Shown here piece by piece: positions 1-64,000 of a DNA stretch of 64,000 bases. Under the pieces are notes generated by a model. It worked only from the letters and a program-made list of their open reading frames with translations, was not told the origin of the DNA and searched no databases. Each line of letters begins with the position of its first letter. Position 1 is the first letter of the stretch. The position numbers and the translations under genes are program-made. The DNA is from an uncultured Macellibacteroides sp. (lineage in GTDB: Bacteria; Bacteroidota; Bacteroidia; Bacteroidales; Tannerellaceae), in the NCBI RefSeq assembly GCF_963667135.1, contig NZ_OY762974.1, positions 2,480,001 through 2,544,000 on the forward strand, given 5' to 3'.

Positions 1-139
1 GGTTAAATATCTGCGTAACCCCGTCTCCCTTATAGCTAAAATATAGGTAGGTTCTTTCGCATTCATCCATATCATCATTAATACATCCTGTCGTCAGAAC
101 GATAAACAACAGCATTGTAATAGTTTGTATGTATTTCAT
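1..139 (-). CDS. Mfa2-like fimbrial anchor lipoprotein, N-terminal fragment
   Basis: Only the first 46 codons lie in the window; the gene runs off the left edge. The start is the ATG at 137-139 (minus strand). The product begins with a short hydrophobic signal ending in a lipobox (LTTGC), so Cys19 should be lipidated, followed by INDDMDEC. A lipoprotein start followed by an Asp-rich stretch and a second Cys is typical of the FimB/Mfa2 family, which anchors and caps the Mfa-type fimbria at the outer membrane. Its position directly downstream of the major fimbrillin fits. A strong hairpin at 166-193 separates it from that gene. Family assignment is by analogy and is tentative given the short fragment. 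Confidence 0.6.
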   Translation of the reverse strand, partial: MKYIQTITMLLFIVLTTGCINDDMDECERTYLYFSYKGDGVTQIFN

Positions 140-165
140 TTCTGTATGTTTTAATGAGTTAAAGA

Positions 166-193
166 CAGGCGGGCAGGCATTGCTGCCCGCCTG
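166..193 (-). terminator. GC-rich hairpin between fimbrial genes (attenuator-like)
   Basis: A perfect 11-bp inverted repeat (CAGGCGGGCAG / CTGCCCGCCTG) with a 6-nt loop sits between the stop of the major fimbrillin and the start of the next gene. On the minus strand it is followed by TCTTTAA rather than a long T run, so partial termination or 3'-end protection of the upstream mRNA is more likely than full termination. Confidence 0.6.
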
Positions 194-225
194 GTTGTAT
201 TTGCTTAAATCAACCTGATTCCGGT

Positions 226-1368
226 TTAATGGAATACAGGAGTCAGTGTTTCAATAGTCCAAGGAAGAACTGTTACATCTACGTTTACGCAGATAGTGGA
301 AGTAGGATCCCATGGTCCAATGTTGATTTCTTTAAATGTGAGATTAATCTGATAAATGTGACCGGCTATTGGAGCTGCATGCCCTGTAAAGGTTGCTGTT
401 GCTACGTATTTGTAAGTCACAACTACATTTGGATCTAATGCCAAAACATTGTCAAGAACCAGTTTGATGTTTGGGAAACCATTCGGGAAGAAATTGTACG
501 CATATCTTTCAGAATTAGTTGTTCCAGGATTATAGATGTCACTAGGAGCATCCATAAGAATTGATGCAATGCTATTGTAGGCCCAAGCAATTTCAGGAGC
601 AGCTCCGAATACATATTTGCCGGCAACAGGAGTTGAACCTGGTTCAAGAATATCAGTATTAATTAATAGTTTAGGAGCAACAGCTACACCTGTTCCTAGT
701 GTTACAAACCGGTTGAAGTCTATTAGTCCAATTCCTTTTAGTACAAAACTGGAATATAAAGCTGAATTTAAATTATCACACTGTATATTACCGATTTCAA
801 AACGAGCAACCAACGGTTTAAGTTCAATTTCTGCATTATACAAGGTGTAGTGAGGATCTGCATTTGTCTCTGGAACAACAGCTAAAGTGAGGTCTTCACC
901 ATAAAGAGTAACATACTCTTTTGTATCACCTGTTACAGCTTCAGTATTTTCGCCGGCTGCATCCAACTGGGATGCTTTAATAGTATTGGCGTTGGTCCAG
1001 GTAATGGTTTTACCAACATTATTACCAACAATTAAAACTGCATCAATCAACGGATTCAAGTTGTGATAAATAACTCCACTCCCTGTTGTAAGAGCTGCCC
1101 AATCAGTGCTGGCATCTGTTACAGTTTCTGATCTGTAAATTGTACCGCTTCCTTGATTGTAGAATACAATTTTAACATCTTTCAATCGCATAGTTGTTGA
1201 AACTGAAGGTGCATCAACAGCCTTAGTATCCAAGGCGCTGGCTACTCCATTGATCTTTAATGTTACACTCTTTGATCCATCAGCAACTGAAGGAACTTCG
1301 TCTTCTGTGCTGCACGCGAACAAACCTAGGCCCGCGCAGGCAACTAGTAAATATCCAAAAAGTTTCAT
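226..1368 (-). CDS. Mfa1/FimA-type major fimbrial subunit (lipoprotein precursor)
   Basis: A 380-residue exported protein likely to be the structural subunit of an Mfa-type fimbria. It starts with a lipoprotein signal (LGLFAC, Cys19) followed by an acidic linker STEDEVP. The body is rich in Thr, Val, Asn and Ala, as in fimbrillins of Bacteroidales, and the end (GHIYQINLTFKEIN, then VNVDVTVLPW) matches the C-terminal beta-strand region that completes the fold of a neighbouring subunit after proteolytic maturation. It lies between the DUF3868 gene (45 bp upstream) and an Mfa2-like anchor gene. The hairpin just downstream could favour its transcript over that of the minor subunit. Family membership is inferred from architecture and context. 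Confidence 0.72.
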   Translation of the reverse strand: MKLFGYLLVACAGLGLFACSTEDEVPSVADGSKSVTLKINGVASALDTKAVDAPSVSTTMRLKDVKIVFYNQGSGTIYRSETVTDASTDWAALTTGSGVIYHNLNPLIDAVLIVGNNVGKTITWTNANTIKASQLDAAGENTEAVTGDTKEYVTLYGEDLTLAVVPETNADPHYTLYNAEIELKPLVARFEIGNIQCDNLNSALYSSFVLKGIGLIDFNRFVTLGTGVAVAPKLLINTDILEPGSTPVAGKYVFGAAPEIAWAYNSIASILMDAPSDIYNPGTTNSERYAYNFFPNGFPNIKLVLDNVLALDPNVVVTYKYVATATFTGHAAPIAGHIYQINLTFKEINIGPWDPTSTICVNVDVTVLPWTIETLTPVFH

Positions 1369-1412
1369 AATAAATAGTGTTAACTGTGAGTGAAAAAATA
1401 ATTAACTGTGAA

Positions 1413-2867
1413 TCATAAATCTTCCAGTAGTTTATTCAGTTGGTCCAGATTTTCGCTGGCTTCTGAGAGGCCCTTATCAGCCGCCTTGATGAAATATTCT
1501 TTCGCCTCCGTGTATTTGCCACTTTGGGCCAAAGCAACTCCAAGGTTATTCCACACCTCTGGCTGATCTTTCATTTTTCCCATATTCTTCATAGCTTCAG
1601 TAGGCTGACCTTTTTCAATCAGTACTGCTGCAGCATTGGTTATCGCTACCGGGCTTTCCGGAAACGTTTGTGCGGCAATGGCGAATGCTTCGTTTCTTGC
1701 CTGGGAGCCTTTCTCGTAACTGTAAGCTACCTGATACATTTCGTTCAGGCTCAATAGCTTTGGATTTGTTTTAATTTGTTCTTTTGCTTTGTCTATAGTA
1801 AATTGTTTAACGGTGAAGTTTACAACACAAGTATTGCGACGAAGGGGTGGAAACAGATCCTGTAGAATTGTCTGATATGTTTTACCACTGTTAAGCTCCA
1901 TGATTCTTCTTTCGCGACCATCCATTACGTCGGTACTCTTAATAATATCAAGGACCTTGTCTTTATCTTCGATTGTATAACTCTCTAACGCTTTTACCAG
2001 ACCATCCCAATCTTCGCCTTTCCAGTCCAGGATAAAGAGTCCTTTTTCCAGACTATGGCTTTTTTGTAAATGGGCAGCCAGCGATTTAGCGCGGTTTTCA
2101 GAAAGTTTCATATTATTGAGATAGATACCTTCGGGCGATGCAAAACCTGTAATTTTTATATTTGTAAGCGTAATGTCGCTATTGTTCTTAATATTGCGGA
2201 GTGTAGAAGCTACCTTTTCAAGCTCTGCCTCGTTATTATCGAAAGTGGGGAGAACTACATAGCTGCCTACCTTATAGTTTAGATAAATCTCCAGAATTTC
2301 GTTTCGCATTTTGATTGCTTCAACTTCGGGTGTAATATAATTAACTACGTATGAGGGTTTGAACTCTTCTTTCAATACGGGAGATGCGAGCAATCGCTCT
2401 TCTTTGCCAAGTCCGCAAAGCGCACATCCGGTTATTTCCTGATTTAATACCAGTTTTCCTTTTTTCATCCATTGGCTGTAAGGAACAGTCGTTTTGTATT
2501 CAATTACTTGAGCTTCCGTATTGATTCTATGAATCATTGCAAATGGCTGCTGACTAAATTCTGGTTTGCCATTTAACTGTAATGTCCGTTTCAATACTTT
2601 GCTTCTTGTGTTTCCACTTATTACAACAGGAGGTAATTCCTTTGTATCCTTGTTGTCGGACGAAATTAGTACAGGAGTCAACGTAATCATATGCTGGGAG
2701 TTAATATCCAGCTTGCTGATATTGATATTCATAGTAATATCAAGCTCCTGTCCACTTTTCTTGATGAGTTGATTTTCGACAGATATTTCGCTGGAGTAAT
2801 TTCCCTGAGCCACTACATTTGCTGAAATCAGCAGTGAGGCTATTAGTATGTTGGTGAATGTTTTCAT
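1413..2867 (-). CDS. DUF3868 protein with OmpA-like and TPR regions
   Basis: A 484-residue exported protein with a Sec signal ending near ANVVAQ. Residues about 25-190 form a beta-rich DUF3868-like domain that includes a CALCG motif. Residues about 200-320 resemble an OmpA C-terminal peptidoglycan-binding domain (KITGFASPEG, then LSENRAKSLAAHL). The last roughly 100 residues look like TPR helices (WNNLGVALAQSGKYTEAKEY). Proteins of this type accompany DUF3575 genes in Bacteroidales fimbrial loci, where they may anchor or assemble the fimbria. It begins 11 bp after the DUF3575 stop and sits 45 bp before the fimbrillin, so one operon is likely. Its exact function is unknown. Confidence 0.7.
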   Translation of the reverse strand: MKTFTNILIASLLISANVVAQGNYSSEISVENQLIKKSGQELDITMNINISKLDINSQHMITLTPVLISSDNKDTKELPPVVISGNTRSKVLKRTLQLNGKPEFSQQPFAMIHRINTEAQVIEYKTTVPYSQWMKKGKLVLNQEITGCALCGLGKEERLLASPVLKEEFKPSYVVNYITPEVEAIKMRNEILEIYLNYKVGSYVVLPTFDNNEAELEKVASTLRNIKNNSDITLTNIKITGFASPEGIYLNNMKLSENRAKSLAAHLQKSHSLEKGLFILDWKGEDWDGLVKALESYTIEDKDKVLDIIKSTDVMDGRERRIMELNSGKTYQTILQDLFPPLRRNTCVVNFTVKQFTIDKAKEQIKTNPKLLSLNEMYQVAYSYEKGSQARNEAFAIAAQTFPESPVAITNAAAVLIEKGQPTEAMKNMGKMKDQPEVWNNLGVALAQSGKYTEAKEYFIKAADKGLSEASENLDQLNKLLEDL

Positions 2868-2878
2868 AATGCTCAGGT

Positions 2879-3439
2879 TTATTTAATTATATAAATAATG
2901 GATATGGCTGCTTTAGTAACTCCAAAATAATCTTTTGTGTCTTTTTTTACCCATTCTCCGCAGTTCACACAAACGTATTTGTCGTGATCTAAGCGTGCGT
3001 ATCCTGCACCAATTACTGCTTCCATGCTCCAGTGCGGACTTAATATCCATTGATATCCATAGGAAATACCTCCGCCCCAAAGATTGCCTTCGTAACGGTA
3101 TTTTTCCATATTGTCACTAAGGAATGAAAGTCCCCCCACATTATACGCAGCATAATGTCCATGCAGACCCAGAAAATGGCCGTTAAATTTTTCACAAAAC
3201 CAGTATCGCACCTCAGGTTGAATCCCAATGTGTTTAAACTTTCCATCTTCTCCGAAATTCCATGGATTGTAATTCCCTGAAATGTCGAGTGTAACCTTTC
3301 GGCTAAGACTCATTTCGACACCCAGGTTTATGGTGCTGGTAAGGTCGTAAAGCAGGTTGCTCTTTACTGCAAAAGTTTGTCCATATGTTGCTGCGAACGG
3401 GGCAAACAAAACTAGTAGAATGATTAAAAGTCGTTTCAT
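2879..3439 (-). CDS. DUF3575 outer-membrane beta-barrel protein
   Basis: A 186-residue protein starting at MKRLLIILLV with a clear Sec signal ending near ATYGQ. The reading frame stays open upstream to 3556, but the signal peptide marks 3439 as the start. The body has alternating aromatic and polar strands (KSNLLYDLTSTINLGVEM, VRYWFCEKFNG, GGISYGYQW) typical of a small outer-membrane beta-barrel of the DUF3575 family. It is the first gene of the fimbrial operon and lies downstream of four copies of a 15-bp repeat. In similar loci DUF3575 and DUF3868 genes stand together. A role in fimbrial anchoring is inferred only from context. Confidence 0.7.
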   Translation of the reverse strand: MKRLLIILLVLFAPFAATYGQTFAVKSNLLYDLTSTINLGVEMSLSRKVTLDISGNYNPWNFGEDGKFKHIGIQPEVRYWFCEKFNGHFLGLHGHYAAYNVGGLSFLSDNMEKYRYEGNLWGGGISYGYQWILSPHWSMEAVIGAGYARLDHDKYVCVNCGEWVKKDTKDYFGVTKAAISIIYIIK

Positions 3440-3571
3440 ATTCTTTATATTAAAATGACCTGTAAATAAATATTTTTTATCCTGGCTAAAGTAATATCTT
3501 TCATCCTCATCGATTAAATTGGACATACCACTGTAAACATGGAATATGAACAACAACTTATCATATTGAAG

Positions 3572-3765
3572 ATTAAAGAGAAGGTCAATCTTTTAATAAA
3601 CTGACATTTAGGGAAATAATAATTTTTTTGATATTTGTTAAAGAGAAGGTCGGACGAAATAATATAAAAACATATACTAAATAGCTACAGATTAAAGAAA
3701 AGGTCTATTCGAAATATAAAATACCAATTAATTCAGTTAGCAGATATTTGGTGAAAGAGAAGGTC
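3572..3765 (-). repeat. Four spaced direct repeats, GACCTTCTCTTTAAY
   Basis: Copies lie at 3572-3586, 3637-3651, 3691-3705 and 3751-3765, all in one orientation, 54-65 bp apart. On the minus strand the consensus is GACCTTCTCTTTAAY; the copies differ at one to three positions. They are about 130-330 bp upstream of the DUF3575 start, so they may be binding sites for a regulator of the fimbrial operon. The sequence between copies is not conserved apart from short AT-rich matches. Confidence 0.7.
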
Positions 3766-4190
3766 TTCACTATATCAACACAAAGGATAAACGAAATGTT
3801 TATTCCATGAATGGGTAATTGTATTTTTTATATTAATTTATCTTATAAAAGCTTACGAATTTTGCTTATATAGACCAATGTCAGGCGCACTTTTATTTAT
3901 TCAAAGCGACATCTTGATGGTTTGTATTTGTGGAATTGTTTTTGACGATTGATAGAAAATTGGATATATTTAACCTTATTTGCTTATTTTAGATTTATGA
4001 TGTTTATTTTTTTAGCTTAATTAAAGTTATGTTGCTGATACTGGATGATCTTTATATTTTCTTGATATATATTCTCTGTCTTACGTGTTTTGTACAAATT
4101 AATTTTAATAGGTCAAAATTCATGCTTGATTAGGTATAGATTTGTTTTAATCCCGAATTTTATAAATTATGAAATAAAATAATCTCTCCC

Positions 4191-4227
4191 GACTAAGGGT
4201 TTTTATTTAATTTTACGACTCTATTAA
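4191..4227 (+). promoter_or_regulatory. ECF-type promoter element upstream of sigma gene
   Basis: GACTAAGGGTTTTT followed, 25 bp after its start, by CGACTCTATTA. The same two-part element with the same 25-bp spacing is found upstream of the FecR gene (4841). Shared elements in front of an ECF sigma gene and its anti-sigma operon suggest they are the -35 and -10 regions recognised by this sigma factor. Confidence 0.65.
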
Positions 4228-4284
4228 GGATGAAGGCTAAATTTACTTAATGTCTGATTGTTGGAAAAACACAATAACAATACC

Positions 4285-4821
4285 ATGCAGTTAGTTTGCA
4301 GTTTGGCTACGCTTGACTCGCAAGTAGCGTTCAAATCACTTTATATGGTCTATTTTGACCGTTTAATGCGATTTGTGACTTGTCATGTCGGATCCGAGCC
4401 AGTAGCAGAAGAAATCGTATCAGATACATTTTTAGCTGTATGGGAAAATAGAAAATCGCTTTTAGAGGTAACAAACTTCGATTCCTATATTTACACAATT
4501 GCCCGACATAAATCAATATCGTATTTTCGCACGAATCACATGATTAAGGTAGAAATCGATGAAACTGTTTCTGATCTTTTTTTTCAAACAGATACTACTC
4601 CAGAAGAAGACTTCATATCCAAAGAAACTGTGAATAGCTTGAATAACGCCATTAATTCGCTTCCCGATAAGTGTAAAATGGCATTTAAATTGGTGCGAGA
4701 AGATAAAATGAAATATAAGGATGCTGCTCAAGTACTGGATATTTCTGTCAAAACATTGGAGGCGCATATTACAACTGCAGTAAAAAAAATAAGAGAAGCT
4801 TTAAGTAAAGAGTTGGAGTGA
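4285..4821 (+). CDS. ECF RNA polymerase sigma factor (SusCD-linked, locus 1)
   Basis: A sigma-70 family ECF factor of 178 residues from the ATG at 4285; a TTG at 4258 would add nine residues but is a less usual start here. Region 2 is at about residues 12-75 (AFKSLYMVYFDRLMRFV, then AEEIVSDTFLAVWENR) and region 4 at about 110-170 (LPDKCKMAFKLVREDKMKYKDAAQVL, ending in a helix-turn-helix). It precedes a FecR anti-sigma gene and SusC/SusD, the standard arrangement of trans-envelope signalling in Bacteroidetes: ligand binding by SusC releases the sigma factor through FecR. An ECF-type element in front of it suggests autoregulation. Confidence 0.9.
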   Translation: MQLVCSLATLDSQVAFKSLYMVYFDRLMRFVTCHVGSEPVAEEIVSDTFLAVWENRKSLLEVTNFDSYIYTIARHKSISYFRTNHMIKVEIDETVSDLFFQTDTTPEEDFISKETVNSLNNAINSLPDKCKMAFKLVREDKMKYKDAAQVLDISVKTLEAHITTAVKKIREALSKELE

Positions 4822-4840
4822 TTCGATTATTTATTAACCA

Positions 4841-4880
4841 GACTAAGGGTTTTTTCTTTTTCGTGCGACTATACTATTAG
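4841..4880 (+). promoter_or_regulatory. ECF-type promoter element upstream of FecR-SusCD
   Basis: GACTAAGGGTTTTTTC, then CGACTATACTATTAG beginning at 4866. It matches the element at 4191 in both halves and in exact spacing. It sits 12 bp upstream of the anti-sigma start, as expected for the promoter of the FecR-SusC-SusD-oxidoreductase operon. Confidence 0.68.
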
Positions 4881-4892
4881 AACGGATAATTC

Positions 4893-5858
4893 ATGAAATA
4901 TAAAATAGATCATATAATAGCACGGGTTCTTTCCGGAGAAAGTTCATCGGAAGATATTCTTCAACTAAGTGATTGGCTTAATGCCGATCATAAAAATAAA
5001 GATGAGTTTCGGAAGTTAAAGAGCTACTGGGATGCAGAAGTTTCTTTTAGGAACTCTGTTGCGCCGGAAATAACATTGAAGAAACTACGGGATAAAATAA
5101 CTGCGGCCGAAAGAAAGAAAAAACTTAAACAACTCCTAATTGTTGGTTTACCGATTGCGGCCTGTATTTGTTTATTGATAACGGTCTCTTTTCTATTTTA
5201 CATTAATAGTAAAGTGGATCCGGTTGAATATTATACCTATATAAGTGGTAATCATAAATCCGAATTTACCTTAACTGATGGGACTAAAGTCATTTTAAAT
5301 AAAGATGGCAAATTAACTTATTCAAGTTCTTTTGGAGATAAATGCAGAACTGTTCAATTGGAAGGAGAGGCCTTCATTGAAGTAACTAAAGATTCGACAA
5401 GAGTGTTCGAGGTAAAGATGGATCAGGCTTCAATTAAGGTTTTAGGTACTAAATTTAATGTAAAAGCGAATCCACATGAGAATTCGATCGAGGCAACTTT
5501 GGTGGAAGGATCAATCCGTTTTGAAAGTGAAACGCAAAAGGTTTTACTAAATCCAAATCAGCAGCTTAAATATAATAAACAGACGGCGAAAATAGACATT
5601 AATAGTGTTGATACTGAGTTTTATACATCATGGAAATATGATGTTAGCAAATACAAATCATTATCTCTTAAAAATCTTGTTTGTGATTTAGAAAAAAAAT
5701 ATAAAGTGAAAATTGAAATAATAAACAGGAAACTTGAAGATGTTATTGTATCTGGGTCCTTTAGTAATGACCAATCAATTGAAGATGCATTGGAAGTAAT
5801 ATCCCGGAGCATACCATTTGAATGGGACAAAAAAGGGAATACCTATTATGTTCGTTAA
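4893..5858 (+). CDS. FecR-family anti-sigma factor (locus 1)
   Basis: A 321-residue inner-membrane anti-sigma factor. Cytoplasmic residues 1-78 should bind the sigma factor. A single membrane helix spans about residues 80-104 (LLIVGLPIAACICLLITVSF). The periplasmic part has a FecR domain at about 115-215 (FTLTDGTKVILNKDGKLTY, VLGTKFNVKA) and a C-terminal DUF4974-like domain at about 250-320. It relays the signal from the STN domain of the downstream SusC. It lies 71 bp after the sigma gene with its own ECF-type element between, and is separated from susC by a leader with a hairpin at 5919-5949. Confidence 0.92.
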   Translation: MKYKIDHIIARVLSGESSSEDILQLSDWLNADHKNKDEFRKLKSYWDAEVSFRNSVAPEITLKKLRDKITAAERKKKLKQLLIVGLPIAACICLLITVSFLFYINSKVDPVEYYTYISGNHKSEFTLTDGTKVILNKDGKLTYSSSFGDKCRTVQLEGEAFIEVTKDSTRVFEVKMDQASIKVLGTKFNVKANPHENSIEATLVEGSIRFESETQKVLLNPNQQLKYNKQTAKIDINSVDTEFYTSWKYDVSKYKSLSLKNLVCDLEKKYKVKIEIINRKLEDVIVSGSFSNDQSIEDALEVISRSIPFEWDKKGNTYYVR

Positions 5859-5918
5859 TAGAAACTCATAATTAAAAGTATAGCCTATGCAAAGAAATTG
5901 TTAACCTAAATTGTATGA

Positions 5919-5949
5919 AAAAACCGACAATGAGTCATCGCCGGTTTTT
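5919..5949 (+). terminator. Hairpin with U tract between fecR and susC
   Basis: AAAAACCG pairs perfectly with CGGTTTTT across a 15-nt loop, and the second arm ends in a T run. The stem is short and AT-rich, so it could be a weak terminator or attenuator in the leader of susC. AATTGTTAACCT occurs on both sides of it (5896-5907 and 6013-6024). Confidence 0.45.
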
Positions 5950-6040
5950 ACCTTTCAAAGATTTAATTACTGCTTCAGGCATCTTCGTCGGCAAACATTG
6001 TTGCTTGAAGCGAATTGTTAACCTTTTACAAAACAAAAAT

Positions 6041-9000
6041 ATGGAAAATGTTTCGTATTACAAGTCCTTTCTGACAAAGGATTTGAAAAAAATCTTTCAA
6101 ATTATGAGAATCACGTTTTTTCTTCTTTTTGTAACGTTTTTTGAGGCGTTTGCAGTCGAAACTTCTTATTCGCAGATTACAAAGGTTTCGGTTGAAGCAA
6201 ATCAACTCAATTTAAGCGAACTATTTACTTTGATTGAAAAGCAGAGTGAGTTTTTGTTTTTTTATGTAGATGCAGATGTTCGAAATGTTAACGTGAACAT
6301 TAAAGCCCGGAATACCCAAATAGACGCAATCCTTTCTCAGGCGTTGCAGGGTACAGATCTTTCTTATACGATTACGAATAGGAATATAAATATTTTCAGG
6401 AAAACAGATTCATCGCAACAACATTTAAAGCGGGTTACAGGAAATGTAACAGATTCAAGAGGTGAATCTATTATTGGGGCGAATGTGGTAGTAAAGGGTA
6501 CGGTAAACGGCACCACTACTGATATGGATGGAAATTATAGTATTGAGGTAAGTTCATCCTCAGTGCTTCAGGTTTCTTACATAGGATATCATACTTTGGA
6601 AATTCTTGTTGGAGATAAATCTAAAATTGATATTAAATTGGTTGATGATGCTTTGAATTTGAGCGAAGTAGTAGTTGTTGGTTATGGAACACAAAAGAAG
6701 GCTAATCTTACAGGATCAGTAGCTTCCGTTTCGGCCAAGGATATGGGTAAACGCCAGGTTGGCCAGACTTCATTAGCCTTACAGGGACTTGTTCCGGGTG
6801 TGGCCATTACTCAGAGGAGCGGACAGCCTGGAGCTGATGGTGGAACTATCAGTATCCGCGGTAAAACAACGTTGGGGAATAATGATGCATTGATTCTTGT
6901 TGATGGGGTTGAAATGGGGATAAATAATATTGATGCCTCCTTAATCGAATCTGTTTCGGTATTAAAAGACGCAGCATCTTCAGCCATTTACGGTTCTCGT
7001 GCTGCAAATGGAGTTATTCTTATCACTACAAAACGAGCAGAAGCCGATAAATTTTCTGTTTCATACAGTGGTTATCTTGGATGGCAAAGCGCTATTGACT
7101 TGCCAAACATGGTAGGAGCTTTAGATCACATGCGTATGACTAACCAAGCTTATACCAACATTGGAAAGTCTCCCTTATATTCAGATGCTTATCTACAGGA
7201 ATATGAGGAGAATATGACAACAAATCCAGATAGATATCCAGATACAGACTGGATTGGAGAAACGTTGACCAATAATGGGTTGATGCAAAATCATTTTGTA
7301 ACATTAAGCGGAGGATCCAAGCGAATCCGTACTTCTGCAAATATTGGGTATCTGGACCAAAATGGTATTATAGAAAATTCTAATTTCAAACGTTATACTT
7401 TTCGTATGAATACGGATATGGATATTTCAGATCAATTTTCAGCACGGATTGACGCTCATGTAGGTATGACAAAGAGATTGTCTCCTTCCAGAGGAGATGC
7501 ATTTCATTGGATGAGTAGAATACCTGCTATTCAGGCAGGTCGTTTAACAACCGGACAGTGGGGGGAAGGTTGGAATGGAGATAACCCAATCGCTTTCACA
7601 AATGATGGCGGATTGCAAACCGTTAATAGTCCATCGGCAGTACTTAACTTTGCATTAACATATAAACCTACTGATTGGCTGACTGTTCAAGGAAATTATT
7701 CTCCCAATTATTATGAAACACACAATACATCATTTAGCAAGATGGTGCAGACTTACAAGTATGACGGAACACCTTATTACAGAGCTCCTCAAAAAAGTAC
7801 GTTAAGCGATCAGTCAGATAGAAGTCTAAGAAATTTACTAACAGCATCTATTACATTTGATAAAACATATGGTAATCATGGGATAAAGGCTATGGCTGGC
7901 TATCAACAAGATGATTTCCGAAATGACGGACATAGCGGATACAGGGAAAATTTTGCATTTCCTGATTATCCGGTTTTGAGTGCAGGAGGCGAGGATAATC
8001 AAAAAGCATATGGCTGGGCTTCCGAATGGGCACTGCAATCTCTTTTCGGTCGTGTTAATTATGATTACAAAGAAAAGTATCTTTTTGAAGCTAATATGCG
8101 TTACGACGGTTCTTCTAAATTTGCCGATGGTCATAAATGGGGTGTATTTCCATCATTTTCAGCTGGTTGGAGAATTTCAGAAGAGTCATTCTGGCAACCT
8201 GTTAAAGGAATCGTAGATAATTTAAAAATTAGAGGTTCCTGGGGGCAATTAGGAAATCAAAACATCGGGGATAATTATCCGTTTTCGTCGGATGTAAACT
8301 TAGGTATTAAATATATATTTGATAAAGCAGTCACATCAGGAGCCGGTATTACAAGTCTGGCTAATTCTAAAATTACTTGGGAAACAACCTCAATTACTGA
8401 TATTGGATTAGATGCGACAATCTTTGGAAAATTAAATTTGACAGCCGATTATTTCTATAAAGTTACCGATGATATTCTTTTGAAATTAAATGTGCCTTTG
8501 ATTATAGGTATGGATGCACCTCAGCAGAATGCAGGTAAAACTGAAAACCGTGGTTGGGATTTAGGAATTAATTACGCTGATAAGTTTGGTGACTTCAACT
8601 ATAAAGTGGCTTTAAATATTTCAGATGTAAAAAATAAAATACTTGATTTAAAAGGAATTAATGAAACCGGACTAACTGTGTTTCGTGAAGGAGAGGAAAT
8701 GTATTCGATATACGGATTAGAGTCTACAGGCTATATTCAACCGGAGGATTACGACGCAAATGGGAAATATCTTTACGCAACTCAATATGGTAGTTTTGGT
8801 CCCGGCGATATAAAATACAGGGATCAGCTAACGATAGATACAGATGGGGATGGTATCGCTGATAAGGCAGATGGAGTAATAAATACTTCTGACAGAACTA
8901 TTCTGGGAGGAACTATTCCTCGGTATACTTTTGGCATGTCTTTGTATGGAGAATATAAAGGGATTGATCTTAGTTTGTTACTTCAGGGCGTAGGTAAAGC

Positions 9001-9388
9001 AAATGGATATCTTAACGGACAGGGTATCCAAACATTTGTGGAAGGTGGATCGGTTCAGGAACAACATAAAGATAATTGGACAGTCGATAATAGAGATGCG
9101 AAGTTCCCCAGATTGGCATTTAATGAAACCAATAATATGCAAAATTCTTCTTTTTGGATGAAGAATGCCGCTTATCTGCGATTGAAAAATCTGCAATTGG
9201 GATATACTTTTCCTAAGAAATTGCTAAGTAAGACACCTATATCTCATCTTCGTTTTTATGTAAGTGGAGACAACTTGCTTACGCTTGATAGTTTCTGGGA
9301 TGGCTTTGATGTGGAAGCTCCGGTTGGCAATGGGGGATATTATCCTCAATTGAAAACAATAAGTTTTGGAATGGATGTTAGATTTTAA
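6041..9388 (+). CDS. SusC/RagA TonB-dependent transporter with STN domain (locus 1)
   Basis: An outer-membrane TonB-dependent transporter of about 1115 residues. The frame is open from 5915, but the start MENVSYYKS at 6041 is preferred because the upstream part overlaps the hairpin at 5919-5949. The order is: signal region (MRITFFLLFVTFFEAFA), STN signalling domain that contacts FecR, carboxypeptidase-like domain (VTGNVTDSRGESIIGANV), plug with the SusC signature (EVVVVGYGTQKKANLTGS), then the beta-barrel ending in an aromatic residue (FGMDVRF). It should import a large ligand together with the SusD lipoprotein next to it. The downstream flavoenzymes suggest a substrate handled by oxidation; the ligand itself cannot be told. 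Confidence 0.93.
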   Translation: MENVSYYKSFLTKDLKKIFQIMRITFFLLFVTFFEAFAVETSYSQITKVSVEANQLNLSELFTLIEKQSEFLFFYVDADVRNVNVNIKARNTQIDAILSQALQGTDLSYTITNRNINIFRKTDSSQQHLKRVTGNVTDSRGESIIGANVVVKGTVNGTTTDMDGNYSIEVSSSSVLQVSYIGYHTLEILVGDKSKIDIKLVDDALNLSEVVVVGYGTQKKANLTGSVASVSAKDMGKRQVGQTSLALQGLVPGVAITQRSGQPGADGGTISIRGKTTLGNNDALILVDGVEMGINNIDASLIESVSVLKDAASSAIYGSRAANGVILITTKRAEADKFSVSYSGYLGWQSAIDLPNMVGALDHMRMTNQAYTNIGKSPLYSDAYLQEYEENMTTNPDRYPDTDWIGETLTNNGLMQNHFVTLSGGSKRIRTSANIGYLDQNGIIENSNFKRYTFRMNTDMDISDQFSARIDAHVGMTKRLSPSRGDAFHWMSRIPAIQAGRLTTGQWGEGWNGDNPIAFTNDGGLQTVNSPSAVLNFALTYKPTDWLTVQGNYSPNYYETHNTSFSKMVQTYKYDGTPYYRAPQKSTLSDQSDRSLRNLLTASITFDKTYGNHGIKAMAGYQQDDFRNDGHSGYRENFAFPDYPVLSAGGEDNQKAYGWASEWALQSLFGRVNYDYKEKYLFEANMRYDGSSKFADGHKWGVFPSFSAGWRISEESFWQPVKGIVDNLKIRGSWGQLGNQNIGDNYPFSSDVNLGIKYIFDKAVTSGAGITSLANSKITWETTSITDIGLDATIFGKLNLTADYFYKVTDDILLKLNVPLIIGMDAPQQNAGKTENRGWDLGINYADKFGDFNYKVALNISDVKNKILDLKGINETGLTVFREGEEMYSIYGLESTGYIQPEDYDANGKYLYATQYGSFGPGDIKYRDQLTIDTDGDGIADKADGVINTSDRTILGGTIPRYTFGMSLYGEYKGIDLSLLLQGVGKANGYLNGQGIQTFVEGGSVQEQHKDNWTVDNRDAKFPRLAFNETNNMQNSSFWMKNAAYLRLKNLQLGYTFPKKLLSKTPISHLRFYVSGDNLLTLDSFWDGFDVEAPVGNGGYYPQLKTISFGMDVRF

Positions 9389-9414
9389 TTGTTCACCTGA
9401 TAATATTGAATACA

Positions 9415-11094
9415 ATGAAAAGATTAATAATATATCTTTCTGCAATTATAATAGGAATGACTTCTTGTGAAGGGTATTTGGATAAATTACCATTAAATAC
9501 ACCATCAGATCAAACATTTTTGGCAAATGAAACAGAGATGAAAATGGCTCTTGCCGGCTGCTATTCTGCTTTATGGCTTAACCATGAATCAATGACATTC
9601 TTTTTAGCATTGGATGAAGCGTCAGATATTGGATATGATAGAAATACGAATGCACTCCAGTCTTTAGCTCAAGGGTCGGCTGATGCAACGAATGGTACTG
9701 CTCAAAGTTATTGGGCGGGTTTTTATAGTGGAATTGCAAAATGCAACTATTTGATTGAGAATATGAGCAGAGGAGAAGCAGCCGTAAATGCTGATACATA
9801 TGCTCAGATTAAAGCAGAGGCAAAGTTTTTAAGAGCTTTATATTATTCGTATTTGATTGAATTATATGGAGATGTTCCTTTGGTAAAAGAGGTGCTAACA
9901 CTGGATAATTCTAATCAGCCAAGAACTCCAAAATCTGAAGTTGTCGATTTTATTTTGCAAGAGCTAACGGAAGCTGCCGCAGTTCTTCCTGCCACAAATA
10001 ATCCAACATCGGGAAAGGCCACAAAGGGGGCTGCACTGGCTATTAAAGCAAGAACTGCACTTTATAATGAGCGTTGGGCTGATGCTATTTCTGCATCCTC
10101 GGATGTTATGGCGATGGAAGGTCTCCAATATAAGTTAGAAGATAACTACGCTACGTTATTCCGAAATGAGGGTCAGACTTCTAAAGAAGTCGTTTTTTCT
10201 GTTCAGTATTTGCTTGGAAATCAGGTCCATTCTTTGTATCGCTTGTTTGGATCCCGCAATGCATTGGCTCATACGAATAAAAAACCGGCTTACCAGTTGG
10301 CTGATTCATGGGAATGCACCGATGGATTGCCAATCGATAAATCTCCATTATTTAATCCTAAAGACCCATTTAAGAACAGAGACCCCCGGTTGGGTTATAC
10401 GCTTGCTGTACCAGGTTCAGTATTTTTGGGATTTCAGTTTGAAACACATGGAGACAGTACTATGTGCTGGAATTATCTTACCAATAAAAGGGTGAACAAT
10501 CTGGAGGCTACACACGCTTATGCCACTTTTACAGGAATTTGCTGGAGAAAATATGCTAATGTAGAAGATCGTCTGGCTATAAATGATTGTGAAATGAATA
10601 CAATTCTTATTCGTTACGCTGAGGTTTTGTTGACATATGCAGAAGCAAAAATAAAAGCAGGTCAAATAGATGCATCCGTTCTAGCAGCTATCAATAAGGT
10701 TAGAAGTCGTCCATCTGTAAACATGCCTCCAATTACTACTACAGATCCGACGGAATTATTTTATGCCGTATGTAGGGAACGAAAATATGAACTTTCGGGA
10801 GAAGGGCTTCGTTTATTTGATATCCGTCGCTGGAAGATTGCAGAGGTTGTTATGAATCAACCGTTGTTGGGTCGGATGAAAAAATCGTATCCAGATAAAG
10901 CGCCCCGTATAGATAATTACGGAAACTCCTTCTACGAAGGTATACCTATTGCTTCGCAAGGAGAATCTGCAGACTTTAAAATGCGTATCGTCGATAGGAG
11001 AACATTTAATGTTAACAGAGACTATTTATGGCCAATACCGTATATTGAAAGACAGACAAATCCATCTTTGGTACAGAATCCTAATTATGAATAA
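9415..11094 (+). CDS. SusD/RagB-family surface glycan-binding lipoprotein (locus 1)
   Basis: A 559-residue SusD homologue that forms the lid over the SusC barrel. The start is the ATG at 9415; a TTG three codons upstream is less likely. A lipoprotein signal ends at Cys18 (IIIGMTSC). SusD-type features include the TPR-rich N-terminal half (AEAKFLRALYYSYLIELYGDVPLV), the family signature ILIRYAEVLLTYAEAK and the C-terminal REREY-like region (CRERKYELSGEGLRLFDIRRW) with the ending NPNYE. The gene lies 26 bp after susC. A hairpin at 11103-11133 follows, which may lower expression of the oxidoreductases relative to susCD. Confidence 0.93.
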   Translation: MKRLIIYLSAIIIGMTSCEGYLDKLPLNTPSDQTFLANETEMKMALAGCYSALWLNHESMTFFLALDEASDIGYDRNTNALQSLAQGSADATNGTAQSYWAGFYSGIAKCNYLIENMSRGEAAVNADTYAQIKAEAKFLRALYYSYLIELYGDVPLVKEVLTLDNSNQPRTPKSEVVDFILQELTEAAAVLPATNNPTSGKATKGAALAIKARTALYNERWADAISASSDVMAMEGLQYKLEDNYATLFRNEGQTSKEVVFSVQYLLGNQVHSLYRLFGSRNALAHTNKKPAYQLADSWECTDGLPIDKSPLFNPKDPFKNRDPRLGYTLAVPGSVFLGFQFETHGDSTMCWNYLTNKRVNNLEATHAYATFTGICWRKYANVEDRLAINDCEMNTILIRYAEVLLTYAEAKIKAGQIDASVLAAINKVRSRPSVNMPPITTTDPTELFYAVCRERKYELSGEGLRLFDIRRWKIAEVVMNQPLLGRMKKSYPDKAPRIDNYGNSFYEGIPIASQGESADFKMRIVDRRTFNVNRDYLWPIPYIERQTNPSLVQNPNYE

Positions 11095-11102
11095 TTAATA
11101 GA

Positions 11103-11133
11103 TTTGGGGAGAGAGGCTTTATTTCTCCCCAAA
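11103..11133 (+). terminator. Hairpin between susD and the first oxidoreductase
   Basis: TTTGGGGAGA pairs with TCTCCCCAAA (10 bp, 11-nt loop). The arm ends in AAACTATTTAAA, without a T tract, so it is more likely a partial terminator or an mRNA-processing/stability element inside the operon. Confidence 0.5.
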
Positions 11134-11147
11134 CTATTTAAAATACG

Positions 11148-13145
11148 ATGAAACTCATGAAACAATATATAATATTATTTATTACATTCTTATCTTTAAC
11201 CTCTTTTCAGGGAAAAGATTCGGGAAAACAAAAAGACGTTGATGTCTGTGTTTATGGAGGAACGGCATCGGGAGTTATTGCTGCCTATTCGGCCAAAATG
11301 ATGGGTAAGTCTGTTATATTAATTGAACCTGGAAAATATCTGGGAGGTATGACTACAGGGGGATTAGGTTCTACAGATATTGGTAATAAATTTGCAGTAA
11401 CTGGCTTGTCCAGACTTTTTTACAGGAGAATAGGAGCTCATTATAATAAATTCGAACAATGGACATTTCCTCCAAGTGTTGCAACTACACAAATAATGAA
11501 GTTTGTAAAAGATGCTGACCTTGAAGTCATATATACTTATCGAATTACCAATGCAGATGTTCGAGATAAAAAGATTGAAACGATTACACTAGAAAATTCG
11601 GAACGACCCAAAACAGAACCTTTGCTGAAAATTAAAGCAAAACAATTTATCGACTGTACTTATGAAGGGGATTTGATGGCAAAGTCGGGCGTTTCTTATT
11701 TTGTAGGAAGAGAATCGAATGAAGAATATGAGGAGACATTGAATGGAGTTCAAATGTCTGTTATGCACCAGTTCCCGGATGGGGTAGATCCATATATTAT
11801 TGAAGGAAACTCTGCAAGCGGCCTTTGCTGGGGAATTAATAATAACTCATTAAAGGAAAGAGGTCAAGGAGATAAACTAATACAAGCCTATAATTTTAGG
11901 CTTTGCCTTACAAACAATAAAGAAAATCAACGTGCTTTTGAAAAGCCTAAGAACTATGATTCCTCTAAATATGAATTATTAGCTCGGGCAATAAAAAAAA
12001 TGACGCTGAACATTGATAACTTTTTATTGATTAATTGGGGAACAATGCCTGATAATAAGTATGACGTGAATAACAGAGGACCTTTGTCGACCGATATGAT
12101 TGGCATGAATTACGAGTACCCGGAAGGTGACTATGAAACACGGGATAAAATCTGGAAGCAACACGTTGATTATACAAAAGGATTGCTTTACTTTTTAACC
12201 CACGATAAAAAAGTCCCAGAAGAATTAAGAACTCAGGTTGGAGAGTTTGGCTGGGCAAAAGATGAATTTGTAGATAACGATAATTTTCCGACACAGTTGT
12301 ATGTGCGTGAAGCCCGACGATTAAACGGTGAATATGTAATGACTCAAAAAAATTGTCAGGGAGAAGAAACTGTTGGTGATGCCATCGGGATGGCAGCTTA
12401 TGGGATGGACTCTCATAATTGTCAGCGTATTGTTGTAAACGGAATGGTGAAAAATGAAGGAGATGTTGAATATCATGGATTTCCACCGTATCCAATATCT
12501 TATAAGAGTATTACACCCAAAAAAGAAGAATGTGTGAATTTATTGGTCCCAGTTTGTGTTTCTTCAACTCATATCGCGTTCGGGTCAATTCGTATGGAAC
12601 CTGTATTCATGGTCCTCGGACAATCCGCTGCTGTTGCTGCTGTGTTAGCTATTGATGAAAATAAAAATGTTCAGGATATAAATATAACCAAGTTACGTAA
12701 AATTTTAAGAGAAAACCCCTATCTTGATGGCTCAACACTTGAAGTAATGGTTGATGAAGCTGATATAGATAAAATCAGTAGATCAGGAAGTTGGCGTAAG
12801 AGCTATGGCGCGCATTACAAAAACAGCTATTTATATTCTGATAACAAAAAAAATGATTGTTCTTTTACTTTCTTTCCTGTAATAAAAAGTGCTGGAAAAT
12901 ATGAAGCACTTTTTTATTGCACAGCTATTGAAGAACTAAGTATGACGGATGAAATGGTTCTGGATATTCAGCATGCCAATGGAAATAGCCAGATTAAGAT
13001 AAAGCCAAAACAGATGAAAGGTTCGTGGGTTAGTCTTGGAACCTATTTTTTCGAGAAGGGTAATAAGTCGGCTGTCGCAATTAATGGAGGTCTCACGAAG
13101 GGCCCATTATTTGCAGATGCAATTCTATTAGTCCCATCAAAATAA
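11148..13145 (+). CDS. Exported FAD-dependent oxidoreductase with golvesin-like C-terminal domain
   Basis: A 665-residue flavoprotein of the FAD_oxidored type. After a Sec-type signal (residues 1-22) the FAD fingerprint is intact: VCVYGGTASGVIAAYSAK followed by LIEPGKYLGGMTTGGLG. A second conserved segment reads FIDCTYEGDLMAKSGV, and a C-terminal FAD contact region has SSTHIAFGSIRMEPVFMVLGQSAA. Residues about 545-665 form an extra beta-sandwich (SAGKYEALFYC, GSWVSLGTYFF) like golvesin/xanthan-lyase-associated carbohydrate-binding domains, also found in the amidase at 35311. An ATG at 11157 is an alternative start. It is the first of three flavoenzymes after susD. Substrate unknown; oxidation of a sugar-containing ligand is an inference. 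Confidence 0.85.
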   Translation: MKLMKQYIILFITFLSLTSFQGKDSGKQKDVDVCVYGGTASGVIAAYSAKMMGKSVILIEPGKYLGGMTTGGLGSTDIGNKFAVTGLSRLFYRRIGAHYNKFEQWTFPPSVATTQIMKFVKDADLEVIYTYRITNADVRDKKIETITLENSERPKTEPLLKIKAKQFIDCTYEGDLMAKSGVSYFVGRESNEEYEETLNGVQMSVMHQFPDGVDPYIIEGNSASGLCWGINNNSLKERGQGDKLIQAYNFRLCLTNNKENQRAFEKPKNYDSSKYELLARAIKKMTLNIDNFLLINWGTMPDNKYDVNNRGPLSTDMIGMNYEYPEGDYETRDKIWKQHVDYTKGLLYFLTHDKKVPEELRTQVGEFGWAKDEFVDNDNFPTQLYVREARRLNGEYVMTQKNCQGEETVGDAIGMAAYGMDSHNCQRIVVNGMVKNEGDVEYHGFPPYPISYKSITPKKEECVNLLVPVCVSSTHIAFGSIRMEPVFMVLGQSAAVAAVLAIDENKNVQDINITKLRKILRENPYLDGSTLEVMVDEADIDKISRSGSWRKSYGAHYKNSYLYSDNKKNDCSFTFFPVIKSAGKYEALFYCTAIEELSMTDEMVLDIQHANGNSQIKIKPKQMKGSWVSLGTYFFEKGNKSAVAINGGLTKGPLFADAILLVPSK

Positions 13146-13177
13146 CGAATTATTATTTTAGATTAAATACTGATACT

Positions 13178-16100
13178 ATGATTAACAGGAGATCTTTTAT
13201 TAAGGGTATAACAGCAGGAACTGCGTTAGCCACATTGGGGAATGTACCTGAGGCAAAAGCTGCCATGAAAACTGTTGTGCCGGATGCGAATTTTTGTTTC
13301 GAAAGCGCGAGAAAAATACCAATTATCACCGATGCCGATATCGTTGTTATTGGCGGTAGTTCGAGGGCGGTAGCGGCAGCAGTTGCAGCAGCCAGATTGG
13401 GGAGTAAAGTTTTTCTGGTCGCATCCCTGCCTTATCTTGGAGACGATATTTGCGGATCGTTCCTGTATCACCGTAAAAAAGACGAACATCCGGAAACGGC
13501 TATTGCTCGAAAAGTATTTCTTCAGATGGAAACACCTACACCTCTGTATGTGAAAAGTGTTCTGGAAAATGAGTTGATTGATAATCAGATAGATTTTCTT
13601 TACAGCAGTTATGTAACGAATGTTTTAACCGACAGCAATGGGAAGAAGTCCGGAGTGGTTATTGCAAACCGTTCGGGTCGTCAGGCCATTCGATGTAAAG
13701 CACTTATCGATGCCACGCATACCGCTTCTGTTGCCCGCATGTGTGGTGTGAGTTTTTCTCCCGTTAAAGAAGGAAAGCAAAAATTCCATTTCACGGTTGT
13801 AGGCAATACAATAAAAGAAGCCCCGGAAATCGCCCGGGCCGAGGTTCTTCCTTATACATTTAAGAACAACGGGAAAGAATTTGCTGTAACAAGCTATACG
13901 TTTGAGTATTCCCTGAAGGATAATTCATATGCCTCTCTTATGGAGATAGAACAGTTCATCAGGGATAAAACCTGGGATCCGGATCAGGGAGACAGTTCAG
14001 ATTTATTGTGGTATATCCCCGATTATTCGATCTTCGCCAGAAAACCATACGTTGAACCATTTTCTGCTGTACGAGCTATTCCTTATGAGGCATTTCTCCC
14101 AAAAGAATCAGATAATGTATGGGTACTTGGTCCTTGTGCCGGCCTTGAACGTGATGTAGCCGAAATACTTATGCGTCCTGTTCACGCCATGGAGATGGGA
14201 GATATTTTGGGCGAGTATGTAGCAGGGCTAATGGCTGACTGTTCGCTCGCTGATCAGGTGCGAGTAGTTCAGCCGAATGTAAATGCTTCCGATTATGGAC
14301 GAATTGGTGAAACTCTAAAATCTCTGCGTCCGTCCGTTGTAAAGGGATATGCAGAATCTACCCGGGGAGCTCTGCCTGTTTTAGGAACATACGATGTTGT
14401 GGTTATGGGAGGAGGAACAGCCGGAGCTCCTGCTGGAATTGCTTCTGCCCGCCACGGAGCAAAAACGTTGTTGCTTGAATATCTTCATGGCTTAGGCGGA
14501 ATTGGAACTTTAGGCTTAATAGGGCGTTATTGGGATGGTTACCGCGACGGCTTTTCGTCCGAAATAGATAAAGGCGTCCGTGCCATGGCCCCAGAAGATC
14601 ATCCGCGGCAACATAAAGATTGGAAAGAAGCATACAGTGCTGACTGGAAAATGGAATGGTACAGGCGTGAGCTAAGAAAAGCAGGAGGAGAAATATGGTT
14701 TGGTGTGCTTGGGTGTGGGGCATTGATAGAAAATAATGTTGTAAAAGGAATTATTGTTGCCACTCCTGAAGGACGTGGAGTTATTCTTGCAAACACGGTG
14801 ATAGATAGTTCCGGAAGTGCTGATATCGCGATTGCAGCAGGGGCTTCGTTCGATTACACTGGAAAGGAGACCATTGCTGTGCAGGGGGCAGGATTATCAA
14901 AAATTGCTCCGACAGATTATTACAATAATAACGACTGGGCTTTTATCGACGATTCAGATATTATGGATGTTTCTCGCATTTACATTCAGGCAAAAGTAAA
15001 ACATGCAGGTGAATATGATATAGTAAAAATACCTCAGACAAGAGAAAGAAGACGTGTAACAGGCGAACACATTATATCCGTTTACGATGTGCTGAATCAT
15101 CGTCGGTATTCGGATACAATCTCGTATCACAAAAGTTCGTTTGATACACATGGAATGATTATAGATCCCTATTTTATATTGAATCCTCCAATGACACGGC
15201 ATGCTATTTATGATGCAGATGTACCTCTGCGCAGTTTGTTGCCAAAAGGTCTTGACGGCATTCTCACTACAGGTTTAGGAGCCAGTGCACATCGGGATGC
15301 CATGCCTGTTATCCGAATGCAATCTTGTTTGCAGAATCAGGGTTATGCCGTAGGTTACCTTGCCGCATTGTGTGCAAAGGAAAAGAAGCCGATACGGAAA
15401 ATAGATATGAAAAAGGTTCAGCGTTATCTGGTAGAGATTGGAAATCTTCCTTCGCGGGTACTTAAGGATACAGATTTTAAAGGATTTGGAAGTAAGGAAA
15501 TGTTGCAGGCTGCAAAAAGTATTCCGGAAAATTACAAAGGACTGGAGATCCTTTTAACTGATAAAAAAAGATGCCTGGAACTTTTAAATAAGCAAATAGA
15601 GCTTACAACTTCAGCGGACGAACGGGTAATGCTCGCTTCGGTATTATGTATACTTGGAGAGAGTAAATACGCTTCGGTTTTGGAGGATAAGATTAAAGAA
15701 TATACCAAATGGGACGAAGGATGGCATTATACAGGAATGGGACAGTTTGGAATGAGTGCCAGCCGATTAGATGCACTCCTTATGGCGTTGGGTAATGCAA
15801 AGCAGGAATTATCACTACCTGTTATAATTGAAAAGGCAGCTTTATTGAAGCCAGAAGACTATTTTTCTCATTTCAGAGCCGTAGCAATGGCTTTTGAATC
15901 GATAGGGAGTAAGGAAGCTGTTCCAACATTGACGACAATGCTCACTATGCCAGGTGTGCGGTATCATTCTATTTCTTCATTCCATGATGCCCGAAAGAGT
16001 GTAGTTCCGGATGCCGATGATGTAAGTACCCGCAATAAATCACTGAAAGAATTGCATATTGCCCGGGCATTGTATCTCTGTGGTGACAAGGATTCGTTGG

Positions 16101-16183
16101 GAGCGAAGGTGTTGCAAAAGTATGCCGAAGGCCTTCAAGGACATTATGCCCGCTATGCTTCCGAATTGTTAGCCAGCAAATAA
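13178..16183 (+). CDS. Tandem FAD-oxidoreductase with Tat signal and C-terminal helical repeats
   Basis: A 1001-residue protein with two Rossmann-type flavoprotein modules. The N-terminus has a twin-arginine motif (NRRSFIKG) followed by a hydrophobic stretch and AKA, so Tat export of a folded cofactor-bearing protein is likely. Module 1 (from about residue 53, DIVVIGGSSRAVAAAVAA) lacks the third glycine and the acidic residue that normally ends the fingerprint (KVFLVAS), so it may not bind FAD normally. Module 2 (from about residue 405, YDVVVMGGGTAGAPAGIASA, then LLLEYLHGLGGIGTLG) is canonical. Residues about 790-1001 are helical and HEAT-like (LASVLCILGESKYASVLEDKI). It starts 32 bp after the first flavoenzyme and 11 bp before the third. 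Substrate unknown. Confidence 0.82.
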   Translation: MINRRSFIKGITAGTALATLGNVPEAKAAMKTVVPDANFCFESARKIPIITDADIVVIGGSSRAVAAAVAAARLGSKVFLVASLPYLGDDICGSFLYHRKKDEHPETAIARKVFLQMETPTPLYVKSVLENELIDNQIDFLYSSYVTNVLTDSNGKKSGVVIANRSGRQAIRCKALIDATHTASVARMCGVSFSPVKEGKQKFHFTVVGNTIKEAPEIARAEVLPYTFKNNGKEFAVTSYTFEYSLKDNSYASLMEIEQFIRDKTWDPDQGDSSDLLWYIPDYSIFARKPYVEPFSAVRAIPYEAFLPKESDNVWVLGPCAGLERDVAEILMRPVHAMEMGDILGEYVAGLMADCSLADQVRVVQPNVNASDYGRIGETLKSLRPSVVKGYAESTRGALPVLGTYDVVVMGGGTAGAPAGIASARHGAKTLLLEYLHGLGGIGTLGLIGRYWDGYRDGFSSEIDKGVRAMAPEDHPRQHKDWKEAYSADWKMEWYRRELRKAGGEIWFGVLGCGALIENNVVKGIIVATPEGRGVILANTVIDSSGSADIAIAAGASFDYTGKETIAVQGAGLSKIAPTDYYNNNDWAFIDDSDIMDVSRIYIQAKVKHAGEYDIVKIPQTRERRRVTGEHIISVYDVLNHRRYSDTISYHKSSFDTHGMIIDPYFILNPPMTRHAIYDADVPLRSLLPKGLDGILTTGLGASAHRDAMPVIRMQSCLQNQGYAVGYLAALCAKEKKPIRKIDMKKVQRYLVEIGNLPSRVLKDTDFKGFGSKEMLQAAKSIPENYKGLEILLTDKKRCLELLNKQIELTTSADERVMLASVLCILGESKYASVLEDKIKEYTKWDEGWHYTGMGQFGMSASRLDALLMALGNAKQELSLPVIIEKAALLKPEDYFSHFRAVAMAFESIGSKEAVPTLTTMLTMPGVRYHSISSFHDARKSVVPDADDVSTRNKSLKELHIARALYLCGDKDSLGAKVLQKYAEGLQGHYARYASELLASK

Positions 16184-16194
16184 GAATCAAAATT

Positions 16195-18057
16195 ATGAAA
16201 AAAAGGCTATTTATTGTACTGCTTTTATTTTGTGTTAGTTTTTCTTTTGCACAAAATTCATACGATCTGGTGATAGTGGGAGGAAATCCCGGAGGAATCA
16301 TGGCGGCTATATCGGCAGCCAGAATGGGAAAGAGTTCAGTTATTTTGGAAAGGACAAGTCACATAGGAGGGTTGCCTGCTAACGGATTAGGGGCAACAGA
16401 CATAGCTACTCGTGCTGCAACCAGCGGATTGTTCGGCGAGTTTGTTAGTCGGATAAAACAATATTATGTGGAAACTTATGGTGAGTCATCGGAGCAGGTG
16501 AAAATGTGCAGCGACGGTTACCATTTCGAGCCTTCGGTTGCAGCAAAAGTGTTCGATGCTATGCTGGAGCAATACAAAGATAAGATTACAATACGGGTAA
16601 TGCGACAGTTCGATTCCGACACAAAGCATATTGTTTTGCGGAACGATCGCATCGAACAGATCCGGATTACAAACCGGCTTAGCGGGCAAATGGAAAGTTA
16701 CACCGGAAAGATTTTTTTGGATGCTACCTACGAAGGCGATTTGGCTGCAGCGGCAGGTGTTCCGTTTCGTGTGGGTCGCGAAGGTAAAGATGAATTTAAC
16801 GAGCCGGGCGCAGGTAAAGTCTATAAATATTGGGGAGGTATTGAAGGAGAAGGGACTACATACCAGAATGATAATTCTGTTCAAGCCTACAATTATAGGA
16901 TGTGTCTGACAAACAATCCTGCAAATCGGATTACTATTTCAAAACCTGCTAACTATAACCGTAATGATTATGTTTCTCTGATTGAGGATGTATGGACAGG
17001 CCGTACAACTTTGGCAGATATGCTGAAAGTAACTCCGGAGATGATGGAATCTAACCGCAAACATATTGCAGCGGGTAACAGGCCCCAAGTTCCTGGAGAT
17101 GTTTGGGGAATAGATAAGATTACTAATATTGTGCATGTTCCCAATCAGAAGACGGATGCCAACAATCAGCACCGGGCATTTATATCGACAGACCTGCCCG
17201 AAGAGAACTGGCCATGGCCAACGGCTGGGTGGGAGTGGCGAGATCGGTACGCGCAACGTTTAAGAGAATACACTTTAGGTCTTTTCTGGTTTGCTCAGAA
17301 TGATAAAGAACTACCTGCCCATTTTCGTAAAGCTGCTTTGGAGTGGGGGCTAGCTAAAGATGAATATACAGATAATCAAAATTTCCCCCGTCAGGTGTAT
17401 GTTCGTGAAGGACGACGTTTCGAAGGAATTAATTTCTTTACCGCAAATGATGCATTGCCCGTAGTTCCCGGCGGCAGACCTCCTTTGCATGAAACTAGTA
17501 TCACGGCAAGTCATTATGCCTTGGATTCTCATGCTGTGCTAAAACGGGAACCTAACAGAGTGCATCTGGATGGGTTTATCAGTTATCCTACTGCCGTGTA
17601 TACAGTTCCATATGGCGTAATTGTTCCAAAGCAAGTTGATAATTTGCTTTTACCTGTACCTGTTTCCGGTTCGCATATTGGATTCTCCACCTTACGTATG
17701 GAGCCTTGTTGGATGGCACTGGGACAAGCCGCAGGTGTCGCCGCAGCTTTGGCGATCGACGATCAGGTAAAAGTCCAGCGTGTAGATATATCCAAAATGC
17801 AGTCGGCCCTTATTAATCAAAAGTCAACGCTTATTTATTTTAAAGATGTTCCTTATACATATCCAGCATTTCCAGTGGTGCAGTTTATGGGATTAAAAGG
17901 GTATTTGCCTGAGTGGAATGCGCGACTTCATGATGCGGTGGATGACGAAACACTAAAACAATGGAGCGCCTTGAGCGGGTATAGACTAGAAGCTCAGGTT
18001 GGGAGAAGTACCCGTCTTGAGGTTCTAACCAACTTGTTTAAACAAATAAAACCGTAA
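16195..18057 (+). CDS. Exported FAD-dependent oxidoreductase (third of the cluster)
   Basis: A 620-residue FAD_oxidored-type flavoprotein with a Sec signal ending near FSFAQ. The fingerprint is intact: YDLVIVGGNPGGIMAAISAA with ILERTSHIGGLPANGLG. It shares with the 11148 protein the segments FLDATYEGDLAAAAGV, NYRMCLTNNPANR, NFPRQVYVREGRRFEG and SGSHIGFSTLRMEPCWMALGQAAG, so the two are paralogues, but it lacks the golvesin-like domain. It is last in the operon and is followed by a strong hairpin terminator at 18068-18109. The Sec signal implies periplasmic or surface action, and the cofactor would have to be loaded after export. Confidence 0.85.
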   Translation: MKKRLFIVLLLFCVSFSFAQNSYDLVIVGGNPGGIMAAISAARMGKSSVILERTSHIGGLPANGLGATDIATRAATSGLFGEFVSRIKQYYVETYGESSEQVKMCSDGYHFEPSVAAKVFDAMLEQYKDKITIRVMRQFDSDTKHIVLRNDRIEQIRITNRLSGQMESYTGKIFLDATYEGDLAAAAGVPFRVGREGKDEFNEPGAGKVYKYWGGIEGEGTTYQNDNSVQAYNYRMCLTNNPANRITISKPANYNRNDYVSLIEDVWTGRTTLADMLKVTPEMMESNRKHIAAGNRPQVPGDVWGIDKITNIVHVPNQKTDANNQHRAFISTDLPEENWPWPTAGWEWRDRYAQRLREYTLGLFWFAQNDKELPAHFRKAALEWGLAKDEYTDNQNFPRQVYVREGRRFEGINFFTANDALPVVPGGRPPLHETSITASHYALDSHAVLKREPNRVHLDGFISYPTAVYTVPYGVIVPKQVDNLLLPVPVSGSHIGFSTLRMEPCWMALGQAAGVAAALAIDDQVKVQRVDISKMQSALINQKSTLIYFKDVPYTYPAFPVVQFMGLKGYLPEWNARLHDAVDDETLKQWSALSGYRLEAQVGRSTRLEVLTNLFKQIKP

Positions 18058-18067
18058 TCCTACAGAA

Positions 18068-18109
18068 ATCCTTCATCATAAAATGGATAACCAGTTTATG
18101 ATGAAGGAT
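18068..18109. terminator. Bidirectional terminator hairpin, oxidoreductase operon / glmS
   Basis: A perfect 15-bp stem, ATCCTTCATCATAAA with its complement, and a 12-nt loop, between two convergent genes. It probably serves both directions. Confidence 0.75.
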
Positions 18110-18149
18110 ATGATGTTTGTTAAGTGAACAAGTTAAATAGAGCTTGTTT

Positions 18150-19994
18150 TTATTCCACTGTAACCGATTTAGCCAGATTACGAGGTTGATCCACATCTTT
18201 GCCTTTGCAAACGGCTATATGGTATGCCATTAGCTGCAAAGGGATGGTGGTGATCAGCGGGTCGAGGCATTCCGTAGTTGCAGGAAGTTCGATACACATA
18301 TCTGCTAATTTAGAGATTACCTCGTCTCCCTCGGATACAAAAGCAATAACTTTTCCTTTGCGGGCCTTGATTTCCTGTATATTACTCAGAATCTTTTCGT
18401 ACATGCCATTGTGAGTGGCAATAACTACTACCGGCATTTCTTCGTCTATAAGAGCGATTGGTCCATGCTTCATTTCTGCGGCCGGATACCCTTCGGCATG
18501 AATGTAAGAGATTTCCTTTAGTTTCAAGGCACCTTCAAGAGCAACCGGATAACTGTAACCCCGTCCCAGATAGATAAAGTTGTGCGCATAGGTGAATGTC
18601 TTTGCTATATCGGCAATCTGAGTGTTCGTACTGATAGCTTTAGCCATCTTGTCTGGTATGCGCTGAAGTTCGCTTACCGTACTTAAAAACTCTTCTTCAC
18701 TGATGGATTTCTTTTCGTGAGCCAACGTTAGCGCCAGCATGGCCAGTACAGTTACCTGACCTGTAAAAGCTTTGGTTGAAGCCACACCAATTTCCGGACC
18801 CACGTGTATGTAAGAACCTGTATGTGTTGCCCGGGGAATGGATGAACCTACCGAATTACAGATACCGTAGATAAAAGCTCCCCTACTTCGTGCCAATTCA
18901 ATCGCCGCAAGTGTATCGGCTGTCTCACCGGACTGAGAGATGGTTATAACAACATCATTTTCGTCAATTACGGGATCTCTGTAGCGGAACTCCGACGCAT
19001 ATTCTACTTCTACCGGTATGCGGCAAAAACTTTCTATAAGGTGTTTACCGATAAGACCGGCGTGCCAGGAGGTACCGCAAGCCACAATGATAAACCGTTT
19101 GGCTTTGAGTAACTTTTCTTTATGGTCGATCACAGCCGACAAAACCACATTGGTTCCTTCCACATTGATTCTTCCTCGCATGCAGTCGCGGATGCAGTTA
19201 GGTTGTTCGAAGATTTCCTTTAGCATAAAGTGGGGATAGCCTCCTTTTTCCAACTGTCCGATATTAAGGGCTACTGTCTGTACTTCGGGAGTTACTGAAA
19301 CGTTGTGAATATTCACGACCTTCAGTTTTTCTCCACAACGCATCAAGGCAATCTCTTCGTCTTCCAGGTAAACAACCTGGTCGGTATATTCGACGATGGG
19401 AGTTGCATCCGAAGCAAGGAAGAATTCGTTTTCGCCGATACCTACCACAAGCGGACTACTTTTGCGTGCTGCAATAATCTCGTCTGGATGTTCTTTGTCC
19501 AATACAGCAATGGCATATGCGCCAATAACCTCACGAAGAGCTAACTGCACTGCAGTAAGTAAATCCAGTTCTTTGGATACCTTTATGTATTCAATAAGTT
19601 GCACCAACACTTCCGTATCCGTACTGCTTTTAAAGGAGTATCCCTTTTGTTGCAACCGGTCTTTAAGTACCGCGTAGTTCTCAATAATTCCATTGTGAAT
19701 CAACGCAATCTTTTCGGAAGACGAGTAGTGGGGGTGAGCATTAGCCTGACAAGGCTCTCCGTGCGTTGCCCAGCGTGTATGAGCAATACCAATTGTACCC
19801 GAAATATCTTTTTGTGAAATATATGCTTCCAGCTCGGACACCTTTCCTTTAGCCTTATAAACATTTAATTCAAGGGCTTTATTTATAATAGCAACACCGG
19901 AACTGTCATATCCACGGTATTCAAGTCGTTTCAATCCTTTGATTAGAATTGGGTATGCCTCACGCATCCCAATGTAGCCGACGATTCCACACAT
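18150..19994 (-). CDS. glmS: Glutamine--fructose-6-phosphate aminotransferase (isomerising)
   Basis: A 614-residue cytosolic enzyme making glucosamine-6-phosphate from fructose-6-phosphate and glutamine, the first step toward UDP-GlcNAc. It begins MCGIVGYIG, with Cys2 as the glutaminase nucleophile after Met removal; the glutaminase domain covers about 2-220 (RWATHGEP, HNGIIENY). Two SIS sugar-isomerase domains follow (ACGTSWHAGLIGK, TISQSGETADT; LGRGYSYPVALEGALKLKE, HAEGYPAAEMKHGPIAL), and the end KSVTVE is canonical. Length is normal. A -7-like box (TATCTTTG) is at 20027-20034. It is convergent with the flavoenzyme operon and probably has no functional tie to it. Its product pool overlaps with that fed by the downstream MurNAc salvage genes. 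Confidence 0.98.
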   Translation of the reverse strand: MCGIVGYIGMREAYPILIKGLKRLEYRGYDSSGVAIINKALELNVYKAKGKVSELEAYISQKDISGTIGIAHTRWATHGEPCQANAHPHYSSSEKIALIHNGIIENYAVLKDRLQQKGYSFKSSTDTEVLVQLIEYIKVSKELDLLTAVQLALREVIGAYAIAVLDKEHPDEIIAARKSSPLVVGIGENEFFLASDATPIVEYTDQVVYLEDEEIALMRCGEKLKVVNIHNVSVTPEVQTVALNIGQLEKGGYPHFMLKEIFEQPNCIRDCMRGRINVEGTNVVLSAVIDHKEKLLKAKRFIIVACGTSWHAGLIGKHLIESFCRIPVEVEYASEFRYRDPVIDENDVVITISQSGETADTLAAIELARSRGAFIYGICNSVGSSIPRATHTGSYIHVGPEIGVASTKAFTGQVTVLAMLALTLAHEKKSISEEEFLSTVSELQRIPDKMAKAISTNTQIADIAKTFTYAHNFIYLGRGYSYPVALEGALKLKEISYIHAEGYPAAEMKHGPIALIDEEMPVVVIATHNGMYEKILSNIQEIKARKGKVIAFVSEGDEVISKLADMCIELPATTECLDPLITTIPLQLMAYHIAVCKGKDVDQPRNLAKSVTVE

Positions 19995-20026
19995 AGTATC
20001 AATATTGTTTTTACATTAATTGCTCG

Positions 20027-20034
20027 CAAAGATA
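20027..20034 (-). promoter_or_regulatory. Probable -7 box of glmS
   Basis: On the minus strand TATCTTTG fits the Bacteroidales consensus TAnnTTTG, 33 bp upstream of the glmS start. The -33 TTTG partner is not well spaced. Confidence 0.45.
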
Positions 20035-20287
20035 AAGATATAAATTGCAAACAGATTTTATTTGTATTAATTTTTTGACAGCTGTGGTTTATTTGTCTTT
20101 AATTTAAACAAATTGGTAGTAATTTTCGTGTTTAATCCTCAAAGTGAAACACTGTTTTATTCGTAATTTCAATCATATATAGTTTGTATATATACGAATG
20201 ATATAATGAACAAAGGAAAATGATTAAACTTTCCTGAGAAAAATTAGTACATGGAAAGGCAAATTTTCTTCGGGACTTATTGCTCTG

Positions 20288-20346
20288 AAAGTATATACTT
20301 TGGCGACTCAAAGTATATACTTTAAAAACTCAAAGTCCTATGTTTG
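20288..20346. repeat. Palindromes spaced exactly 22 bp
   Basis: AAAGTATATACTTT occurs at 20288-20301 and 20310-20323, centres 22 bp apart. A degenerate third copy, CAAAGTCCTATGTTTG at 20331-20346, has its centre a further 22 bp on and keeps only the outer four pairs. A very similar pair lies at 61386-61425. Confidence 0.65.
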
Positions 20347-20460
20347 AAAGTTCAAAATTATATTAAATTTTTCCGTTTGGATTATCAGGATTAACACTAT
20401 AATGTTATCCGATCTAGCTTTGCTTTATTTCTACAGGATCGAAAAAAAATAAAGATTTCT

Positions 20461-20497
20461 TTTGTATATATTGTTTTGTTCGTATATTTGCGAACAT
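20461..20497 (+). promoter_or_regulatory. ars promoter with overlapping ArsR operator
   Basis: TTTG (20461-20464), an 18-nt spacer and TATATTTG (20483-20490) match the Bacteroidales promoter consensus. The -7 box lies inside the palindrome GTTCGTATATTTGCGAAC (20478-20495). The same 18 bases, in reverse, occur in front of arsR (24915-24932), so a repressor bound here would block polymerase. Confidence 0.8.
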
Positions 20498-20536
20498 GTT
20501 TGCCGGGATAGGACAAGCATTTTTTTTGAGATGTAT

Positions 20537-20554
20537 GTTCGTAGTTTTGCGAAT
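20537..20554 (+). promoter_or_regulatory. Second ArsR-like operator
   Basis: GTTCGTAGTTTTGCGAAT keeps the TTCG...CGAA arms of the main operator, 59 bp downstream and about 33 bp before the first ars start codon. It probably strengthens repression. Confidence 0.6.
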
Positions 20555-20587
20555 TACGAAGGATGTTAAACTTTAATTGTAAACGAT

Positions 20588-20821
20588 ATGGATATTAAGA
20601 TTTTAGGAACAGGATGTTCAAGTTGTAAGGCTTTGTATGAAGTGGTAAAACAGGCAGTGCAAGAAGAAGCTATAGAGGCTTCAGTCATTAAAGAGGAAGA
20701 CTTGATGAAGATTATGGAATATAATGTGATGAGTCTGCCGGCGTTGGTAATTAATGAAAAAGTTGTTTCTGCCGGCAAGAAACTTACTGTGGTTCAAGTG
20801 AAAGAACTTATAAATAAATAA
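20588..20821 (+). CDS. arsE: Small thioredoxin-fold redox protein, ArsE-like
   Basis: A 77-residue cytosolic thioredoxin-fold protein of the TM0996/thioredoxin_3 type. The redox motif is at the N-terminal end of the first helix: LGTGCSSCKAL (Cys10 and Cys13), and a cis-Pro segment reads MSLPALVINEKVVSAGK. It is first in the operon and is followed after 10 bp by an ArsF-like protein and a DsbD-like ArsG permease. The trio ArsE-ArsF-ArsG has been described in Bacteroides as a nitroaryl-arsenical reduction and efflux set; here the assignment rests on order and motifs. It could also pass electrons to the arsenate reductase at 23106. Confidence 0.82.
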   Translation: MDIKILGTGCSSCKALYEVVKQAVQEEAIEASVIKEEDLMKIMEYNVMSLPALVINEKVVSAGKKLTVVQVKELINK

Positions 20822-20831
20822 TACTTAGATC

Positions 20832-21263
20832 ATGAATAAATTATTAATTGCATTATTCGCAACCATAGTAAGTGTTACTTCGTTTGCTAAAGGAGGTGAA
20901 CCTTTGCCTGCAATAACTGATTCTAAAAAAGACGTTGTGGAGGTTCTTTATTTTCATGGAAAGCAACGTTGCATTACATGCAAAAGTATTGAGAAACATA
21001 CAAAAAATGTTCTTACTGCTTATTTTGCTGATCAGGTAAAAAATGGGAAGATTGTATTCCGGGTTATTGATATATCTGAGCCTGCTAACGAGAAAATTGC
21101 GGAAAAATATGAAGTTACCTGGTCATCATTATTTATCAACAAATGGAAAGGCGGAAAAGAGAAAGTAAATAATATGACTGAGTTTGGATTTTCTTATGCA
21201 AAATCCTCTCCGGATGTATTTAAAGCTGGCGTTAAGAAAAAGATTGAGGAACTGCTGAAATAA
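20832..21263 (+). CDS. arsF: ArsF-like exported thioredoxin-fold protein
   Basis: A 143-residue protein with a Sec signal (LLIALFATIVSVTSFAKGG) and a thioredoxin-like body: VVEVLYFHGKQRCITCKSIE carries a CxxC motif at about residues 49-52. The later part (WSSLFINKWKGGKEKVNNMT) matches the family named as a nitrophenyl compound nitroreductase subunit ArsF. It is likely periplasmic or attached on the outer face of the inner membrane, taking electrons from the DsbD-like ArsG partner encoded 6 bp downstream. The role in reducing aromatic nitroarsenicals is known for the family, not shown here; a general periplasmic disulfide reductase role is the alternative. Confidence 0.8.
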   Translation: MNKLLIALFATIVSVTSFAKGGEPLPAITDSKKDVVEVLYFHGKQRCITCKSIEKHTKNVLTAYFADQVKNGKIVFRVIDISEPANEKIAEKYEVTWSSLFINKWKGGKEKVNNMTEFGFSYAKSSPDVFKAGVKKKIEELLK

Positions 21264-21269
21264 CCTGCG

Positions 21270-21977
21270 ATGGAATATCTTCAATCTTTATTGGAAAATA
21301 GCAATCTGCCTGTTCTTACGGCTTTTATCCTCGGATTACTTACTGCAGTAAGTCCCTGTCCGTTGGCAACCAATATAACGGCAATAGGTTTTATTAGCAA
21401 AGATATTGAAAGTAAACATCGGATTTTCTGGAGTGGAATTTTATATACAGTGGGGAGAGTAATTACTTACACACTGTTGGGATTTATTCTTATTCCGATT
21501 CTCCGAGAAGGTTCCAGTATGTATGCAATTCAGAAGATTGTAAGTAAATACGGAGAAATGTTTATTGCTCCGGCTCTTATTTTAATTGGATTGTACTTGC
21601 TTTTTGGTGAGCGTCTCAATTTGCCAAAGTTTGGCTTCTCAGGAGGAAATGGCAAACTATCGCATAAAGGAAGTCTCGGAGCATTGCTTCTTGGTATTTT
21701 GTTTGCGTTAGCTTTTTGCCCTACCAGTGGTGTGTTCTATTTTGGGATGTTAATTCCAATGGCAGCAGCCGAAACCGGTGGGTATTTGTTGCCGGTTGTA
21801 TTTGCAATAGCCACAGGATTGCCAGTACTAATTGTTGCCTGGATATTGGCTTATAGTGTGGCAAGCCTTGGCAAGTTCTATAAACGAATGCAGGTGTTCG
21901 AGAAATGGTTTCGTAAAGCCGTAGCCTTTCTTTTTATTGCGGTTGGTATTTATTACGGTATAATTTATTATTTATAA
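21270..21977 (+). CDS. arsG: ArsG-like / CcdA-DsbD-type membrane electron carrier or permease
   Basis: A 235-residue protein with about six membrane helices and the paired cysteines of the CcdA/DsbD transmembrane domain: TAVSPCPLATNIT near residue 30 and ALAFCPTSGVFYFGM near residue 150. This family moves reducing power from cytosolic thioredoxin to periplasmic partners; members beside ArsE and ArsF are called ArsG and are described as efflux permeases for aromatic aminoarsenicals. The tight spacing to arsF (6 bp) and the thioredoxin-like proteins on both sides of the membrane support an electron relay. Transport and electron transfer cannot be told apart from sequence. Confidence 0.82.
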   Translation: MEYLQSLLENSNLPVLTAFILGLLTAVSPCPLATNITAIGFISKDIESKHRIFWSGILYTVGRVITYTLLGFILIPILREGSSMYAIQKIVSKYGEMFIAPALILIGLYLLFGERLNLPKFGFSGGNGKLSHKGSLGALLLGILFALAFCPTSGVFYFGMLIPMAAAETGGYLLPVVFAIATGLPVLIVAWILAYSVASLGKFYKRMQVFEKWFRKAVAFLFIAVGIYYGIIYYL

Positions 21978-22019
21978 CTATAAAAGAATTGTTTCGTACT
22001 AATTAATAAAGAAGAGTAA

Positions 22020-23054
22020 ATGAAAAAATTAGCTTTTTTAGACCGATATCTGACGGTTTGGATTTTTGCCGCTATGATTATTGGCGTTCTCGCAGGCTAT
22101 ATTTACCCTGGTATCGTTGATTTCTGGGGACAGTTTGAAGTTGGAACTACTAATATACCTTTGGCAGTGGGTTTGATTTTAATGATGTATCCACCCTTGG
22201 CCAAAGTAAAATACGAGGAATTAGGCAAGGTATTTACAGATAAAAAAGTGCTTACAATTTCATTGGTTTTGAACTGGATTATAGGTCCAGTACTGATGTT
22301 TGCACTTGGCATCATATTCCTGCATAGCTATCCGGAATACATGTATGGGTTGATTATGATTGGACTTGCCCGATGTATTGCCATGGTACTTGTTTGGAAT
22401 GATTTGGCAAAAGGAAATCCGGAATATGCCGCCGGTTTGGTTGCGCTTAACAGCATTTTTCAGGTACTGTTCTTTTCAGTTTATGCTTATCTGTTTCTGG
22501 CCGTATTTCCGGGATGGTTGGGCTTGCCAACGACAGAAGCGGTGGAAAGTATTACAATTGGAACCATTGCTCATAGTGTATTTATTTATTTGGGTATTCC
22601 TTTTATAGCCGGGTTTGTTTCACGGTTTATTCTTGTGCGGATAAAAGGGAAAGAGTGGTTTTACGAGAAATATATTCCGAGGGTAAGTCCCATTACCTTA
22701 ATCGCTTTACTTTTTACGATTGTGGTGATGTTTTCTTACAAAGGAGAATATATCGTGAAGCTACCTTACGATGTACTTCTTATTGCGGTTCCACTTGTAG
22801 CATACTTTGTGATAATGTTCTTTTTGTCTTTTTGGTTAACGAAAAAAACAGGGACGGATTATTCAAAGACAACATCAGTAGCTTTCACGGCATCGGGTAA
22901 TAATTTTGAACTGGCCATTGCCGTAGCTATCGCTACTTTTGGAATCAATTCGGGAGTGGCATTTGCAGCCGTAATTGGTCCGCTGGTTGAGGTTCCTGCA
23001 CTTATTTTACTTGTTAAATATGCACTTAAGCATCAAAATAAATTTAAGTCGTAA
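22020..23054 (+). CDS. acr3: Arsenite efflux transporter, ACR3 family
   Basis: A 344-residue inner-membrane carrier with about ten helices that exports As(III). Family marks are the conserved cysteine in [18 protein letters not shown] and the conserved glutamate in [18 protein letters not shown] near the C-terminus, both needed for transport in studied ACR3 proteins. [18 protein letters not shown] is also typical. The length is normal. It follows arsG by 42 bp and precedes the arsenate reductase gene by 51 bp. Confidence 0.95.
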
Positions 23055-23105
23055 TAATGTCCGTTTTTCTGACAGACTAATAGTTTAATTAATTAAAAAT
23101 GGATT

Positions 23106-23525
23106 ATGAGAGTATTGATTCTTTGTACAGGAAATAGCTGTCGCAGCCAAATGGCACACGGCTTCTTGCAATCATTTGATAAAAACCTGATTGTTCGTTC
23201 TGCCGGAACTGCTGCTGCCGGAAAACTAAATGAAGGTGCTGTTAAGGCAATGAAGGAAGTAGGTATTGATATTAGTCTCCATACATCCGACCCGGTTGAA
23301 ATGTATTTGGGTGAAGAATGGGATTATGTAATTACGGTCTGCGGCGGAGCCAACGAAACCTGTCCTATGTTTGTTGGAAAAGTAAAACATCGTTTGCACA
23401 TAGGTTTTGATGACCCATCGCATGCTACAGGTACTCCCGAATTCATTGAAAGTGAATTCCGCAGAGTAAGAGACGAAATCAAAGCGCAGTTTTACGAATT
23501 ATATATTAGAGAAATTAAGGGCTGA
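23106..23525 (+). CDS. arsC: Arsenate reductase, thioredoxin-coupled (LMW-PTP fold)
   Basis: A 139-residue cytosolic enzyme reducing arsenate to arsenite for export by ACR3. The P-loop CTGNSCRSQ holds the nucleophile Cys7 and the Arg of the CX5R motif. A CX6C pair, CGGANETC (Cys79 and Cys86), matches the redox-relay cysteines of the Staphylococcus-type ArsC, and GFDDPSHATGT carries the general-acid Asp. This points to thioredoxin as the reductant, perhaps the small protein encoded at 20588. The gene is 16 bp before arsP. Confidence 0.93.
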   Translation: MRVLILCTGNSCRSQMAHGFLQSFDKNLIVRSAGTAAAGKLNEGAVKAMKEVGIDISLHTSDPVEMYLGEEWDYVITVCGGANETCPMFVGKVKHRLHIGFDDPSHATGTPEFIESEFRRVRDEIKAQFYELYIREIKG

Positions 23526-23541
23526 ATACATATATTAAATT

Positions 23542-24510
23542 ATGATACAAGAATTTGCAAACTGGCTTGTTTATGGAGTTTTTGGTTTGGATGCAGCCAC
23601 TCATCTAGGGACTGCCGTGAATTTCTTTTTTTACGACACAATTAAAATACTTATTCTTTTGTTTTTAATTAGCGTGCTGATGGGGGGAATCAATGCCTAT
23701 TTCCCTATCGATCGTGTACGCAATTATCTGGCATCTCATAAATTATATGGGTTACAATATCTGCTGGCCTCTCTTTTTGGGGCAGTTACACCCTTTTGTT
23801 CATGTTCGTCTATCCCCCTGTTCATTGGTTTTGTAAAAGGAGGCATACCTTTAGGAGTAACCTTTGCATTTCTGATAACCTCTCCTTTGGTGAACGAAGT
23901 GGCAATAGCCTTATTTTTAGGAACATTCGGACTTAAAATCACTTTAATATATGCATTTAGTGGTATAATGTTAGGAGTAATTGGCGGATATGTTTTAAGC
24001 AAGTTTAAATTGGACAAGTATCTTAGCGAGTGGGTAAGACAGATTCAGGCAAATGCGAATGTTGAATCGGTAGCCTGGGAAGGCGAAAAAACTCCTTTTG
24101 TAAAACGCTTGCCGGTAATTGTAAAAGACGCCTGGAATATTGTAAGAGGTGTATTACTTTATATTATTATAGGTATTGCTATTGGTGCTTTTATGCATGG
24201 TTATGTGCCGGAAGGATTCTTTGAACAATATATGTCGAAAAGTAACTGGTATGCGGTTCCATTGTCAGTACTTTTAGCAGTGCCCATGTATGCAAATGCA
24301 GCAGGTATTGTGCCAGTTATCGAAGTTTTTGTAGCTAAAGGAATACCGGTTGGTACAGCAATCGCATTTATGATGGCAGTGGTGGGGTTGTCTTTACCTG
24401 AGGCTACACTACTTAAAAAAGTAATGACCTGGCGTCTGATAGGAGTATTCTTTGGAACAGTTACGTTGTTTATTATTTTTTCAGGGTATCTGTTTAATCT
24501 GGTTTTGTAA
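23542..24510 (+). CDS. arsP: ArsP-type permease (organoarsenical/metal efflux)
   Basis: A 322-residue membrane protein of the former DUF318 permease family, with about eight helices in two similar halves. The hallmark TPFCSCSSIPLFIGF (Cys86, Cys88) lies in the first half, and a matching but Cys-free segment, VPMYANAAGIVPVI, lies in the second. Members export trivalent organoarsenicals (ArsP) or, in a related branch, copper or zinc. The position in an operon bounded by ArsR operators favours arsenicals. It is the last gene of the operon; a bidirectional terminator follows at 24521-24550. Confidence 0.88.
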   Translation: MIQEFANWLVYGVFGLDAATHLGTAVNFFFYDTIKILILLFLISVLMGGINAYFPIDRVRNYLASHKLYGLQYLLASLFGAVTPFCSCSSIPLFIGFVKGGIPLGVTFAFLITSPLVNEVAIALFLGTFGLKITLIYAFSGIMLGVIGGYVLSKFKLDKYLSEWVRQIQANANVESVAWEGEKTPFVKRLPVIVKDAWNIVRGVLLYIIIGIAIGAFMHGYVPEGFFEQYMSKSNWYAVPLSVLLAVPMYANAAGIVPVIEVFVAKGIPVGTAIAFMMAVVGLSLPEATLLKKVMTWRLIGVFFGTVTLFIIFSGYLFNLVL

Positions 24511-24520
24511 CTATATACAA

Positions 24521-24550
24521 GCCCGGTGTCTTCACAATAAGGCACCGGGT
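24521..24550. terminator. Bidirectional terminator between arsP and arsR
   Basis: CCCGGTG pairs with CACCGGG (24522-24528 with 24543-24549), extended by two further pairs inward, one of them a G-T wobble. On the plus strand the arm is followed by TATAATATTTTTA. It separates the convergent arsP and arsR genes. Confidence 0.8.
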
Positions 24551-24565
24551 ATAATATTTTTACTG

Positions 24566-24898
24566 TTAATCGCAGCACACATCTTTTACTTTTATGCCCG
24601 CAAAGAATTGGCTTAGTAACTTACTTGCCAGTTCCCAATTTTCCCTATTGATGCAATACCGTACTTTAGGCGCTTCTATTTCTCCCTGAATAAGCCCGGC
24701 ATCTTTCAATTCATTTAAATGTTGCGACACGGTTGCTTTTGCGATAGGTAATTCATCGTGAATGTCGCCGAAAAAACAACTTTCCTGAGAAGCCAGAAAA
24801 GCCAGAATGGCTATTCTGGCAGGATGTCCCATAGCTTTAGTAAAACGTGCTATCTGTTCATGCTGTGCTGTATAGCCTTTTTTATTTTCTTTTTCCAT
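24566..24898 (-). CDS. arsR: ArsR-family metalloregulatory repressor
   Basis: A 110-residue winged helix-turn-helix repressor. The start at MEKENKKGYT (24898) is chosen because the open frame further upstream runs through the operator at 24915-24932. Motifs: KAMGHPARIAILAFLASQ at the domain start and IAKATVSQHLNELKDAGLI as the recognition helix. Cys41 (SQESCFFGDI) and the C-terminal pair Cys108-Cys109 (KDVCCD) are possible As(III) ligands, unlike the classical CVC motif. The operator in its own promoter implies autoregulation, and the same site in front of arsE implies control of the whole operon. Confidence 0.92.
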   Translation of the reverse strand: MEKENKKGYTAQHEQIARFTKAMGHPARIAILAFLASQESCFFGDIHDELPIAKATVSQHLNELKDAGLIQGEIEAPKVRYCINRENWELASKLLSQFFAGIKVKDVCCD

Positions 24899-24914
24899 AT
24901 CAGTTGAATTGTAT

Positions 24915-24932
24915 GTTCGCAAATATACGAAC
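24915..24932 (-). promoter_or_regulatory. ArsR operator in the arsR promoter
   Basis: The reverse complement reads GTTCGTATATTTGCGAAC, identical over 18 bases to the operator at 20478-20495. It includes a TATATTTG -7 box for arsR and ends 17 bp from the start codon. Confidence 0.8.
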
Positions 24933-24999
24933 ACGATTTGTATAAACAATATTTATTTTGTTTTTTTAAGCCATCTCTGGCCGCCTCATGCATGACTGT

Positions 25000-25572
25000 T
25001 TAGGTTAAAAGAAAAATCAGGGGAAGATAATCTTTCAAATCAATACGTAATTGTTTCAGTGCCTGCTGTATCCGGTAGTCAACGGTTTTAGCCGAAATAT
25101 TCAGACGCAGACCTATCTCTTTGTAAGTCATTTTTTGAAACCTGTTCATTTCAAAGGCTTCGCGGTAACTTTCCGGCAAAGCAAGAATTGCGTTCTCGAT
25201 CCTTTTGGTCAGTTCTTCTACTTCATAAAAATCAGGATTTTCATAAAGAGATTGAAGACTTTCGTGAAGAGTATTAAAAATCCGTTGTTTTAATTCGTTT
25301 CTGCTTATTAATGTAAGGCACCTGTTTTTTACAGCTTTAAACAAATAGCTTTTGGGCGAAGACTCCCATATGGGCGCATCATGGTTCTCCCAGAACCAAA
25401 TCATAACTTCCTGAGCAATTTCCTGTCCATCTTCTAATTCAACAAATTGGCTGGCATAACCGCATAAAGCCGGATAATGGCGCAGAAAAAAAACTTCAAA
25501 AGCTTTTTCGTTTCCTTTTTGAATGAGATTATAGAGCTGTTCGTCGGTATTTTGAGAAGTGTAGTCAGGCAT
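25000..25572 (-). CDS. ECF RNA polymerase sigma factor (locus 2, divergent)
   Basis: A 190-residue ECF sigma factor. Region 2 spans about residues 22-90 (AFEVFFLRHYPALCGYA, then GQEIAQEVMIWFWENHD) and region 4 about 120-175 (ALPESYREAFEMNRFQKMTY, KEIGLRLNISAKTVDYRIQQ). Unlike the other two loci here, it is transcribed away from its likely anti-sigma gene (25699), with 126 bp between the starts. It should control the FecR-SusC-SusD operon and perhaps the whole peptidoglycan salvage island. It is on the same strand as arsR, 101 bp upstream of it. Confidence 0.9.
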   Translation of the reverse strand: MPDYTSQNTDEQLYNLIQKGNEKAFEVFFLRHYPALCGYASQFVELEDGQEIAQEVMIWFWENHDAPIWESSPKSYLFKAVKNRCLTLISRNELKQRIFNTLHESLQSLYENPDFYEVEELTKRIENAILALPESYREAFEMNRFQKMTYKEIGLRLNISAKTVDYRIQQALKQLRIDLKDYLPLIFLLT

Positions 25573-25698
25573 CCAATAACTATCTTTTCTGCAAACATAA
25601 TACTTTTTAAGCTTTCGATGGATAAATTTTAAAAAAAAATGTATTTGTGTTTAGGACATTCCTTTTCTTGTTAGTCATATATATAAATAAACAGAAAA

Positions 25699-26718
25699 AT
25701 GGTTGGTGGCATAATCATAGTTGATGAAGCATTATTGCTCAGGTATTATTCCGGAGAAGTAACAGCTGATGAGAAGGTTTCGATAGAACAATGGCTTTCG
25801 AAGTCTGAAGAAAACAGAAAAATGGCAAAAGATATATATTATCTCTGTTTTGCTGTAGATACTTTGCAAACGATGAAATCGGTGGATTCGCATGAAGCAT
25901 TAATAAAAGTGAAAAGAACTGTTAAAAAACGTAGACGTTTATCTCCTTTTATGTGGGTGCAACGAATCGCAGCAGTACTTTTTATTCCATTGTTGTTAGG
26001 AACAATTTTAAATGCGTTAAAAGAAGAACCGGTGGAATATATGGAGATTCGGACTACTCCCGGAATGGTGGCTTCTGTTGATCTTCCCGATGGAACAAAG
26101 GTATGGCTTAATTCGGATTCTTATCTTCGGCATCCGGTGAAGTTTACCGGAGAAACGAGAGATGTAGTTTTGAAGGGCGAGGCCTATTTTAAAGTGACCC
26201 GTAATGAGAAAGCCCCTTTTCGGGTTAATACGAAAGCGGACATGCAGATTGAGGTATTAGGTACTGAATTCAATATAGATGCCTATGATGAAAATCCGTA
26301 TGTTACTACGACACTGATTTCCGGCTCTGTGAAAGTAAACTATTTTGATGAAAACAATCAAGGTGAGAATCTGGTAATGAAACCTGGACAAAAAGTTTTT
26401 TATGATGAATATTCCAGAAAGATTGTTTTATCAGAACCATTTATTTCAGCGGAAGTAGCATGGAAGGATGGAAAGATAATTCTTCGGAATACATCGCTTG
26501 AGGAAACATTGAAACTATTAAGCCGAAGGTTTAATGTAGACTTTGTTTTAAGAAATAAAGCACTTAAAGATAATTATTTTACAGGAACTTTTGAGAAGCA
26601 GCAATTGCCGCGTATTCTGGAACATCTTCGTATTTCATCCAATATCAGGTATAGGATTGTTGATCCGAAAGCCGGCGACGAAGGATTGAAAGAAAGAAGC
26701 AAAGTGGAGTTGTATTAA
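25699..26718 (+). CDS. FecR-family anti-sigma factor (locus 2)
   Basis: A 339-residue anti-sigma factor. The cytoplasmic part covers residues 1-82, a membrane helix about 85-105 (MWVQRIAAVLFIPLLLGTIL), a periplasmic FecR domain about 120-220 (VASVDLPDGTKVWLNSDSYL, VLGTEFNIDAYDE), and a DUF4974-like domain about 260-325 (LEETLKLLSRRFNVDFVLR). It should couple the STN domain of the SusC at 26894 to the sigma factor at 25000. A hairpin at 26786-26819 stands between it and susC. Confidence 0.92.
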   Translation: MVGGIIIVDEALLLRYYSGEVTADEKVSIEQWLSKSEENRKMAKDIYYLCFAVDTLQTMKSVDSHEALIKVKRTVKKRRRLSPFMWVQRIAAVLFIPLLLGTILNALKEEPVEYMEIRTTPGMVASVDLPDGTKVWLNSDSYLRHPVKFTGETRDVVLKGEAYFKVTRNEKAPFRVNTKADMQIEVLGTEFNIDAYDENPYVTTTLISGSVKVNYFDENNQGENLVMKPGQKVFYDEYSRKIVLSEPFISAEVAWKDGKIILRNTSLEETLKLLSRRFNVDFVLRNKALKDNYFTGTFEKQQLPRILEHLRISSNIRYRIVDPKAGDEGLKERSKVELY

Positions 26719-26785
26719 TATCGACTAATTTGTTAAACCATAAAAATAAAAACAGGAATGAAAACGCGTTCACCTTAAAACAAAA

Positions 26786-26819
26786 CATACGGGAAAATAT
26801 TGGCGTATTTCCCCGTATG
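26786..26819 (+). terminator. Strong hairpin in the fecR-susC spacer (leader or attenuator)
   Basis: CATACGGG pairs with CCCGTATG, then one mismatch, then five more A-T pairs (AAATA/TATTT). No T tract follows, so it may be a partial terminator or an mRNA leader structure that sets susC expression apart from that of the anti-sigma gene. Confidence 0.5.
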
Positions 26820-26893
26820 AAACAATTGCTTACTTGTTTGGCGACAAGTTAGCAGCAATCATTATTTTTCTAACTTTAAATCCTTGCAAAAAT

Positions 26894-29800
26894 ATGACAA
26901 ATTATTCAGACGTCCAACCCCTTAGGGTGCTGACGCTACCATTTATTATCTTGAACAAAATACCTTTATGTATGAAACTGACAGTTCTCTTGTTGTTTCT
27001 TTCCATCGGGTTAACTCATGCAACCAGTAGTTACGGGCAATCGACTACACTATCGCTCGAAGTTAACAACGCGACCGTTCAGGACGTGTTGGATAAAATT
27101 GAGTCTCAGTCGGACTTCCATTTCTTCTACAACAACAAACAGATAAACACAAAACGTGTGGTATCTATGAAAAAAACGAAGGAGAATGTTTTTACAATTT
27201 TGAATGAGTTGTTTAATGGTACAGATGTTTCTTATCAGGTTATGGATAAGAATATCATACTTTCAAATATTAGAAAAACAGAAAAACAAGAAGTTCAGCA
27301 AACCGGAAATAAAATTTCGGGTGTGGTAACCGATGCTTCGGGTGAGCCGATCATTGGGGCTAATGTTTTTGAAAAAGGATCTCCCATGAACGGAACCATT
27401 ACAGACATTGACGGAAAGTTTTCAATTGCAGTTCCGGTTAATGGATCATTGGTTGTTTCCTACATTGGATATGAGACACAAACAGTTGCTGTTGCAGACA
27501 AAAAAAACTTTAAAGTTGTACTTAAAGAAGATTCTGAAGTAATCGGCGAGGTAGTCGTAGTAGGTTACGGTACACAGAAAAAGGCAAACTTAACGGGAGC
27601 TGTTGCTTCGGTAGACCTAGGCAAAACATTGGAAAGCCGTCCGGTTGCCGATGTAGGTCGCGGATTGCAGGGTTCGGTTCCAGGTCTTTCTGTTGTTATT
27701 CCCAGTGGTGAAGTTGGTTCAGATCCGGTAATGAAGATTCGTGGTCAGATTGGTTCCATAAAAGGAAGCTCCAATCCGCTTATATTGTTGGATAACGTTG
27801 AGATTCCTAGTATACAGATGGTTAATCCAGACGATATTGAATCTATTTCTGTATTGAAAGATGCTGCATCATCTTCCATTTACGGAGCTAAGGCCGCATT
27901 TGGTGTAATTTTGATTACAACTAAGAAAGGGGCTAAGACAGAAAGTATAAGTGTACAATATTCGAATAACTTCTCTTGGCAGAAGGTAGCCAAAGACATT
28001 AATCTTGCTGGTATTGATGCATTGGAATATTCATTGCTTGCTGCCGAAAGAGTTGGTAGTTCTATGGCCGGAGCTTTCTGGAAAGTAGACCGTACCAGCT
28101 TTGAGAAATCAAAAGAATGGTTAAGCAAATATAGTGGTAAAGTTGGTTCAAACGACCCAATGCTATACGGAAGAGACTGGTATGTGGATGGTTCCTATAA
28201 AATGGGGGTTCGCCTTTATGATGCTTACGATTATATGGTTGATGAATGGACGCCTTCGCAGAATCACAACTTGTCATTGAATGGTAAAAGTGGGAAGGTT
28301 TCTTACAATATCGGCTTAGGTTATCTTGGTCAGAGCGGGATGCTTAAACAGGCTAAAAAAGATGATTTCACCCGTTACAATGCCAGCGTTAAGTTAAGTT
28401 CTGAAATCAACAAGTACATAACTGTTCGCGGTGGTATTTTGTTTTCGGACCGTATCAAACAGTATCCGTACGCTACCAATTCAACTACCGCCGACCCATG
28501 GTTGTATGTTTACCGCTGGGGACCGCTTTCTCCGTTTGGAACAGAAGATGGCGAAGCTCTTCGCAGTCCGGCTTCCGAGATTGCCAGTTCAAATACTGCC
28601 AAACAGGAATATAGCTATACGAATGTAAATGTGGGTGCCACCTTTACAATTACAAAAGATTGGACAGTGGATGCTGATTATACGCATGCTAATCAGGAAT
28701 ATATATGGAACAGACCCGGAACACGCTTTTCTGCCAGAGACACTTGGGGGGGTGCCATCGCCAAGACAGACGAAAGCGGTAATCCTGTTTATGTAAATAA
28801 TGAAGGAGCTGAGGTTGCTTCCGGAACTACAGGATCCATGCTGGCTTACGAATTGCCTTATAGAACGTATACAGGTCTGGGTTCGAATCCGGATCATATT
28901 TACCGCCGTTCAGAAAATTCAAAACAGGGAACATTTAACATGTTTACTACCTACAATTTAAAACTGAATGATATTCATTCGTTTAAAGTAATGGCAGGTA
29001 TCAACAGGGTAACCTATAAGCTGCAGTATAACTGGTCCCAAAAAACAGAACTGTTCGACATCAACAATCCTCAGTTTGATCTGGCAAACGGAACACAAAC
29101 TGCCGGTGGCGGAACAGAATGGGAATCGCAGTTAGGTTATTTTGGCCGTATAAACTATATTTTGAAGGATAAATACCTTTTTGAAGCGAATTTACGCTAT
29201 GATGGATCATCTAAATTTCCGAAAGAATTGAAATGGAGAACCTTCCCATCTTTCTCTGCAGGTTGGATTGTTTCCAATGAAAGTTTCATGAAAGGGCTGA
29301 ACCCGACATTAAGCACGTTGAAACTAAGAGGATCGTGGGGTACCATCGGCGACCAGACTGTTGCAAACACACTGTATGTTCCTACGATGACTTCCATGAA
29401 TACAACCTGGTTAAACGGTGATACGAGGTATCAGGCATATAAGACACCAAATGCTGTTGATGCCAATATTACATGGCAGGATATCGAGAACCTGAATATA
29501 GGTGCCGATTTCCGTTTCCTTAATGATAAGCTTGGTGTTACCTACGACTGGTACGAACGTACTACGAAGAATATGATTGTTCCGGGTCTTGAAGTGCCTT
29601 ATACTTTTGGTGGTGATGAACCCGAAGGAAATTATGGTGAACTGAGAACAAGAGGTTGGGAAGTTGCTGTAGATTTTAATCACCGTTTTAAAAACGGATT
29701 GGGAATCAACTTGATGGCAACCTTGTCTGATGCTACTTCGGTAATTACAGGCTATCCAGAAGCTGCAGCCAAAACAATAACAAACGCATCTGCTTATTAT

Positions 29801-30628
29801 AAGGGATTAGAGATTGGAGATATCTACGGATACCGCACAGATCGTTTGTATCAGAAAGATGATTTTGAATATGATAGCAACGGAAGCCTTATTCCAATTA
29901 CGGTTGATGGATATTCTGTTTACAAATTGAAAGGTGAAAATCCTTCCTATCAGGGATTCCTGCAAAACTCATCCAACTTTAAGTTTGGCCCGGGTGATGT
30001 TAAATTTACAGACCTTAACGGAGATGGAAAGATTAACAACGGAAGTGCAGTGGTAGGAGATAGCGGTGATATGGAAGTTATCGGTAATTCAACACCACGT
30101 TACCAATATGGTTTACGTCTGGGTGCAGATTACAAGGGAATTGATTTCTCCGTATTTTTCCAGGGTGTAGGTAAGCGCGATATTTGGGGAGACGGATTCC
30201 TTGCTATTGCAGGGTACAACTCTTCGGATGGTGCCATGCCTCAGACTTTTGCCGGTGATTTCTGGAAAGAAGACCGTACAGATGCATTTTATCCACGTGC
30301 CTACAACAATGCAGGAAGTGCAAAAAACAATAATATGCAGGTACAATCCCGCTATATGTTAGATATGTCTTATTTTAGAGTTAAGAATATAACATTAGGT
30401 TATTCTTTACCAAAAGACATTATAAAGAAGGCTTACTTGTCAAATGCCCGCATCTATATGTCTGTGGAAAATTTCTTTACATTTGATAATTTAAAAGACC
30501 TTCCTATCGATCCTGAATCAGTTTCCGGATACTCTATGTTCAATTCATCGAACTATAACTCAGGTCGTACCGGTGTTGGTTCTCCTTTGTTTAAGAGTCT
30601 TTCGGTAGGTGCTCAGTTAACTTTCTAA
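26894..30628 (+). CDS. SusC/RagA TonB-dependent transporter with STN domain (locus 2, peptidoglycan fragments?)
   Basis: An outer-membrane transporter of about 1244 residues. The start MTNYSDVQPL at 26894 is preferred; the open frame begins at a TTG at 26834, and an ATG at 26972 directly precedes the signal peptide (MKLTVLLLFLSIGLTHA). The order is STN domain (TLSLEVNNATVQDVLDKIES), carboxypeptidase-like domain (ISGVVTDASGEPIIGANV), plug with EVVVVGYGTQKKANLTGA, and barrel ending in GAQLTF. It is followed by susD (12 bp) and, after a terminator, by a full set of muropeptide-processing genes, so peptidoglycan fragments are its probable cargo. That is inferred from context only. Confidence 0.92.
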   Translation: MTNYSDVQPLRVLTLPFIILNKIPLCMKLTVLLLFLSIGLTHATSSYGQSTTLSLEVNNATVQDVLDKIESQSDFHFFYNNKQINTKRVVSMKKTKENVFTILNELFNGTDVSYQVMDKNIILSNIRKTEKQEVQQTGNKISGVVTDASGEPIIGANVFEKGSPMNGTITDIDGKFSIAVPVNGSLVVSYIGYETQTVAVADKKNFKVVLKEDSEVIGEVVVVGYGTQKKANLTGAVASVDLGKTLESRPVADVGRGLQGSVPGLSVVIPSGEVGSDPVMKIRGQIGSIKGSSNPLILLDNVEIPSIQMVNPDDIESISVLKDAASSSIYGAKAAFGVILITTKKGAKTESISVQYSNNFSWQKVAKDINLAGIDALEYSLLAAERVGSSMAGAFWKVDRTSFEKSKEWLSKYSGKVGSNDPMLYGRDWYVDGSYKMGVRLYDAYDYMVDEWTPSQNHNLSLNGKSGKVSYNIGLGYLGQSGMLKQAKKDDFTRYNASVKLSSEINKYITVRGGILFSDRIKQYPYATNSTTADPWLYVYRWGPLSPFGTEDGEALRSPASEIASSNTAKQEYSYTNVNVGATFTITKDWTVDADYTHANQEYIWNRPGTRFSARDTWGGAIAKTDESGNPVYVNNEGAEVASGTTGSMLAYELPYRTYTGLGSNPDHIYRRSENSKQGTFNMFTTYNLKLNDIHSFKVMAGINRVTYKLQYNWSQKTELFDINNPQFDLANGTQTAGGGTEWESQLGYFGRINYILKDKYLFEANLRYDGSSKFPKELKWRTFPSFSAGWIVSNESFMKGLNPTLSTLKLRGSWGTIGDQTVANTLYVPTMTSMNTTWLNGDTRYQAYKTPNAVDANITWQDIENLNIGADFRFLNDKLGVTYDWYERTTKNMIVPGLEVPYTFGGDEPEGNYGELRTRGWEVAVDFNHRFKNGLGINLMATLSDATSVITGYPEAAAKTITNASAYYKGLEIGDIYGYRTDRLYQKDDFEYDSNGSLIPITVDGYSVYKLKGENPSYQGFLQNSSNFKFGPGDVKFTDLNGDGKINNGSAVVGDSGDMEVIGNSTPRYQYGLRLGADYKGIDFSVFFQGVGKRDIWGDGFLAIAGYNSSDGAMPQTFAGDFWKEDRTDAFYPRAYNNAGSAKNNNMQVQSRYMLDMSYFRVKNITLGYSLPKDIIKKAYLSNARIYMSVENFFTFDNLKDLPIDPESVSGYSMFNSSNYNSGRTGVGSPLFKSLSVGAQLTF

Positions 30629-30640
30629 AAAATCAGATTC

Positions 30641-32497
30641 ATGAAAACAAATATAAAGATAAAGAATAGTATTTCGGCATTGGTTTTGGTAATGCTGTTA
30701 ATCCTGCCTGGATGTAGCGACGATGTGCTGGATCGTTCACAATTAAATAGTCCGGACGACGAGAATTACTGGACCCAGGAAAGTAACTTACGGTTGTACG
30801 CTAATGAGTTTTACACCGAGTTTTTCGTTGGGTACAATGCGACCTGGGGAGTAGATTATACGCCAATCAGAGGATTTACATTTAATGATGACGTGGTTAG
30901 TTCCAATGTTCAGGAACTTTTCGAAAACAGTGTTCCCAATACAAGAGGTACAAGCACAAATACAGCACCGGAATGGTTGTCAGAATATAGCGGACCAAAT
31001 TTGTATTTTGGATGGATTCGCAAATCCAATCTTATGTTGGATCGTATGGACAACAAAATGACCGGCATACTTACTCCCGAAGCATACAACCACTGGTCTT
31101 CGGTTGCAAAGTTTTTCCGCGCACTGGATTATTGCCGGTTGGTAAGTGTTTTTGGAGATGTGCAGTATTACGACAAATTGGTTGAAACATCTGATACAGA
31201 AGAGTTATATAAAGACCGTACTCCACGTAACGAAGTGATGGATGCCGTTTACAATGATTTTAAAACTGTTTTGGCAACTATGCGTGCCAGCGATGGGGCT
31301 CAGTACCTGAACAAATACGTGGCAGCTGGTTTTATTTCACGTGCAATGCTGTTTGAAGGTACCTGGCAGAAATATCATAACGGTGATTCAGAAAGAGCCA
31401 AGAAATTTCTGCAATTCTCTGCTGAGGCATCAGAAATAGTAATGAATAGCGGTAAATACAAAATTGATGGCGATTTCCGTTCTCTTTTCGGATCGGAAGA
31501 TCTGAGCAGCAACAAAGAATGTATTCTTTTCAGACATTATAGCGCTGGTCAGACTATTACCCACCATATTGCATCCTATTGTAATCTTACAGAAGGACAA
31601 ACCTACGCGGCCAACCTGAGTCTGGTTAAATCATTTATTTGTAATGATGGTAATGTATGGCAGAATTCTTCGGTCGAAAAGGCTAATTCATTTAGTATTG
31701 CCGATCTTGTTAAGACACGCGACCCTCGTTTCGAAGCTACATTCTGGGATCAGCCCCGTTCTCAATCTGCCTCATTGCTTTATACGGTTAAATTTATTGA
31801 TCGTGTGGGACCAACATTCGCGGAAAAAGGAAACTATCCTGCCAAGTATTCAAGTTCTACAAATACAAACGATGCCCCGGTAATACGTTATGCCGAAGTC
31901 CTTTTGAACTGGATCGAAGCGAAAGCAGAACTGGCTACTCTTGGTGGAGCGGCTGTAACACAGTCGGATATTGATAAATCTATCAACAGCATCCGCAACC
32001 GTACATTGGCTCCCGAAGCGATTGCAAAAGGTGTAGTTAAAACTCCAGCCATGAGTCTGACAGCTTTGCCTAACGATCCTTCACGCGACGCAGATGTTCC
32101 TGCATTGATCTGGGAAATTCGTCGCGAACGCAGAATGGAATTATACTATGAATATTCTCGTTTGCTGGACATCAAACGCTGGAAGAAAATAGATTATATG
32201 AATGGGACAACGAATCCGGATCTTCTAAAGGGTATTTGGGTTAACATAAAATCTGAAATACCAACACTCTTAACAGCCGGACGGGTTGGGAAATTACAGG
32301 TTCAGAAGGCTGATGGCACTGTTGTTGTATATAACGGTTCCAACGCGGATGATTTGGTTGGTTACTATCTGCCCGAAGGTGTAAAGGACAGAGATGCATT
32401 TACCGACAGAGTTTATTTGGCTCCGGTAGGAAAGAATCAGATTGACTTGTTCAAGTCCAGAGGATTTACGCTCACCCAGACTACAGGTTGGGAGTAA
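30641..32497 (+). CDS. SusD/RagB-family lipoprotein (locus 2)
   Basis: A 618-residue SusD homologue with a lipoprotein signal ending at Cys25 (LLILPGC). Family marks: SVAKFFRALDYCRLVSVFGDV, PVIRYAEVLLNWIEAKAEL and the RRERRMELYYEYSRLLDIKRW region near the end. It should cap the SusC barrel at the cell surface and bind the ligand. A perfect 14-bp-stem terminator begins 37 bp after its stop codon, so susCD may be transcribed at a higher level than the downstream salvage genes. Confidence 0.93.
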   Translation: MKTNIKIKNSISALVLVMLLILPGCSDDVLDRSQLNSPDDENYWTQESNLRLYANEFYTEFFVGYNATWGVDYTPIRGFTFNDDVVSSNVQELFENSVPNTRGTSTNTAPEWLSEYSGPNLYFGWIRKSNLMLDRMDNKMTGILTPEAYNHWSSVAKFFRALDYCRLVSVFGDVQYYDKLVETSDTEELYKDRTPRNEVMDAVYNDFKTVLATMRASDGAQYLNKYVAAGFISRAMLFEGTWQKYHNGDSERAKKFLQFSAEASEIVMNSGKYKIDGDFRSLFGSEDLSSNKECILFRHYSAGQTITHHIASYCNLTEGQTYAANLSLVKSFICNDGNVWQNSSVEKANSFSIADLVKTRDPRFEATFWDQPRSQSASLLYTVKFIDRVGPTFAEKGNYPAKYSSSTNTNDAPVIRYAEVLLNWIEAKAELATLGGAAVTQSDIDKSINSIRNRTLAPEAIAKGVVKTPAMSLTALPNDPSRDADVPALIWEIRRERRMELYYEYSRLLDIKRWKKIDYMNGTTNPDLLKGIWVNIKSEIPTLLTAGRVGKLQVQKADGTVVVYNGSNADDLVGYYLPEGVKDRDAFTDRVYLAPVGKNQIDLFKSRGFTLTQTTGWE

Positions 32498-32533
32498 TAT
32501 ACGATATTTGATTTTACTTTGAATAAAACTCAT

Positions 32534-32571
32534 ACTAACAAGGAGTTTTAATTAACTCCTTGTTAGTTTTT
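32534..32571 (+). terminator. Intrinsic terminator after susD (locus 2)
   Basis: ACTAACAAGGAGTT pairs perfectly with its complement (14 bp, 6-nt loop) and is followed by TTTTT. It is the clearest intrinsic terminator in the window. The next gene starts only 32 bp later on the same strand with no evident promoter between, so some read-through is expected. Confidence 0.88.
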
Positions 32572-32602
32572 CATACTATTAATTACTTAAAGATCTCCGA
32601 TC

Positions 32603-33769
32603 GTGAAGGTATTAAAATTGATATGTCTTTTCTCTTTATTCACTTTATTCGGTCATGCACAAACGAAACAGGTTGTAACAGGAGCTGAATCTACAAGTGA
32701 ATATTTTCCCCTCTTGAAGAATCAGCGGATTGCCGTATTATCAAATCATACAGGTATGGTTGGCGATGAACATCTGGTTGATATGTTTAAAAGGTTGAAG
32801 TTTAATGTGGTGTGTATCTTTTCGCCCGAACACGGGTTTAGAGGAAATGCCGATGCGGGAGAACATGTTTCCAGCTCGACAGATATAAAAACAGGGATCC
32901 CTATTCGCTCTCTTTATGAAGGCAATACCGGAAGACCTGCGGAAGAAACCATGCACTCTTTCGATGTGCTGGTGATGGATATACAGGACGTTGGTCTTCG
33001 GTTCTATACCTATTATGCAACCATGGTGCGCATGATGGACGCTTGTGCTATGTACCAAAAGAAAATGATAATACTTGACCGTCCTAATCCCAACGGACAT
33101 TATGTAGACGGTCCGATTTTGGATATGAAATACAAATCGGGAGTAGGCTGGCTGCCTGTGCCTATCGTACACGGAATGACGCTAGGCGAAATAGCCTTGA
33201 TGGTTAATGGCGAAAAATGGCTACCGGAACAACGGAAATGCGATGTTACAGTAATCAAATGTAAAAACTATACCCATCAAACGATGTATCAGTTACCAAT
33301 TGCTCCGTCTCCTAATCTGCCGGACATGAAATCTGTATATATGTACCCTTCTACCTGTTTTTTTGAAGCTACACCCGTTAGTTTGGGTAGAGGAACAGAC
33401 AAACCTTTTCTGGTTTATGGTCATCCCAATATGCTCGGATATACTTTTAGTTTTATCCCCCGAAGTATTCCCGGTGCTAAAAATCCGCCACTGCTCAATA
33501 AACTTTGTTATGGAGTTAATTTAAGTAACATTCCGGACAAAGATATTTGGGAAAAAGGTGTAGATTTGACGTATTTGATAGATGCTTATAACAACTTAAA
33601 CCTGGACGATCATTTCTTTCGTCCTTTCTTTGAGGACCTTATAGGTGTTGATTATGTACGTAAAATGATAAAAGAAGGCAAATCGGCGGACGAAATTAAA
33701 GCCATGTGGAAAGACGATGTACTTAAATTTAAAAAGCAACGGGCCCCTTATTTGTTATACGAAGAATAA
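32603..33769 (+). CDS. namZ: NamZ-like exo-beta-N-acetylmuramidase (DUF1343), copy 1
   Basis: A 388-residue exported DUF1343 protein with a GTG start and a Sec signal ending near FGHAQ. Conserved blocks include AVLSNHTGMVG, FSPEHGFRGNADAGEHV, TGIPIRSLYEGN, DVLVMDIQDVGLRFYTYYAT and ILDRPNPNGHYVDG. Enzymes of this family (GH171, NamZ) cut terminal MurNAc from the non-reducing end of peptidoglycan chains. It opens the salvage block directly after susCD. A second family member is encoded at 42113. The two differ enough to suggest different substrates, for example peptide-bearing versus naked MurNAc. Confidence 0.9.
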   Translation: MKVLKLICLFSLFTLFGHAQTKQVVTGAESTSEYFPLLKNQRIAVLSNHTGMVGDEHLVDMFKRLKFNVVCIFSPEHGFRGNADAGEHVSSSTDIKTGIPIRSLYEGNTGRPAEETMHSFDVLVMDIQDVGLRFYTYYATMVRMMDACAMYQKKMIILDRPNPNGHYVDGPILDMKYKSGVGWLPVPIVHGMTLGEIALMVNGEKWLPEQRKCDVTVIKCKNYTHQTMYQLPIAPSPNLPDMKSVYMYPSTCFFEATPVSLGRGTDKPFLVYGHPNMLGYTFSFIPRSIPGAKNPPLLNKLCYGVNLSNIPDKDIWEKGVDLTYLIDAYNNLNLDDHFFRPFFEDLIGVDYVRKMIKEGKSADEIKAMWKDDVLKFKKQRAPYLLYEE

Positions 33770-33856
33770 TCGTCAGATAAACGGATTCGAATACCAGATA
33801 ACACGACAGAGACGGCTGATTTCTGTCTATTTTATGAATAAATAAAGTATATAGTA

Positions 33857-35314
33857 ATGACACCATTTCTTGTATTAACAACGATCACGGTTTATTTCCT
33901 GGTTTTGTTTTTTATATCGTGGCTGGCGGGAAGGAACGCCGATAATCAGGGATTTTTTATTGGAAACAGAAAATCATCATGGTACGTTGTCGCGTTTGCC
34001 ATGATAGGATCCAGTATTTCGGGGGTAACCTTTATTTCCGTTCCCGGTTGGGTGGCTGTAAACAATTTCTCTTACCTGCAAATGGTATTGGGTTTTGTTA
34101 CCGGTACACTTATTATCGCTTATGTGCTGATCCCGCTTTTTTATAAAATGAAGGTCGTCTCTATTTACGAATACCTGGAAAACAGATTTGGAATCACAAC
34201 CTATAAAACGGGTGCCTGGTTCTTCTTTATTTCTAAAATGCTTGGAGCTTCCGTTCGGTTGTTTCTGGTTTGTGTGGTTTTACAGCTGCTTGTTTTCGAC
34301 CCGATGAACCTGCCTTTCACACTCAACGTGTTTTTCTCGGTTGCCCTGGTTTGGCTGTATACATTTAATGGTGGTGTTAAATCTCTTATCTGGACCGATA
34401 CACTGAAAACTTTCTGTTTGATTATTTCGGTTGTGCTATGTATCTATTACATAGCGACAGATTTGAATATGGGCTTTTCTGATATGGTGAGTTCAATTAC
34501 GGGTAACGATTACTCTAAAATATTTTTCTTTGAAGACGGGAATGATAAACGGTTCTTTTGGAAGCAATTCCTTGCAGGCGTATTTACGGTTATTGCCATG
34601 ACAGGTTTGGATCAGGATATGATGCAGCGGAATCTAAGTTGCAAAAATTTCAAGGATTCTCAAAAGAACATGGTTACCAGTGTTGTTTTCCAGTTTGTTG
34701 TCATTTCGCTGTTCCTTATGTTGGGTGTTTTGCTGTATATCTTTGTTGATACGAAAGGCATTCAGATGCCAGCTAAATCGGACGAATTATTTCCAATGAT
34801 TGCAACGCAGGGTTATTTCCCCAATATCGTAGGTATTCTCTTTATTGTTGGTCTTATCTCTTCAGCTTATTCTGCTGCAGGTTCTGCCTTAACGGCGCTG
34901 ACTACCTCTTTTACCGTGGATATTTTGGGTAGTCTGAAGAAGAAGACGGACCAGGAAGCAACCAAATCACGTAAACGGGTGCATATTGGAATGGCTTTTG
35001 TGATGGGTATCGTAATTGTTGTATTCAACGCGCTGAACAATACCAGTGTGATCGATGCGGTTTATATTGTGGCAAGCTACACCTATGGTCCTATTCTCGG
35101 GCTGTTTGCTTTCGGTATTTTTACCAGGAAAGCGGTTAAAGACAAGTATATCCCTCTAGTGGCTGTTCTTTCGCCTGTCTTGTGCTTTATTCTGGATGAG
35201 AATTCCCAAAAATGGTTTAACGGCTATTCATTCAGCTACGAGTTGCTTATCCTAAACGCGTTTTTCACCTTCATCGGTCTTCTCTTGTTAACGAAAAAAG
35301 AAACAGTAAAATGA
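33857..35314 (+). CDS. Sodium:solute symporter (SSS family)
   Basis: A 485-residue inner-membrane carrier with about thirteen helices. Family marks: FFIGNRKSSWYVVAFAMIGS, GSSISGVTFISVPG and GLISSAYSAAGSALTALTTS (Na+-site region). The stop overlaps the start of the amidase gene (ATGA), so the two are translationally coupled. In this context it could import a product of muropeptide breakdown, such as a sugar or a MurNAc-containing disaccharide; MurT at 40827 is the better candidate for MurNAc itself. Substrate not predictable from sequence. Confidence 0.9.
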   Translation: MTPFLVLTTITVYFLVLFFISWLAGRNADNQGFFIGNRKSSWYVVAFAMIGSSISGVTFISVPGWVAVNNFSYLQMVLGFVTGTLIIAYVLIPLFYKMKVVSIYEYLENRFGITTYKTGAWFFFISKMLGASVRLFLVCVVLQLLVFDPMNLPFTLNVFFSVALVWLYTFNGGVKSLIWTDTLKTFCLIISVVLCIYYIATDLNMGFSDMVSSITGNDYSKIFFFEDGNDKRFFWKQFLAGVFTVIAMTGLDQDMMQRNLSCKNFKDSQKNMVTSVVFQFVVISLFLMLGVLLYIFVDTKGIQMPAKSDELFPMIATQGYFPNIVGILFIVGLISSAYSAAGSALTALTTSFTVDILGSLKKKTDQEATKSRKRVHIGMAFVMGIVIVVFNALNNTSVIDAVYIVASYTYGPILGLFAFGIFTRKAVKDKYIPLVAVLSPVLCFILDENSQKWFNGYSFSYELLILNAFFTFIGLLLLTKKETVK

Positions 35315-38300
35315 AGAAATATTTTTTGTGCTCTACTTTATTTGCTTTGATGTTTATAAGCGGACAGGCTGTTTTTGCGCAGAGTGGTTCGAACGACATC
35401 AAACAATCTATAGCAAGCTTTCTTAATGCATATGCAGAGAAAGAACTTTCCATCGGTCGGATTGAGGTAGAATCTCTGACTATAACAGAAAAAGATAAAC
35501 GAGTGAGAATTCAGGCCTCGGTCAATTGTTCTTATATTCCCTTTACCGAAGCCCGTGTAAAAACTATCTATGAGTCAATCAGGAGTTTGCTTCCGTTGTC
35601 CTATGCTAAATACAAAATTGAGCTGATAACAGACAAACAACTCATAGAAACGTTGGTAACCGGACAAAAAAGAAAGTATACATTCCGTAATAAGGCTGAT
35701 AAACCGTTGATTACGGCGGTCTCCAGATCTTATACGCCCGAACGGGGATTATTGAATAAACACATCGCGCTTTGGCAGAGTCACGGTTACTATTTTGAAT
35801 CCAAACTGAACCGATGGGAATGGCAACGTGCCCGAATCTTTCAGACAGTAGAGGATTTGTACACCCAAAGTTATGTATTGCCTTTTCTCGTACCGATGCT
35901 CGAAAACGCCGGAGCCAATGTATTGCTTCCCCGCGAACGTGATTCGCAGACTCAGGAAGTGATAGTAGACAATGATAAATCCGGACAAAACTCTTTGTAT
36001 AAGGAAGTCTCAGGAGATGAATCCTGGACAATTGGGATTGGCAAGGGATTTGCCTTGCTGCGTGACCGCTATATTGAAACCGAAAACCCTTTCAGTGAAG
36101 GAACATTCAGACAATCCGTAACCCGGAAAAAGGGAAAGGAAAGTCTGGTAGAATGGATTCCCTATATTCCTCAGGCAGGAAACTATGCAGTGTATGTTTC
36201 GTATAAATCACTACCTGAAAGTACCGACGACGCTTTGTATACCGTTTACCACAAAGGAGGAAAAACACAGTTTAAGGTGAATCAGCAAATGGGGGGCGGA
36301 ACCTGGATCTATCTTGGAAATTTTGGATTCGAAACAGGTAACAACGATGCATGCAAAGTGCAATTGTCCAACCGTTCGTCTAAAAACAACCGGGTTATTA
36401 CAGCCGATGGAATTAAGATTGGGGGCGGATACGGCAACATAGCCCGTAAAGTAAACAATGCGGGAATTGTAACCAACAATACCAAAAGTTCAGAAAATTC
36501 CGGTCCGATGCAAAAGCAAAACGTTCCGGCTATACCTTATCAATACGAAACAAGCGGTTATCCACGCTTTACCGAAGGAGCCCGTTACTGGTTGCAATAT
36601 GCCGGCTTCCCGGATACTGTGTACACGCAGAGTAAAGGAATCAATGACTACACGGACGATTACAAGAGCCGTGGTATCTGGGTGAATTATCTTTCCGGCG
36701 GATCAACGGTTGCTCCTGAAGATAATGGGTTAAAGATTCCTGTGGATCTGGCGTTTGCTTTCCATACGGATGCGGGGACAACCCTGAATGATTCAATTAT
36801 AGGCACATTGGGTATCTTCTATACAAAAGAAGGCGACGAAACGTTTGCCAATAAAACATCCAGGTATGTATCAAGAGATCTGACCGACATGATTCAAACG
36901 GAGATTGTGAATGATATCCGTCAGGTATACGAACCGGACTGGTCCCGTCGTGGTATGTGGAACCAATCTTACTTTGAAGCACGCACGCCGAAAGTGCCTA
37001 CTATGCTGCTGGAGTTACTTTCGCATCAAAACTTCGCGGATATGCGGTACGGTCTCGATCCTCGTTTTCGTTTTACGGTAAGCCGTGCGATTTATAAAGG
37101 TATGCTCAGATTTATAGCTTCTCAATATAAACAGCCTTATGTGGTTCAGCCATTGCCGGTCGACCATTTCAGTGTCCGTTTTTCAGGAAGCGATGAGGTG
37201 GAACTTAACTGGCAGGCTGTACGTGATTCGCTGGAACCTACTGCAGTAGCAGAAAAGTTTGTATTGTACACCCGAAAAGACAACGGCGATTTCGATAATG
37301 GAGTAGGGGTTACGACCAATTCAGTCAGAATCCGCCAGGAACCTCAGGTAAGATATAGTTACAAAGTAACCGCGGTAAATGGAGGAGGGGAGAGTTTTCC
37401 TTCAGAAATCCTTTCAGCCTGCAGAGTAAAAGATGAAAAAGGGGTTGTACTGGTGGTAAACGGTTTCGATCGTATCAGTGGACCTGCCGATTTTGTTGCA
37501 GATAGTATAGCCGGCTTTTACGATTCCAAGGATCACGGTGTTCCCTATAAGGAAGATATCAGTTTTATTGGCAGTCAGTACGAATTCCGCCGTACTATCC
37601 CATGGTCGGATGATGACGCACCGGGTTTCGGAGCCAGTAGGGCCAACTATGAAACGATGGTGATTGCCGGAAATACCTTCGACTATCCAGCATTGCATGG
37701 GCAATCCATCGTAAAAGCAGGTTATTCTTATGTGTCATCCAGCGACGAAGCTGTAAGCTCGGGCAAGGTTAATCTAAACGACTATAAACTGATGGACCTG
37801 ATTCTGGGTAAACAACGACAGGTTAAAATAGGGCGCGGTGTTCACGAAGCTCAGTTTAAGACTTTCCCTGCCGAATTGCAGCAAGCTATTTCGACCTACT
37901 GTAATCAGGGAGGAAATGTATTAGTTAGCGGAGCCTATGTGGGAAGCGACTTATGGGACAGCGAAAACGTACAGCCAAAGGATTTAGCCTTTGCCAAAGA
38001 CGTACTCAAATACAATTGGCGAACTGGTCAGGCTTCTGTAACCGGCGAGGTAAAGAGTGTGGTTTCTCCTTTTGGAATGATCTCCGGGAAATACGAATTT
38101 CATAACGAACTAAATGGAACCTCTTATGTGGTAGAATCGCCTGATGCGGTTGAGCCCGCCGATCCAGCTTGCTTCACCATTTTCCGTTACAGCGAAAATA
38201 ACCTGAGCGCGGGTATTGCTTACCGTGGTAAATACAAAACCTGTGTATTGGGCTTTCCGTTCGAGTCACTAAAAACAGCCGGACAACGCGATCAGCTTAT

Positions 38301-38334
38301 GGACAACATCCTTTTGTTTATGTCTTCGAAATAA
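35311..38334 (+). CDS. Exported N-acetylmuramoyl-L-alanine amidase-like protein with golvesin-like and FN3 domains
   Basis: A 1007-residue protein with a Sec signal ending near AVFAQ. An Amidase_3-like zinc hydrolase appears to be split: the first half (about 145-215) has LWQSHGYYF and ENAGANVLLPRERD, the second (about 410-595) has FAFHTDAG (His about 484) and the presumed catalytic Glu in TMLLELLSHQN (about 568). Between them, at about 245-375, lies a golvesin/xanthan-lyase-type beta-sandwich (AGNYAVYVSYKSLP, GGTWIYLGNFGFE). A fibronectin-III-like domain (about 600-705) and a roughly 300-residue C-terminal alpha/beta domain follow. Role by context: removing the stem peptide from MurNAc in the periplasm. 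Assignment of the zinc ligands is by eye. Confidence 0.78.
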   Translation: MKKYFLCSTLFALMFISGQAVFAQSGSNDIKQSIASFLNAYAEKELSIGRIEVESLTITEKDKRVRIQASVNCSYIPFTEARVKTIYESIRSLLPLSYAKYKIELITDKQLIETLVTGQKRKYTFRNKADKPLITAVSRSYTPERGLLNKHIALWQSHGYYFESKLNRWEWQRARIFQTVEDLYTQSYVLPFLVPMLENAGANVLLPRERDSQTQEVIVDNDKSGQNSLYKEVSGDESWTIGIGKGFALLRDRYIETENPFSEGTFRQSVTRKKGKESLVEWIPYIPQAGNYAVYVSYKSLPESTDDALYTVYHKGGKTQFKVNQQMGGGTWIYLGNFGFETGNNDACKVQLSNRSSKNNRVITADGIKIGGGYGNIARKVNNAGIVTNNTKSSENSGPMQKQNVPAIPYQYETSGYPRFTEGARYWLQYAGFPDTVYTQSKGINDYTDDYKSRGIWVNYLSGGSTVAPEDNGLKIPVDLAFAFHTDAGTTLNDSIIGTLGIFYTKEGDETFANKTSRYVSRDLTDMIQTEIVNDIRQVYEPDWSRRGMWNQSYFEARTPKVPTMLLELLSHQNFADMRYGLDPRFRFTVSRAIYKGMLRFIASQYKQPYVVQPLPVDHFSVRFSGSDEVELNWQAVRDSLEPTAVAEKFVLYTRKDNGDFDNGVGVTTNSVRIRQEPQVRYSYKVTAVNGGGESFPSEILSACRVKDEKGVVLVVNGFDRISGPADFVADSIAGFYDSKDHGVPYKEDISFIGSQYEFRRTIPWSDDDAPGFGASRANYETMVIAGNTFDYPALHGQSIVKAGYSYVSSSDEAVSSGKVNLNDYKLMDLILGKQRQVKIGRGVHEAQFKTFPAELQQAISTYCNQGGNVLVSGAYVGSDLWDSENVQPKDLAFAKDVLKYNWRTGQASVTGEVKSVVSPFGMISGKYEFHNELNGTSYVVESPDAVEPADPACFTIFRYSENNLSAGIAYRGKYKTCVLGFPFESLKTAGQRDQLMDNILLFMSSK

Positions 38335-38371
38335 AATTTGAATTAGCAATATAAAAGTAAAATAGGTAAAA

Positions 38372-39844
38372 ATGAAAAGAACAATCAATTGCTTTATCCC
38401 GTATCAAGATGCCGCTCAGGCAGAACAAACGGTGAAAGGTCTAAAAGAATCCAACCTGGTTTCTCAGATATATTTACTTTCTACCGAAGCCGGAGTAACA
38501 GGCGTGACTGGAATGGAGGGCTGCGTCATTCTCCCTGTTCAGTCGCTTAACTCCTCCGAAACAATTTTAAGCATCGCTTCAAATGCAGATGCAGATTATA
38601 CGTTGATCTACACAAAATATACAACACTGGAAATGGGTATGTTTGCTTTGGAGCGCATGCTTCATATCGCAGACGACTCGGCTGCCGGAATGGTGTATGC
38701 CGATCATTATATTGTAGCCGGCCAAAGCCGCAGCAATAATCCTGTGATCGCTTATCAGCCGGGAAGTTTACGCGACGATTTTAATTTCGGATCCGTACTT
38801 ATCTATAATTCCGAAGCCCTGAAAGACGCAGCCTCCAGGATGGATACGACCTATCATTTTGCCGGGATGTATGATTTGCGTCTCAAGGTATCGCAACAGG
38901 CATCGTTGGTTCATATCAACGAATACCTCTATTCCGAAGTAGAACAAGACAACCGGAAGAGTGGCGAGAAGATCTTTGATTATGTGGATCCGAAGAACCG
39001 GGCTGTTCAGGTTGAAATGGAAGCAGTCTGTACCCAACATCTAAAAGAGATTGGCGGATACCTGACTCCGGAATTTAAGCAAATAGAATTCAATGCAGGA
39101 AACTTCGAATACGAAGCATCGGTTATTATACCGGTCCGCAACCGTATCCGTACTATCGAAGATGCCATCAAGTCGGTGCTGAGCCAGAAAACGAATTTTA
39201 ATTTCAACCTCATTGTTATCGATAACTATTCTACAGACGGAACAACCGAAGCCATAGACAAATTCGCTTCAGATTCCCGTTTGATTCACTTGATTCCGGA
39301 ACGCAAGGATTTGGGTATCGGTGGCTGCTGGAATGCAGGCGTGCATCATCCTTTATGTGGAAAGTTTGCCGTTCAGCTGGATAGCGACGATGTATACAGC
39401 GACGAAAATACGCTGCAGAAAATGGTGGATGCCTTTTACGAACAGAACTGTGCCATGGTAGTTGGAACCTATATGATGACCGACTTCGACATGAATATGA
39501 TTGCTCCGGGCATCATCGACCACAAAGAGTGGACACCCGAAAACGGACGAAACAATGCCTTGCGTATCAACGGACTTGGAGCACCACGTGCTTTCTATAC
39601 GCCTGTGCTGCGTGAAATAAAAGTGCCAAACACCAGTTATGGTGAAGACTATGCGCTAGGTCTGAATTTCTCTCGCCAGTATCAGATAGGCCGCGTTTAT
39701 GATGTGGTTTATATGTGCCGCCGTTGGGACGACAACTCGGATGCTTCGCTGGATGTAGTTAAAATGAATGGACATAATACCTACAAGGACCGTATTCGTA
39801 CATGGGAATTGCAGGCACGTATTGCTTTAAATAAGAAGAAATGA
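38372..39844 (+). CDS. Family 2 glycosyltransferase-like protein with two GT-A-type halves
   Basis: A 490-residue protein without a signal peptide or membrane helix, so cytosolic. The C-terminal half (about 249-460) is a clear GT2 domain: EASVIIPVRNRIRTIEDAIK, VIDNYSTDGTTE, GGCWNAGVHHPLCGKFAVQL and a DSDD nucleotide-sugar motif. The N-terminal half (about 1-230) looks like a diverged second GT-A fold (NADADYTLIYTKYTTLEMGM). Its stop overlaps the start of the DUF4922 gene (ATGA). A cytosolic transferase inside a MurNAc breakdown operon has no place in the known MurTKQ route; acceptor and donor are unknown. Confidence 0.8.
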   Translation: MKRTINCFIPYQDAAQAEQTVKGLKESNLVSQIYLLSTEAGVTGVTGMEGCVILPVQSLNSSETILSIASNADADYTLIYTKYTTLEMGMFALERMLHIADDSAAGMVYADHYIVAGQSRSNNPVIAYQPGSLRDDFNFGSVLIYNSEALKDAASRMDTTYHFAGMYDLRLKVSQQASLVHINEYLYSEVEQDNRKSGEKIFDYVDPKNRAVQVEMEAVCTQHLKEIGGYLTPEFKQIEFNAGNFEYEASVIIPVRNRIRTIEDAIKSVLSQKTNFNFNLIVIDNYSTDGTTEAIDKFASDSRLIHLIPERKDLGIGGCWNAGVHHPLCGKFAVQLDSDDVYSDENTLQKMVDAFYEQNCAMVVGTYMMTDFDMNMIAPGIIDHKEWTPENGRNNALRINGLGAPRAFYTPVLREIKVPNTSYGEDYALGLNFSRQYQIGRVYDVVYMCRRWDDNSDASLDVVKMNGHNTYKDRIRTWELQARIALNKKK

Positions 39845-40797
39845 CAGAAGCGATTTCAAATAAAACGGTGAATGAATTGCTTGCTGAGCAGCTTACTTCC
39901 TGGGACACGGCTCGTACTAATTACGAAGCGCTGCAGGAAGTGGAGTCGAAAGTGTTGGATGTGGACGGGTATACCTTTCGGGTACAGTTTAACCCAGCCC
40001 GCATCCGCTCTTCGGCGGCTAAAGTAGATCCCAAATCCATTCAGGAGCGGAAATGTTTCCTTTGCAAGGATAATCTGCCCGCCGCCCAGAAGGGTCTTAA
40101 GTTTGGCGAAGGTTATATGGTATTGGTAAACCCGTTTCCTATTTTTCCGCAGCATTTAACCATACCGGCTGTCGAGCACAAAGATCAGCTGATACGGAAT
40201 CGCTTTGTCCACATGTTGGAACTAGCCGAAAGATTGTCGGGCTTTGTCCTCTTTTACAACGGGCCTAAATGCGGAGCTTCTGCTCCGGATCATGCCCACT
40301 TTCAGGCAGGCAACAAAGGCTTTCTGCCTTTGGAGTCGGAGTGGAGAAGTGCGGCAGGTGAAGCATTCTACAGCAAAGAAGGAACCGCTCTTTATGCATT
40401 GAAGGAATATCCCGCACCCATGCTTGTGCTCACATCAGATAGCATGCAGAAGGCTTCCGGATTATTCGACCAAATTTACATGCTGCTCGATAAAGGCATG
40501 GAAGTGGAACCGATGATGAACCTGCTTGCATGGTACGAAGACGGGCAATGGGTTGTTTGCATTATTCCACGAACGCTTCACCGTCCCGCCTGTTACTTCG
40601 CGGAAGGAGAGGAGAACCTGCTGATAAGTCCGGCTTCGGTCGACTTAGGTGGCGTTTTCATCACCCCGCTCGAAAAGGATTTCGAAAAAATTACATCACA
40701 AGATATCAGGAACATTCTGCAGGAAGTATGCCTGACAGGATCCGGTTTAAACGAATTAGTAAATGAATTGAATCAGGTGTTGCTTTCGGAAGCGTAA
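39841..40797 (+). CDS. DUF4922 protein, GalT/HIT-like nucleotidyl transferase or phosphorylase
   Basis: A 318-residue cytosolic protein. A histidine-triad-like motif HAHFQ (151-155) in GASAPDHAHFQAG resembles the HxHxQ active site of galactose-1-phosphate uridylyltransferases and dinucleoside polyphosphate phosphorylases. CFLCKDNLP (Cys72 and Cys75) resembles their N-terminal zinc motif, and VNPFPIFPQHLTIP matches the strand that precedes it in such folds. It is coupled to the GT2 gene by a 4-bp overlap, suggesting they act in sequence, one making or breaking a nucleotide-sugar bond and the other transferring the sugar. No function is assigned to this family here. Confidence 0.78.
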   Translation: MTEAISNKTVNELLAEQLTSWDTARTNYEALQEVESKVLDVDGYTFRVQFNPARIRSSAAKVDPKSIQERKCFLCKDNLPAAQKGLKFGEGYMVLVNPFPIFPQHLTIPAVEHKDQLIRNRFVHMLELAERLSGFVLFYNGPKCGASAPDHAHFQAGNKGFLPLESEWRSAAGEAFYSKEGTALYALKEYPAPMLVLTSDSMQKASGLFDQIYMLLDKGMEVEPMMNLLAWYEDGQWVVCIIPRTLHRPACYFAEGEENLLISPASVDLGGVFITPLEKDFEKITSQDIRNILQEVCLTGSGLNELVNELNQVLLSEA

Positions 40798-40826
40798 CGC
40801 TCACCACGAATCTTAAAGTTGAAGTT

Positions 40827-42110
40827 ATGAAGAACAAACAAGTATCCCCCTGGGCATGGGTTCCCACCTTGTACTTTGCGCAAGGATTACCGTATGTAGC
40901 GGTAATGACCATCTCGGTGATTATGTATAAACGCTTGGGTATATCCAATACGGATATTGCCTTGTATACCAGCTGGCTTTACCTGCCATGGGTAATTAAA
41001 CCATTCTGGAGTCCGTTTGTGGATTTGCTGAAAACCAAACGATGGTGGGTAGTAACCATGCAGCTGCTTGTAGGAGCCGGCTTGGGCGGAGTGGCATTTA
41101 CACTTCCCATGGATTTCTTCTTTCAGGCAACACTGGCGGTCTTCTGGCTGGTGGCATTCAGTTCGGCAACCCATGATATTGCGGCCGATGGTTATTATAT
41201 GTTAGCCCTCGAACAACACGAACAGGCCTTCTTTGTTGGAATCCGTAGTACTTTCTACCGAATCTCCACCATTGCAGGTCAGGGTTTACTGGTCATGATA
41301 GCCGGTTTGCTCGAAACCAGTACAGGAAAGATTCCTTTGTCCTGGTCCATTACCTTTTTTATTATGGCAGGCATGTTTATCGGATTTTGTTTGTATCACA
41401 AGTTTATCTTACCCAAACCGGCTACTGATAAGCCCGCCACAACAGTAACAGCTTCCAACCTGATGAAAGAATTCTTTGCCACTTTTGTCTCCTTCTTTAA
41501 GAAAGAACAAGTAGGCATTGCCATTCTGTTTATGTTGCTGTTCCGTTTACCCGAAGCACAGCTGGTTAAGATGATCACCCCCTTCCTTATCGATCCGCGC
41601 GATGTGGGCGGTCTGGGTTTAACAACTACTCAAATCGGGCTGACTTACGGAACAATCGGTATCCTTGGCCTTACCATCGGAGGTATTCTGGGTGGAATTG
41701 TTGCATCCAGAGGCGGACTCAAACAATGGTTGTGGCCTATGGCGCTGATCATTTCGTTACCTAATATTGCCTTTGTTTATCTGGCATGCGTTCAACCAGA
41801 GAGTTTGCTGGTAATTAATTTCTGTGTATTTGTGGAACAATTCGGATACGGATTCGGATTTACCGCTTACATGCTTTATATGATCTACTTTGCGAACGGA
41901 GAACATAAAACAGCCCATTATGCGATTTGTACCGCTTTTATGGCCTTGGGAATGATGCTTCCGGGAATGGCTGCAGGCTGGTTGCAGGAAAAGCTGGGAT
42001 ACGAACACTTCTTTATCTGGGTGATGATCTGCTGTATCGGTACGCTGGTAGTAACAGCCTTCCTAAAGATTGATCCCGAGTTTGCTAAAAAGAAAAAAGA
42101 AATAGAATAA
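40827..42110 (+). CDS. murT: MurT-like MurNAc transporter (AmpG-type MFS)
   Basis: A 427-residue inner-membrane protein with about twelve helices. It has the AmpG-like start (WVPTLYFAQGLPYVAVMT), LPWVIKPFWSPFVD after the second helix, and SSATHDIAADGYYM in the fifth. In Tannerella forsythia the homologous MurT imports MurNAc, and its gene is next to murK and murQ, as here with only namZ between. The gene ends 2 bp before namZ copy 2. Import of anhydro-muropeptides, the AmpG activity of proteobacteria, is the alternative. Confidence 0.87.
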   Translation: MKNKQVSPWAWVPTLYFAQGLPYVAVMTISVIMYKRLGISNTDIALYTSWLYLPWVIKPFWSPFVDLLKTKRWWVVTMQLLVGAGLGGVAFTLPMDFFFQATLAVFWLVAFSSATHDIAADGYYMLALEQHEQAFFVGIRSTFYRISTIAGQGLLVMIAGLLETSTGKIPLSWSITFFIMAGMFIGFCLYHKFILPKPATDKPATTVTASNLMKEFFATFVSFFKKEQVGIAILFMLLFRLPEAQLVKMITPFLIDPRDVGGLGLTTTQIGLTYGTIGILGLTIGGILGGIVASRGGLKQWLWPMALIISLPNIAFVYLACVQPESLLVINFCVFVEQFGYGFGFTAYMLYMIYFANGEHKTAHYAICTAFMALGMMLPGMAAGWLQEKLGYEHFFIWVMICCIGTLVVTAFLKIDPEFAKKKKEIE

Positions 42111-42112
42111 GT

Positions 42113-43348
42113 ATGAAACGAAGTTATATGATTCTCTGCCTGCTGAGCTTTTTCGCTATTAGCCTGCCTGCACAGAAAATAAGAATCCAGACAGGGATTG
42201 AAGTGTTGAAACAAAGCAACTTCAAAATACTTGAAGGAAAGCGGGTGGGGTTGATTACCAACCCTACCGGAGTGGATAATAACCTGAAGTCCACCATCGA
42301 TATCCTGCACGAAGCACCCAATGTAAATCTGGTGGCTTTGTTTGGTCCGGAACATGGTGTGCGGGGAGATGTACATGCCGGCGATCATGTGGATAACTCT
42401 AACGATCCTACAACCGGACTCCCGGTAGGGTCTCTTTATGGCAAGACGCGTAAGGCAACTCCCGAAATGTTGAAAGGAATCGATGTTTTGGTTTATGATA
42501 TCCAGGATATTGGCTGCCGTTCGTTTACCTACATCAGTACGATGGGATTGGCTATGGAGGCGGCTGCAGAGAACAACATTGAATTTGTTGTTCTCGACAG
42601 ACCTAATCCGTTGGGCGGACTCAAGGTGGAAGGCAATCTGGTGGAAGAAGGATTCATTTCGTTTGTCAGCCAGTTTAAGATCCCTTACCTCTACGGACTT
42701 ACTTGCGGCGAGCTGGCTCAGATGCTGAATGAAGAAAAGATGCTGGCAAAACAATGCAAGCTTAGTGTCGTGAAGATGAAAGGCTGGAAGCGGAAGATGG
42801 ATTATACCCAAACAGGGTTGCAATGGATTCCTTCTTCTCCGCATATTCCCCATGCTCATTCTGCCTTCTTCTATCCCGTATCCGGTATTCTGGGCGAATT
42901 GGGTTACCTCTCCATCGGAGTCGGATACACCATTCCTTTCCAGATGTTTGCCGCCGATTGGATCAAAGCCGAAGAGTTTGCTGTAGCGCTCAATAAGTTG
43001 CAATTACCGGGCGTTCATTTTCGCCCTATGCACCTGAAGCCATTCTATTCGGTGGGTGTTGGCACTCAAATGCAGGGAGTACAGGTACACATAACGGATT
43101 TCCAGAAAGCCCGGCTTTCCGAAATACAGTTTTATGTGATGCAGGTCATTGCCGAATTGTATCCCGATAAAGCCGTGTTGGCGCATGCCGACGAAAAGCG
43201 GTTCAACATGTTCGATAAAGTTTCGGGAAGCGATCAGATCCGTCTGCTGTTTTCAAAGAACAACCGGTTCGACGACATTGCTGCTTACTGGAACAAAGAT
43301 GCGGAGGCTTTCAAAAAGCTTTCCAAAAAGTATTATCTCTATAAATGA
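42113..43348 (+). CDS. namZ: NamZ-like exo-beta-N-acetylmuramidase (DUF1343), copy 2
   Basis: A 411-residue exported protein with a Sec signal ending near ISLPAQ. DUF1343 blocks are present: RVGLITNPTGVD, FGPEHGVRGDVHAGDHV, TGLPVGSLYG, DVLVYDIQDIGCRSFTYIST and VLDRPNPLGG. It begins 2 bp after murT and lies 67 bp before murK, so it is probably the NamZ tied to the MurTKQ pathway: it frees MurNAc in the periplasm and MurT imports it. It is longer than copy 1 at 32603 and differs from it throughout outside these blocks. Confidence 0.92.
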   Translation: MKRSYMILCLLSFFAISLPAQKIRIQTGIEVLKQSNFKILEGKRVGLITNPTGVDNNLKSTIDILHEAPNVNLVALFGPEHGVRGDVHAGDHVDNSNDPTTGLPVGSLYGKTRKATPEMLKGIDVLVYDIQDIGCRSFTYISTMGLAMEAAAENNIEFVVLDRPNPLGGLKVEGNLVEEGFISFVSQFKIPYLYGLTCGELAQMLNEEKMLAKQCKLSVVKMKGWKRKMDYTQTGLQWIPSSPHIPHAHSAFFYPVSGILGELGYLSIGVGYTIPFQMFAADWIKAEEFAVALNKLQLPGVHFRPMHLKPFYSVGVGTQMQGVQVHITDFQKARLSEIQFYVMQVIAELYPDKAVLAHADEKRFNMFDKVSGSDQIRLLFSKNNRFDDIAAYWNKDAEAFKKLSKKYYLYK

Positions 43349-43415
43349 TCGGAATAGAAGTCCATTACAACAACCCAATCAAAAAGGGTGTTTTATAAAT
43401 ATAAGGTATAACAGT

Positions 43416-44249
43416 ATGATATTAATCGCAGATAGTGGTTCTACCAAAACCGACTGGTGTTTGGTTGACAACGGTGTGCTGGTAAAGCAAATCTTCACCA
43501 AAGGGACTAATCCCTTCTTTCAGACTGAAGATGAAATTAGCGCTGAGGTTTCGGAAAATCTCCTTCCTTATCTTGACAAAGCCAAAGTGGATGCTGTTTG
43601 GTTCTACGGAGCCGGATGTGCTTTCCCCGAAAAGAATGAAATTGTACGTGCAGCCATAGCCCGCCATCTGGATGTGTCCATCGAAGTAGGCAGCGATTTA
43701 CTGGGAGCAGCCAGAGGACTATGTGGTCGGCAACCCGGCATCGCCTGTATTCTGGGAACCGGATCCAATTCCTGTTTCTACGACGGCAAAGAGATTGTAA
43801 GCAATGTTTCGCCCTTAGGCTTTATTCTTGGCGACGAGGGAAGTGGAGCCGTATTAGGTAAAATGCTGGTTGGCGATGTTTTGAAGAATCAGCTTCCCGC
43901 AGCTTTGAAGGAAGAGTTTCTTGCCAGGTACGAACTAACACCCGCCATTATCCTTGAGCGGGTTTACAAGAAACCTTTTCCTAATCGCTTTTTAGCAAGC
44001 TTGTCTCCTTTCCTTGTAGAGCATCTGGATGTACCCGAAATACATACTTTGGTACTGAACGGATTCAAAGCATTCTTCGAACGGAATGTTAAACAGTACG
44101 ATTACAAGCAATATCCGGTGCATTTGATTGGTTCGCTGGCTTACTATTACCGTTCGGTGTTGCAAGAGGCAGCAGAGCATACGGGTGTACGGTTGGGAAC
44201 AATTAAGCAAAGTCCCATGGAAGGGCTTATTTCTTATCATTCAAACTAA
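43416..44249 (+). CDS. murK: MurNAc kinase MurK (BadF/BcrA ATPase family)
   Basis: A 277-residue cytosolic sugar kinase. The start MILIADSGSTKTDW at 43416 places the phosphate-1 motif (DSGSTKT) at the N-terminus, as in this family; the frame is open upstream but there it overlaps namZ. Other marks: ACILGTGSNSCFYDG (phosphate-2) and LGDEGSGAVLGKML. In Tannerella forsythia MurK phosphorylates MurNAc, and also GlcNAc, at O6; the product feeds the etherase encoded 17 bp downstream. Confidence 0.93.
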   Translation: MILIADSGSTKTDWCLVDNGVLVKQIFTKGTNPFFQTEDEISAEVSENLLPYLDKAKVDAVWFYGAGCAFPEKNEIVRAAIARHLDVSIEVGSDLLGAARGLCGRQPGIACILGTGSNSCFYDGKEIVSNVSPLGFILGDEGSGAVLGKMLVGDVLKNQLPAALKEEFLARYELTPAIILERVYKKPFPNRFLASLSPFLVEHLDVPEIHTLVLNGFKAFFERNVKQYDYKQYPVHLIGSLAYYYRSVLQEAAEHTGVRLGTIKQSPMEGLISYHSN

Positions 44250-44266
44250 CTTTAAAACAAGAACAA

Positions 44267-45088
44267 ATGGCTTTTATAAAAATAACAGAACAACCGTCTT
44301 TGTACGACGACCTGGAAAAGAAATCGGTAAAGGAATTGCTGGAAGAGATTAACGAGGAAGATCAACGAGTGGCGATTGCCGTACAGAAGGCGATTCCCCA
44401 GATTGAAAAGCTGGTTACTCAGATTGTACCACGCATGAAGCAAGGCGGACGAATTTTCTATATGGGTGCCGGAACCAGCGGACGTTTGGGAGTATTGGAT
44501 GCTTCGGAGATACCGCCTACATTCGGAATGCCTCCTTCGTTGGTAGTGGGACTCATTGCCGGAGGTGATATGGCTCTTCGTAATCCGGTGGAGAATGCCG
44601 AAGACGATATGGAACGCGGCTGGATCGAATTGCAGGAACGTCATGTAAATGTAAAGGATACCGTAATAGGTATTGCTGCTTCGGGCACAACACCCTATGT
44701 ATTGGGCGCTTTGCGTAAAGCACGCGAAAACGGAATTCTTACAGCCTCTATCAGCAGTAATCCGGAAGCTCCTATTTCGAAAGAGGCGGATGTACCTATC
44801 GAAATGATTGTAGGTCCGGAGTTTGTTACCGGAAGTTCGCGTATGAAATCGGGAACGGGACAAAAGATGATTCTGAACATGATTACCACCACAACCATGA
44901 TTAAACTGGGACGGGTAAAAGGAAACCGGATGGTGAATATGCAGTTGTCCAACCAGAAACTGGTAGATCGCGGAACACGTATGGTAATGGAAGAGCTGCA
45001 TCTGGAATACGACCAGTCTCAGCGCTTGTTGCTTATGTATGGTTCGGTGAAGAATGCCGTTGATGCCTATCTCGATAATAATAAATAA
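44267..45088 (+). CDS. murQ: N-acetylmuramic acid 6-phosphate etherase
   Basis: A 273-residue cytosolic SIS-domain lyase that splits the lactyl ether of MurNAc-6-P to give GlcNAc-6-P and D-lactate. Family marks: FYMGAGTSGRLGVLDASEIP with the catalytic-region glutamate, then IGIAASGTTPYVLGAL, EFVTGSSRMKSGTGQKMILN and LGRVKGNRMVNM. It follows murK directly and is slightly shorter than the E. coli enzyme at the C-terminus. GlcNAc-6-P from this step can enter amino-sugar metabolism, to which the glmS gene at 18150 also belongs. Confidence 0.97.
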   Translation: MAFIKITEQPSLYDDLEKKSVKELLEEINEEDQRVAIAVQKAIPQIEKLVTQIVPRMKQGGRIFYMGAGTSGRLGVLDASEIPPTFGMPPSLVVGLIAGGDMALRNPVENAEDDMERGWIELQERHVNVKDTVIGIAASGTTPYVLGALRKARENGILTASISSNPEAPISKEADVPIEMIVGPEFVTGSSRMKSGTGQKMILNMITTTTMIKLGRVKGNRMVNMQLSNQKLVDRGTRMVMEELHLEYDQSQRLLLMYGSVKNAVDAYLDNNK

Positions 45089-45096
45089 TCGTATCG

Positions 45097-46938
45097 ATGA
45101 AACGTATACTCAATCTTATCATCCTTTGCGTGTTTATGGTATCCGCACACGCAAAGGATTTTCGTTTTGCCCTCTTTACCGACCTGCATATCACGCACAG
45201 CACAACAGCTGCCGAAGATTTGCAGAAGGCGGTTAACCAGGTAAATGCCACTCCCGAACTCGATTTTGTAATTGTATCTGGCGATGTTACGGAAGAAGGT
45301 GACCGCGCTTCGCTTGAAAAGGCGAAGTCTATCCTTGACAAGCTGAATGTGAAGTACTACATCACATCGGGCAATCATGAAACCAAATGGAGCGAATCCG
45401 GATGCACCGATTTTAATGAGGTGTTCGGTTCGGACCGTTTCCGTTTCGAACACGATGGTTACCTGTTTCTTGGCTTTAACTCCGGACCAGTAATGCGTAT
45501 GTCCGACGGACATGTTGCTCCGCAGGATATTTCCTGGCTAAAGAACGAACTTACAAAGGCAGGAGCCGATAAACCGGTGGTGCTGGTAAGCCATTATCCT
45601 CTTCGCGACGGCGATGTGGATAACTGGTACGAAGTAACCGATGTAGTTCGCAACTACAACATCAAGGTAATGCTTGGTGGTCATTATCACAGCAATAAAC
45701 AATGGAGTTACGATGGAATTCCCGGTATACTGAACCGCTCTACGCTTAGGGCAAAGGAACCGGTGGGCGGATATTCGGTCTACGAGGTAACTTCCGATTC
45801 CATACGTGTATCCGAGCAACTTATTGGAGGAGAACCTAAACGTTGGGGTGGTGTGTCGTTGAAGGAAACCTACTACACTACCGACAATTCATCCTATGCC
45901 CGTCCGGATTTCTCGGTGAATAAAAGCTATCCCCGGGTACAACGGAGCTGGTCGACCGCTACAGGAAAAGGCATCTATTCGTCGCCGGTTGTCTATGAAA
46001 ACAAGGTTTATGTAGGCGACGATCTGGGGTTTCTGACCTGTTTTGCGCTGAAAGACGGCAAACATAAGTGGGAGTTTAAAACAGACGCACGCATTGTAGG
46101 GACACCAGCTGCTGCCAATGGGGTAGTGGTGTTCGGTTCTGCTGATGCAAACATATACGGAATCAACGCCAAAAGCGGTAAGCTGATGTGGAAACATGCC
46201 TCTTCCAAAGCCGTACTGGGAGCCGTTACCATCGAAAAGGGAATCGCTTACATTGGCGGAAGCAACGGTTCCTTCTACGCCATCGACATAAAGAGTGGCA
46301 AGCTTCGCTGGGAATTCACCGGAGTAAAAGGATATATCGAAACCCGTCCGCTTATTTACGACGGTAAAGTACTATTCGGTGCGTGGGACAATAACCTGTA
46401 CGCATTAGATAAAGCTACAGGTAAAAAGCTATGGTCGTGGGATGCCAACCTTACCCGCATGCATTTCTCTCCTGCTGCAGTGTGGCCGGTTGCGGCCGAC
46501 GGACGCGTATTTGTAACTGCACCCGACCGGACGATGAGCGCCATCAACGCGACAACCGGCGAAACCCTTTGGCGTACAAACCAATCGGTTGTAAGGGAAA
46601 CCATCGGATTATCGGGCGATAAACAACGGCTGTACAGCAAAACCATGCAGGATAGTCTGGTTTGCTATGCGGCCTCTTCCGAGCCAAAAGAACTATGGGC
46701 GTGCAACGTAGGCTTCGGGTACGAACATGCTCCCTCTATGCCCGTCGAAAAAGACGGAGTTGTATTTGGAAGTACCCGAAGCGGACTTATCTTTGCCGTG
46801 GATGCTTTTACGGGAAAACTCCTTTGGAAACATAAGGTAGGCAATTCCCTGATCAGCACGGTGGTTCCGTTAAGTAAAACGCGCTGCCTGTATACCAGCA
46901 CCGAAGGGATTGTTGGAATGTTGGAGATACGTAAATGA
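45097..46938 (+). CDS. Exported metallophosphoesterase fused to a PQQ-type beta-propeller
   Basis: A 613-residue protein with a Sec signal ending near VSAHA. Residues about 22-235 are a calcineurin-type phosphoesterase with all metal motifs: LFTDLHIT, VSGDVTEE, SGNHETKW, VSHYPL and LGGHYHSN. Residues about 290-610 hold repeated propeller blades of the BamB/PQQ type (VYVGDDLGFLTCFALKDG, AIDIKSGKLRWEF, ALDKATGKKLWSW, AVDAFTGKLLWKH). It follows murQ by 8 bp, so it belongs to the salvage operon. A phosphate ester in the cell wall, such as a phosphorylated or lipid-linked glycan, would be a reasonable substrate, but nothing in the sequence shows it. Confidence 0.85.
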   Translation: MKRILNLIILCVFMVSAHAKDFRFALFTDLHITHSTTAAEDLQKAVNQVNATPELDFVIVSGDVTEEGDRASLEKAKSILDKLNVKYYITSGNHETKWSESGCTDFNEVFGSDRFRFEHDGYLFLGFNSGPVMRMSDGHVAPQDISWLKNELTKAGADKPVVLVSHYPLRDGDVDNWYEVTDVVRNYNIKVMLGGHYHSNKQWSYDGIPGILNRSTLRAKEPVGGYSVYEVTSDSIRVSEQLIGGEPKRWGGVSLKETYYTTDNSSYARPDFSVNKSYPRVQRSWSTATGKGIYSSPVVYENKVYVGDDLGFLTCFALKDGKHKWEFKTDARIVGTPAAANGVVVFGSADANIYGINAKSGKLMWKHASSKAVLGAVTIEKGIAYIGGSNGSFYAIDIKSGKLRWEFTGVKGYIETRPLIYDGKVLFGAWDNNLYALDKATGKKLWSWDANLTRMHFSPAAVWPVAADGRVFVTAPDRTMSAINATTGETLWRTNQSVVRETIGLSGDKQRLYSKTMQDSLVCYAASSEPKELWACNVGFGYEHAPSMPVEKDGVVFGSTRSGLIFAVDAFTGKLLWKHKVGNSLISTVVPLSKTRCLYTSTEGIVGMLEIRK

Positions 46939-46975
46939 AAATGATGTGTGGTAGAAATTTGTAAACCGTAAGAAT

Positions 46976-48166
46976 ATGTCAAAGTTCTTTTTTGCATTTG
47001 GAATGCTTTTGTTTTCGCTGCAACTGATTGCTCAACCACTGCAACGTGTTAATCCTAAAAGAGTAGGGATGGACCCAAAAAAGTTTGTTTATGCCGATGA
47101 AGTAATTCAGAAAGCCATCGATAACCGGGAGATACCCGGAGCCGTACTGGCAGTAGTCCGTAACGGAAAGATGGCTTACATCAAGGCTTATGGCAACAAA
47201 CAGGTTTATCCGGATACCGTGGCGATGACGGTAAATACGGTGTTCGATCTTGCCTCTGTAAGCAAATCTGTATCTACAGCCATATGTGCTATGGTTCTGC
47301 TTGAACAGGGAAAGATCCGTTTGCTGGATAACGTAAGCCTTTATATTCCGGGATTCGAAGGATGGGAAGACGAAGCCGGAAAAAAAACCAATATAAAGAT
47401 TGTAGATCTGCTTACGCATACATCGGGTTTACCTCCTTATGCCAATGTGGCTGAGGTAAAAGCTAACTATGGTTCGCCAAATCCTTCGGGATTGATCACG
47501 TACATTTCCACCTGTAAAAGAGACTTTGCCCCGAAAAGTAAGTTTCAGTACAGCTGTCTGAACTACATAACTTTGCAACGAATTATCGAAACCGTATCGG
47601 GACAGAATCTGCGTGACTTTGCCAAGCAGCATGTTTTCGATGTGCTGGGGATGACTAGCACTGACTATAAACCGACCGGAGAGCTGCTTGCCCGTTGCGC
47701 GTCGACTGAGAAGCAACCGGACGGCTCTGTGTTGAAAGGCGAAGTGCACGACCCTCTGGCCCGGATTATGAACGGAGGAATCTCTGGCAATGCCGGCGTT
47801 TTCTCTACGGCAGACGACCTGGCTATTCTGGCAACCGCATTATTGAATGGTGGCGAGTATCACAAAAAACGGATTCTGGGACCACAAACCGTTAGAGCCA
47901 TGCGTACAGTTCCCCGCGAAGTGTCCTCATTCGGACGAACATTGGGCTGGGATATTTACTCTCCCTACGCGTCTAACACAGGAGATCTGTTTAGTTCTTA
48001 TACCTTTGGACATACGGGCTATACGGGAACATCCTTTGTGGTTGATCCGTATACCAATACGGCTGTTATCCTGCTTACTAATGCTGTTCACCCGGAGGAC
48101 AAAGGAAGTGTGGTACGCCTGCGTTCACTGGTTGCAAACATCGTTGCCGGTGCCATTGTAGAGTAA
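46976..48166 (+). CDS. Exported serine hydrolase (beta-lactamase/PBP-like)
   Basis: A 396-residue protein with a Sec signal ending near LQLIAQ. The SxxK motif is SVSK (Ser94, Lys97), the third motif is HTGYTG, and the second is YSC (Tyr192-Cys194), where many relatives have YSN or YSD. Members of this group include penicillin-binding-protein-like peptidases, esterases and serine hydrolases fused to NagZ in other Bacteroidetes. As the last gene of the salvage block it may trim D-amino-acid peptides or wall esters. No terminator was seen close after it; the 3' region contains the repeats at 48205-48424. Confidence 0.85.
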   Translation: MSKFFFAFGMLLFSLQLIAQPLQRVNPKRVGMDPKKFVYADEVIQKAIDNREIPGAVLAVVRNGKMAYIKAYGNKQVYPDTVAMTVNTVFDLASVSKSVSTAICAMVLLEQGKIRLLDNVSLYIPGFEGWEDEAGKKTNIKIVDLLTHTSGLPPYANVAEVKANYGSPNPSGLITYISTCKRDFAPKSKFQYSCLNYITLQRIIETVSGQNLRDFAKQHVFDVLGMTSTDYKPTGELLARCASTEKQPDGSVLKGEVHDPLARIMNGGISGNAGVFSTADDLAILATALLNGGEYHKKRILGPQTVRAMRTVPREVSSFGRTLGWDIYSPYASNTGDLFSSYTFGHTGYTGTSFVVDPYTNTAVILLTNAVHPEDKGSVVRLRSLVANIVAGAIVE

Positions 48167-48204
48167 AAACAGGACTCAGTTTCTTTGATATTTCCTCTAT
48201 TATA

Positions 48205-48334
48205 TAGATCATAAACATCAAATTCAAGCATCGCCCTTCTTATACGGAATTTATGCATCCTATAACTAGCGGCCGCACTACAGTCTTTTATAGTTTATAC
48301 TACTACAATCTATCTCTTTGATGCTTATGATCTA
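48205..48334. repeat. 130-bp segment bounded by 18-bp inverted repeats
   Basis: TAGATCATAAACATCAAA at 48205 and TTTGATGCTTATGATCTA at 48317 are inverted copies with one mismatch. The inner 94 bp have no gene. It could be a miniature mobile element or a long hairpin; no target duplication is evident. Confidence 0.5.
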
Positions 48335-48336
48335 TT

Positions 48337-48424
48337 CATCGGACCTGGGTCAACTTATCATCGGACCCAGGTTGATATTTCATCGGACCATGGTCAAACA
48401 ATTATCGGACCCGGGTCCGATGAT
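48337..48424. repeat. Four 22-bp tandem repeats with palindromic GGACCnnGGTC core
   Basis: Units start at 48337, 48359, 48381 and 48403, exactly 22 bp apart. Each begins (C/T)ATCGGACC, then two variable bases and GGT(C/T). The last unit contains the perfect 18-bp palindrome ATCGGACCCGGGTCCGAT (48404-48421). Confidence 0.85.
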
Positions 48425-48440
48425 TAGATCGTCGCATTCA

Positions 48441-50071
48441 CAGGGCAGACGCATATTATTATAGAGCTAAAAGTCCTAGGTGTATCATTTAATATGTACG
48501 TATATGATGCAGTATTTCAATATATTACACATCAAATCTTTGATGCTCTATATGTCTTCTTCACCGAATGTTGCTAACATAAACTAACATTAAAATGGGC
48601 ATAATTAGTATTTATAAACATATTGAGCGTTATAAAATTTGCTTCATAGATAACAACCTTCTCTGAAAATTGGATCTTTCTTTTTACAACGATAATTTCG
48701 TTAAGTTGAATAATCAAATCAGAACGTTTATGTTATGTCTGGAATCATATTGACATTACTTAAAAGAGACCAAAAACAGTAATTATAACTACGAAAAGAA
48801 AGATAATAAATGTCCAAAACAATCACTTAAATACATTGATATCTCAGTAAATATTTATATATTTGTTTTATTATCAACGTATTAAATATACAAATATATG
48901 ACATTGCTTGCATTTGCTTCAAGTATTGAAGACTATCGTTTTGACAGGAATAAAGTTCATTCAGCCGAAACTATTATTTATATTACGTTAGCTGCCGTTA
49001 TTTGTGGGGCCGAGACATGGAACGAAATAGAGGATTTCGGTCGGTGTAAAATTGATTTTTTCTCTCGCACTATTCCTTCTTTTAATGGAATACCCTCACA
49101 TGATACTTTTAACCGATTTTTCACAGTATTGGATTCCACCTATTTTGAAAATCAATTCAGAGAATGGGTTAAGTGTATTTGTGGAAAGTATAAAGGAGTG
49201 GTTGCTATTGACGGCAAAACAATATGCGGAGCATATGAGTCTGAAGAGGCTAAATTGTTGCGAGGTACCTACCTAAAACCCTCGAGCCCCCAATACAAAC
49301 TTCACATGGTAAGTGCCTGGGCCGCTGACAATGGAATAAGCCTTGGACAAATCAAAACAGAGGAAAAATCGAATGAAATTACCGCTATCCCCGAACTATT
49401 AGAGGCATTAGATATTAAAGAGTGTATAATCACTATTGATGCTATGGGATGTCAAAAGACTATAGCATCTAAAATAATAGAAAAAGAAGCAGATTACGTT
49501 TTGGCTGTTAAAAACAACCATAAGCATTTATATAGAAAAATCAAACATTTTTTCACCATTTGGAGAGCTGAGAAGCCTAACCGGGTAAGTGTTTACGAGA
49601 ATACCGAGACTGGACATGGCCGTTTGGAAAAAAGAACTTGCATAGTCTGTGACAATCTATACTGGTTAAATGCTAACGATTACACCCAATGGGCTGGATT
49701 AAAAACATTTGTCTGTGTGCTTACGGAACGTACCATTCCCGGCGAAAATGGACCTCGTAAACAAAAAGAAACCAGATACTATATTTCTTCATTAGTTTTG
49801 GATGCTGAATTAATTGCTAATTCAGTCCGAAAACATTGGTCTGTTGAAAATAATTTACATTGGCAGTTGGATGTCTCGTTTAATGAAGATTACGGACGAA
49901 AGAAGAACAATGCCGCTGTAAACTTTTCTCTTGTCTCAAAAACAGCTTTATCTATGTTAAAGCACTATGAAAGCAAAAGTAGTATTGCTCGCAAAAGAAA
50001 AACAGCCGGATGGTCTGACGACGTTCTGCAAGGCATACTTTCTGTGGATAAATTTTAATGCGTCTGCCCTG
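48441..50071 (+). mobile_element. Complete ISAs1-family insertion sequence, 1631 bp
   Basis: The ends are perfect 14-bp inverted repeats, CAGGGCAGACGCAT (48441-48454) and its complement (50058-50071). They are flanked by the direct repeat TCGCATTCA (48432-48440 and 50072-50080), a 9-bp target duplication within the 8-10 bp typical of the family. One transposase gene fills the right part; its stop codon touches the right inverted repeat. About 440 bp of AT-rich DNA between the left repeat and the transposase is long for this family. Confidence 0.9.
48898..50058 (+). CDS. ISAs1-family (H-repeat type) DDE transposase
   Basis: A 386-residue full-length transposase. The N-terminal H-repeat-associated domain has SIEDYRFDRNKVHSAETII and GIPSHDTFNRFF. 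The DDE domain has the first Asp in VVAIDGKTICGAYE, the second in CIITIDAMGCQKTIA with YVLAVKNNHKHLY, and the Glu in the family signature HWSVENNLHWQLDVSFNEDY. The frame is intact and the terminal repeats are perfect, so the element may still be active. The 456 bp from the left end to the start codon may carry its promoter. Confidence 0.95.
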   Translation: MTLLAFASSIEDYRFDRNKVHSAETIIYITLAAVICGAETWNEIEDFGRCKIDFFSRTIPSFNGIPSHDTFNRFFTVLDSTYFENQFREWVKCICGKYKGVVAIDGKTICGAYESEEAKLLRGTYLKPSSPQYKLHMVSAWAADNGISLGQIKTEEKSNEITAIPELLEALDIKECIITIDAMGCQKTIASKIIEKEADYVLAVKNNHKHLYRKIKHFFTIWRAEKPNRVSVYENTETGHGRLEKRTCIVCDNLYWLNANDYTQWAGLKTFVCVLTERTIPGENGPRKQKETRYYISSLVLDAELIANSVRKHWSVENNLHWQLDVSFNEDYGRKKNNAAVNFSLVSKTALSMLKHYESKSSIARKRKTAGWSDDVLQGILSVDKF

Positions 50072-50107
50072 TCGCATTCAAATTTATAGATTACTATAGT
50101 GAAACTG

Positions 50108-51241
50108 CTACTTGCTGGAAGGATAATAATCAGTATACGTTAGTGTTCCGGGGAATTGAGTATATGCCTCAATGACTGCATCCGGGATTTGAACCGGAAA
50201 GAATCCTGAATCTGTTAAAGGTTTAAATGCATTGAAAATATATTCTCTATTGATTTCCGGAGTGTACAACTTAAGTTGACTCATCGTATTGACCGAAGTG
50301 GCCGACTGGATATCAAGGATTTCCACCTTTCCATTTGATTCAAAATCAAAATCTGTAAAGTTCAGATTGATGGTCTCTTCACGCTTTGCGTTTTTAAAAT
50401 AGATTCTCTTATTGGAAATATCAAAAACAACACTCCATTGAGTATGGTCATTTACTGTTACAGCCTGAAGAGCATCAAACGCTTTTCCAACGAGATTTAG
50501 CGAACCATTGGGCTTGTTTAATTTTTTAGCAGCAACTGCAAATAGTTGATTAACAGATAATGTTACGTCTTGTTTCCAATCAATATCATAGAAATTATTC
50601 CATTGAACCGGTTTTTCTCCACCCATAATATCGAATTGGCGAAGATAAGAAATGGATTCGTCGTACGTATTATTCGTCAACAAGGGAATCGGCAGTTGCT
50701 TATCAACATGGTAAATCATTTTGCCCTCAACAAATTCAATGGTTGCAGCTTTACCACTGGCATCGCACACTAAGAAATGAATACCTATTGGCAGTTCTTT
50801 CGAAATTCGTAAAAAAGAATCGCTTGCAATTACCTCGTCAACCGTTGAGGCCACGTCTAACTGATACTGAATCCACTGAAGGGGAGAGGTTGCTTTCCGA
50901 TTATCTATTTCAGGATATTTTGTTTTTGAAAGAATCATCAGGGCAACAACCAACCCTTTCTCATTCATTCCTTCATAAGGAAACTCCCGTCCAAATTGAT
51001 TAAAAGTCACACTGCCAAATTTGGAAGTCCAGCGCATTACGTTATCTTCATTACTAACCAACGCATATTTAGAAATGCCTTTGGGATTGTTAACCACAAA
51101 ACCACTTCCCACATTAAAATCGAAATTTCTGCCAAACACTATTTGACTACTATCTTTCAGTACAAAAGTGGTGCATGCCTCTACTTTGAGGAAGAAAAGA
51201 AACTGAAGCACGAAAAGAACCAAAACTAATTTTGCTTTCAT
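50108..51241 (-). CDS. Choloylglycine-hydrolase-family Ntn hydrolase (linear amide hydrolase)
   Basis: A 377-residue exported protein starting at MKAKLVLVLF (51241). The signal ends at VEA, exposing Cys23 (CTTFVL) as the N-terminal nucleophile. Arg38 and Asp41 (FGRNFDF) match Arg18 and Asp21 of bile salt hydrolases when counted from the catalytic Cys, and LTNNTYDES supplies a likely conserved Asn. Members cut bile salts, penicillin V or other N-acyl amides; this sequence does not settle which. The promoter (51269-51300) has two LytTR-type sites just upstream, and the LytTR regulator gene lies next to it on the same strand. The IS at 48441 inserted just past its 3' end. Confidence 0.87.
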   Translation of the reverse strand: MKAKLVLVLFVLQFLFFLKVEACTTFVLKDSSQIVFGRNFDFNVGSGFVVNNPKGISKYALVSNEDNVMRWTSKFGSVTFNQFGREFPYEGMNEKGLVVALMILSKTKYPEIDNRKATSPLQWIQYQLDVASTVDEVIASDSFLRISKELPIGIHFLVCDASGKAATIEFVEGKMIYHVDKQLPIPLLTNNTYDESISYLRQFDIMGGEKPVQWNNFYDIDWKQDVTLSVNQLFAVAAKKLNKPNGSLNLVGKAFDALQAVTVNDHTQWSVVFDISNKRIYFKNAKREETINLNFTDFDFESNGKVEILDIQSATSVNTMSQLKLYTPEINREYIFNAFKPLTDSGFFPVQIPDAVIEAYTQFPGTLTYTDYYPSSK

Positions 51242-51268
51242 TTTTATGTATATTAAAAATTGATGAAG

Positions 51269-51300
51269 CAAAACTAACGTGGATTTTATTGGACGCCAAA
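51269..51300 (-). promoter_or_regulatory. Promoter of the Ntn hydrolase gene
   Basis: On the minus strand TTTG (51297-51300), a 20-nt spacer and TAGTTTTG (51269-51276) fit the Bacteroidales consensus TTTG-N17-23-TAnnTTTG. The -7 box is about 28 bp from the start codon. Confidence 0.75.
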
Positions 51301-51305
51301 TTAAT

Positions 51306-51339
51306 GGTCCGAACGGAAAGAATTAGGTCCGAACGGAAA
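51306..51339 (-). promoter_or_regulatory. Two LytTR-type direct repeats
   Basis: TTTCCGTTCGGACC occurs twice on the minus strand (51326-51339 and 51306-51319), 20 bp apart, so on the same helix face. The core TCCGTTCGG fits the published LytTR consensus [TA][AC][CA]GTTN[AG][TG]. The nearer copy ends 5 bp from the -33 box, an activator position. Confidence 0.78.
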
Positions 51340-51352
51340 AGAGAGGTTCTTT

Positions 51353-52201
51353 TTATGTACAAATCTCTTTAATCTGGTTATTCCATTTCCGGGATACAGG
51401 AATGCATTCGGCATAGCCCTTAAGTTTCAGTTTGTATCCTGCGGCATTACCCGTTACTGAATCTATATTTACTTTGTTAGCGATGTAACTTTTATGACAA
51501 CGAAATAATTCGGTTATAGTTGGGTTATCCAGTTCAATCCCGGATAAAGAATATCTTAACAATTTATGTTTGGTGATGCCGTTATCTACATAAAACACAT
51601 CGATATAATTATCTACTGAGGTTATAAACAATAGAGAATGGAGGGAAAGTGTTAAACTATCATTCTTATTATCCGAATTCAATACCACAATTTGGCCTTT
51701 GTCTGAATCCTGCGATTTACTTTGTATAGAATTATTTATTTGAAGGGTAGTTCTTAATCTCTTTCTGAGAGTCAGGTTATAATGAATCAATACAAATAAG
51801 GTAACCGGGATGATGTTAATAGAGAGTATCATTCCCTGAAAGTAAAAAAAACCGGAAAAATAGAACTGGCCATCATTATATAAAAATGCGTTGATAATAA
51901 AACTTGAAGTGCCAATAAGAAAGAAAGAAACAATGATCCATAAGATGGTTATACCTAACGTATAGCTCCGGATGAAAATACGTTGTAATAAGAAGAATTG
52001 AAGAACCATGAGAAGGAGACCAATGCCTACGTATAAGCCTACGGCCAATACTTTTTCATTAAATGTTTGAAGATTATAAAGTCCATAAGGCTCAAAAATC
52101 CATAGAAATAAGAATCCGAACAGAGCAACTCCAAGTACAAACCAGTATCTGAATGCCTTACTTTCCAATAAATCGTATGGTCTTTTAAATAGATTATTCA
52201 T
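51353..52201 (-). CDS. Membrane-anchored LytTR transcriptional regulator
   Basis: A 282-residue protein. Four membrane helices lie at about residues 17-35, 50-73, 80-104 and 116-140 (including VGIGLLLMVLQFFLL and ILWIIVSFFLIG). A linker follows, and then a LytTR DNA-binding domain at about 185-280 (LLFITSVDNYIDVFYVDNG, ELFRCHKSYIANKVNID, CIPVSRKWNNQIKEI). There is no receiver domain, so it may sense a membrane or envelope signal directly. Two LytTR-consensus sites lie between it and the hydrolase gene downstream. A -7 box (TATATTTG, minus strand) is at 52242-52249. Confidence 0.9.
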   Translation of the reverse strand: MNNLFKRPYDLLESKAFRYWFVLGVALFGFLFLWIFEPYGLYNLQTFNEKVLAVGLYVGIGLLLMVLQFFLLQRIFIRSYTLGITILWIIVSFFLIGTSSFIINAFLYNDGQFYFSGFFYFQGMILSINIIPVTLFVLIHYNLTLRKRLRTTLQINNSIQSKSQDSDKGQIVVLNSDNKNDSLTLSLHSLLFITSVDNYIDVFYVDNGITKHKLLRYSLSGIELDNPTITELFRCHKSYIANKVNIDSVTGNAAGYKLKLKGYAECIPVSRKWNNQIKEICT

Positions 52202-52241
52202 GGTAAACAGTTAGCAATTTTTCAAATTAATCAAGCACCAT

Positions 52242-52249
52242 CAAATATA
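52242..52249 (-). promoter_or_regulatory. Probable -7 box of the LytTR gene
   Basis: TATATTTG on the minus strand, 41 bp upstream of the start codon, with a TTG about 22 bp further upstream as a partial -33 box. Confidence 0.5.
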
Positions 52250-52375
52250 CGGATATTTCCACGCTATCCCGCAATTGGGTTAAAATCATTTACAGCCAGT
52301 TAACAACTATATGTATGCAAGATGAAACAGCTTCTCAAAACAGTACAGATACCCCGGTAATTAGTAAAAAATAGA

Positions 52376-52383
52376 TAAATTTG
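52376..52383 (+). promoter_or_regulatory. Probable -7 box of the MFS gene
   Basis: TAAATTTG fits TAnnTTTG and lies 22 bp before the TTG start at 52406. Its closeness supports that start. Confidence 0.45.
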
Positions 52384-52405
52384 TGTCATTATTAAAAAAT
52401 ACACT

Positions 52406-53626
52406 TTGATTATCAAACAGTACATAGTAAAACCGTTTTACGCATTGCGTAACAAGACATTTGCAAAGTTATATATGGCTCAAACTGTCAGCTTGTTAGG
52501 AGATGCGTTTTCTTGGGTGGGTTTGGCTTTATTAGCTTATCAATTGGATTCCGACCGATCGCCAGTTATATTATCTTTAGCCCTCACGTTGCGGGTGGTT
52601 GCATTTATCCTCTTTTCGCCTCTTGCGGGAGTACTGGCCGATAAGGTTGACCGCAAGAAAATACTCTACATTACCCATTTTATACGAATGGGTATTGTCA
52701 GTTGCTTTCCTTTTATCAACGCCGAATGGCAAATCTATGTACTGGTATTTTCCCTAAATGTGTTTAACGCCTTCTTTACGCCCACTTACCGCTCCATCAT
52801 TCCGCAAATAGTGGAAGGAAAATACTATCGTGAAGCGGTCGGATTGTCCACAGCCACTTTTCAAATCCTGGGCATTTTAGGCCCCGGATTTGCGGGAATA
52901 TTGGCTGTATGGTTGGGAGCAAGGGAAATTTTCTTTGTAGATACCTTGACTTTTGCCGTTGCGGCTGTTTTAATCATTAGCATTCCAAAGCAAGCGATAC
53001 AAAAGAGCATAACGACTGTTGCAGAAAGCGGGCGCAACACATGGACCGATGTTGTTAAAGGCATTCGCCTCCTGTTTGGAAACAAACTGTTACGCTTTGC
53101 ACTAAGTATTGAATTTGTATCAGCTATTGCTGGCGCACAAATATTGGTAAACACGGTAGGACATGTGAAAAATGGGTTACTCCTCACCGACAAACACTAC
53201 GGATGGGTAATGGCGGCATTCGGTATTGGTGCTGCCGTTGCTGCTTTTGTATCGGGAAGTGTGGATAAGTCAAAATCCCGCAGCCTATCACTTATTGGCG
53301 GAGCTTTACTTATCGGATCGGCTATCATGTTTGCCAACTATTCATCTTTCAATGGGCTGTTTTTCCTGTGGTTGTTGGCTGGTTTGGGCCAAAGCCTTGC
53401 CGAAATACCCTCCGAAACACTCATCGGAGAAAATATCAGCATGGTAAACCAAGGCAAGGTATATGGTTCGCACTTTGCTTTTTCTCACTTGTGGTGGGCA
53501 ATAGCATACCCCGTTGCCGGATTGTTGGGTAATACGTTTCCCGACACTAATTTTCTCTATGGAGGTATACTAACGTTGGCATGCAGCATTATTGCTATTT
53601 GGCTTTTTAAGCCGAATAAGGGTTAA
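52406..53626 (+). CDS. MFS transporter, EntS-like exporter family
   Basis: A 406-residue inner-membrane protein with about twelve helices. Marks of the MFS_3 exporter group: AQTVSLLGDAFSWVGLALLA in helix 1, FSPLAGVLADKVDRKKIL as the loop 2-3 motif, and NVFNAFFTPTYRSIIPQIVE. Relatives export siderophores, macrolides or other small molecules. The start is a TTG at 52406, accepted because the first membrane helix would be cut by the next in-frame ATG and a -7 box lies just upstream. It stands alone between the LytTR gene (divergent) and the third ECF locus. Substrate unknown. Confidence 0.85.
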   Translation: MIIKQYIVKPFYALRNKTFAKLYMAQTVSLLGDAFSWVGLALLAYQLDSDRSPVILSLALTLRVVAFILFSPLAGVLADKVDRKKILYITHFIRMGIVSCFPFINAEWQIYVLVFSLNVFNAFFTPTYRSIIPQIVEGKYYREAVGLSTATFQILGILGPGFAGILAVWLGAREIFFVDTLTFAVAAVLIISIPKQAIQKSITTVAESGRNTWTDVVKGIRLLFGNKLLRFALSIEFVSAIAGAQILVNTVGHVKNGLLLTDKHYGWVMAAFGIGAAVAAFVSGSVDKSKSRSLSLIGGALLIGSAIMFANYSSFNGLFFLWLLAGLGQSLAEIPSETLIGENISMVNQGKVYGSHFAFSHLWWAIAYPVAGLLGNTFPDTNFLYGGILTLACSIIAIWLFKPNKG

Positions 53627-53766
53627 TTGTTATGGAAAATCACCCCTATGAACCAATTTATTGTATGAGGATGCCAAAGCGTTCTAATAATTTCGTCCTT
53701 GAAATTTTTGTTACCATTGTTATTTCTTTTACTTTACATTTTTTTATATAAAAGTGTAAATAGATT

Positions 53767-53774
53767 TATCTTTG
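53767..53774 (+). promoter_or_regulatory. Probable -7 box of the locus 3 sigma gene
   Basis: TATCTTTG fits TAnnTTTG, 53 bp before the start codon. Unlike locus 1, no ECF-type element is seen before this sigma gene, so housekeeping transcription is likely. Confidence 0.5.
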
Positions 53775-53826
53775 TAGAAATATATTTGTTATAATCCGGC
53801 TTTAGCATAAACTTATAATTAATTTA

Positions 53827-54411
53827 ATGGACTTCAGAGTAAAAGAGTTGCAGAAAGGAAATGAGCAGGTATTTGAACAGGTCGTGCACGATTATTGGCC
53901 ACGTCTTTTTAAATTTGCATTGATTTATACTCAAAACAATGAGGTATCTCAGGAACTTGTGCAGGATGCTTTTTTATCTTTATGGAATTCAAGGAAGAAT
54001 TTAAAAGATGACTCAAGTCTGATTACTTATCTAATGGTGATTCTAAGAAATAAATGCCTTAACTATTTAGAGCAGACAAATATTAAGAAATCGTATATTG
54101 AAGAACTTGATGATGATTTTATTTATCAAAAAGCAAATCAATATGTGCTTCAGGATGATGTGTCAAAAATATTGGAAGCAGACGACTTACACAACGCAAT
54201 AGAACGAGCCCTTAATAAATTACCGGAAAAGACCCGCGAGATATTTTTAATGAGCCGATATGATGGTTTAAAGAATCAGGAAATTGCAGACATTAAAAAT
54301 TTGTCTGTTAAAACTGTTGAGTTTCACATTACCAAAGCTTTACATCAGCTAAAAGAAAATCTACCACAAGAATATTGGGTATGGATTCTTCTTCTCCGTT
54401 TTATTTTATAA
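53827..54411 (+). CDS. ECF RNA polymerase sigma factor (locus 3)
   Basis: A 194-residue ECF sigma factor. Region 2 is at about residues 15-80 (VFEQVVHDYWPRLFKFAL, then SQELVQDAFLSLWNSRKNL) and region 4 at about 130-180 (LNKLPEKTREIFLMSRYDGL, NQEIADIKNLSVKTVEFHI). It is followed by a FecR gene 84 bp downstream, and the promoter-like element at 54440-54472 lies in that gap. A near copy of the element lies at 61224, past the end of the operon. Confidence 0.92.
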   Translation: MDFRVKELQKGNEQVFEQVVHDYWPRLFKFALIYTQNNEVSQELVQDAFLSLWNSRKNLKDDSSLITYLMVILRNKCLNYLEQTNIKKSYIEELDDDFIYQKANQYVLQDDVSKILEADDLHNAIERALNKLPEKTREIFLMSRYDGLKNQEIADIKNLSVKTVEFHITKALHQLKENLPQEYWVWILLLRFIL

Positions 54412-54439
54412 AATATATTTAATTTTTCTTCAATTCCCG

Positions 54440-54472
54440 CTAGGGTAAAATTAAAAAAATCTGTTCTTCTGT
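54440..54472 (+). promoter_or_regulatory. ECF-type promoter element upstream of FecR (locus 3)
   Basis: CTAGGGTAAAA, ten bases, then CTGTTCTTCTGT. It matches 61224-61256 at 29 of 33 positions and shares the TAGGGT/TAAGGGT core and overall layout with the locus 1 elements. It ends 23 bp before the FecR start. Confidence 0.68.
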
Positions 54473-54495
54473 TGTAAGCAATATTAAAATTACAA

Positions 54496-55617
54496 ATGGA
54501 AGATATATTACTTGTTAGATTTATTGAAAGGAAATGTTCGGAAGGTGAGGCTAAAGAAGTCTTAAACTGGATTGAACAGTCAGACGAAAACAAGTCAGCT
54601 TTTATTAGGTTGCAAACAATTTGGGCAGCTATTGAAATAGACCGTACCAGTGAGTTAGACCAGTTCTGTGTAGATCGAATTCTTCAAAAAGTACGCAAGA
54701 AGAGAATGCTCAGAAATTTTTATTGGAGTATTTCAGCTTGTGCCGCGGCTATTTTACTGTTAATTATGCTCCTTCCATTTACAAACAAAACACCGATTTA
54801 CGATTACGAAGCCCTTTTAAAACATATTCCCTCCAGTAAAGACATTACCTTGATACAAGGTACAAATTCGAAGATTGAATTGACTTCTGAATCTGCTGAT
54901 GTTAATTATTATCAGGCAGACTCAATCATAATAAATGATACCCTGAAGATATCAAGAGAGAATAAGCCTGAACTGAATACACTTCACATACCATACGGAA
55001 AACGTTCCAGACTTGTTCTGGCTGATGGAACCCTTGTGTTTTTAAACTCTGGATCTACATTAATTTACCCCTCGACTTTTGGGGATGGTAATAGAGAGGT
55101 CTATCTCGATGGGGAGGCTTACTTTGATGTAAGGAAAGCCAAAGGAGTTAAATTTCTGGTTAAGACGGCTTATAAAACAATCGAAGTATTAGGAACTCAA
55201 TTTAATGTCTCTGTGGATAAAGAGACTAAGTCATTTGAAGCCGTACTTGTTAATGGTCGTATTTTACTTAATGCAAACGATAAACCCATTGAACTAGCTC
55301 CGAATCAATATTATTCCTATTCAGCTGAAACATCAAAAGAACAGCTGAAAAGAGTGGATGTGGCAGACTATATTTCATGGAAAGACGGTCGCTTACGCTT
55401 TAAAGAAGAAACGATGGCATCAGTACTCCGTAAACTCGAAAAAATTTATAACATAAAGGTAACCCTTAGAGAATCTAAATACCTTACATATACGGTGTCT
55501 GGAAACCTTAATTTGCAAAATACGCCAGAGGAAACTTTGGATGTTCTTATGTCTATTCTTGTACCTGCTTATAAAGGTAAATCATCAAAATTTTATCAGT
55601 TAACTGTCAATAAATAA
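54496..55617 (+). CDS. FecR-family anti-sigma factor (locus 3)
   Basis: A 373-residue anti-sigma factor. Cytoplasmic residues are about 1-74, with a membrane helix at about 76-96 (YWSISACAAAILLLIMLLPF). The periplasmic stretch before the FecR domain is longer than in the other two copies. The FecR domain is at about 160-260 (RLVLADGTLVFLNSGSTLIY, VLGTQFNVSVDKE) and a DUF4974-like domain at about 300-370 (MASVLRKLEKIYNIKVTLRE). It lies 33 bp before susC with no hairpin between, unlike loci 1 and 2. Confidence 0.92.
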   Translation: MEDILLVRFIERKCSEGEAKEVLNWIEQSDENKSAFIRLQTIWAAIEIDRTSELDQFCVDRILQKVRKKRMLRNFYWSISACAAAILLLIMLLPFTNKTPIYDYEALLKHIPSSKDITLIQGTNSKIELTSESADVNYYQADSIIINDTLKISRENKPELNTLHIPYGKRSRLVLADGTLVFLNSGSTLIYPSTFGDGNREVYLDGEAYFDVRKAKGVKFLVKTAYKTIEVLGTQFNVSVDKETKSFEAVLVNGRILLNANDKPIELAPNQYYSYSAETSKEQLKRVDVADYISWKDGRLRFKEETMASVLRKLEKIYNIKVTLRESKYLTYTVSGNLNLQNTPEETLDVLMSILVPAYKGKSSKFYQLTVNK

Positions 55618-55650
55618 TCTAAAGTTCATTATTAATTTAATTTTTTTATT

Positions 55651-58600
55651 ATGTTAAACTATTTAAATCTATTATTCAGTAGAGAGAAAAACCATTGGTC
55701 GCTCATTAAGAGCTCGTTTGGTTTTAGTAAGCGTAAATGGAGGAGATGTGTGGCTGTGGGTGTGCTTTCTGCCTGTGCTTTCTCTATGAATGCCAATGTC
55801 CTTAAATCACAGGTTAGTTTATCAATCAGCAATGCGACTCTATATGAGGCATTTGAACAATTGCGCAGTCAGTACGGAGTAAGTATTATTTATTCTAATA
55901 ATGTGTTAAATGATCGGGAAAGAGTAACGGCTCATTCAGAAAACATAACACTGGAAGAAGCGTTGAATCTTCTTCTTGCCGGAAAAAATTGTTCTTATCG
56001 TATTAACGATTCTCAAGTGGTCCTTATCCCTGCAGTTAAAACGATCCCCGTAGTGTCTGTAGAACAGCAAAATAGCAAAGTCGTAGGACAGGTTCGGGAT
56101 AACCAGGGCGACCCCCTGATTGGTGTAAATGTAATGGTAAAAGGAGCTCAAACTGGTACCATAACTGATATGGATGGAAAGTTTGTTGTTGAAGTGCCTT
56201 ACTCAAACGCTTCGCTTATTTTTTCTTATGTAGGATTCCAACCGAAGGAAGTAAAACTTGCAGGACAGAAAGATATAAAAGTTATACTAGTTGAAGACAG
56301 TAAGGCGTTGGAGGAAGTTGTTGTTGTTGGCTATACTACCCAAAAAAAGGCAACGATTACAGGATCTATCTCTACTATTACAACAAAGGACTTAAAACAA
56401 AGCCCTACAGCCAATCTGAATAACGCTTTAGCAGGCCGTATGCCTGGTTTAATGGTTAATCAGTTTAGTGGAGGCGAACCTGGAGTTGATGGTGCCGACA
56501 TAAAAATCCGTGGATTTGGCACTTACGGCGATAAATCGCCAATCGTAATTGTAGACGGAGTAGAACGCGATATGAGCAATCTGTCGGCAGACGAAATTGA
56601 AACATTTACAATTTTGAAAGACGCTTCTGCTACAGCTGCTTACGGTATTCGTGGAGCAAATGGAGTTATCATTATTAATACCAAACGTGGTAAGGCCCAA
56701 GAAAAAGCTACTGTTAATTTTAAAGCTTCATATGGAATAAACAGTCCGGTAAAATTTCCTGAATATCTGGGATCCGCAGATTATGCTATGTTATATAATG
56801 AAGCCATAAAGAATGATAATCCCGGGACTGATCCATCTACTTTGAATTTATTTTCTGACGAGGCTATAGCTAATTTCCGGAAGGCAAAGGGTGATAATTC
56901 TGATGGGCTTGGCTATAACTGGGATTATTTTGATTATGCATTTAAACCAGGGACTCAACAAGATTATAGCTTCTCAGTACGAGGTGGTTCAGATAGAGCC
57001 CGTTATTTTGTTCTGGGTAATTATTTTCAGCAGGATGGGAACTATAAGCATACGGATCTAACGGAATTTAATACGCAGGCAGTGTATAAACGCTATAATT
57101 TCCGGGCAAATGTGGATGTGGATATTACAAAGGATTTTTATGTAAAAGTTGATCTTGGGGCTCGTATTACAGATCGTAATGCTCCAGGCACATCTGCTTC
57201 AAGAGTGGTTCAGATTGCTAATACGCAACCGTCTTATTTGCCTATTATTGTCGAAAATAACGGAAATCCTGCAAACGAAAAATATTTGGCAAATAATAAT
57301 ATGATGCTATATGGCGATCAGCAGCATCGTTTTAATATACTAGGCGAGCTTTCTAAAACAGGCTATCTTAACGAAAAGAAAACCTTTCTGAATGGATCTT
57401 TTTCATTGGGTCATAAACTGGATTTTATTACCAAGGGATTGAAAATAGAAGGTGTATTTTCTTATGATGCAGAAGAAGGTCGTTGGCTAAATCGTAAGGT
57501 AAATACATATAGTGAAGGATACAAAGAGTTTCCGGGTTACGCTACATTTATGCCTACCGAAGGTATGGATGTGTATATGACTCCGGGTCATTATACAGGC
57601 ACTTACAAAACGGGTAATAAATATGAAATTGATAATACTATTGGGAATGGCATCGATCGTAATGCTACTCAGAGTCGCACTTATTATCAGTTAAAAATGG
57701 ATTATCTACGTTCATTTGGAAAACATGATGTAACCGGATTGCTTTTATTTAACCGCTCAACCAGATCTTATAACAATGATGTGGAATATCGTTACGAAGG
57801 TCTTTCAGGTCGGACAACTTATGCTTATGATAATAAATATCTGGCCGAATTTAATGTGGGATACAATGGATCGGAAAACTTTGCTACAGATAAAAGATAT
57901 GGGTTATTCCCTGCAGGAGCCATTGGATGGGTTATATCACGTGAACCGTTTATGAAGAACACGAGCAAATGGCTGGATAATCTTAAAATCAGAGGTTCTT
58001 TTGGATTGGTTGGTAGCGATAAAATGGATCAGCGCTTTGGATACCTTCAGTACTTCAATTACACAGGAGGCTATCGTTTCGGAGATCAAGGGTTTGAGCG
58101 ATATACCGGAGATAATTCAGGAATCGAAGAAGGAAATTTGGCAAATGCAAATCTTAGCTGGGAAAAATCTCAAAAGATGAATATTGGGATTGATGCCTCA
58201 TTCTTTAATGAAAGACTGTCGTTTACAATAGATTATTTCAGAGAACATCGTTATGATATTATTACTTCATTAAGTGGAGGTGATAAACTTGGATTTCCGG
58301 ATATTGTTGGGAAAGATGCTCCTCTTATAAATTCTGGTATTGTTAATAACCAGGGTATTGACTTTGAAATAGGATGGGATGGACGTATCGGAAAAGATTT
58401 TCGTTACCATATCCGTCCGAACTTTACGTTCGCACGTAATAAAATAGTATACATGAATGAGATTAACCGGGAAAATTCCTGGCGTGCTGCAACAGGGAAA
58501 CGCATAGATGAACACTTTGTATATGTTGTTGATCATTTCGTAAAAGATCAGGCAGAAGCTGATAAACTTAACGATATGAATAATGGATCTGGCTTTCAGC

Positions 58601-59202
58601 AGTGGGGACCTGTTGGCCCAGGTGATGTTGTTTACAAGGATTTGAATGCCGACGGGAAAATTGATGATTTGGGCGATCGCACGTCGATGGGAAATCCTCG
58701 TACACCCGAGATTATGTTTGGTATACCTGTAGGATTCCAGTATAAAGGTCTTGATTTTAGTCTTTTATTTCAAGGAGCAGCCAGTACCTCTGTACTCCTT
58801 AATGGGCCCGCTGTATATGACTTCCCTTTGTTTGATAGTGATAAATATGGTAAAGTGAAAAACATGCACTTGAACAGATGGACACCCGAAACTGCAGAAA
58901 CGGCTACTTATCCAGCTTTGCACTATACTAGCAATGAGAATAATAAGAATCCCAATAGTAATTTATTTTTATATGATGCTTCATACCTACGTTTAAAAAA
59001 TGTGGAGATTGGGTATTCATTGCCTAAGAACTTGATCCGGCCGGCTGGTTTACAGAATGTCCGTATTTATGTGCAAGGTCTAAACTTAATTACGTATGAT
59101 AAGTTGGATGATGTGGACGTTGATCCAGAAACCAAAGATGGAGATGGTAGTTGGTATCCAGTACAACGTGTATTCAATTTTGGTATTGATATTACTTATT
59201 AA
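55651..59202 (+). CDS. SusC/RagA TonB-dependent transporter with STN domain (locus 3)
   Basis: An outer-membrane transporter of 1183 residues. A long N-terminal extension carries a signal (VGVLSACAFSMNANV), then the STN domain (SLSISNATLYEAFEQLRS, LLAGKNCSYRINDSQVV), a carboxypeptidase-like domain (VGQVRDNQGDPLIGVNV), and a plug with EVVVVGYTTQKKATITGS, where Thr replaces the usual Gly in the SusC signature. The barrel ends in FNFGIDITY. The SusD partner begins 21 bp downstream. No enzyme gene follows in the operon, so the ligand cannot be guessed. Confidence 0.92.
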   Translation: MLNYLNLLFSREKNHWSLIKSSFGFSKRKWRRCVAVGVLSACAFSMNANVLKSQVSLSISNATLYEAFEQLRSQYGVSIIYSNNVLNDRERVTAHSENITLEEALNLLLAGKNCSYRINDSQVVLIPAVKTIPVVSVEQQNSKVVGQVRDNQGDPLIGVNVMVKGAQTGTITDMDGKFVVEVPYSNASLIFSYVGFQPKEVKLAGQKDIKVILVEDSKALEEVVVVGYTTQKKATITGSISTITTKDLKQSPTANLNNALAGRMPGLMVNQFSGGEPGVDGADIKIRGFGTYGDKSPIVIVDGVERDMSNLSADEIETFTILKDASATAAYGIRGANGVIIINTKRGKAQEKATVNFKASYGINSPVKFPEYLGSADYAMLYNEAIKNDNPGTDPSTLNLFSDEAIANFRKAKGDNSDGLGYNWDYFDYAFKPGTQQDYSFSVRGGSDRARYFVLGNYFQQDGNYKHTDLTEFNTQAVYKRYNFRANVDVDITKDFYVKVDLGARITDRNAPGTSASRVVQIANTQPSYLPIIVENNGNPANEKYLANNNMMLYGDQQHRFNILGELSKTGYLNEKKTFLNGSFSLGHKLDFITKGLKIEGVFSYDAEEGRWLNRKVNTYSEGYKEFPGYATFMPTEGMDVYMTPGHYTGTYKTGNKYEIDNTIGNGIDRNATQSRTYYQLKMDYLRSFGKHDVTGLLLFNRSTRSYNNDVEYRYEGLSGRTTYAYDNKYLAEFNVGYNGSENFATDKRYGLFPAGAIGWVISREPFMKNTSKWLDNLKIRGSFGLVGSDKMDQRFGYLQYFNYTGGYRFGDQGFERYTGDNSGIEEGNLANANLSWEKSQKMNIGIDASFFNERLSFTIDYFREHRYDIITSLSGGDKLGFPDIVGKDAPLINSGIVNNQGIDFEIGWDGRIGKDFRYHIRPNFTFARNKIVYMNEINRENSWRAATGKRIDEHFVYVVDHFVKDQAEADKLNDMNNGSGFQQWGPVGPGDVVYKDLNADGKIDDLGDRTSMGNPRTPEIMFGIPVGFQYKGLDFSLLFQGAASTSVLLNGPAVYDFPLFDSDKYGKVKNMHLNRWTPETAETATYPALHYTSNENNKNPNSNLFLYDASYLRLKNVEIGYSLPKNLIRPAGLQNVRIYVQGLNLITYDKLDDVDVDPETKDGDGSWYPVQRVFNFGIDITY

Positions 59203-59223
59203 TAAAATAACAGCAATAATAAT

Positions 59224-61098
59224 ATGAAAATAAAATTTTTAGCCTTGTTCGGCTTTATGGCTTTGGCTACACTATCATGTAATGATGATTTTCTGGAAAG
59301 AAAACCGGATGACAAGATGGATGAAGAACAGGTATTTACCAGATACGACAAAGTAAATGCATTGGTTATTAAAGTATATGAACAGGCAAAATCTGCAAAT
59401 AAGCCGATGGTCTTTTTTAACCATTTTGGAACCGCACCGGTTACAGATGAATGCGAAGGTTCAACAGCAGAGGCCAGTTTAACAAATATGTTTAATAGTG
59501 GGGCATGGTCGCCAATGGGTATGCCGGATAGAAGCAGTTGCGGTCAGTATTGGTGGGATTTGTATAGTGATATTCGTAAAACGAATGTGATTCTGGAAGG
59601 TGTCAGAAAGTATAACACTCCTGATAACGTATTAAATCCCGGTGATTTGAATATGCGTCTTGGCGAAACATACTTCTTTCGCGCGTACTTTCACTATCTG
59701 TTAATACGTATGTATGGAGAAGTTCCATATATTGATCATGCTATTGACCCTCAGGGAGAAATGGATTTTAAGAAAGAATCGTACCATGCGTTGGTCGATA
59801 AAATTTGTGCTGACGCTGATTCTGCTTATAGCCGTTTGCCGGATCAATGGCAAAGTTCAGATTTTGGACGAGTGGAAAGAGGCGCATGTTTAGGACTCAA
59901 AGCGATGGTCCGTTGGATGGCAGCTACACCGATGTGGAATGGAGGTAATTTCCCTGGTGATACCCGTCAGTTTAAGGATGAGTATACATATGATAAAAAT
60001 CGTTGGGAAAAGGCAAAAGTTGCATCAAAAGCACTTTTAGATTTTAAAGTAAATGGCGTTGCCCGCTATTCTTTATACTATGGGGATGCGGATAACGAAA
60101 CTTTTAAAAATGATAAAGGTAATAGCGAAAATGGTTCGAAAGTCTATAAGCGTTTGTGGAATATGTATTACGATATGAACTCCATTAAACAAGAATGGGT
60201 TTGGTTTGTAACGAGAGACAAGGGCGAAGGATGGCAGGGGGATGTTTATCCACCAAGTTCACAAGGCTCTTCCCGACAGATGCCTGTTCAGGAACAGGTA
60301 GATGAATATGAATATGTTTCATCAGACGGATACGGATATCCTGTTTATTCAGATCGTGCAGAATCGGATGGTTATGATGATGGTAATCCCTATGAAAGTG
60401 TAAAACGTGATCCACGTTTCTATCGTGATATTATGTATCATGGAGCCACATTTAAAAAAAATAAGATCAATACGGCTAGTGGTTCAAATAAGATAAATGC
60501 GAACAATGCTACCACCACAGGCTATTATCTGCGTAAATACTTTAAAGAAGGATGGAATCGGGATTACGGTTTTGACATAAATGGTCCTGCTATCTGGAGG
60601 TTACCCGAATTTATTTATATCTACGCAGAGGCTGTTAATGAAACGACTGGTCCGACTCAGGAGATTTATGATATGATTAATCAGGTACGTGCCCGTTCCT
60701 GGATGGTTCCAATGCCAAAAAGCGTTCTAGGTAACAAAGAGCTTATGAACGAATATATTCAGCGTGAACGTCGTGTAGAGTTGTTCTATGAAAATAACCG
60801 TATCTGGACGAGTCGTTTATACCTGGAACCAAGTAGTGAAAAAGAGTTAGCAAAGGAAAGTATATCGTTATCTCAGGGTGCGAATTACTGGCCATATCCT
60901 AAATGTCAACGTGCTATTCACGGAATGCGTCCGGTTGAAGATGCAAATGGTAAAATTGAAATTGACGGCAAAAAGTATAAAATGGAACGGTACAAGATTG
61001 AAGATCGTGTATTTGTAACGCCACGCCATTACCTTTTCCCGATAATGGATGATGAAATTAAAAGAACTCCCGGTCTAGTGCAGAATCCCGGGTGGTAA
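59224..61098 (+). CDS. SusD/RagB-family lipoprotein (locus 3)
   Basis: A 624-residue SusD homologue with a lipoprotein signal ending at Cys19 (LATLSC) and NDDFLERKPDD after it. Family marks: RLGETYFFRAYFHYLLIRMYGEVPYI, RLPEFIYIYAEAVNE and the C-terminal IQRERRVELFYENNRIWTSR. It is the last gene of locus 3, with a strong terminator at 61138-61172. Confidence 0.93.
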   Translation: MKIKFLALFGFMALATLSCNDDFLERKPDDKMDEEQVFTRYDKVNALVIKVYEQAKSANKPMVFFNHFGTAPVTDECEGSTAEASLTNMFNSGAWSPMGMPDRSSCGQYWWDLYSDIRKTNVILEGVRKYNTPDNVLNPGDLNMRLGETYFFRAYFHYLLIRMYGEVPYIDHAIDPQGEMDFKKESYHALVDKICADADSAYSRLPDQWQSSDFGRVERGACLGLKAMVRWMAATPMWNGGNFPGDTRQFKDEYTYDKNRWEKAKVASKALLDFKVNGVARYSLYYGDADNETFKNDKGNSENGSKVYKRLWNMYYDMNSIKQEWVWFVTRDKGEGWQGDVYPPSSQGSSRQMPVQEQVDEYEYVSSDGYGYPVYSDRAESDGYDDGNPYESVKRDPRFYRDIMYHGATFKKNKINTASGSNKINANNATTTGYYLRKYFKEGWNRDYGFDINGPAIWRLPEFIYIYAEAVNETTGPTQEIYDMINQVRARSWMVPMPKSVLGNKELMNEYIQRERRVELFYENNRIWTSRLYLEPSSEKELAKESISLSQGANYWPYPKCQRAIHGMRPVEDANGKIEIDGKKYKMERYKIEDRVFVTPRHYLFPIMDDEIKRTPGLVQNPGW

Positions 61099-61137
61099 TT
61101 CATTATCTAATACTAAAGTGATTTAACCTATTCCATT

Positions 61138-61172
61138 AAAGGGCAATTCAGTTAGCTGAATTGCCCTTTTTA
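61138..61172 (+). terminator. Intrinsic terminator after susD (locus 3)
   Basis: AAAGGGCAATTCAG pairs perfectly with its complement over 14 bp with a 4-nt loop, and the second arm runs into TTTTT. Confidence 0.88.
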
Positions 61173-61223
61173 ATCCCCAAATGAATTATTATTGAATGAA
61201 CGTGTATTTTATTTGCTTTTTCA

Positions 61224-61256
61224 CTAGGGTAAAAGTGAAAAATACTGTTCTTCTGT
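61224..61256 (+). promoter_or_regulatory. Second copy of the locus 3 ECF-type promoter element
   Basis: CTAGGGTAAAA, ten bases, then CTGTTCTTCTGT, 29 of 33 bases identical to 54440-54472. It lies past the terminator of the locus 3 operon and points toward the repeats and the membrane-protein gene at 61669, about 410 bp away. Confidence 0.65.
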
Positions 61257-61342
61257 ATATAAAGGATTGATTAGCATAAAAAATATTCTTCTTGCTTGCT
61301 ATTCATACCGGCGGATCGCATCCATGATACATCGCTGTTTTT

Positions 61343-61425
61343 ATTCCTTATAGGAATGAAAGAAGAAAGATATAAGAACTGAAGTCGAAAGATATATCTT
61401 TCGAGGTAAAAAGTATATACTTTTT
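61343..61425. repeat. Palindromes at 22-bp phase
   Basis: CGAAAGATATATCTTTCG (61386-61403) and AAAAAGTATATACTTTTT (61408-61425) are perfect 18-bp palindromes with centres exactly 22 bp apart. ATTCCTTATAGGAAT (61343-61357) lies about 44 bp upstream of the first. The second shares AAAGTATATACTTT with the 20288-20323 pair. Confidence 0.65.
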
Positions 61426-61452
61426 GATCAGTTGCCAGCAAATCGAAGGAAA

Positions 61453-61505
61453 AGGTGAGGGATTGTTCGCCATAGGTGAGGGATAAAAGGCAAAAGGTGA
61501 AGGAT
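61453..61505 (+). repeat. Three AGGTGAGGGAT repeats at 21-bp spacing
   Basis: Copies start at 61453, 61474 and 61495, exactly 21 bp apart; the third has one change (AGGTGAAGGAT). The bases between the copies are not conserved. Confidence 0.75.
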
Positions 61506-61668
61506 GTTTTTGCAAACTTTTTATGGATTACATACAATTCTTTTAAAAAGCCATTGTTTTTAACTTGTGAGTAAGTTGTTTTTTATAACTTGCCATCGTT
61601 TATCAGTTAGGTTGGTTAGATAAAGATATGTATCCATTTTAATATTAATTTAATACAATTTCAAAATT

Positions 61669-62190
61669 ATGAGTGCAAGGAACTTTTGGACCATTTTCTT
61701 GAAGATACTTGGAATATGGTTAGTTATTAACGGAATTACTACACTAACGCAATTTATCTCTGCGGTATCATATCTATCGTTTAATGAAAAAGAGAATTTT
61801 TTGGCTTTTTTATATATAGCTGTACTATTCATACTTATTATAGGTGTTTATTATTTAATTTTTCGGTTTTTTGTATTCAAAACTTCTTGGCTTATTGACA
61901 AGTTGAAACTGGAAAATGGATTTGCTGAAGGGAATATCGGACTTACTATGAATGGTTCTTCAGTAATTAAGATTGCAACTATTGTTATTGGGGGATTGAT
62001 TTTTATAGACAGTTTTCCTTTGTTTTGCAAAGAGATTTTTAATTACTTTCAACAAAAGAGAATGTTCAATGAGAATTACTCGTCTGGGTGGATAGTCCTT
62101 CACTTTGTAAAAACGGTTTTAGGTTATTTATTAATGACCAATAGCACGTTTGTTGTTAGATTCATCGAAAAACAAGATAAAGAAAAATAG
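61669..62190 (+). CDS. Small membrane protein of unknown function
   Basis: A 173-residue protein, not recognised. Four hydrophobic segments can be seen at about residues 8-33, 46-72, 100-120 and 143-163 (IWLVINGITTLTQFISAV, YIAVLFILIIGVYYLIFRFF, IATIVIGGLIFIDSF, VLGYLLMTNSTFVV), and the C-terminus is charged (EKQDKEK). It ends 15 bp before the hydrolase gene at 62206, so the two may be co-transcribed. The only promoter-like signal seen upstream is the ECF element at 61224. Confidence 0.7.
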   Translation: MSARNFWTIFLKILGIWLVINGITTLTQFISAVSYLSFNEKENFLAFLYIAVLFILIIGVYYLIFRFFVFKTSWLIDKLKLENGFAEGNIGLTMNGSSVIKIATIVIGGLIFIDSFPLFCKEIFNYFQQKRMFNENYSSGWIVLHFVKTVLGYLLMTNSTFVVRFIEKQDKEK

Positions 62191-62205
62191 TAATTGTAAC
62201 TAGAT

Positions 62206-62664
62206 ATGAAGACATCCCTGGTATTGATTGATATTCAAAATGATTATTTTGATAAAGGACGTATGACCCTTGAAGGGGCTGATAAGGCAAGTGTAAATGC
62301 ACGATTGATTCTTGATAAATTCAGGTCGGAAGGGTTGCCTGTAATCCATATTCAGCATATTGCAGCAAGTCCGACGGCTACATTTTTTCTGCCCGACACT
62401 TTTGGATCTGAAATCCATGATAAAGTAAAGCCAATTGGGAATGAAAAGGTCATCGTTAAACACTATCCGAATAGTTTCAGAGAAACAGATTTGCTTGATT
62501 ACTTAAAATCTTTGCATATTACTGATTTGGTGCTATGTGGAATGATGACTCATATGTGTGTTGATGCGACAACAAGAGCGGCAAAAGATTTTGGATTTAC
62601 ATGTACGGTGATTGGAGATGCCTGCGCAACTAAAAACATGGAAATAAATGGACAGATGGTCTAA
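62206..62664 (+). CDS. Isochorismatase-family cysteine hydrolase, cut short by an in-frame stop
   Basis: A 152-residue cytosolic hydrolase of the isochorismatase/nicotinamidase fold. The likely catalytic triad is present: Asp9 in LIDIQNDYFD, Lys in VIVKHYPNSF, and Cys in LCGMMTHMCVDATTRAAKD. After GDACATKNMEINGQMV the frame meets TAA, but the next 29 codons read AIDVQNSFLAALNYFYSTVV and onward to a second stop at 62752-62754, which is the usual C-terminal helix of this family. The gene therefore seems to have lost about 30 residues by one nonsense change; activity is uncertain. Substrate unknown. Confidence 0.82.
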   Translation: MKTSLVLIDIQNDYFDKGRMTLEGADKASVNARLILDKFRSEGLPVIHIQHIAASPTATFFLPDTFGSEIHDKVKPIGNEKVIVKHYPNSFRETDLLDYLKSLHITDLVLCGMMTHMCVDATTRAAKDFGFTCTVIGDACATKNMEINGQMV

Positions 62665-62754
62665 GCCATCGATGTGCAGAATAGCTTTCTGGCAGCATTA
62701 AATTACTTTTATTCGACAGTGGTAACGACGAAAGATTATTTGGATAGGATATAA
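62662..62754 (+). pseudogene. Orphaned 3' end of the isochorismatase-family gene
   Basis: From the TAA at 62662 to the TAA at 62752 the frame stays open and encodes the expected C-terminal segment (VQNSFLAALNYFYS, then TKDYLDRI). A CAA-to-TAA change would explain the break. Confidence 0.7.
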
Positions 62755-62821
62755 GGCTACCTTATAAAAAGAGAACCTTTTAAATATCAGTTACGTTTTT
62801 TGCAATTTAAACCAAATAATA

Positions 62822-62865
62822 AAACCGTGTTGGCAAGGGATTTTCTTTTCCTGCTAACACGGTTT
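62822..62865. terminator. Bidirectional terminator hairpin, hydrolase / GH97
   Basis: AAACCGTGTT pairs with AACACGGTTT, extended inward by GCA/TGC and further pairs with small mismatches. It lies between convergent genes. Confidence 0.65.
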
Positions 62866-62906
62866 ATGTTTATCAATTTCAGCAATAAAGTTGCTGCTAT
62901 AAAGTA

Positions 62907-64000
62907 TTACTTCACTTTCAAAACGCCTGCCCAGCCTCCGTTGCGAACCATTCGCAGCGTAAGGCTTTTGTCCTTTTGAACAGTACTTTCACGCTTTTTA
63001 TAATCCATTGCTTGTCGGTCGGCGTTGATGCCGTCTTCGAATGAAGTCAACGTATAAGTTTTACCATCTTCCAGAAAATCGAGCGAGATGGTTACTTCAC
63101 GATCTTTGTCTCCAGTCATGGCTCCGATAAACCATGTGTCGCCTTTACGACGGGCAAGAACTGCGGTTTCGCCTGCTTTGGCTTCCAGTCCTTTTAACTC
63201 ATCCCAGGTAACAGGTACTTGTGTGATGAAATCGGTGCATTCCTTTTCTCGGTAATAATAGACCGGATTATCAGCAAGCATCTGTAGTCCGCTTTCGAAT
63301 ATTACAAAAAGAGCCATCTGGTAAGCACGTGTACCAGAACCCATTGCATTGGCACGGGTATAACGATTGTCTTCCGGTTGAGCCGAAATCATGGATCCTG
63401 GTGTATAGTCCATAGGACCTGCCGCATTGCGGATAAAAGGAAGATATACACTGTTTTCAGGTTTACATCTGCCTCCCTGTTCCATCCCTAAAACGCCTTC
63501 GTAAGAAAGAATGTTCGGGTAGGTTCGTTCAAGTCCTGCAGGTTTGAAAGCTCCGTGGAAGTCTACAAACAAATTATATTTGGCAGATTCTTTTGCCACC
63601 CTTTCGTAGAAGTTAACCATCCATTGGTCGCTGCGGTCCATGAAGTCTATTTTGGTTCCGGCAATTCCCCATTCGCTGAAAGTTTTAAAGAGATCAAAGT
63701 TGTTTTCGACAGCTAACCAGGTAAGCCACAATACGATTTTTACATTTTTCTCTTTTCCATAGCGAATCAACTCTTTCAGGTCGATTGTTGGATTGGGAGT
63801 ATAAGGATCGATTGTACTTTTAGCCCATCCTTCGTCCATGATAATGTAGGGGATACCAAACTTTGAAGCAAAGTCAATATAGTATTTATAGGAATCCATG
63901 TTGTAACCCGAACGGAAATCCACTCCGTAAAGGCGGGCATCATGCCACCATTCCCAGCAAACCTGTCCCGGTTTGATCCAGGATGTATTGCCTAAAACAT
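62907..64000 (-). CDS. GH97-family glycosidase, 3' part (5' end outside window)
   Basis: The last 364 codons of a glycoside hydrolase family 97 enzyme; the frame stays open to the window edge, so the start is not in view. Catalytic-barrel marks: GNTSWIKPGQVCWEWWHDAR, ARLYGVDFRSGYN, IIMDEGWA, WLTWLAVENN, GIAGTKIDFMDRSDQWM, VDFHGAFKPAGLERTYPN and SYEGVLGMEQ. The C-terminal beta domain follows (ARRKGDTWFIGAMTGDKDRE). GH97 enzymes of Bacteroidales are exported alpha-glucosidases or alpha-galactosidases; the Asp in KIDFMD could be the nucleophile of the retaining alpha-galactosidase type, but this cannot be settled by eye. Confidence 0.92.
   Translation of the reverse strand, partial: VLGNTSWIKPGQVCWEWWHDARLYGVDFRSGYNMDSYKYYIDFASKFGIPYIIMDEGWAKSTIDPYTPNPTIDLKELIRYGKEKNVKIVLWLTWLAVENNFDLFKTFSEWGIAGTKIDFMDRSDQWMVNFYERVAKESAKYNLFVDFHGAFKPAGLERTYPNILSYEGVLGMEQGGRCKPENSVYLPFIRNAAGPMDYTPGSMISAQPEDNRYTRANAMGSGTRAYQMALFVIFESGLQMLADNPVYYYREKECTDFITQVPVTWDELKGLEAKAGETAVLARRKGDTWFIGAMTGDKDREVTISLDFLEDGKTYTLTSFEDGINADRQAMDYKKRESTVQKDKSLTLRMVRNGGWAGVLKVK

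Follow-up and report, generated by a model that had tools for sequence, protein, structure and literature searches.

A SusCD locus followed by three putatively exported PF12831 flavoproteins, with its gene order kept in another genus, in a relative of Parabacteroides

The SusC/SusD pair described here, found in a 64,000-nucleotide stretch of DNA (the whole of which is called the window) from a relative of Parabacteroides, is followed by three predicted exported flavoproteins of the PF12831 family, and this combination of SusCD and a flavoenzyme set is a real conserved unit that recurs in other genomes. It is read here, with a probability of roughly 0.5, as a conserved operon that pairs SusCD with a payload of exported flavoenzymes, to which the transporter would pass a small carbohydrate or glycoside. 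The genes run in the order sigma factor, FecR, SusC, SusD and then the flavoproteins FAD1, FAD2 and FAD3 (665, 1001 and 620 aa), just as the first-pass annotation had it, with which both the open reading frames and Pfam agree; all lie on the (+) strand. The features, in window coordinates, are as follows.

4285..4821, + strand: ECF-type sigma factor, 178 aa (Pfam Sigma70_r2, Sigma70_r4_2)
4893..5858, + strand: FecR-type anti-sigma factor, 321 aa (Pfam FecR, FecR_C)
5915..9388, + strand: SusC-type TonB-dependent transporter (TIGR04056, 967 bits; Pfam Plug and TonB barrel)
9406..11094, + strand: SusD-type lipoprotein (Pfam SusD_RagB, SusD-like_3)
11148..13145, + strand: FAD1, exported PF12831 flavoprotein, 665 aa, with a C-terminal Golvesin_C (Pfam)
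12744..13133, + strand: Golvesin_C domain of FAD1 (Pfam; matches Paenibacillus xanthan lyase 6f2p at its C end)
13178..16183, + strand: FAD2, Tat-type exported double flavoprotein, 1001 aa (Pfam, TIGR01409)
13337..14347, + strand: N-terminal module of FAD2 (first part of PF12831 only, profile positions 1-167)
14384..15457, + strand: C-terminal module of FAD2 (both PF12831 ends, profile positions 1-214 and 285-416)
15470..16180, + strand: all-helical tail of FAD2 (DSSP of the AlphaFold model; "HEAT-like" is our own label)
16195..18057, + strand: FAD3, exported PF12831 flavoprotein, 620 aa (Pfam)

Opposite-strand genes flank the locus on both sides (a DUF3575 gene, 2879-3556, on one side and a GATase/SIS gene, 18150-19994, on the other), and the long intact open reading frames, together with a gene order that is kept in another genus, rule it out as a product of chance or mis-annotation. 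The real start of SusC is probably at 6041, because the orthologue in Parabacteroides acidifaciens (L032) begins at MENVSYY; an STN-like signalling stretch in the same protein scores 27.5 bits, just below the Pfam cut-off of 28.4. With the polysaccharide utilisation loci (PULs) of Bacteroidota the locus shares adjacent SusC and SusD genes, a sigma/FecR switch and exported enzymes directly downstream, but it has none of the carbohydrate-active enzymes (CAZymes), of which a PUL holds at least one, according to Pfam on all seven proteins and NCBIfam on five; the same scans gave no match to hydrolase, lyase, esterase or sulfatase families, so that the absence of such enzymes noted in the first-pass annotation holds for the seven proteins scanned, and the enzymes present are, unlike those of a PUL, the three PF12831 flavoproteins.

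SusCD pairs devoid of CAZymes are already known: 36 were reported from rumen genomes, where such pairs are described as common, yet the passage on them names no flavoenzyme payload, and the term "FAD" is absent from the main text of the article (PMC6784887). The Maribacter forsetii pair P177_RS04595/RS04600, treated as a laminarin-expressed transporter, likewise has no same-direction CAZyme and counts an FAD-dependent oxidoreductase, whose family the passage does not give, among its neighbours (PMC11345257). As to PF12831 itself, the single paper listed for the family concerns Brucella flavoproteins, and no description of SusCD-PF12831 loci or of a conserved flavoenzyme payload was found in the open-access literature searched.

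The co-occurrence of SusCD with these enzymes elsewhere, on which the first-pass annotation had staked its proposal, does recur. The same gene order is seen in P. acidifaciens (identities of 75% for SusC, 80% for SusD, 74% for FAD1, 64% for FAD2, 73% for FAD3 and 49% for FecR), and a scan of FAD2 loci, for which 80 of 161 relatives were kept, put FAD2 into a run together with SusC/SusD at 33 of the 80 loci, the window included, or in 27 of the 44 other loci having at least 7 kb upstream. A run here means same-strand genes with gaps of <400 bases, which are not proven operons, and the relatives' open reading frames were predicted with a simple caller, which may pick antisense frames instead (in L157 these masked the genes for FAD1 and GH3); the remaining 47 of the 80 loci have no SusC/SusD in the run, in part because their contigs end. 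In genome searches with SusD, where at most three candidates per genome were scored among the matches listed, homologues at E<=1e-100 turned up in 5 out of 393 genomes from the order; FAD1 comes directly next in four of them, and a transporter and then a PF12831 gene in the fifth. A wider search at E<=1e-130 gave two of 395 phylum genomes, both already among those found. Within the host genome, which has 53 SusD matches in 4.46 Mb, three of the four loci with full-length PF12831 genes are downstream of SusCD, and two further SusCD pairs are followed by PF12831 genes; neither these two loci nor the double-module build of FAD2 (see below) had figured in the first-pass annotation. Relatives of FAD1 can occur apart from SusCD as well (of the 19 FAD1 loci fetched, 6 have SusC/SusD in their same-direction run), and strict co-evolution of receptor and enzymes was not found (rho of 0.05 for SusC-FAD1 versus 0.93 for SusC-SusD): receptors and enzymes recombine, i.e., receptors are swapped.

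All three enzymes lie far above the curated PF12831 cut-off of 27 bits: FAD1 with 371.9 bits (E 6.9e-111, residues 32-520, followed by the Golvesin_C domain at residues 533-662), FAD3 with 296.7 bits (E 4.9e-88; 33% identical to FAD1) and FAD2 with 228.3 bits in three stretches. What sets FAD2 apart from the PF12831 family at large is that it is a fused double flavoprotein, a double copy with a helical tail, whose C-terminal module is homologous to FAD1 (hhalign 99.2) and whose second half alone carries the second-half motifs of the family. When the same patterns were applied to both FAD2 modules (n=53 each) and to FAD1/FAD3 (n=39), the strict GxGxxG was present in 53/53 C-terminal modules, 0/53 N-terminal modules and 0/39 FAD1/FAD3 sequences; relaxing the middle Gly to G, S, T, N or A gave 53/53, 16/53 and 30/39, and allowing the last Gly to be Ala as well gave 53/53, 52/53 and 39/39, respectively. 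The N-terminal module thus has a variant of the FAD motif, its last Gly being mostly Ala, and the notion that it had lost this motif was dropped, as FAD1 and FAD3 likewise lack the strict form under equal patterns. The export signals claimed earlier, two Sec and one Tat, stand up as well: judged by eye, FAD1 and FAD3 carry Sec-type leaders (lipoprotein-type orthologues of FAD1 occur too), and the twin-arginine leader of FAD2 is recognised by NCBIfam TIGR01409 (18.8 bits, above the 16.7 cut-off), Pfam TAT_signal staying below its own (19.6 versus 22.7 bits). A Tat pattern fits FAD2 in 48 of 53 relatives, TatC is encoded by the host genome, and the leaders seen in Bacteroidota argue against cytosolic enzymes; relatives L074 (Clostridiaceae) and L077 (Eubacteriales) have no leader.

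Structure comparison gave no pointer to the substrate: the AlphaFold models of FAD1 (pLDDT 82.9) and FAD2 (pLDDT 91.4) returned generic flavoproteins among the 50 Foldseek matches listed per search. When solved structures were searched by sequence, most of the matches listed concerned the part of other flavoproteins that binds FAD, or else Golvesin_C (6f2p). The presence of flavocytochrome c3, complex II and urocanate reductase among the fold matches, and of flavocytochrome c3 among the profile matches too, would be in line with respiratory reductases, the flavoproteins reducing an imported organic electron acceptor as periplasmic fumarate/urocanate reductases do. The fold matches have TM-scores of <=0.32, however, the profile matches extend little beyond the FAD-binding region, and no haem- or FMN-binding domain was found in the seven locus proteins (Pfam) or among the neighbour families listed. 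FAD_binding_2 is likewise not there in full (its first 36 profile positions match FAD2 with 23.3 bits and its first 50 match FAD3 with 19.5, the cut-off being 20.4), and this explanation is considered highly improbable.

The neighbourhoods of the relatives seem to favour a carbohydrate as the substrate. In L116, from Planctomycetota, FAD2 stands with a TIM-barrel isomerase, PIG-L, PfkB, DUF4432 and mannitol dehydrogenase (L102 and L114 are similar); in L103 it stands with Gfo/Idh and PfkB; FAD1 is accompanied by D-lyxose isomerase, PfkB and mannitol dehydrogenase in L165. SusCD-FAD2 is found with ROK, a GlcNAc 2-epimerase family gene, DUF4434 and a sugar transporter (L059/L109), SusCD-FAD1 with Gfo/Idh and an enolase-superfamily gene (L153); Gfo/Idh occurs by similarity in L104 and L111 as well, GH78 lies near the cassette in L051, L090 and L164, and L157 has a GH3 gene between SusD and FAD1. 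A glycoside hydrolase, esterase, GDSL or sulfatase gene is part of 6 of the 33 SusCD-FAD2 runs (L046, L076, L091, L095, L105 and L107), GH92 in L095 being the one glycoside hydrolase noted among their extra genes (59 proteins in 59 families, 25 of which were listed; 36 of the 59 proteins were viewed singly, the rest via the family list or similarity). The commonest extra neighbour is CstA, a pyruvate/peptide carrier, present in 10 loci (6 of them in SusCD runs), and, as peptide import by a SusCD-type pair is known from RagAB, one might imagine peptides or organic acids being imported, deaminated or oxidised by the flavoenzymes and the product carried inward by CstA. The other recognisable neighbours are, however, largely carbohydrate genes, and an M14 peptidase was seen once (L069) and not among the seven window proteins; CstA does not decide the substrate class, and a non-carbohydrate nutrient appears quite unlikely.

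Among known carbohydrate routes, the 3-keto-glycoside pathway, reportedly described by Nasseri et al. in 2024 and relying on Gfo/Idh/MocA or GMC dehydrogenases plus DUF1080, resembles the locus in its proposed logic of oxidising first and cleaving afterwards. Genes of the keto-sugar type also exist elsewhere in the host genome (15 PF06439 domain matches, about 11 open frames); DUF1080 proteins are treated in PMC9007349. The FAD enzymes of the locus, however, belong to another family: Pfam shows no Gfo/Idh, GMC or DUF1080 gene there, which discards the NAD-type pathway, and a GMC glucoside 3-dehydrogenase was rejected too, there being no GMC match and the only Gluconate_2-dh3 gene of the genome (a single PF13618 match) lying outside the locus.

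In the preferred reading, the sigma/anti-sigma switch would control the outer-membrane SusCD pair, which would hand a small carbohydrate or glycoside (carbohydrate being what the neighbourhoods suggest) to the exported flavoenzymes. An oxidative attack on this ligand is plausible: family membership suggests that FAD1, FAD3 and FAD2's C-terminal half would oxidise a hydroxyl carbon of the substrate, either on the cell surface or in the periplasm. An Arg-rich motif common to them and a D-[S/T]-H motif are predicted to lie at the active site, with H423 of FAD1 and H658 of FAD2 as candidate residues, whereas FAD2's N-terminal half probably has a structural role or holds a second flavin. The keto-sugar might then be cleaved by elimination or by another enzyme of the cell or, alternatively, enter through a carrier in the inner membrane; in relatives, genes of the CstA type or for sugar MFS proteins are found beside the cassette. 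As no electron acceptor is encoded in the locus (no cytochrome, quinone or NAD partner among its seven proteins by Pfam), redox-neutral catalysis is also possible, in which enzyme-bound FAD takes a hydride from the sugar, the keto-sugar is cleaved or epimerised and the hydride is returned with no external acceptor, much as NAD does in GH4, GH109 and GH188. The single glycoside hydrolase seen among the extra genes of the 33 runs, which implies that something else may process the ligand, and the widespread Tat pattern of FAD2, as expected for cofactor-loaded export, would fit; the Sec-type leaders of FAD1 and FAD3 do not, cleaving enzymes may be encoded elsewhere, and we know of no flavin-dependent glycosidase, which leaves this alternative unlikely. 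If it were true, the enzymes would be flavin-dependent glycan-cleaving enzymes.

Since it is usually by its CAZymes that a SusCD locus is interpreted, loci such as this one count as orphans. A bolder and rather doubtful version would have exchangeable SusCD receptors feed a variety of glycosides into a single exported set of flavoenzymes, which would break glycosidic bonds by flavin chemistry that is perhaps redox-neutral and needs no hydrolase; FAD2 would then be the founding member of a glycan-acting class of fused double flavoproteins. If true, this would be a distinct nutrient-use strategy of Bacteroidota. To our knowledge, no PF12831 enzyme of this type has been tested, and the role proposed for the cassette would give exported PF12831 proteins their first function, while raising the question of where the electrons go. 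A conserved receptor-plus-flavoenzyme cassette would add a flavin-based route of carbohydrate use in Bacteroidota.

The locus lies on a single contig of 4.46 Mb (window bases 2480001-2544000), where ORFs and family profiles delineate the following:

4285-18057, + strand: sigma, FecR, SusC and SusD genes and three PF12831 flavoprotein genes (FAD1, FAD2 and FAD3)

It is flanked by opposite-strand genes (DUF3575 and DUF3868 upstream, glmS-type GATase/SIS downstream), and a Pfam scan assigned none of the seven locus proteins to a CAZyme, esterase or sulfatase family. SusCD pairs devoid of CAZymes are already known, 36 of them from one rumen study, itself citing earlier ones (PMC6784887), and a FAD-dependent oxidoreductase beside a Maribacter SusCD pair is mentioned in a passage of another paper (PMC11345257) that does not pursue it. 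Open-access text searches returned no publication on SusCD-PF12831 loci. Nasseri et al. (2024) reportedly worked on 3-keto-glycosides in gut bacteria.

Further along the window, a cluster at 20832-24510, including an SBF-family transporter and an LMWPc-family protein, is probably an arsenic resistance cassette. The next locus (25000-48166) comprises sigma (minus strand), FecR, SusC, SusD, a NamZ exo-N-acetylmuramidase, a transporter, an amidase-like protein sharing a Golvesin_C domain with FAD1 and, after these, kinase and SIS-type genes recognised by eye; it looks like a peptidoglycan/MurNAc SusCD locus.

The window SusD had matches at E<=1e-100 in 5/393 genomes of the order, and FAD1 directly follows in four of the five (the window, the Parabacteroides acidifaciens locus L032, L153 and L154), while the fifth match (43% identical) is followed by one gene, which looks to us like a solute symporter, and then a PF12831 protein. 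The window genome shares its family, and not its genus, with P. acidifaciens (G105) and P. chinchillae (G289). At L154:3357-7777, two opposite-strand ORFs, by eye resembling an inserted transposase, interrupt the SusC gene, and FAD1 and FAD3 downstream remain open. The SusCD link is looser when seen from FAD1, which was found at E<=1e-100 in 32/393 genomes, with SusC/SusD in the same-direction run at 6/19 loci examined (L153, L154, L156, L157, L159, L169; L170, whose sigma-FecR-SusCD set is separate and downstream, was left out). FAD2 occurred at E<=1e-50 in 10/393 genomes of the order, and a contig search yielded 161 relatives, of which 80, representing 79 distinct loci, were retained, giving 80 annotated loci with the window. 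SusC and/or SusD lay within the FAD2 run (same-strand genes, gaps below 400 bases) in 33 of these and were absent from it in 47, at least two PF12831-like genes shared the run in 42/80, and SusC/SusD was present in 27 of the 44 loci, window excluded, having at least 7 kb upstream. The full SusC-SusD-FAD1-FAD2-FAD3 order is seen in the window, L041, L042 (FAD1-like gene short, 463 aa), L045, L052, L073 and L105; L080, L082, L092 and L094 are variants with one to three FAD1-type genes plus CstA, and L034, L035 and L038 are FAD1-FAD2 pairs with no SusCD in view. By record title, FAD2 loci belong to Parabacteroides, Tannerella, Massilibacteroides, Proteiniphilum, Prolixibacteraceae, Mariniphaga and others.

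Correlations of pairwise identities (pairs not independent) were 0.93 for SusC-SusD, 0.05 for SusC-FAD1, 0.07 for SusD-FAD1, 0.44 for SusC-FAD2, 0.31 for SusD-FAD2, 0.18 for FAD1-FAD2 and 0.52 for FAD2-FAD3. L041 is 74, 66 and 73% identical to the window in FAD1, FAD2 and FAD3, yet 36% in SusD, and L086 is 58 and 63% identical in SusC and SusD, yet 50 and 47% in FAD1 and FAD2; together, these values suggest that receptors and enzymes recombine, as, given the weak FAD1-FAD2 correlation, do the enzymes among themselves.

A profile search of the window's own genome gave 15 PF12831 matches, with full-length genes in four loci (the window, L027, L028, L029), of which all except L027 have them downstream of SusCD, with one intervening gene in L029:

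L028:1683-10809: SusCD pair, then PF12831 flavoprotein(s)
L029:8908-18419: SusCD pair, then PF12831 flavoprotein(s)

The arrangement thus occurs at least three times in this genome, and, with 53 SusD matches among an estimated 3700 or so genes, three of four by chance would, by rough arithmetic, have a probability of about 1e-5 to 1e-4.

FAD1 combines one PF12831 module, at residues 32-520, with a Golvesin_C domain that, in a sequence search of solved structures, matched the C-terminal end of Paenibacillus xanthan lyase 6f2p. FAD3 is a single module, and FAD2 has two modules and, in its AlphaFold model (pLDDT 91.4), an all-helical tail. As the FAD2 N-module covers PF12831 positions 1-167 and the C-module 1-214 and 285-416, the second half of the family is visible in the latter only. 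Aligned by hhalign (probability 99.2, E 1.9e-19), FAD1 and the C-module pair REARR with RERRR, D-S-H with D-T-H and RMEP with RMQS; 39 of 39 FAD1/FAD3 sequences keep D421, H423 and, within REARR, the arginines and the glutamate, and 53 of 53 FAD2 sequences keep R622-R626 (with E623), D656 and H658. These residues are a candidate active site. The strict FAD motif is present in 53/53 C-modules, 0/53 N-modules and 0/39 FAD1/FAD3 sequences; relaxing its middle position admits 16/53 N-modules and 30/39 FAD1/FAD3 sequences. The window FAD2 leader is twin-arginine, and the Tat pattern used fits 48/53 FAD2 sequences; among the other five, L042 and L066 look Tat-like on inspection, the leader of L102 is of the lipoprotein type, and L074 and L077 lack a leader. 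For the 39 FAD1/FAD3 sequences, 12 fitted a narrow lipoprotein pattern (one possibly spuriously) and two the Tat pattern, one sequence fitting both; further sequences have a Cys just beyond the narrow pattern, and window FAD1 has no lipoprotein-type Cys.

Extra proteins of at least 150 aa in the 33 SusCD-FAD2 runs numbered 59, and among the 25 listed of 59 families were CstA (6), sulfatase (4), DUF4959 (4), DUF4998 (3), sugar transporter, DUF4434, GlcNAc 2-epimerase, ROK, AXE1 and GDSL (2 each) and GH92 (1), other extra genes including housekeeping genes, an integrase, a DNA methylase and a peptidase. Elsewhere, GH78 occurs in L051, L090 and L164 and GH97 in L090, Gfo/Idh and PfkB lie beside FAD2 in L103, and FAD1-FAD3 of L154 are followed by fucosidase-family and sulfatase-like genes. 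Next to FAD1 in L165 are genes for D-lyxose isomerase, PfkB and mannitol dehydrogenase, while the other strand carries GH2, FGGY kinase and sulfatase genes (L167 is similar), and L116 (Planctomycetota), outside SusCD runs, carries a TIM-barrel isomerase, PIG-L, PfkB, DUF4432 and mannitol dehydrogenase, a neighbourhood that L102 and L114 resemble. The recognisable neighbour enzymes lean towards carbohydrates. A PIG-L deacetylase lies beside the Planctomycetota FAD2 relatives of L102, L114, L115 and L116, followed in all except L115 by a wider sugar-catabolic cluster that includes a 303-309 aa protein, which had no Pfam match in L116. The commonest extra gene near FAD2, a short CstA-family transporter (ten loci), does not decide the substrate class:

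L046, L080, L082, L083, L087, L092, L094, L098, L100, L110: CstA-family gene near FAD2

One protein family, with members of about 823 aa, is found repeatedly in the vicinity of PF12831 flavoproteins:

L029:10776-13244: no Pfam family
L090:1075-3543: CBM35-like match about at cut-off (23.7 vs 23)
L100:4170-6653: family member

It is possibly a new glycan-active protein.

The best reading is that the exported flavoenzymes, supplied by SusCD, would oxidise carbohydrate. With no electron acceptor encoded in the locus, redox-neutral flavin catalysis matches the gene content equally well, and a structure search does not separate the two; as we know of no precedent for such a redox-neutral mechanism, it is ranked second.
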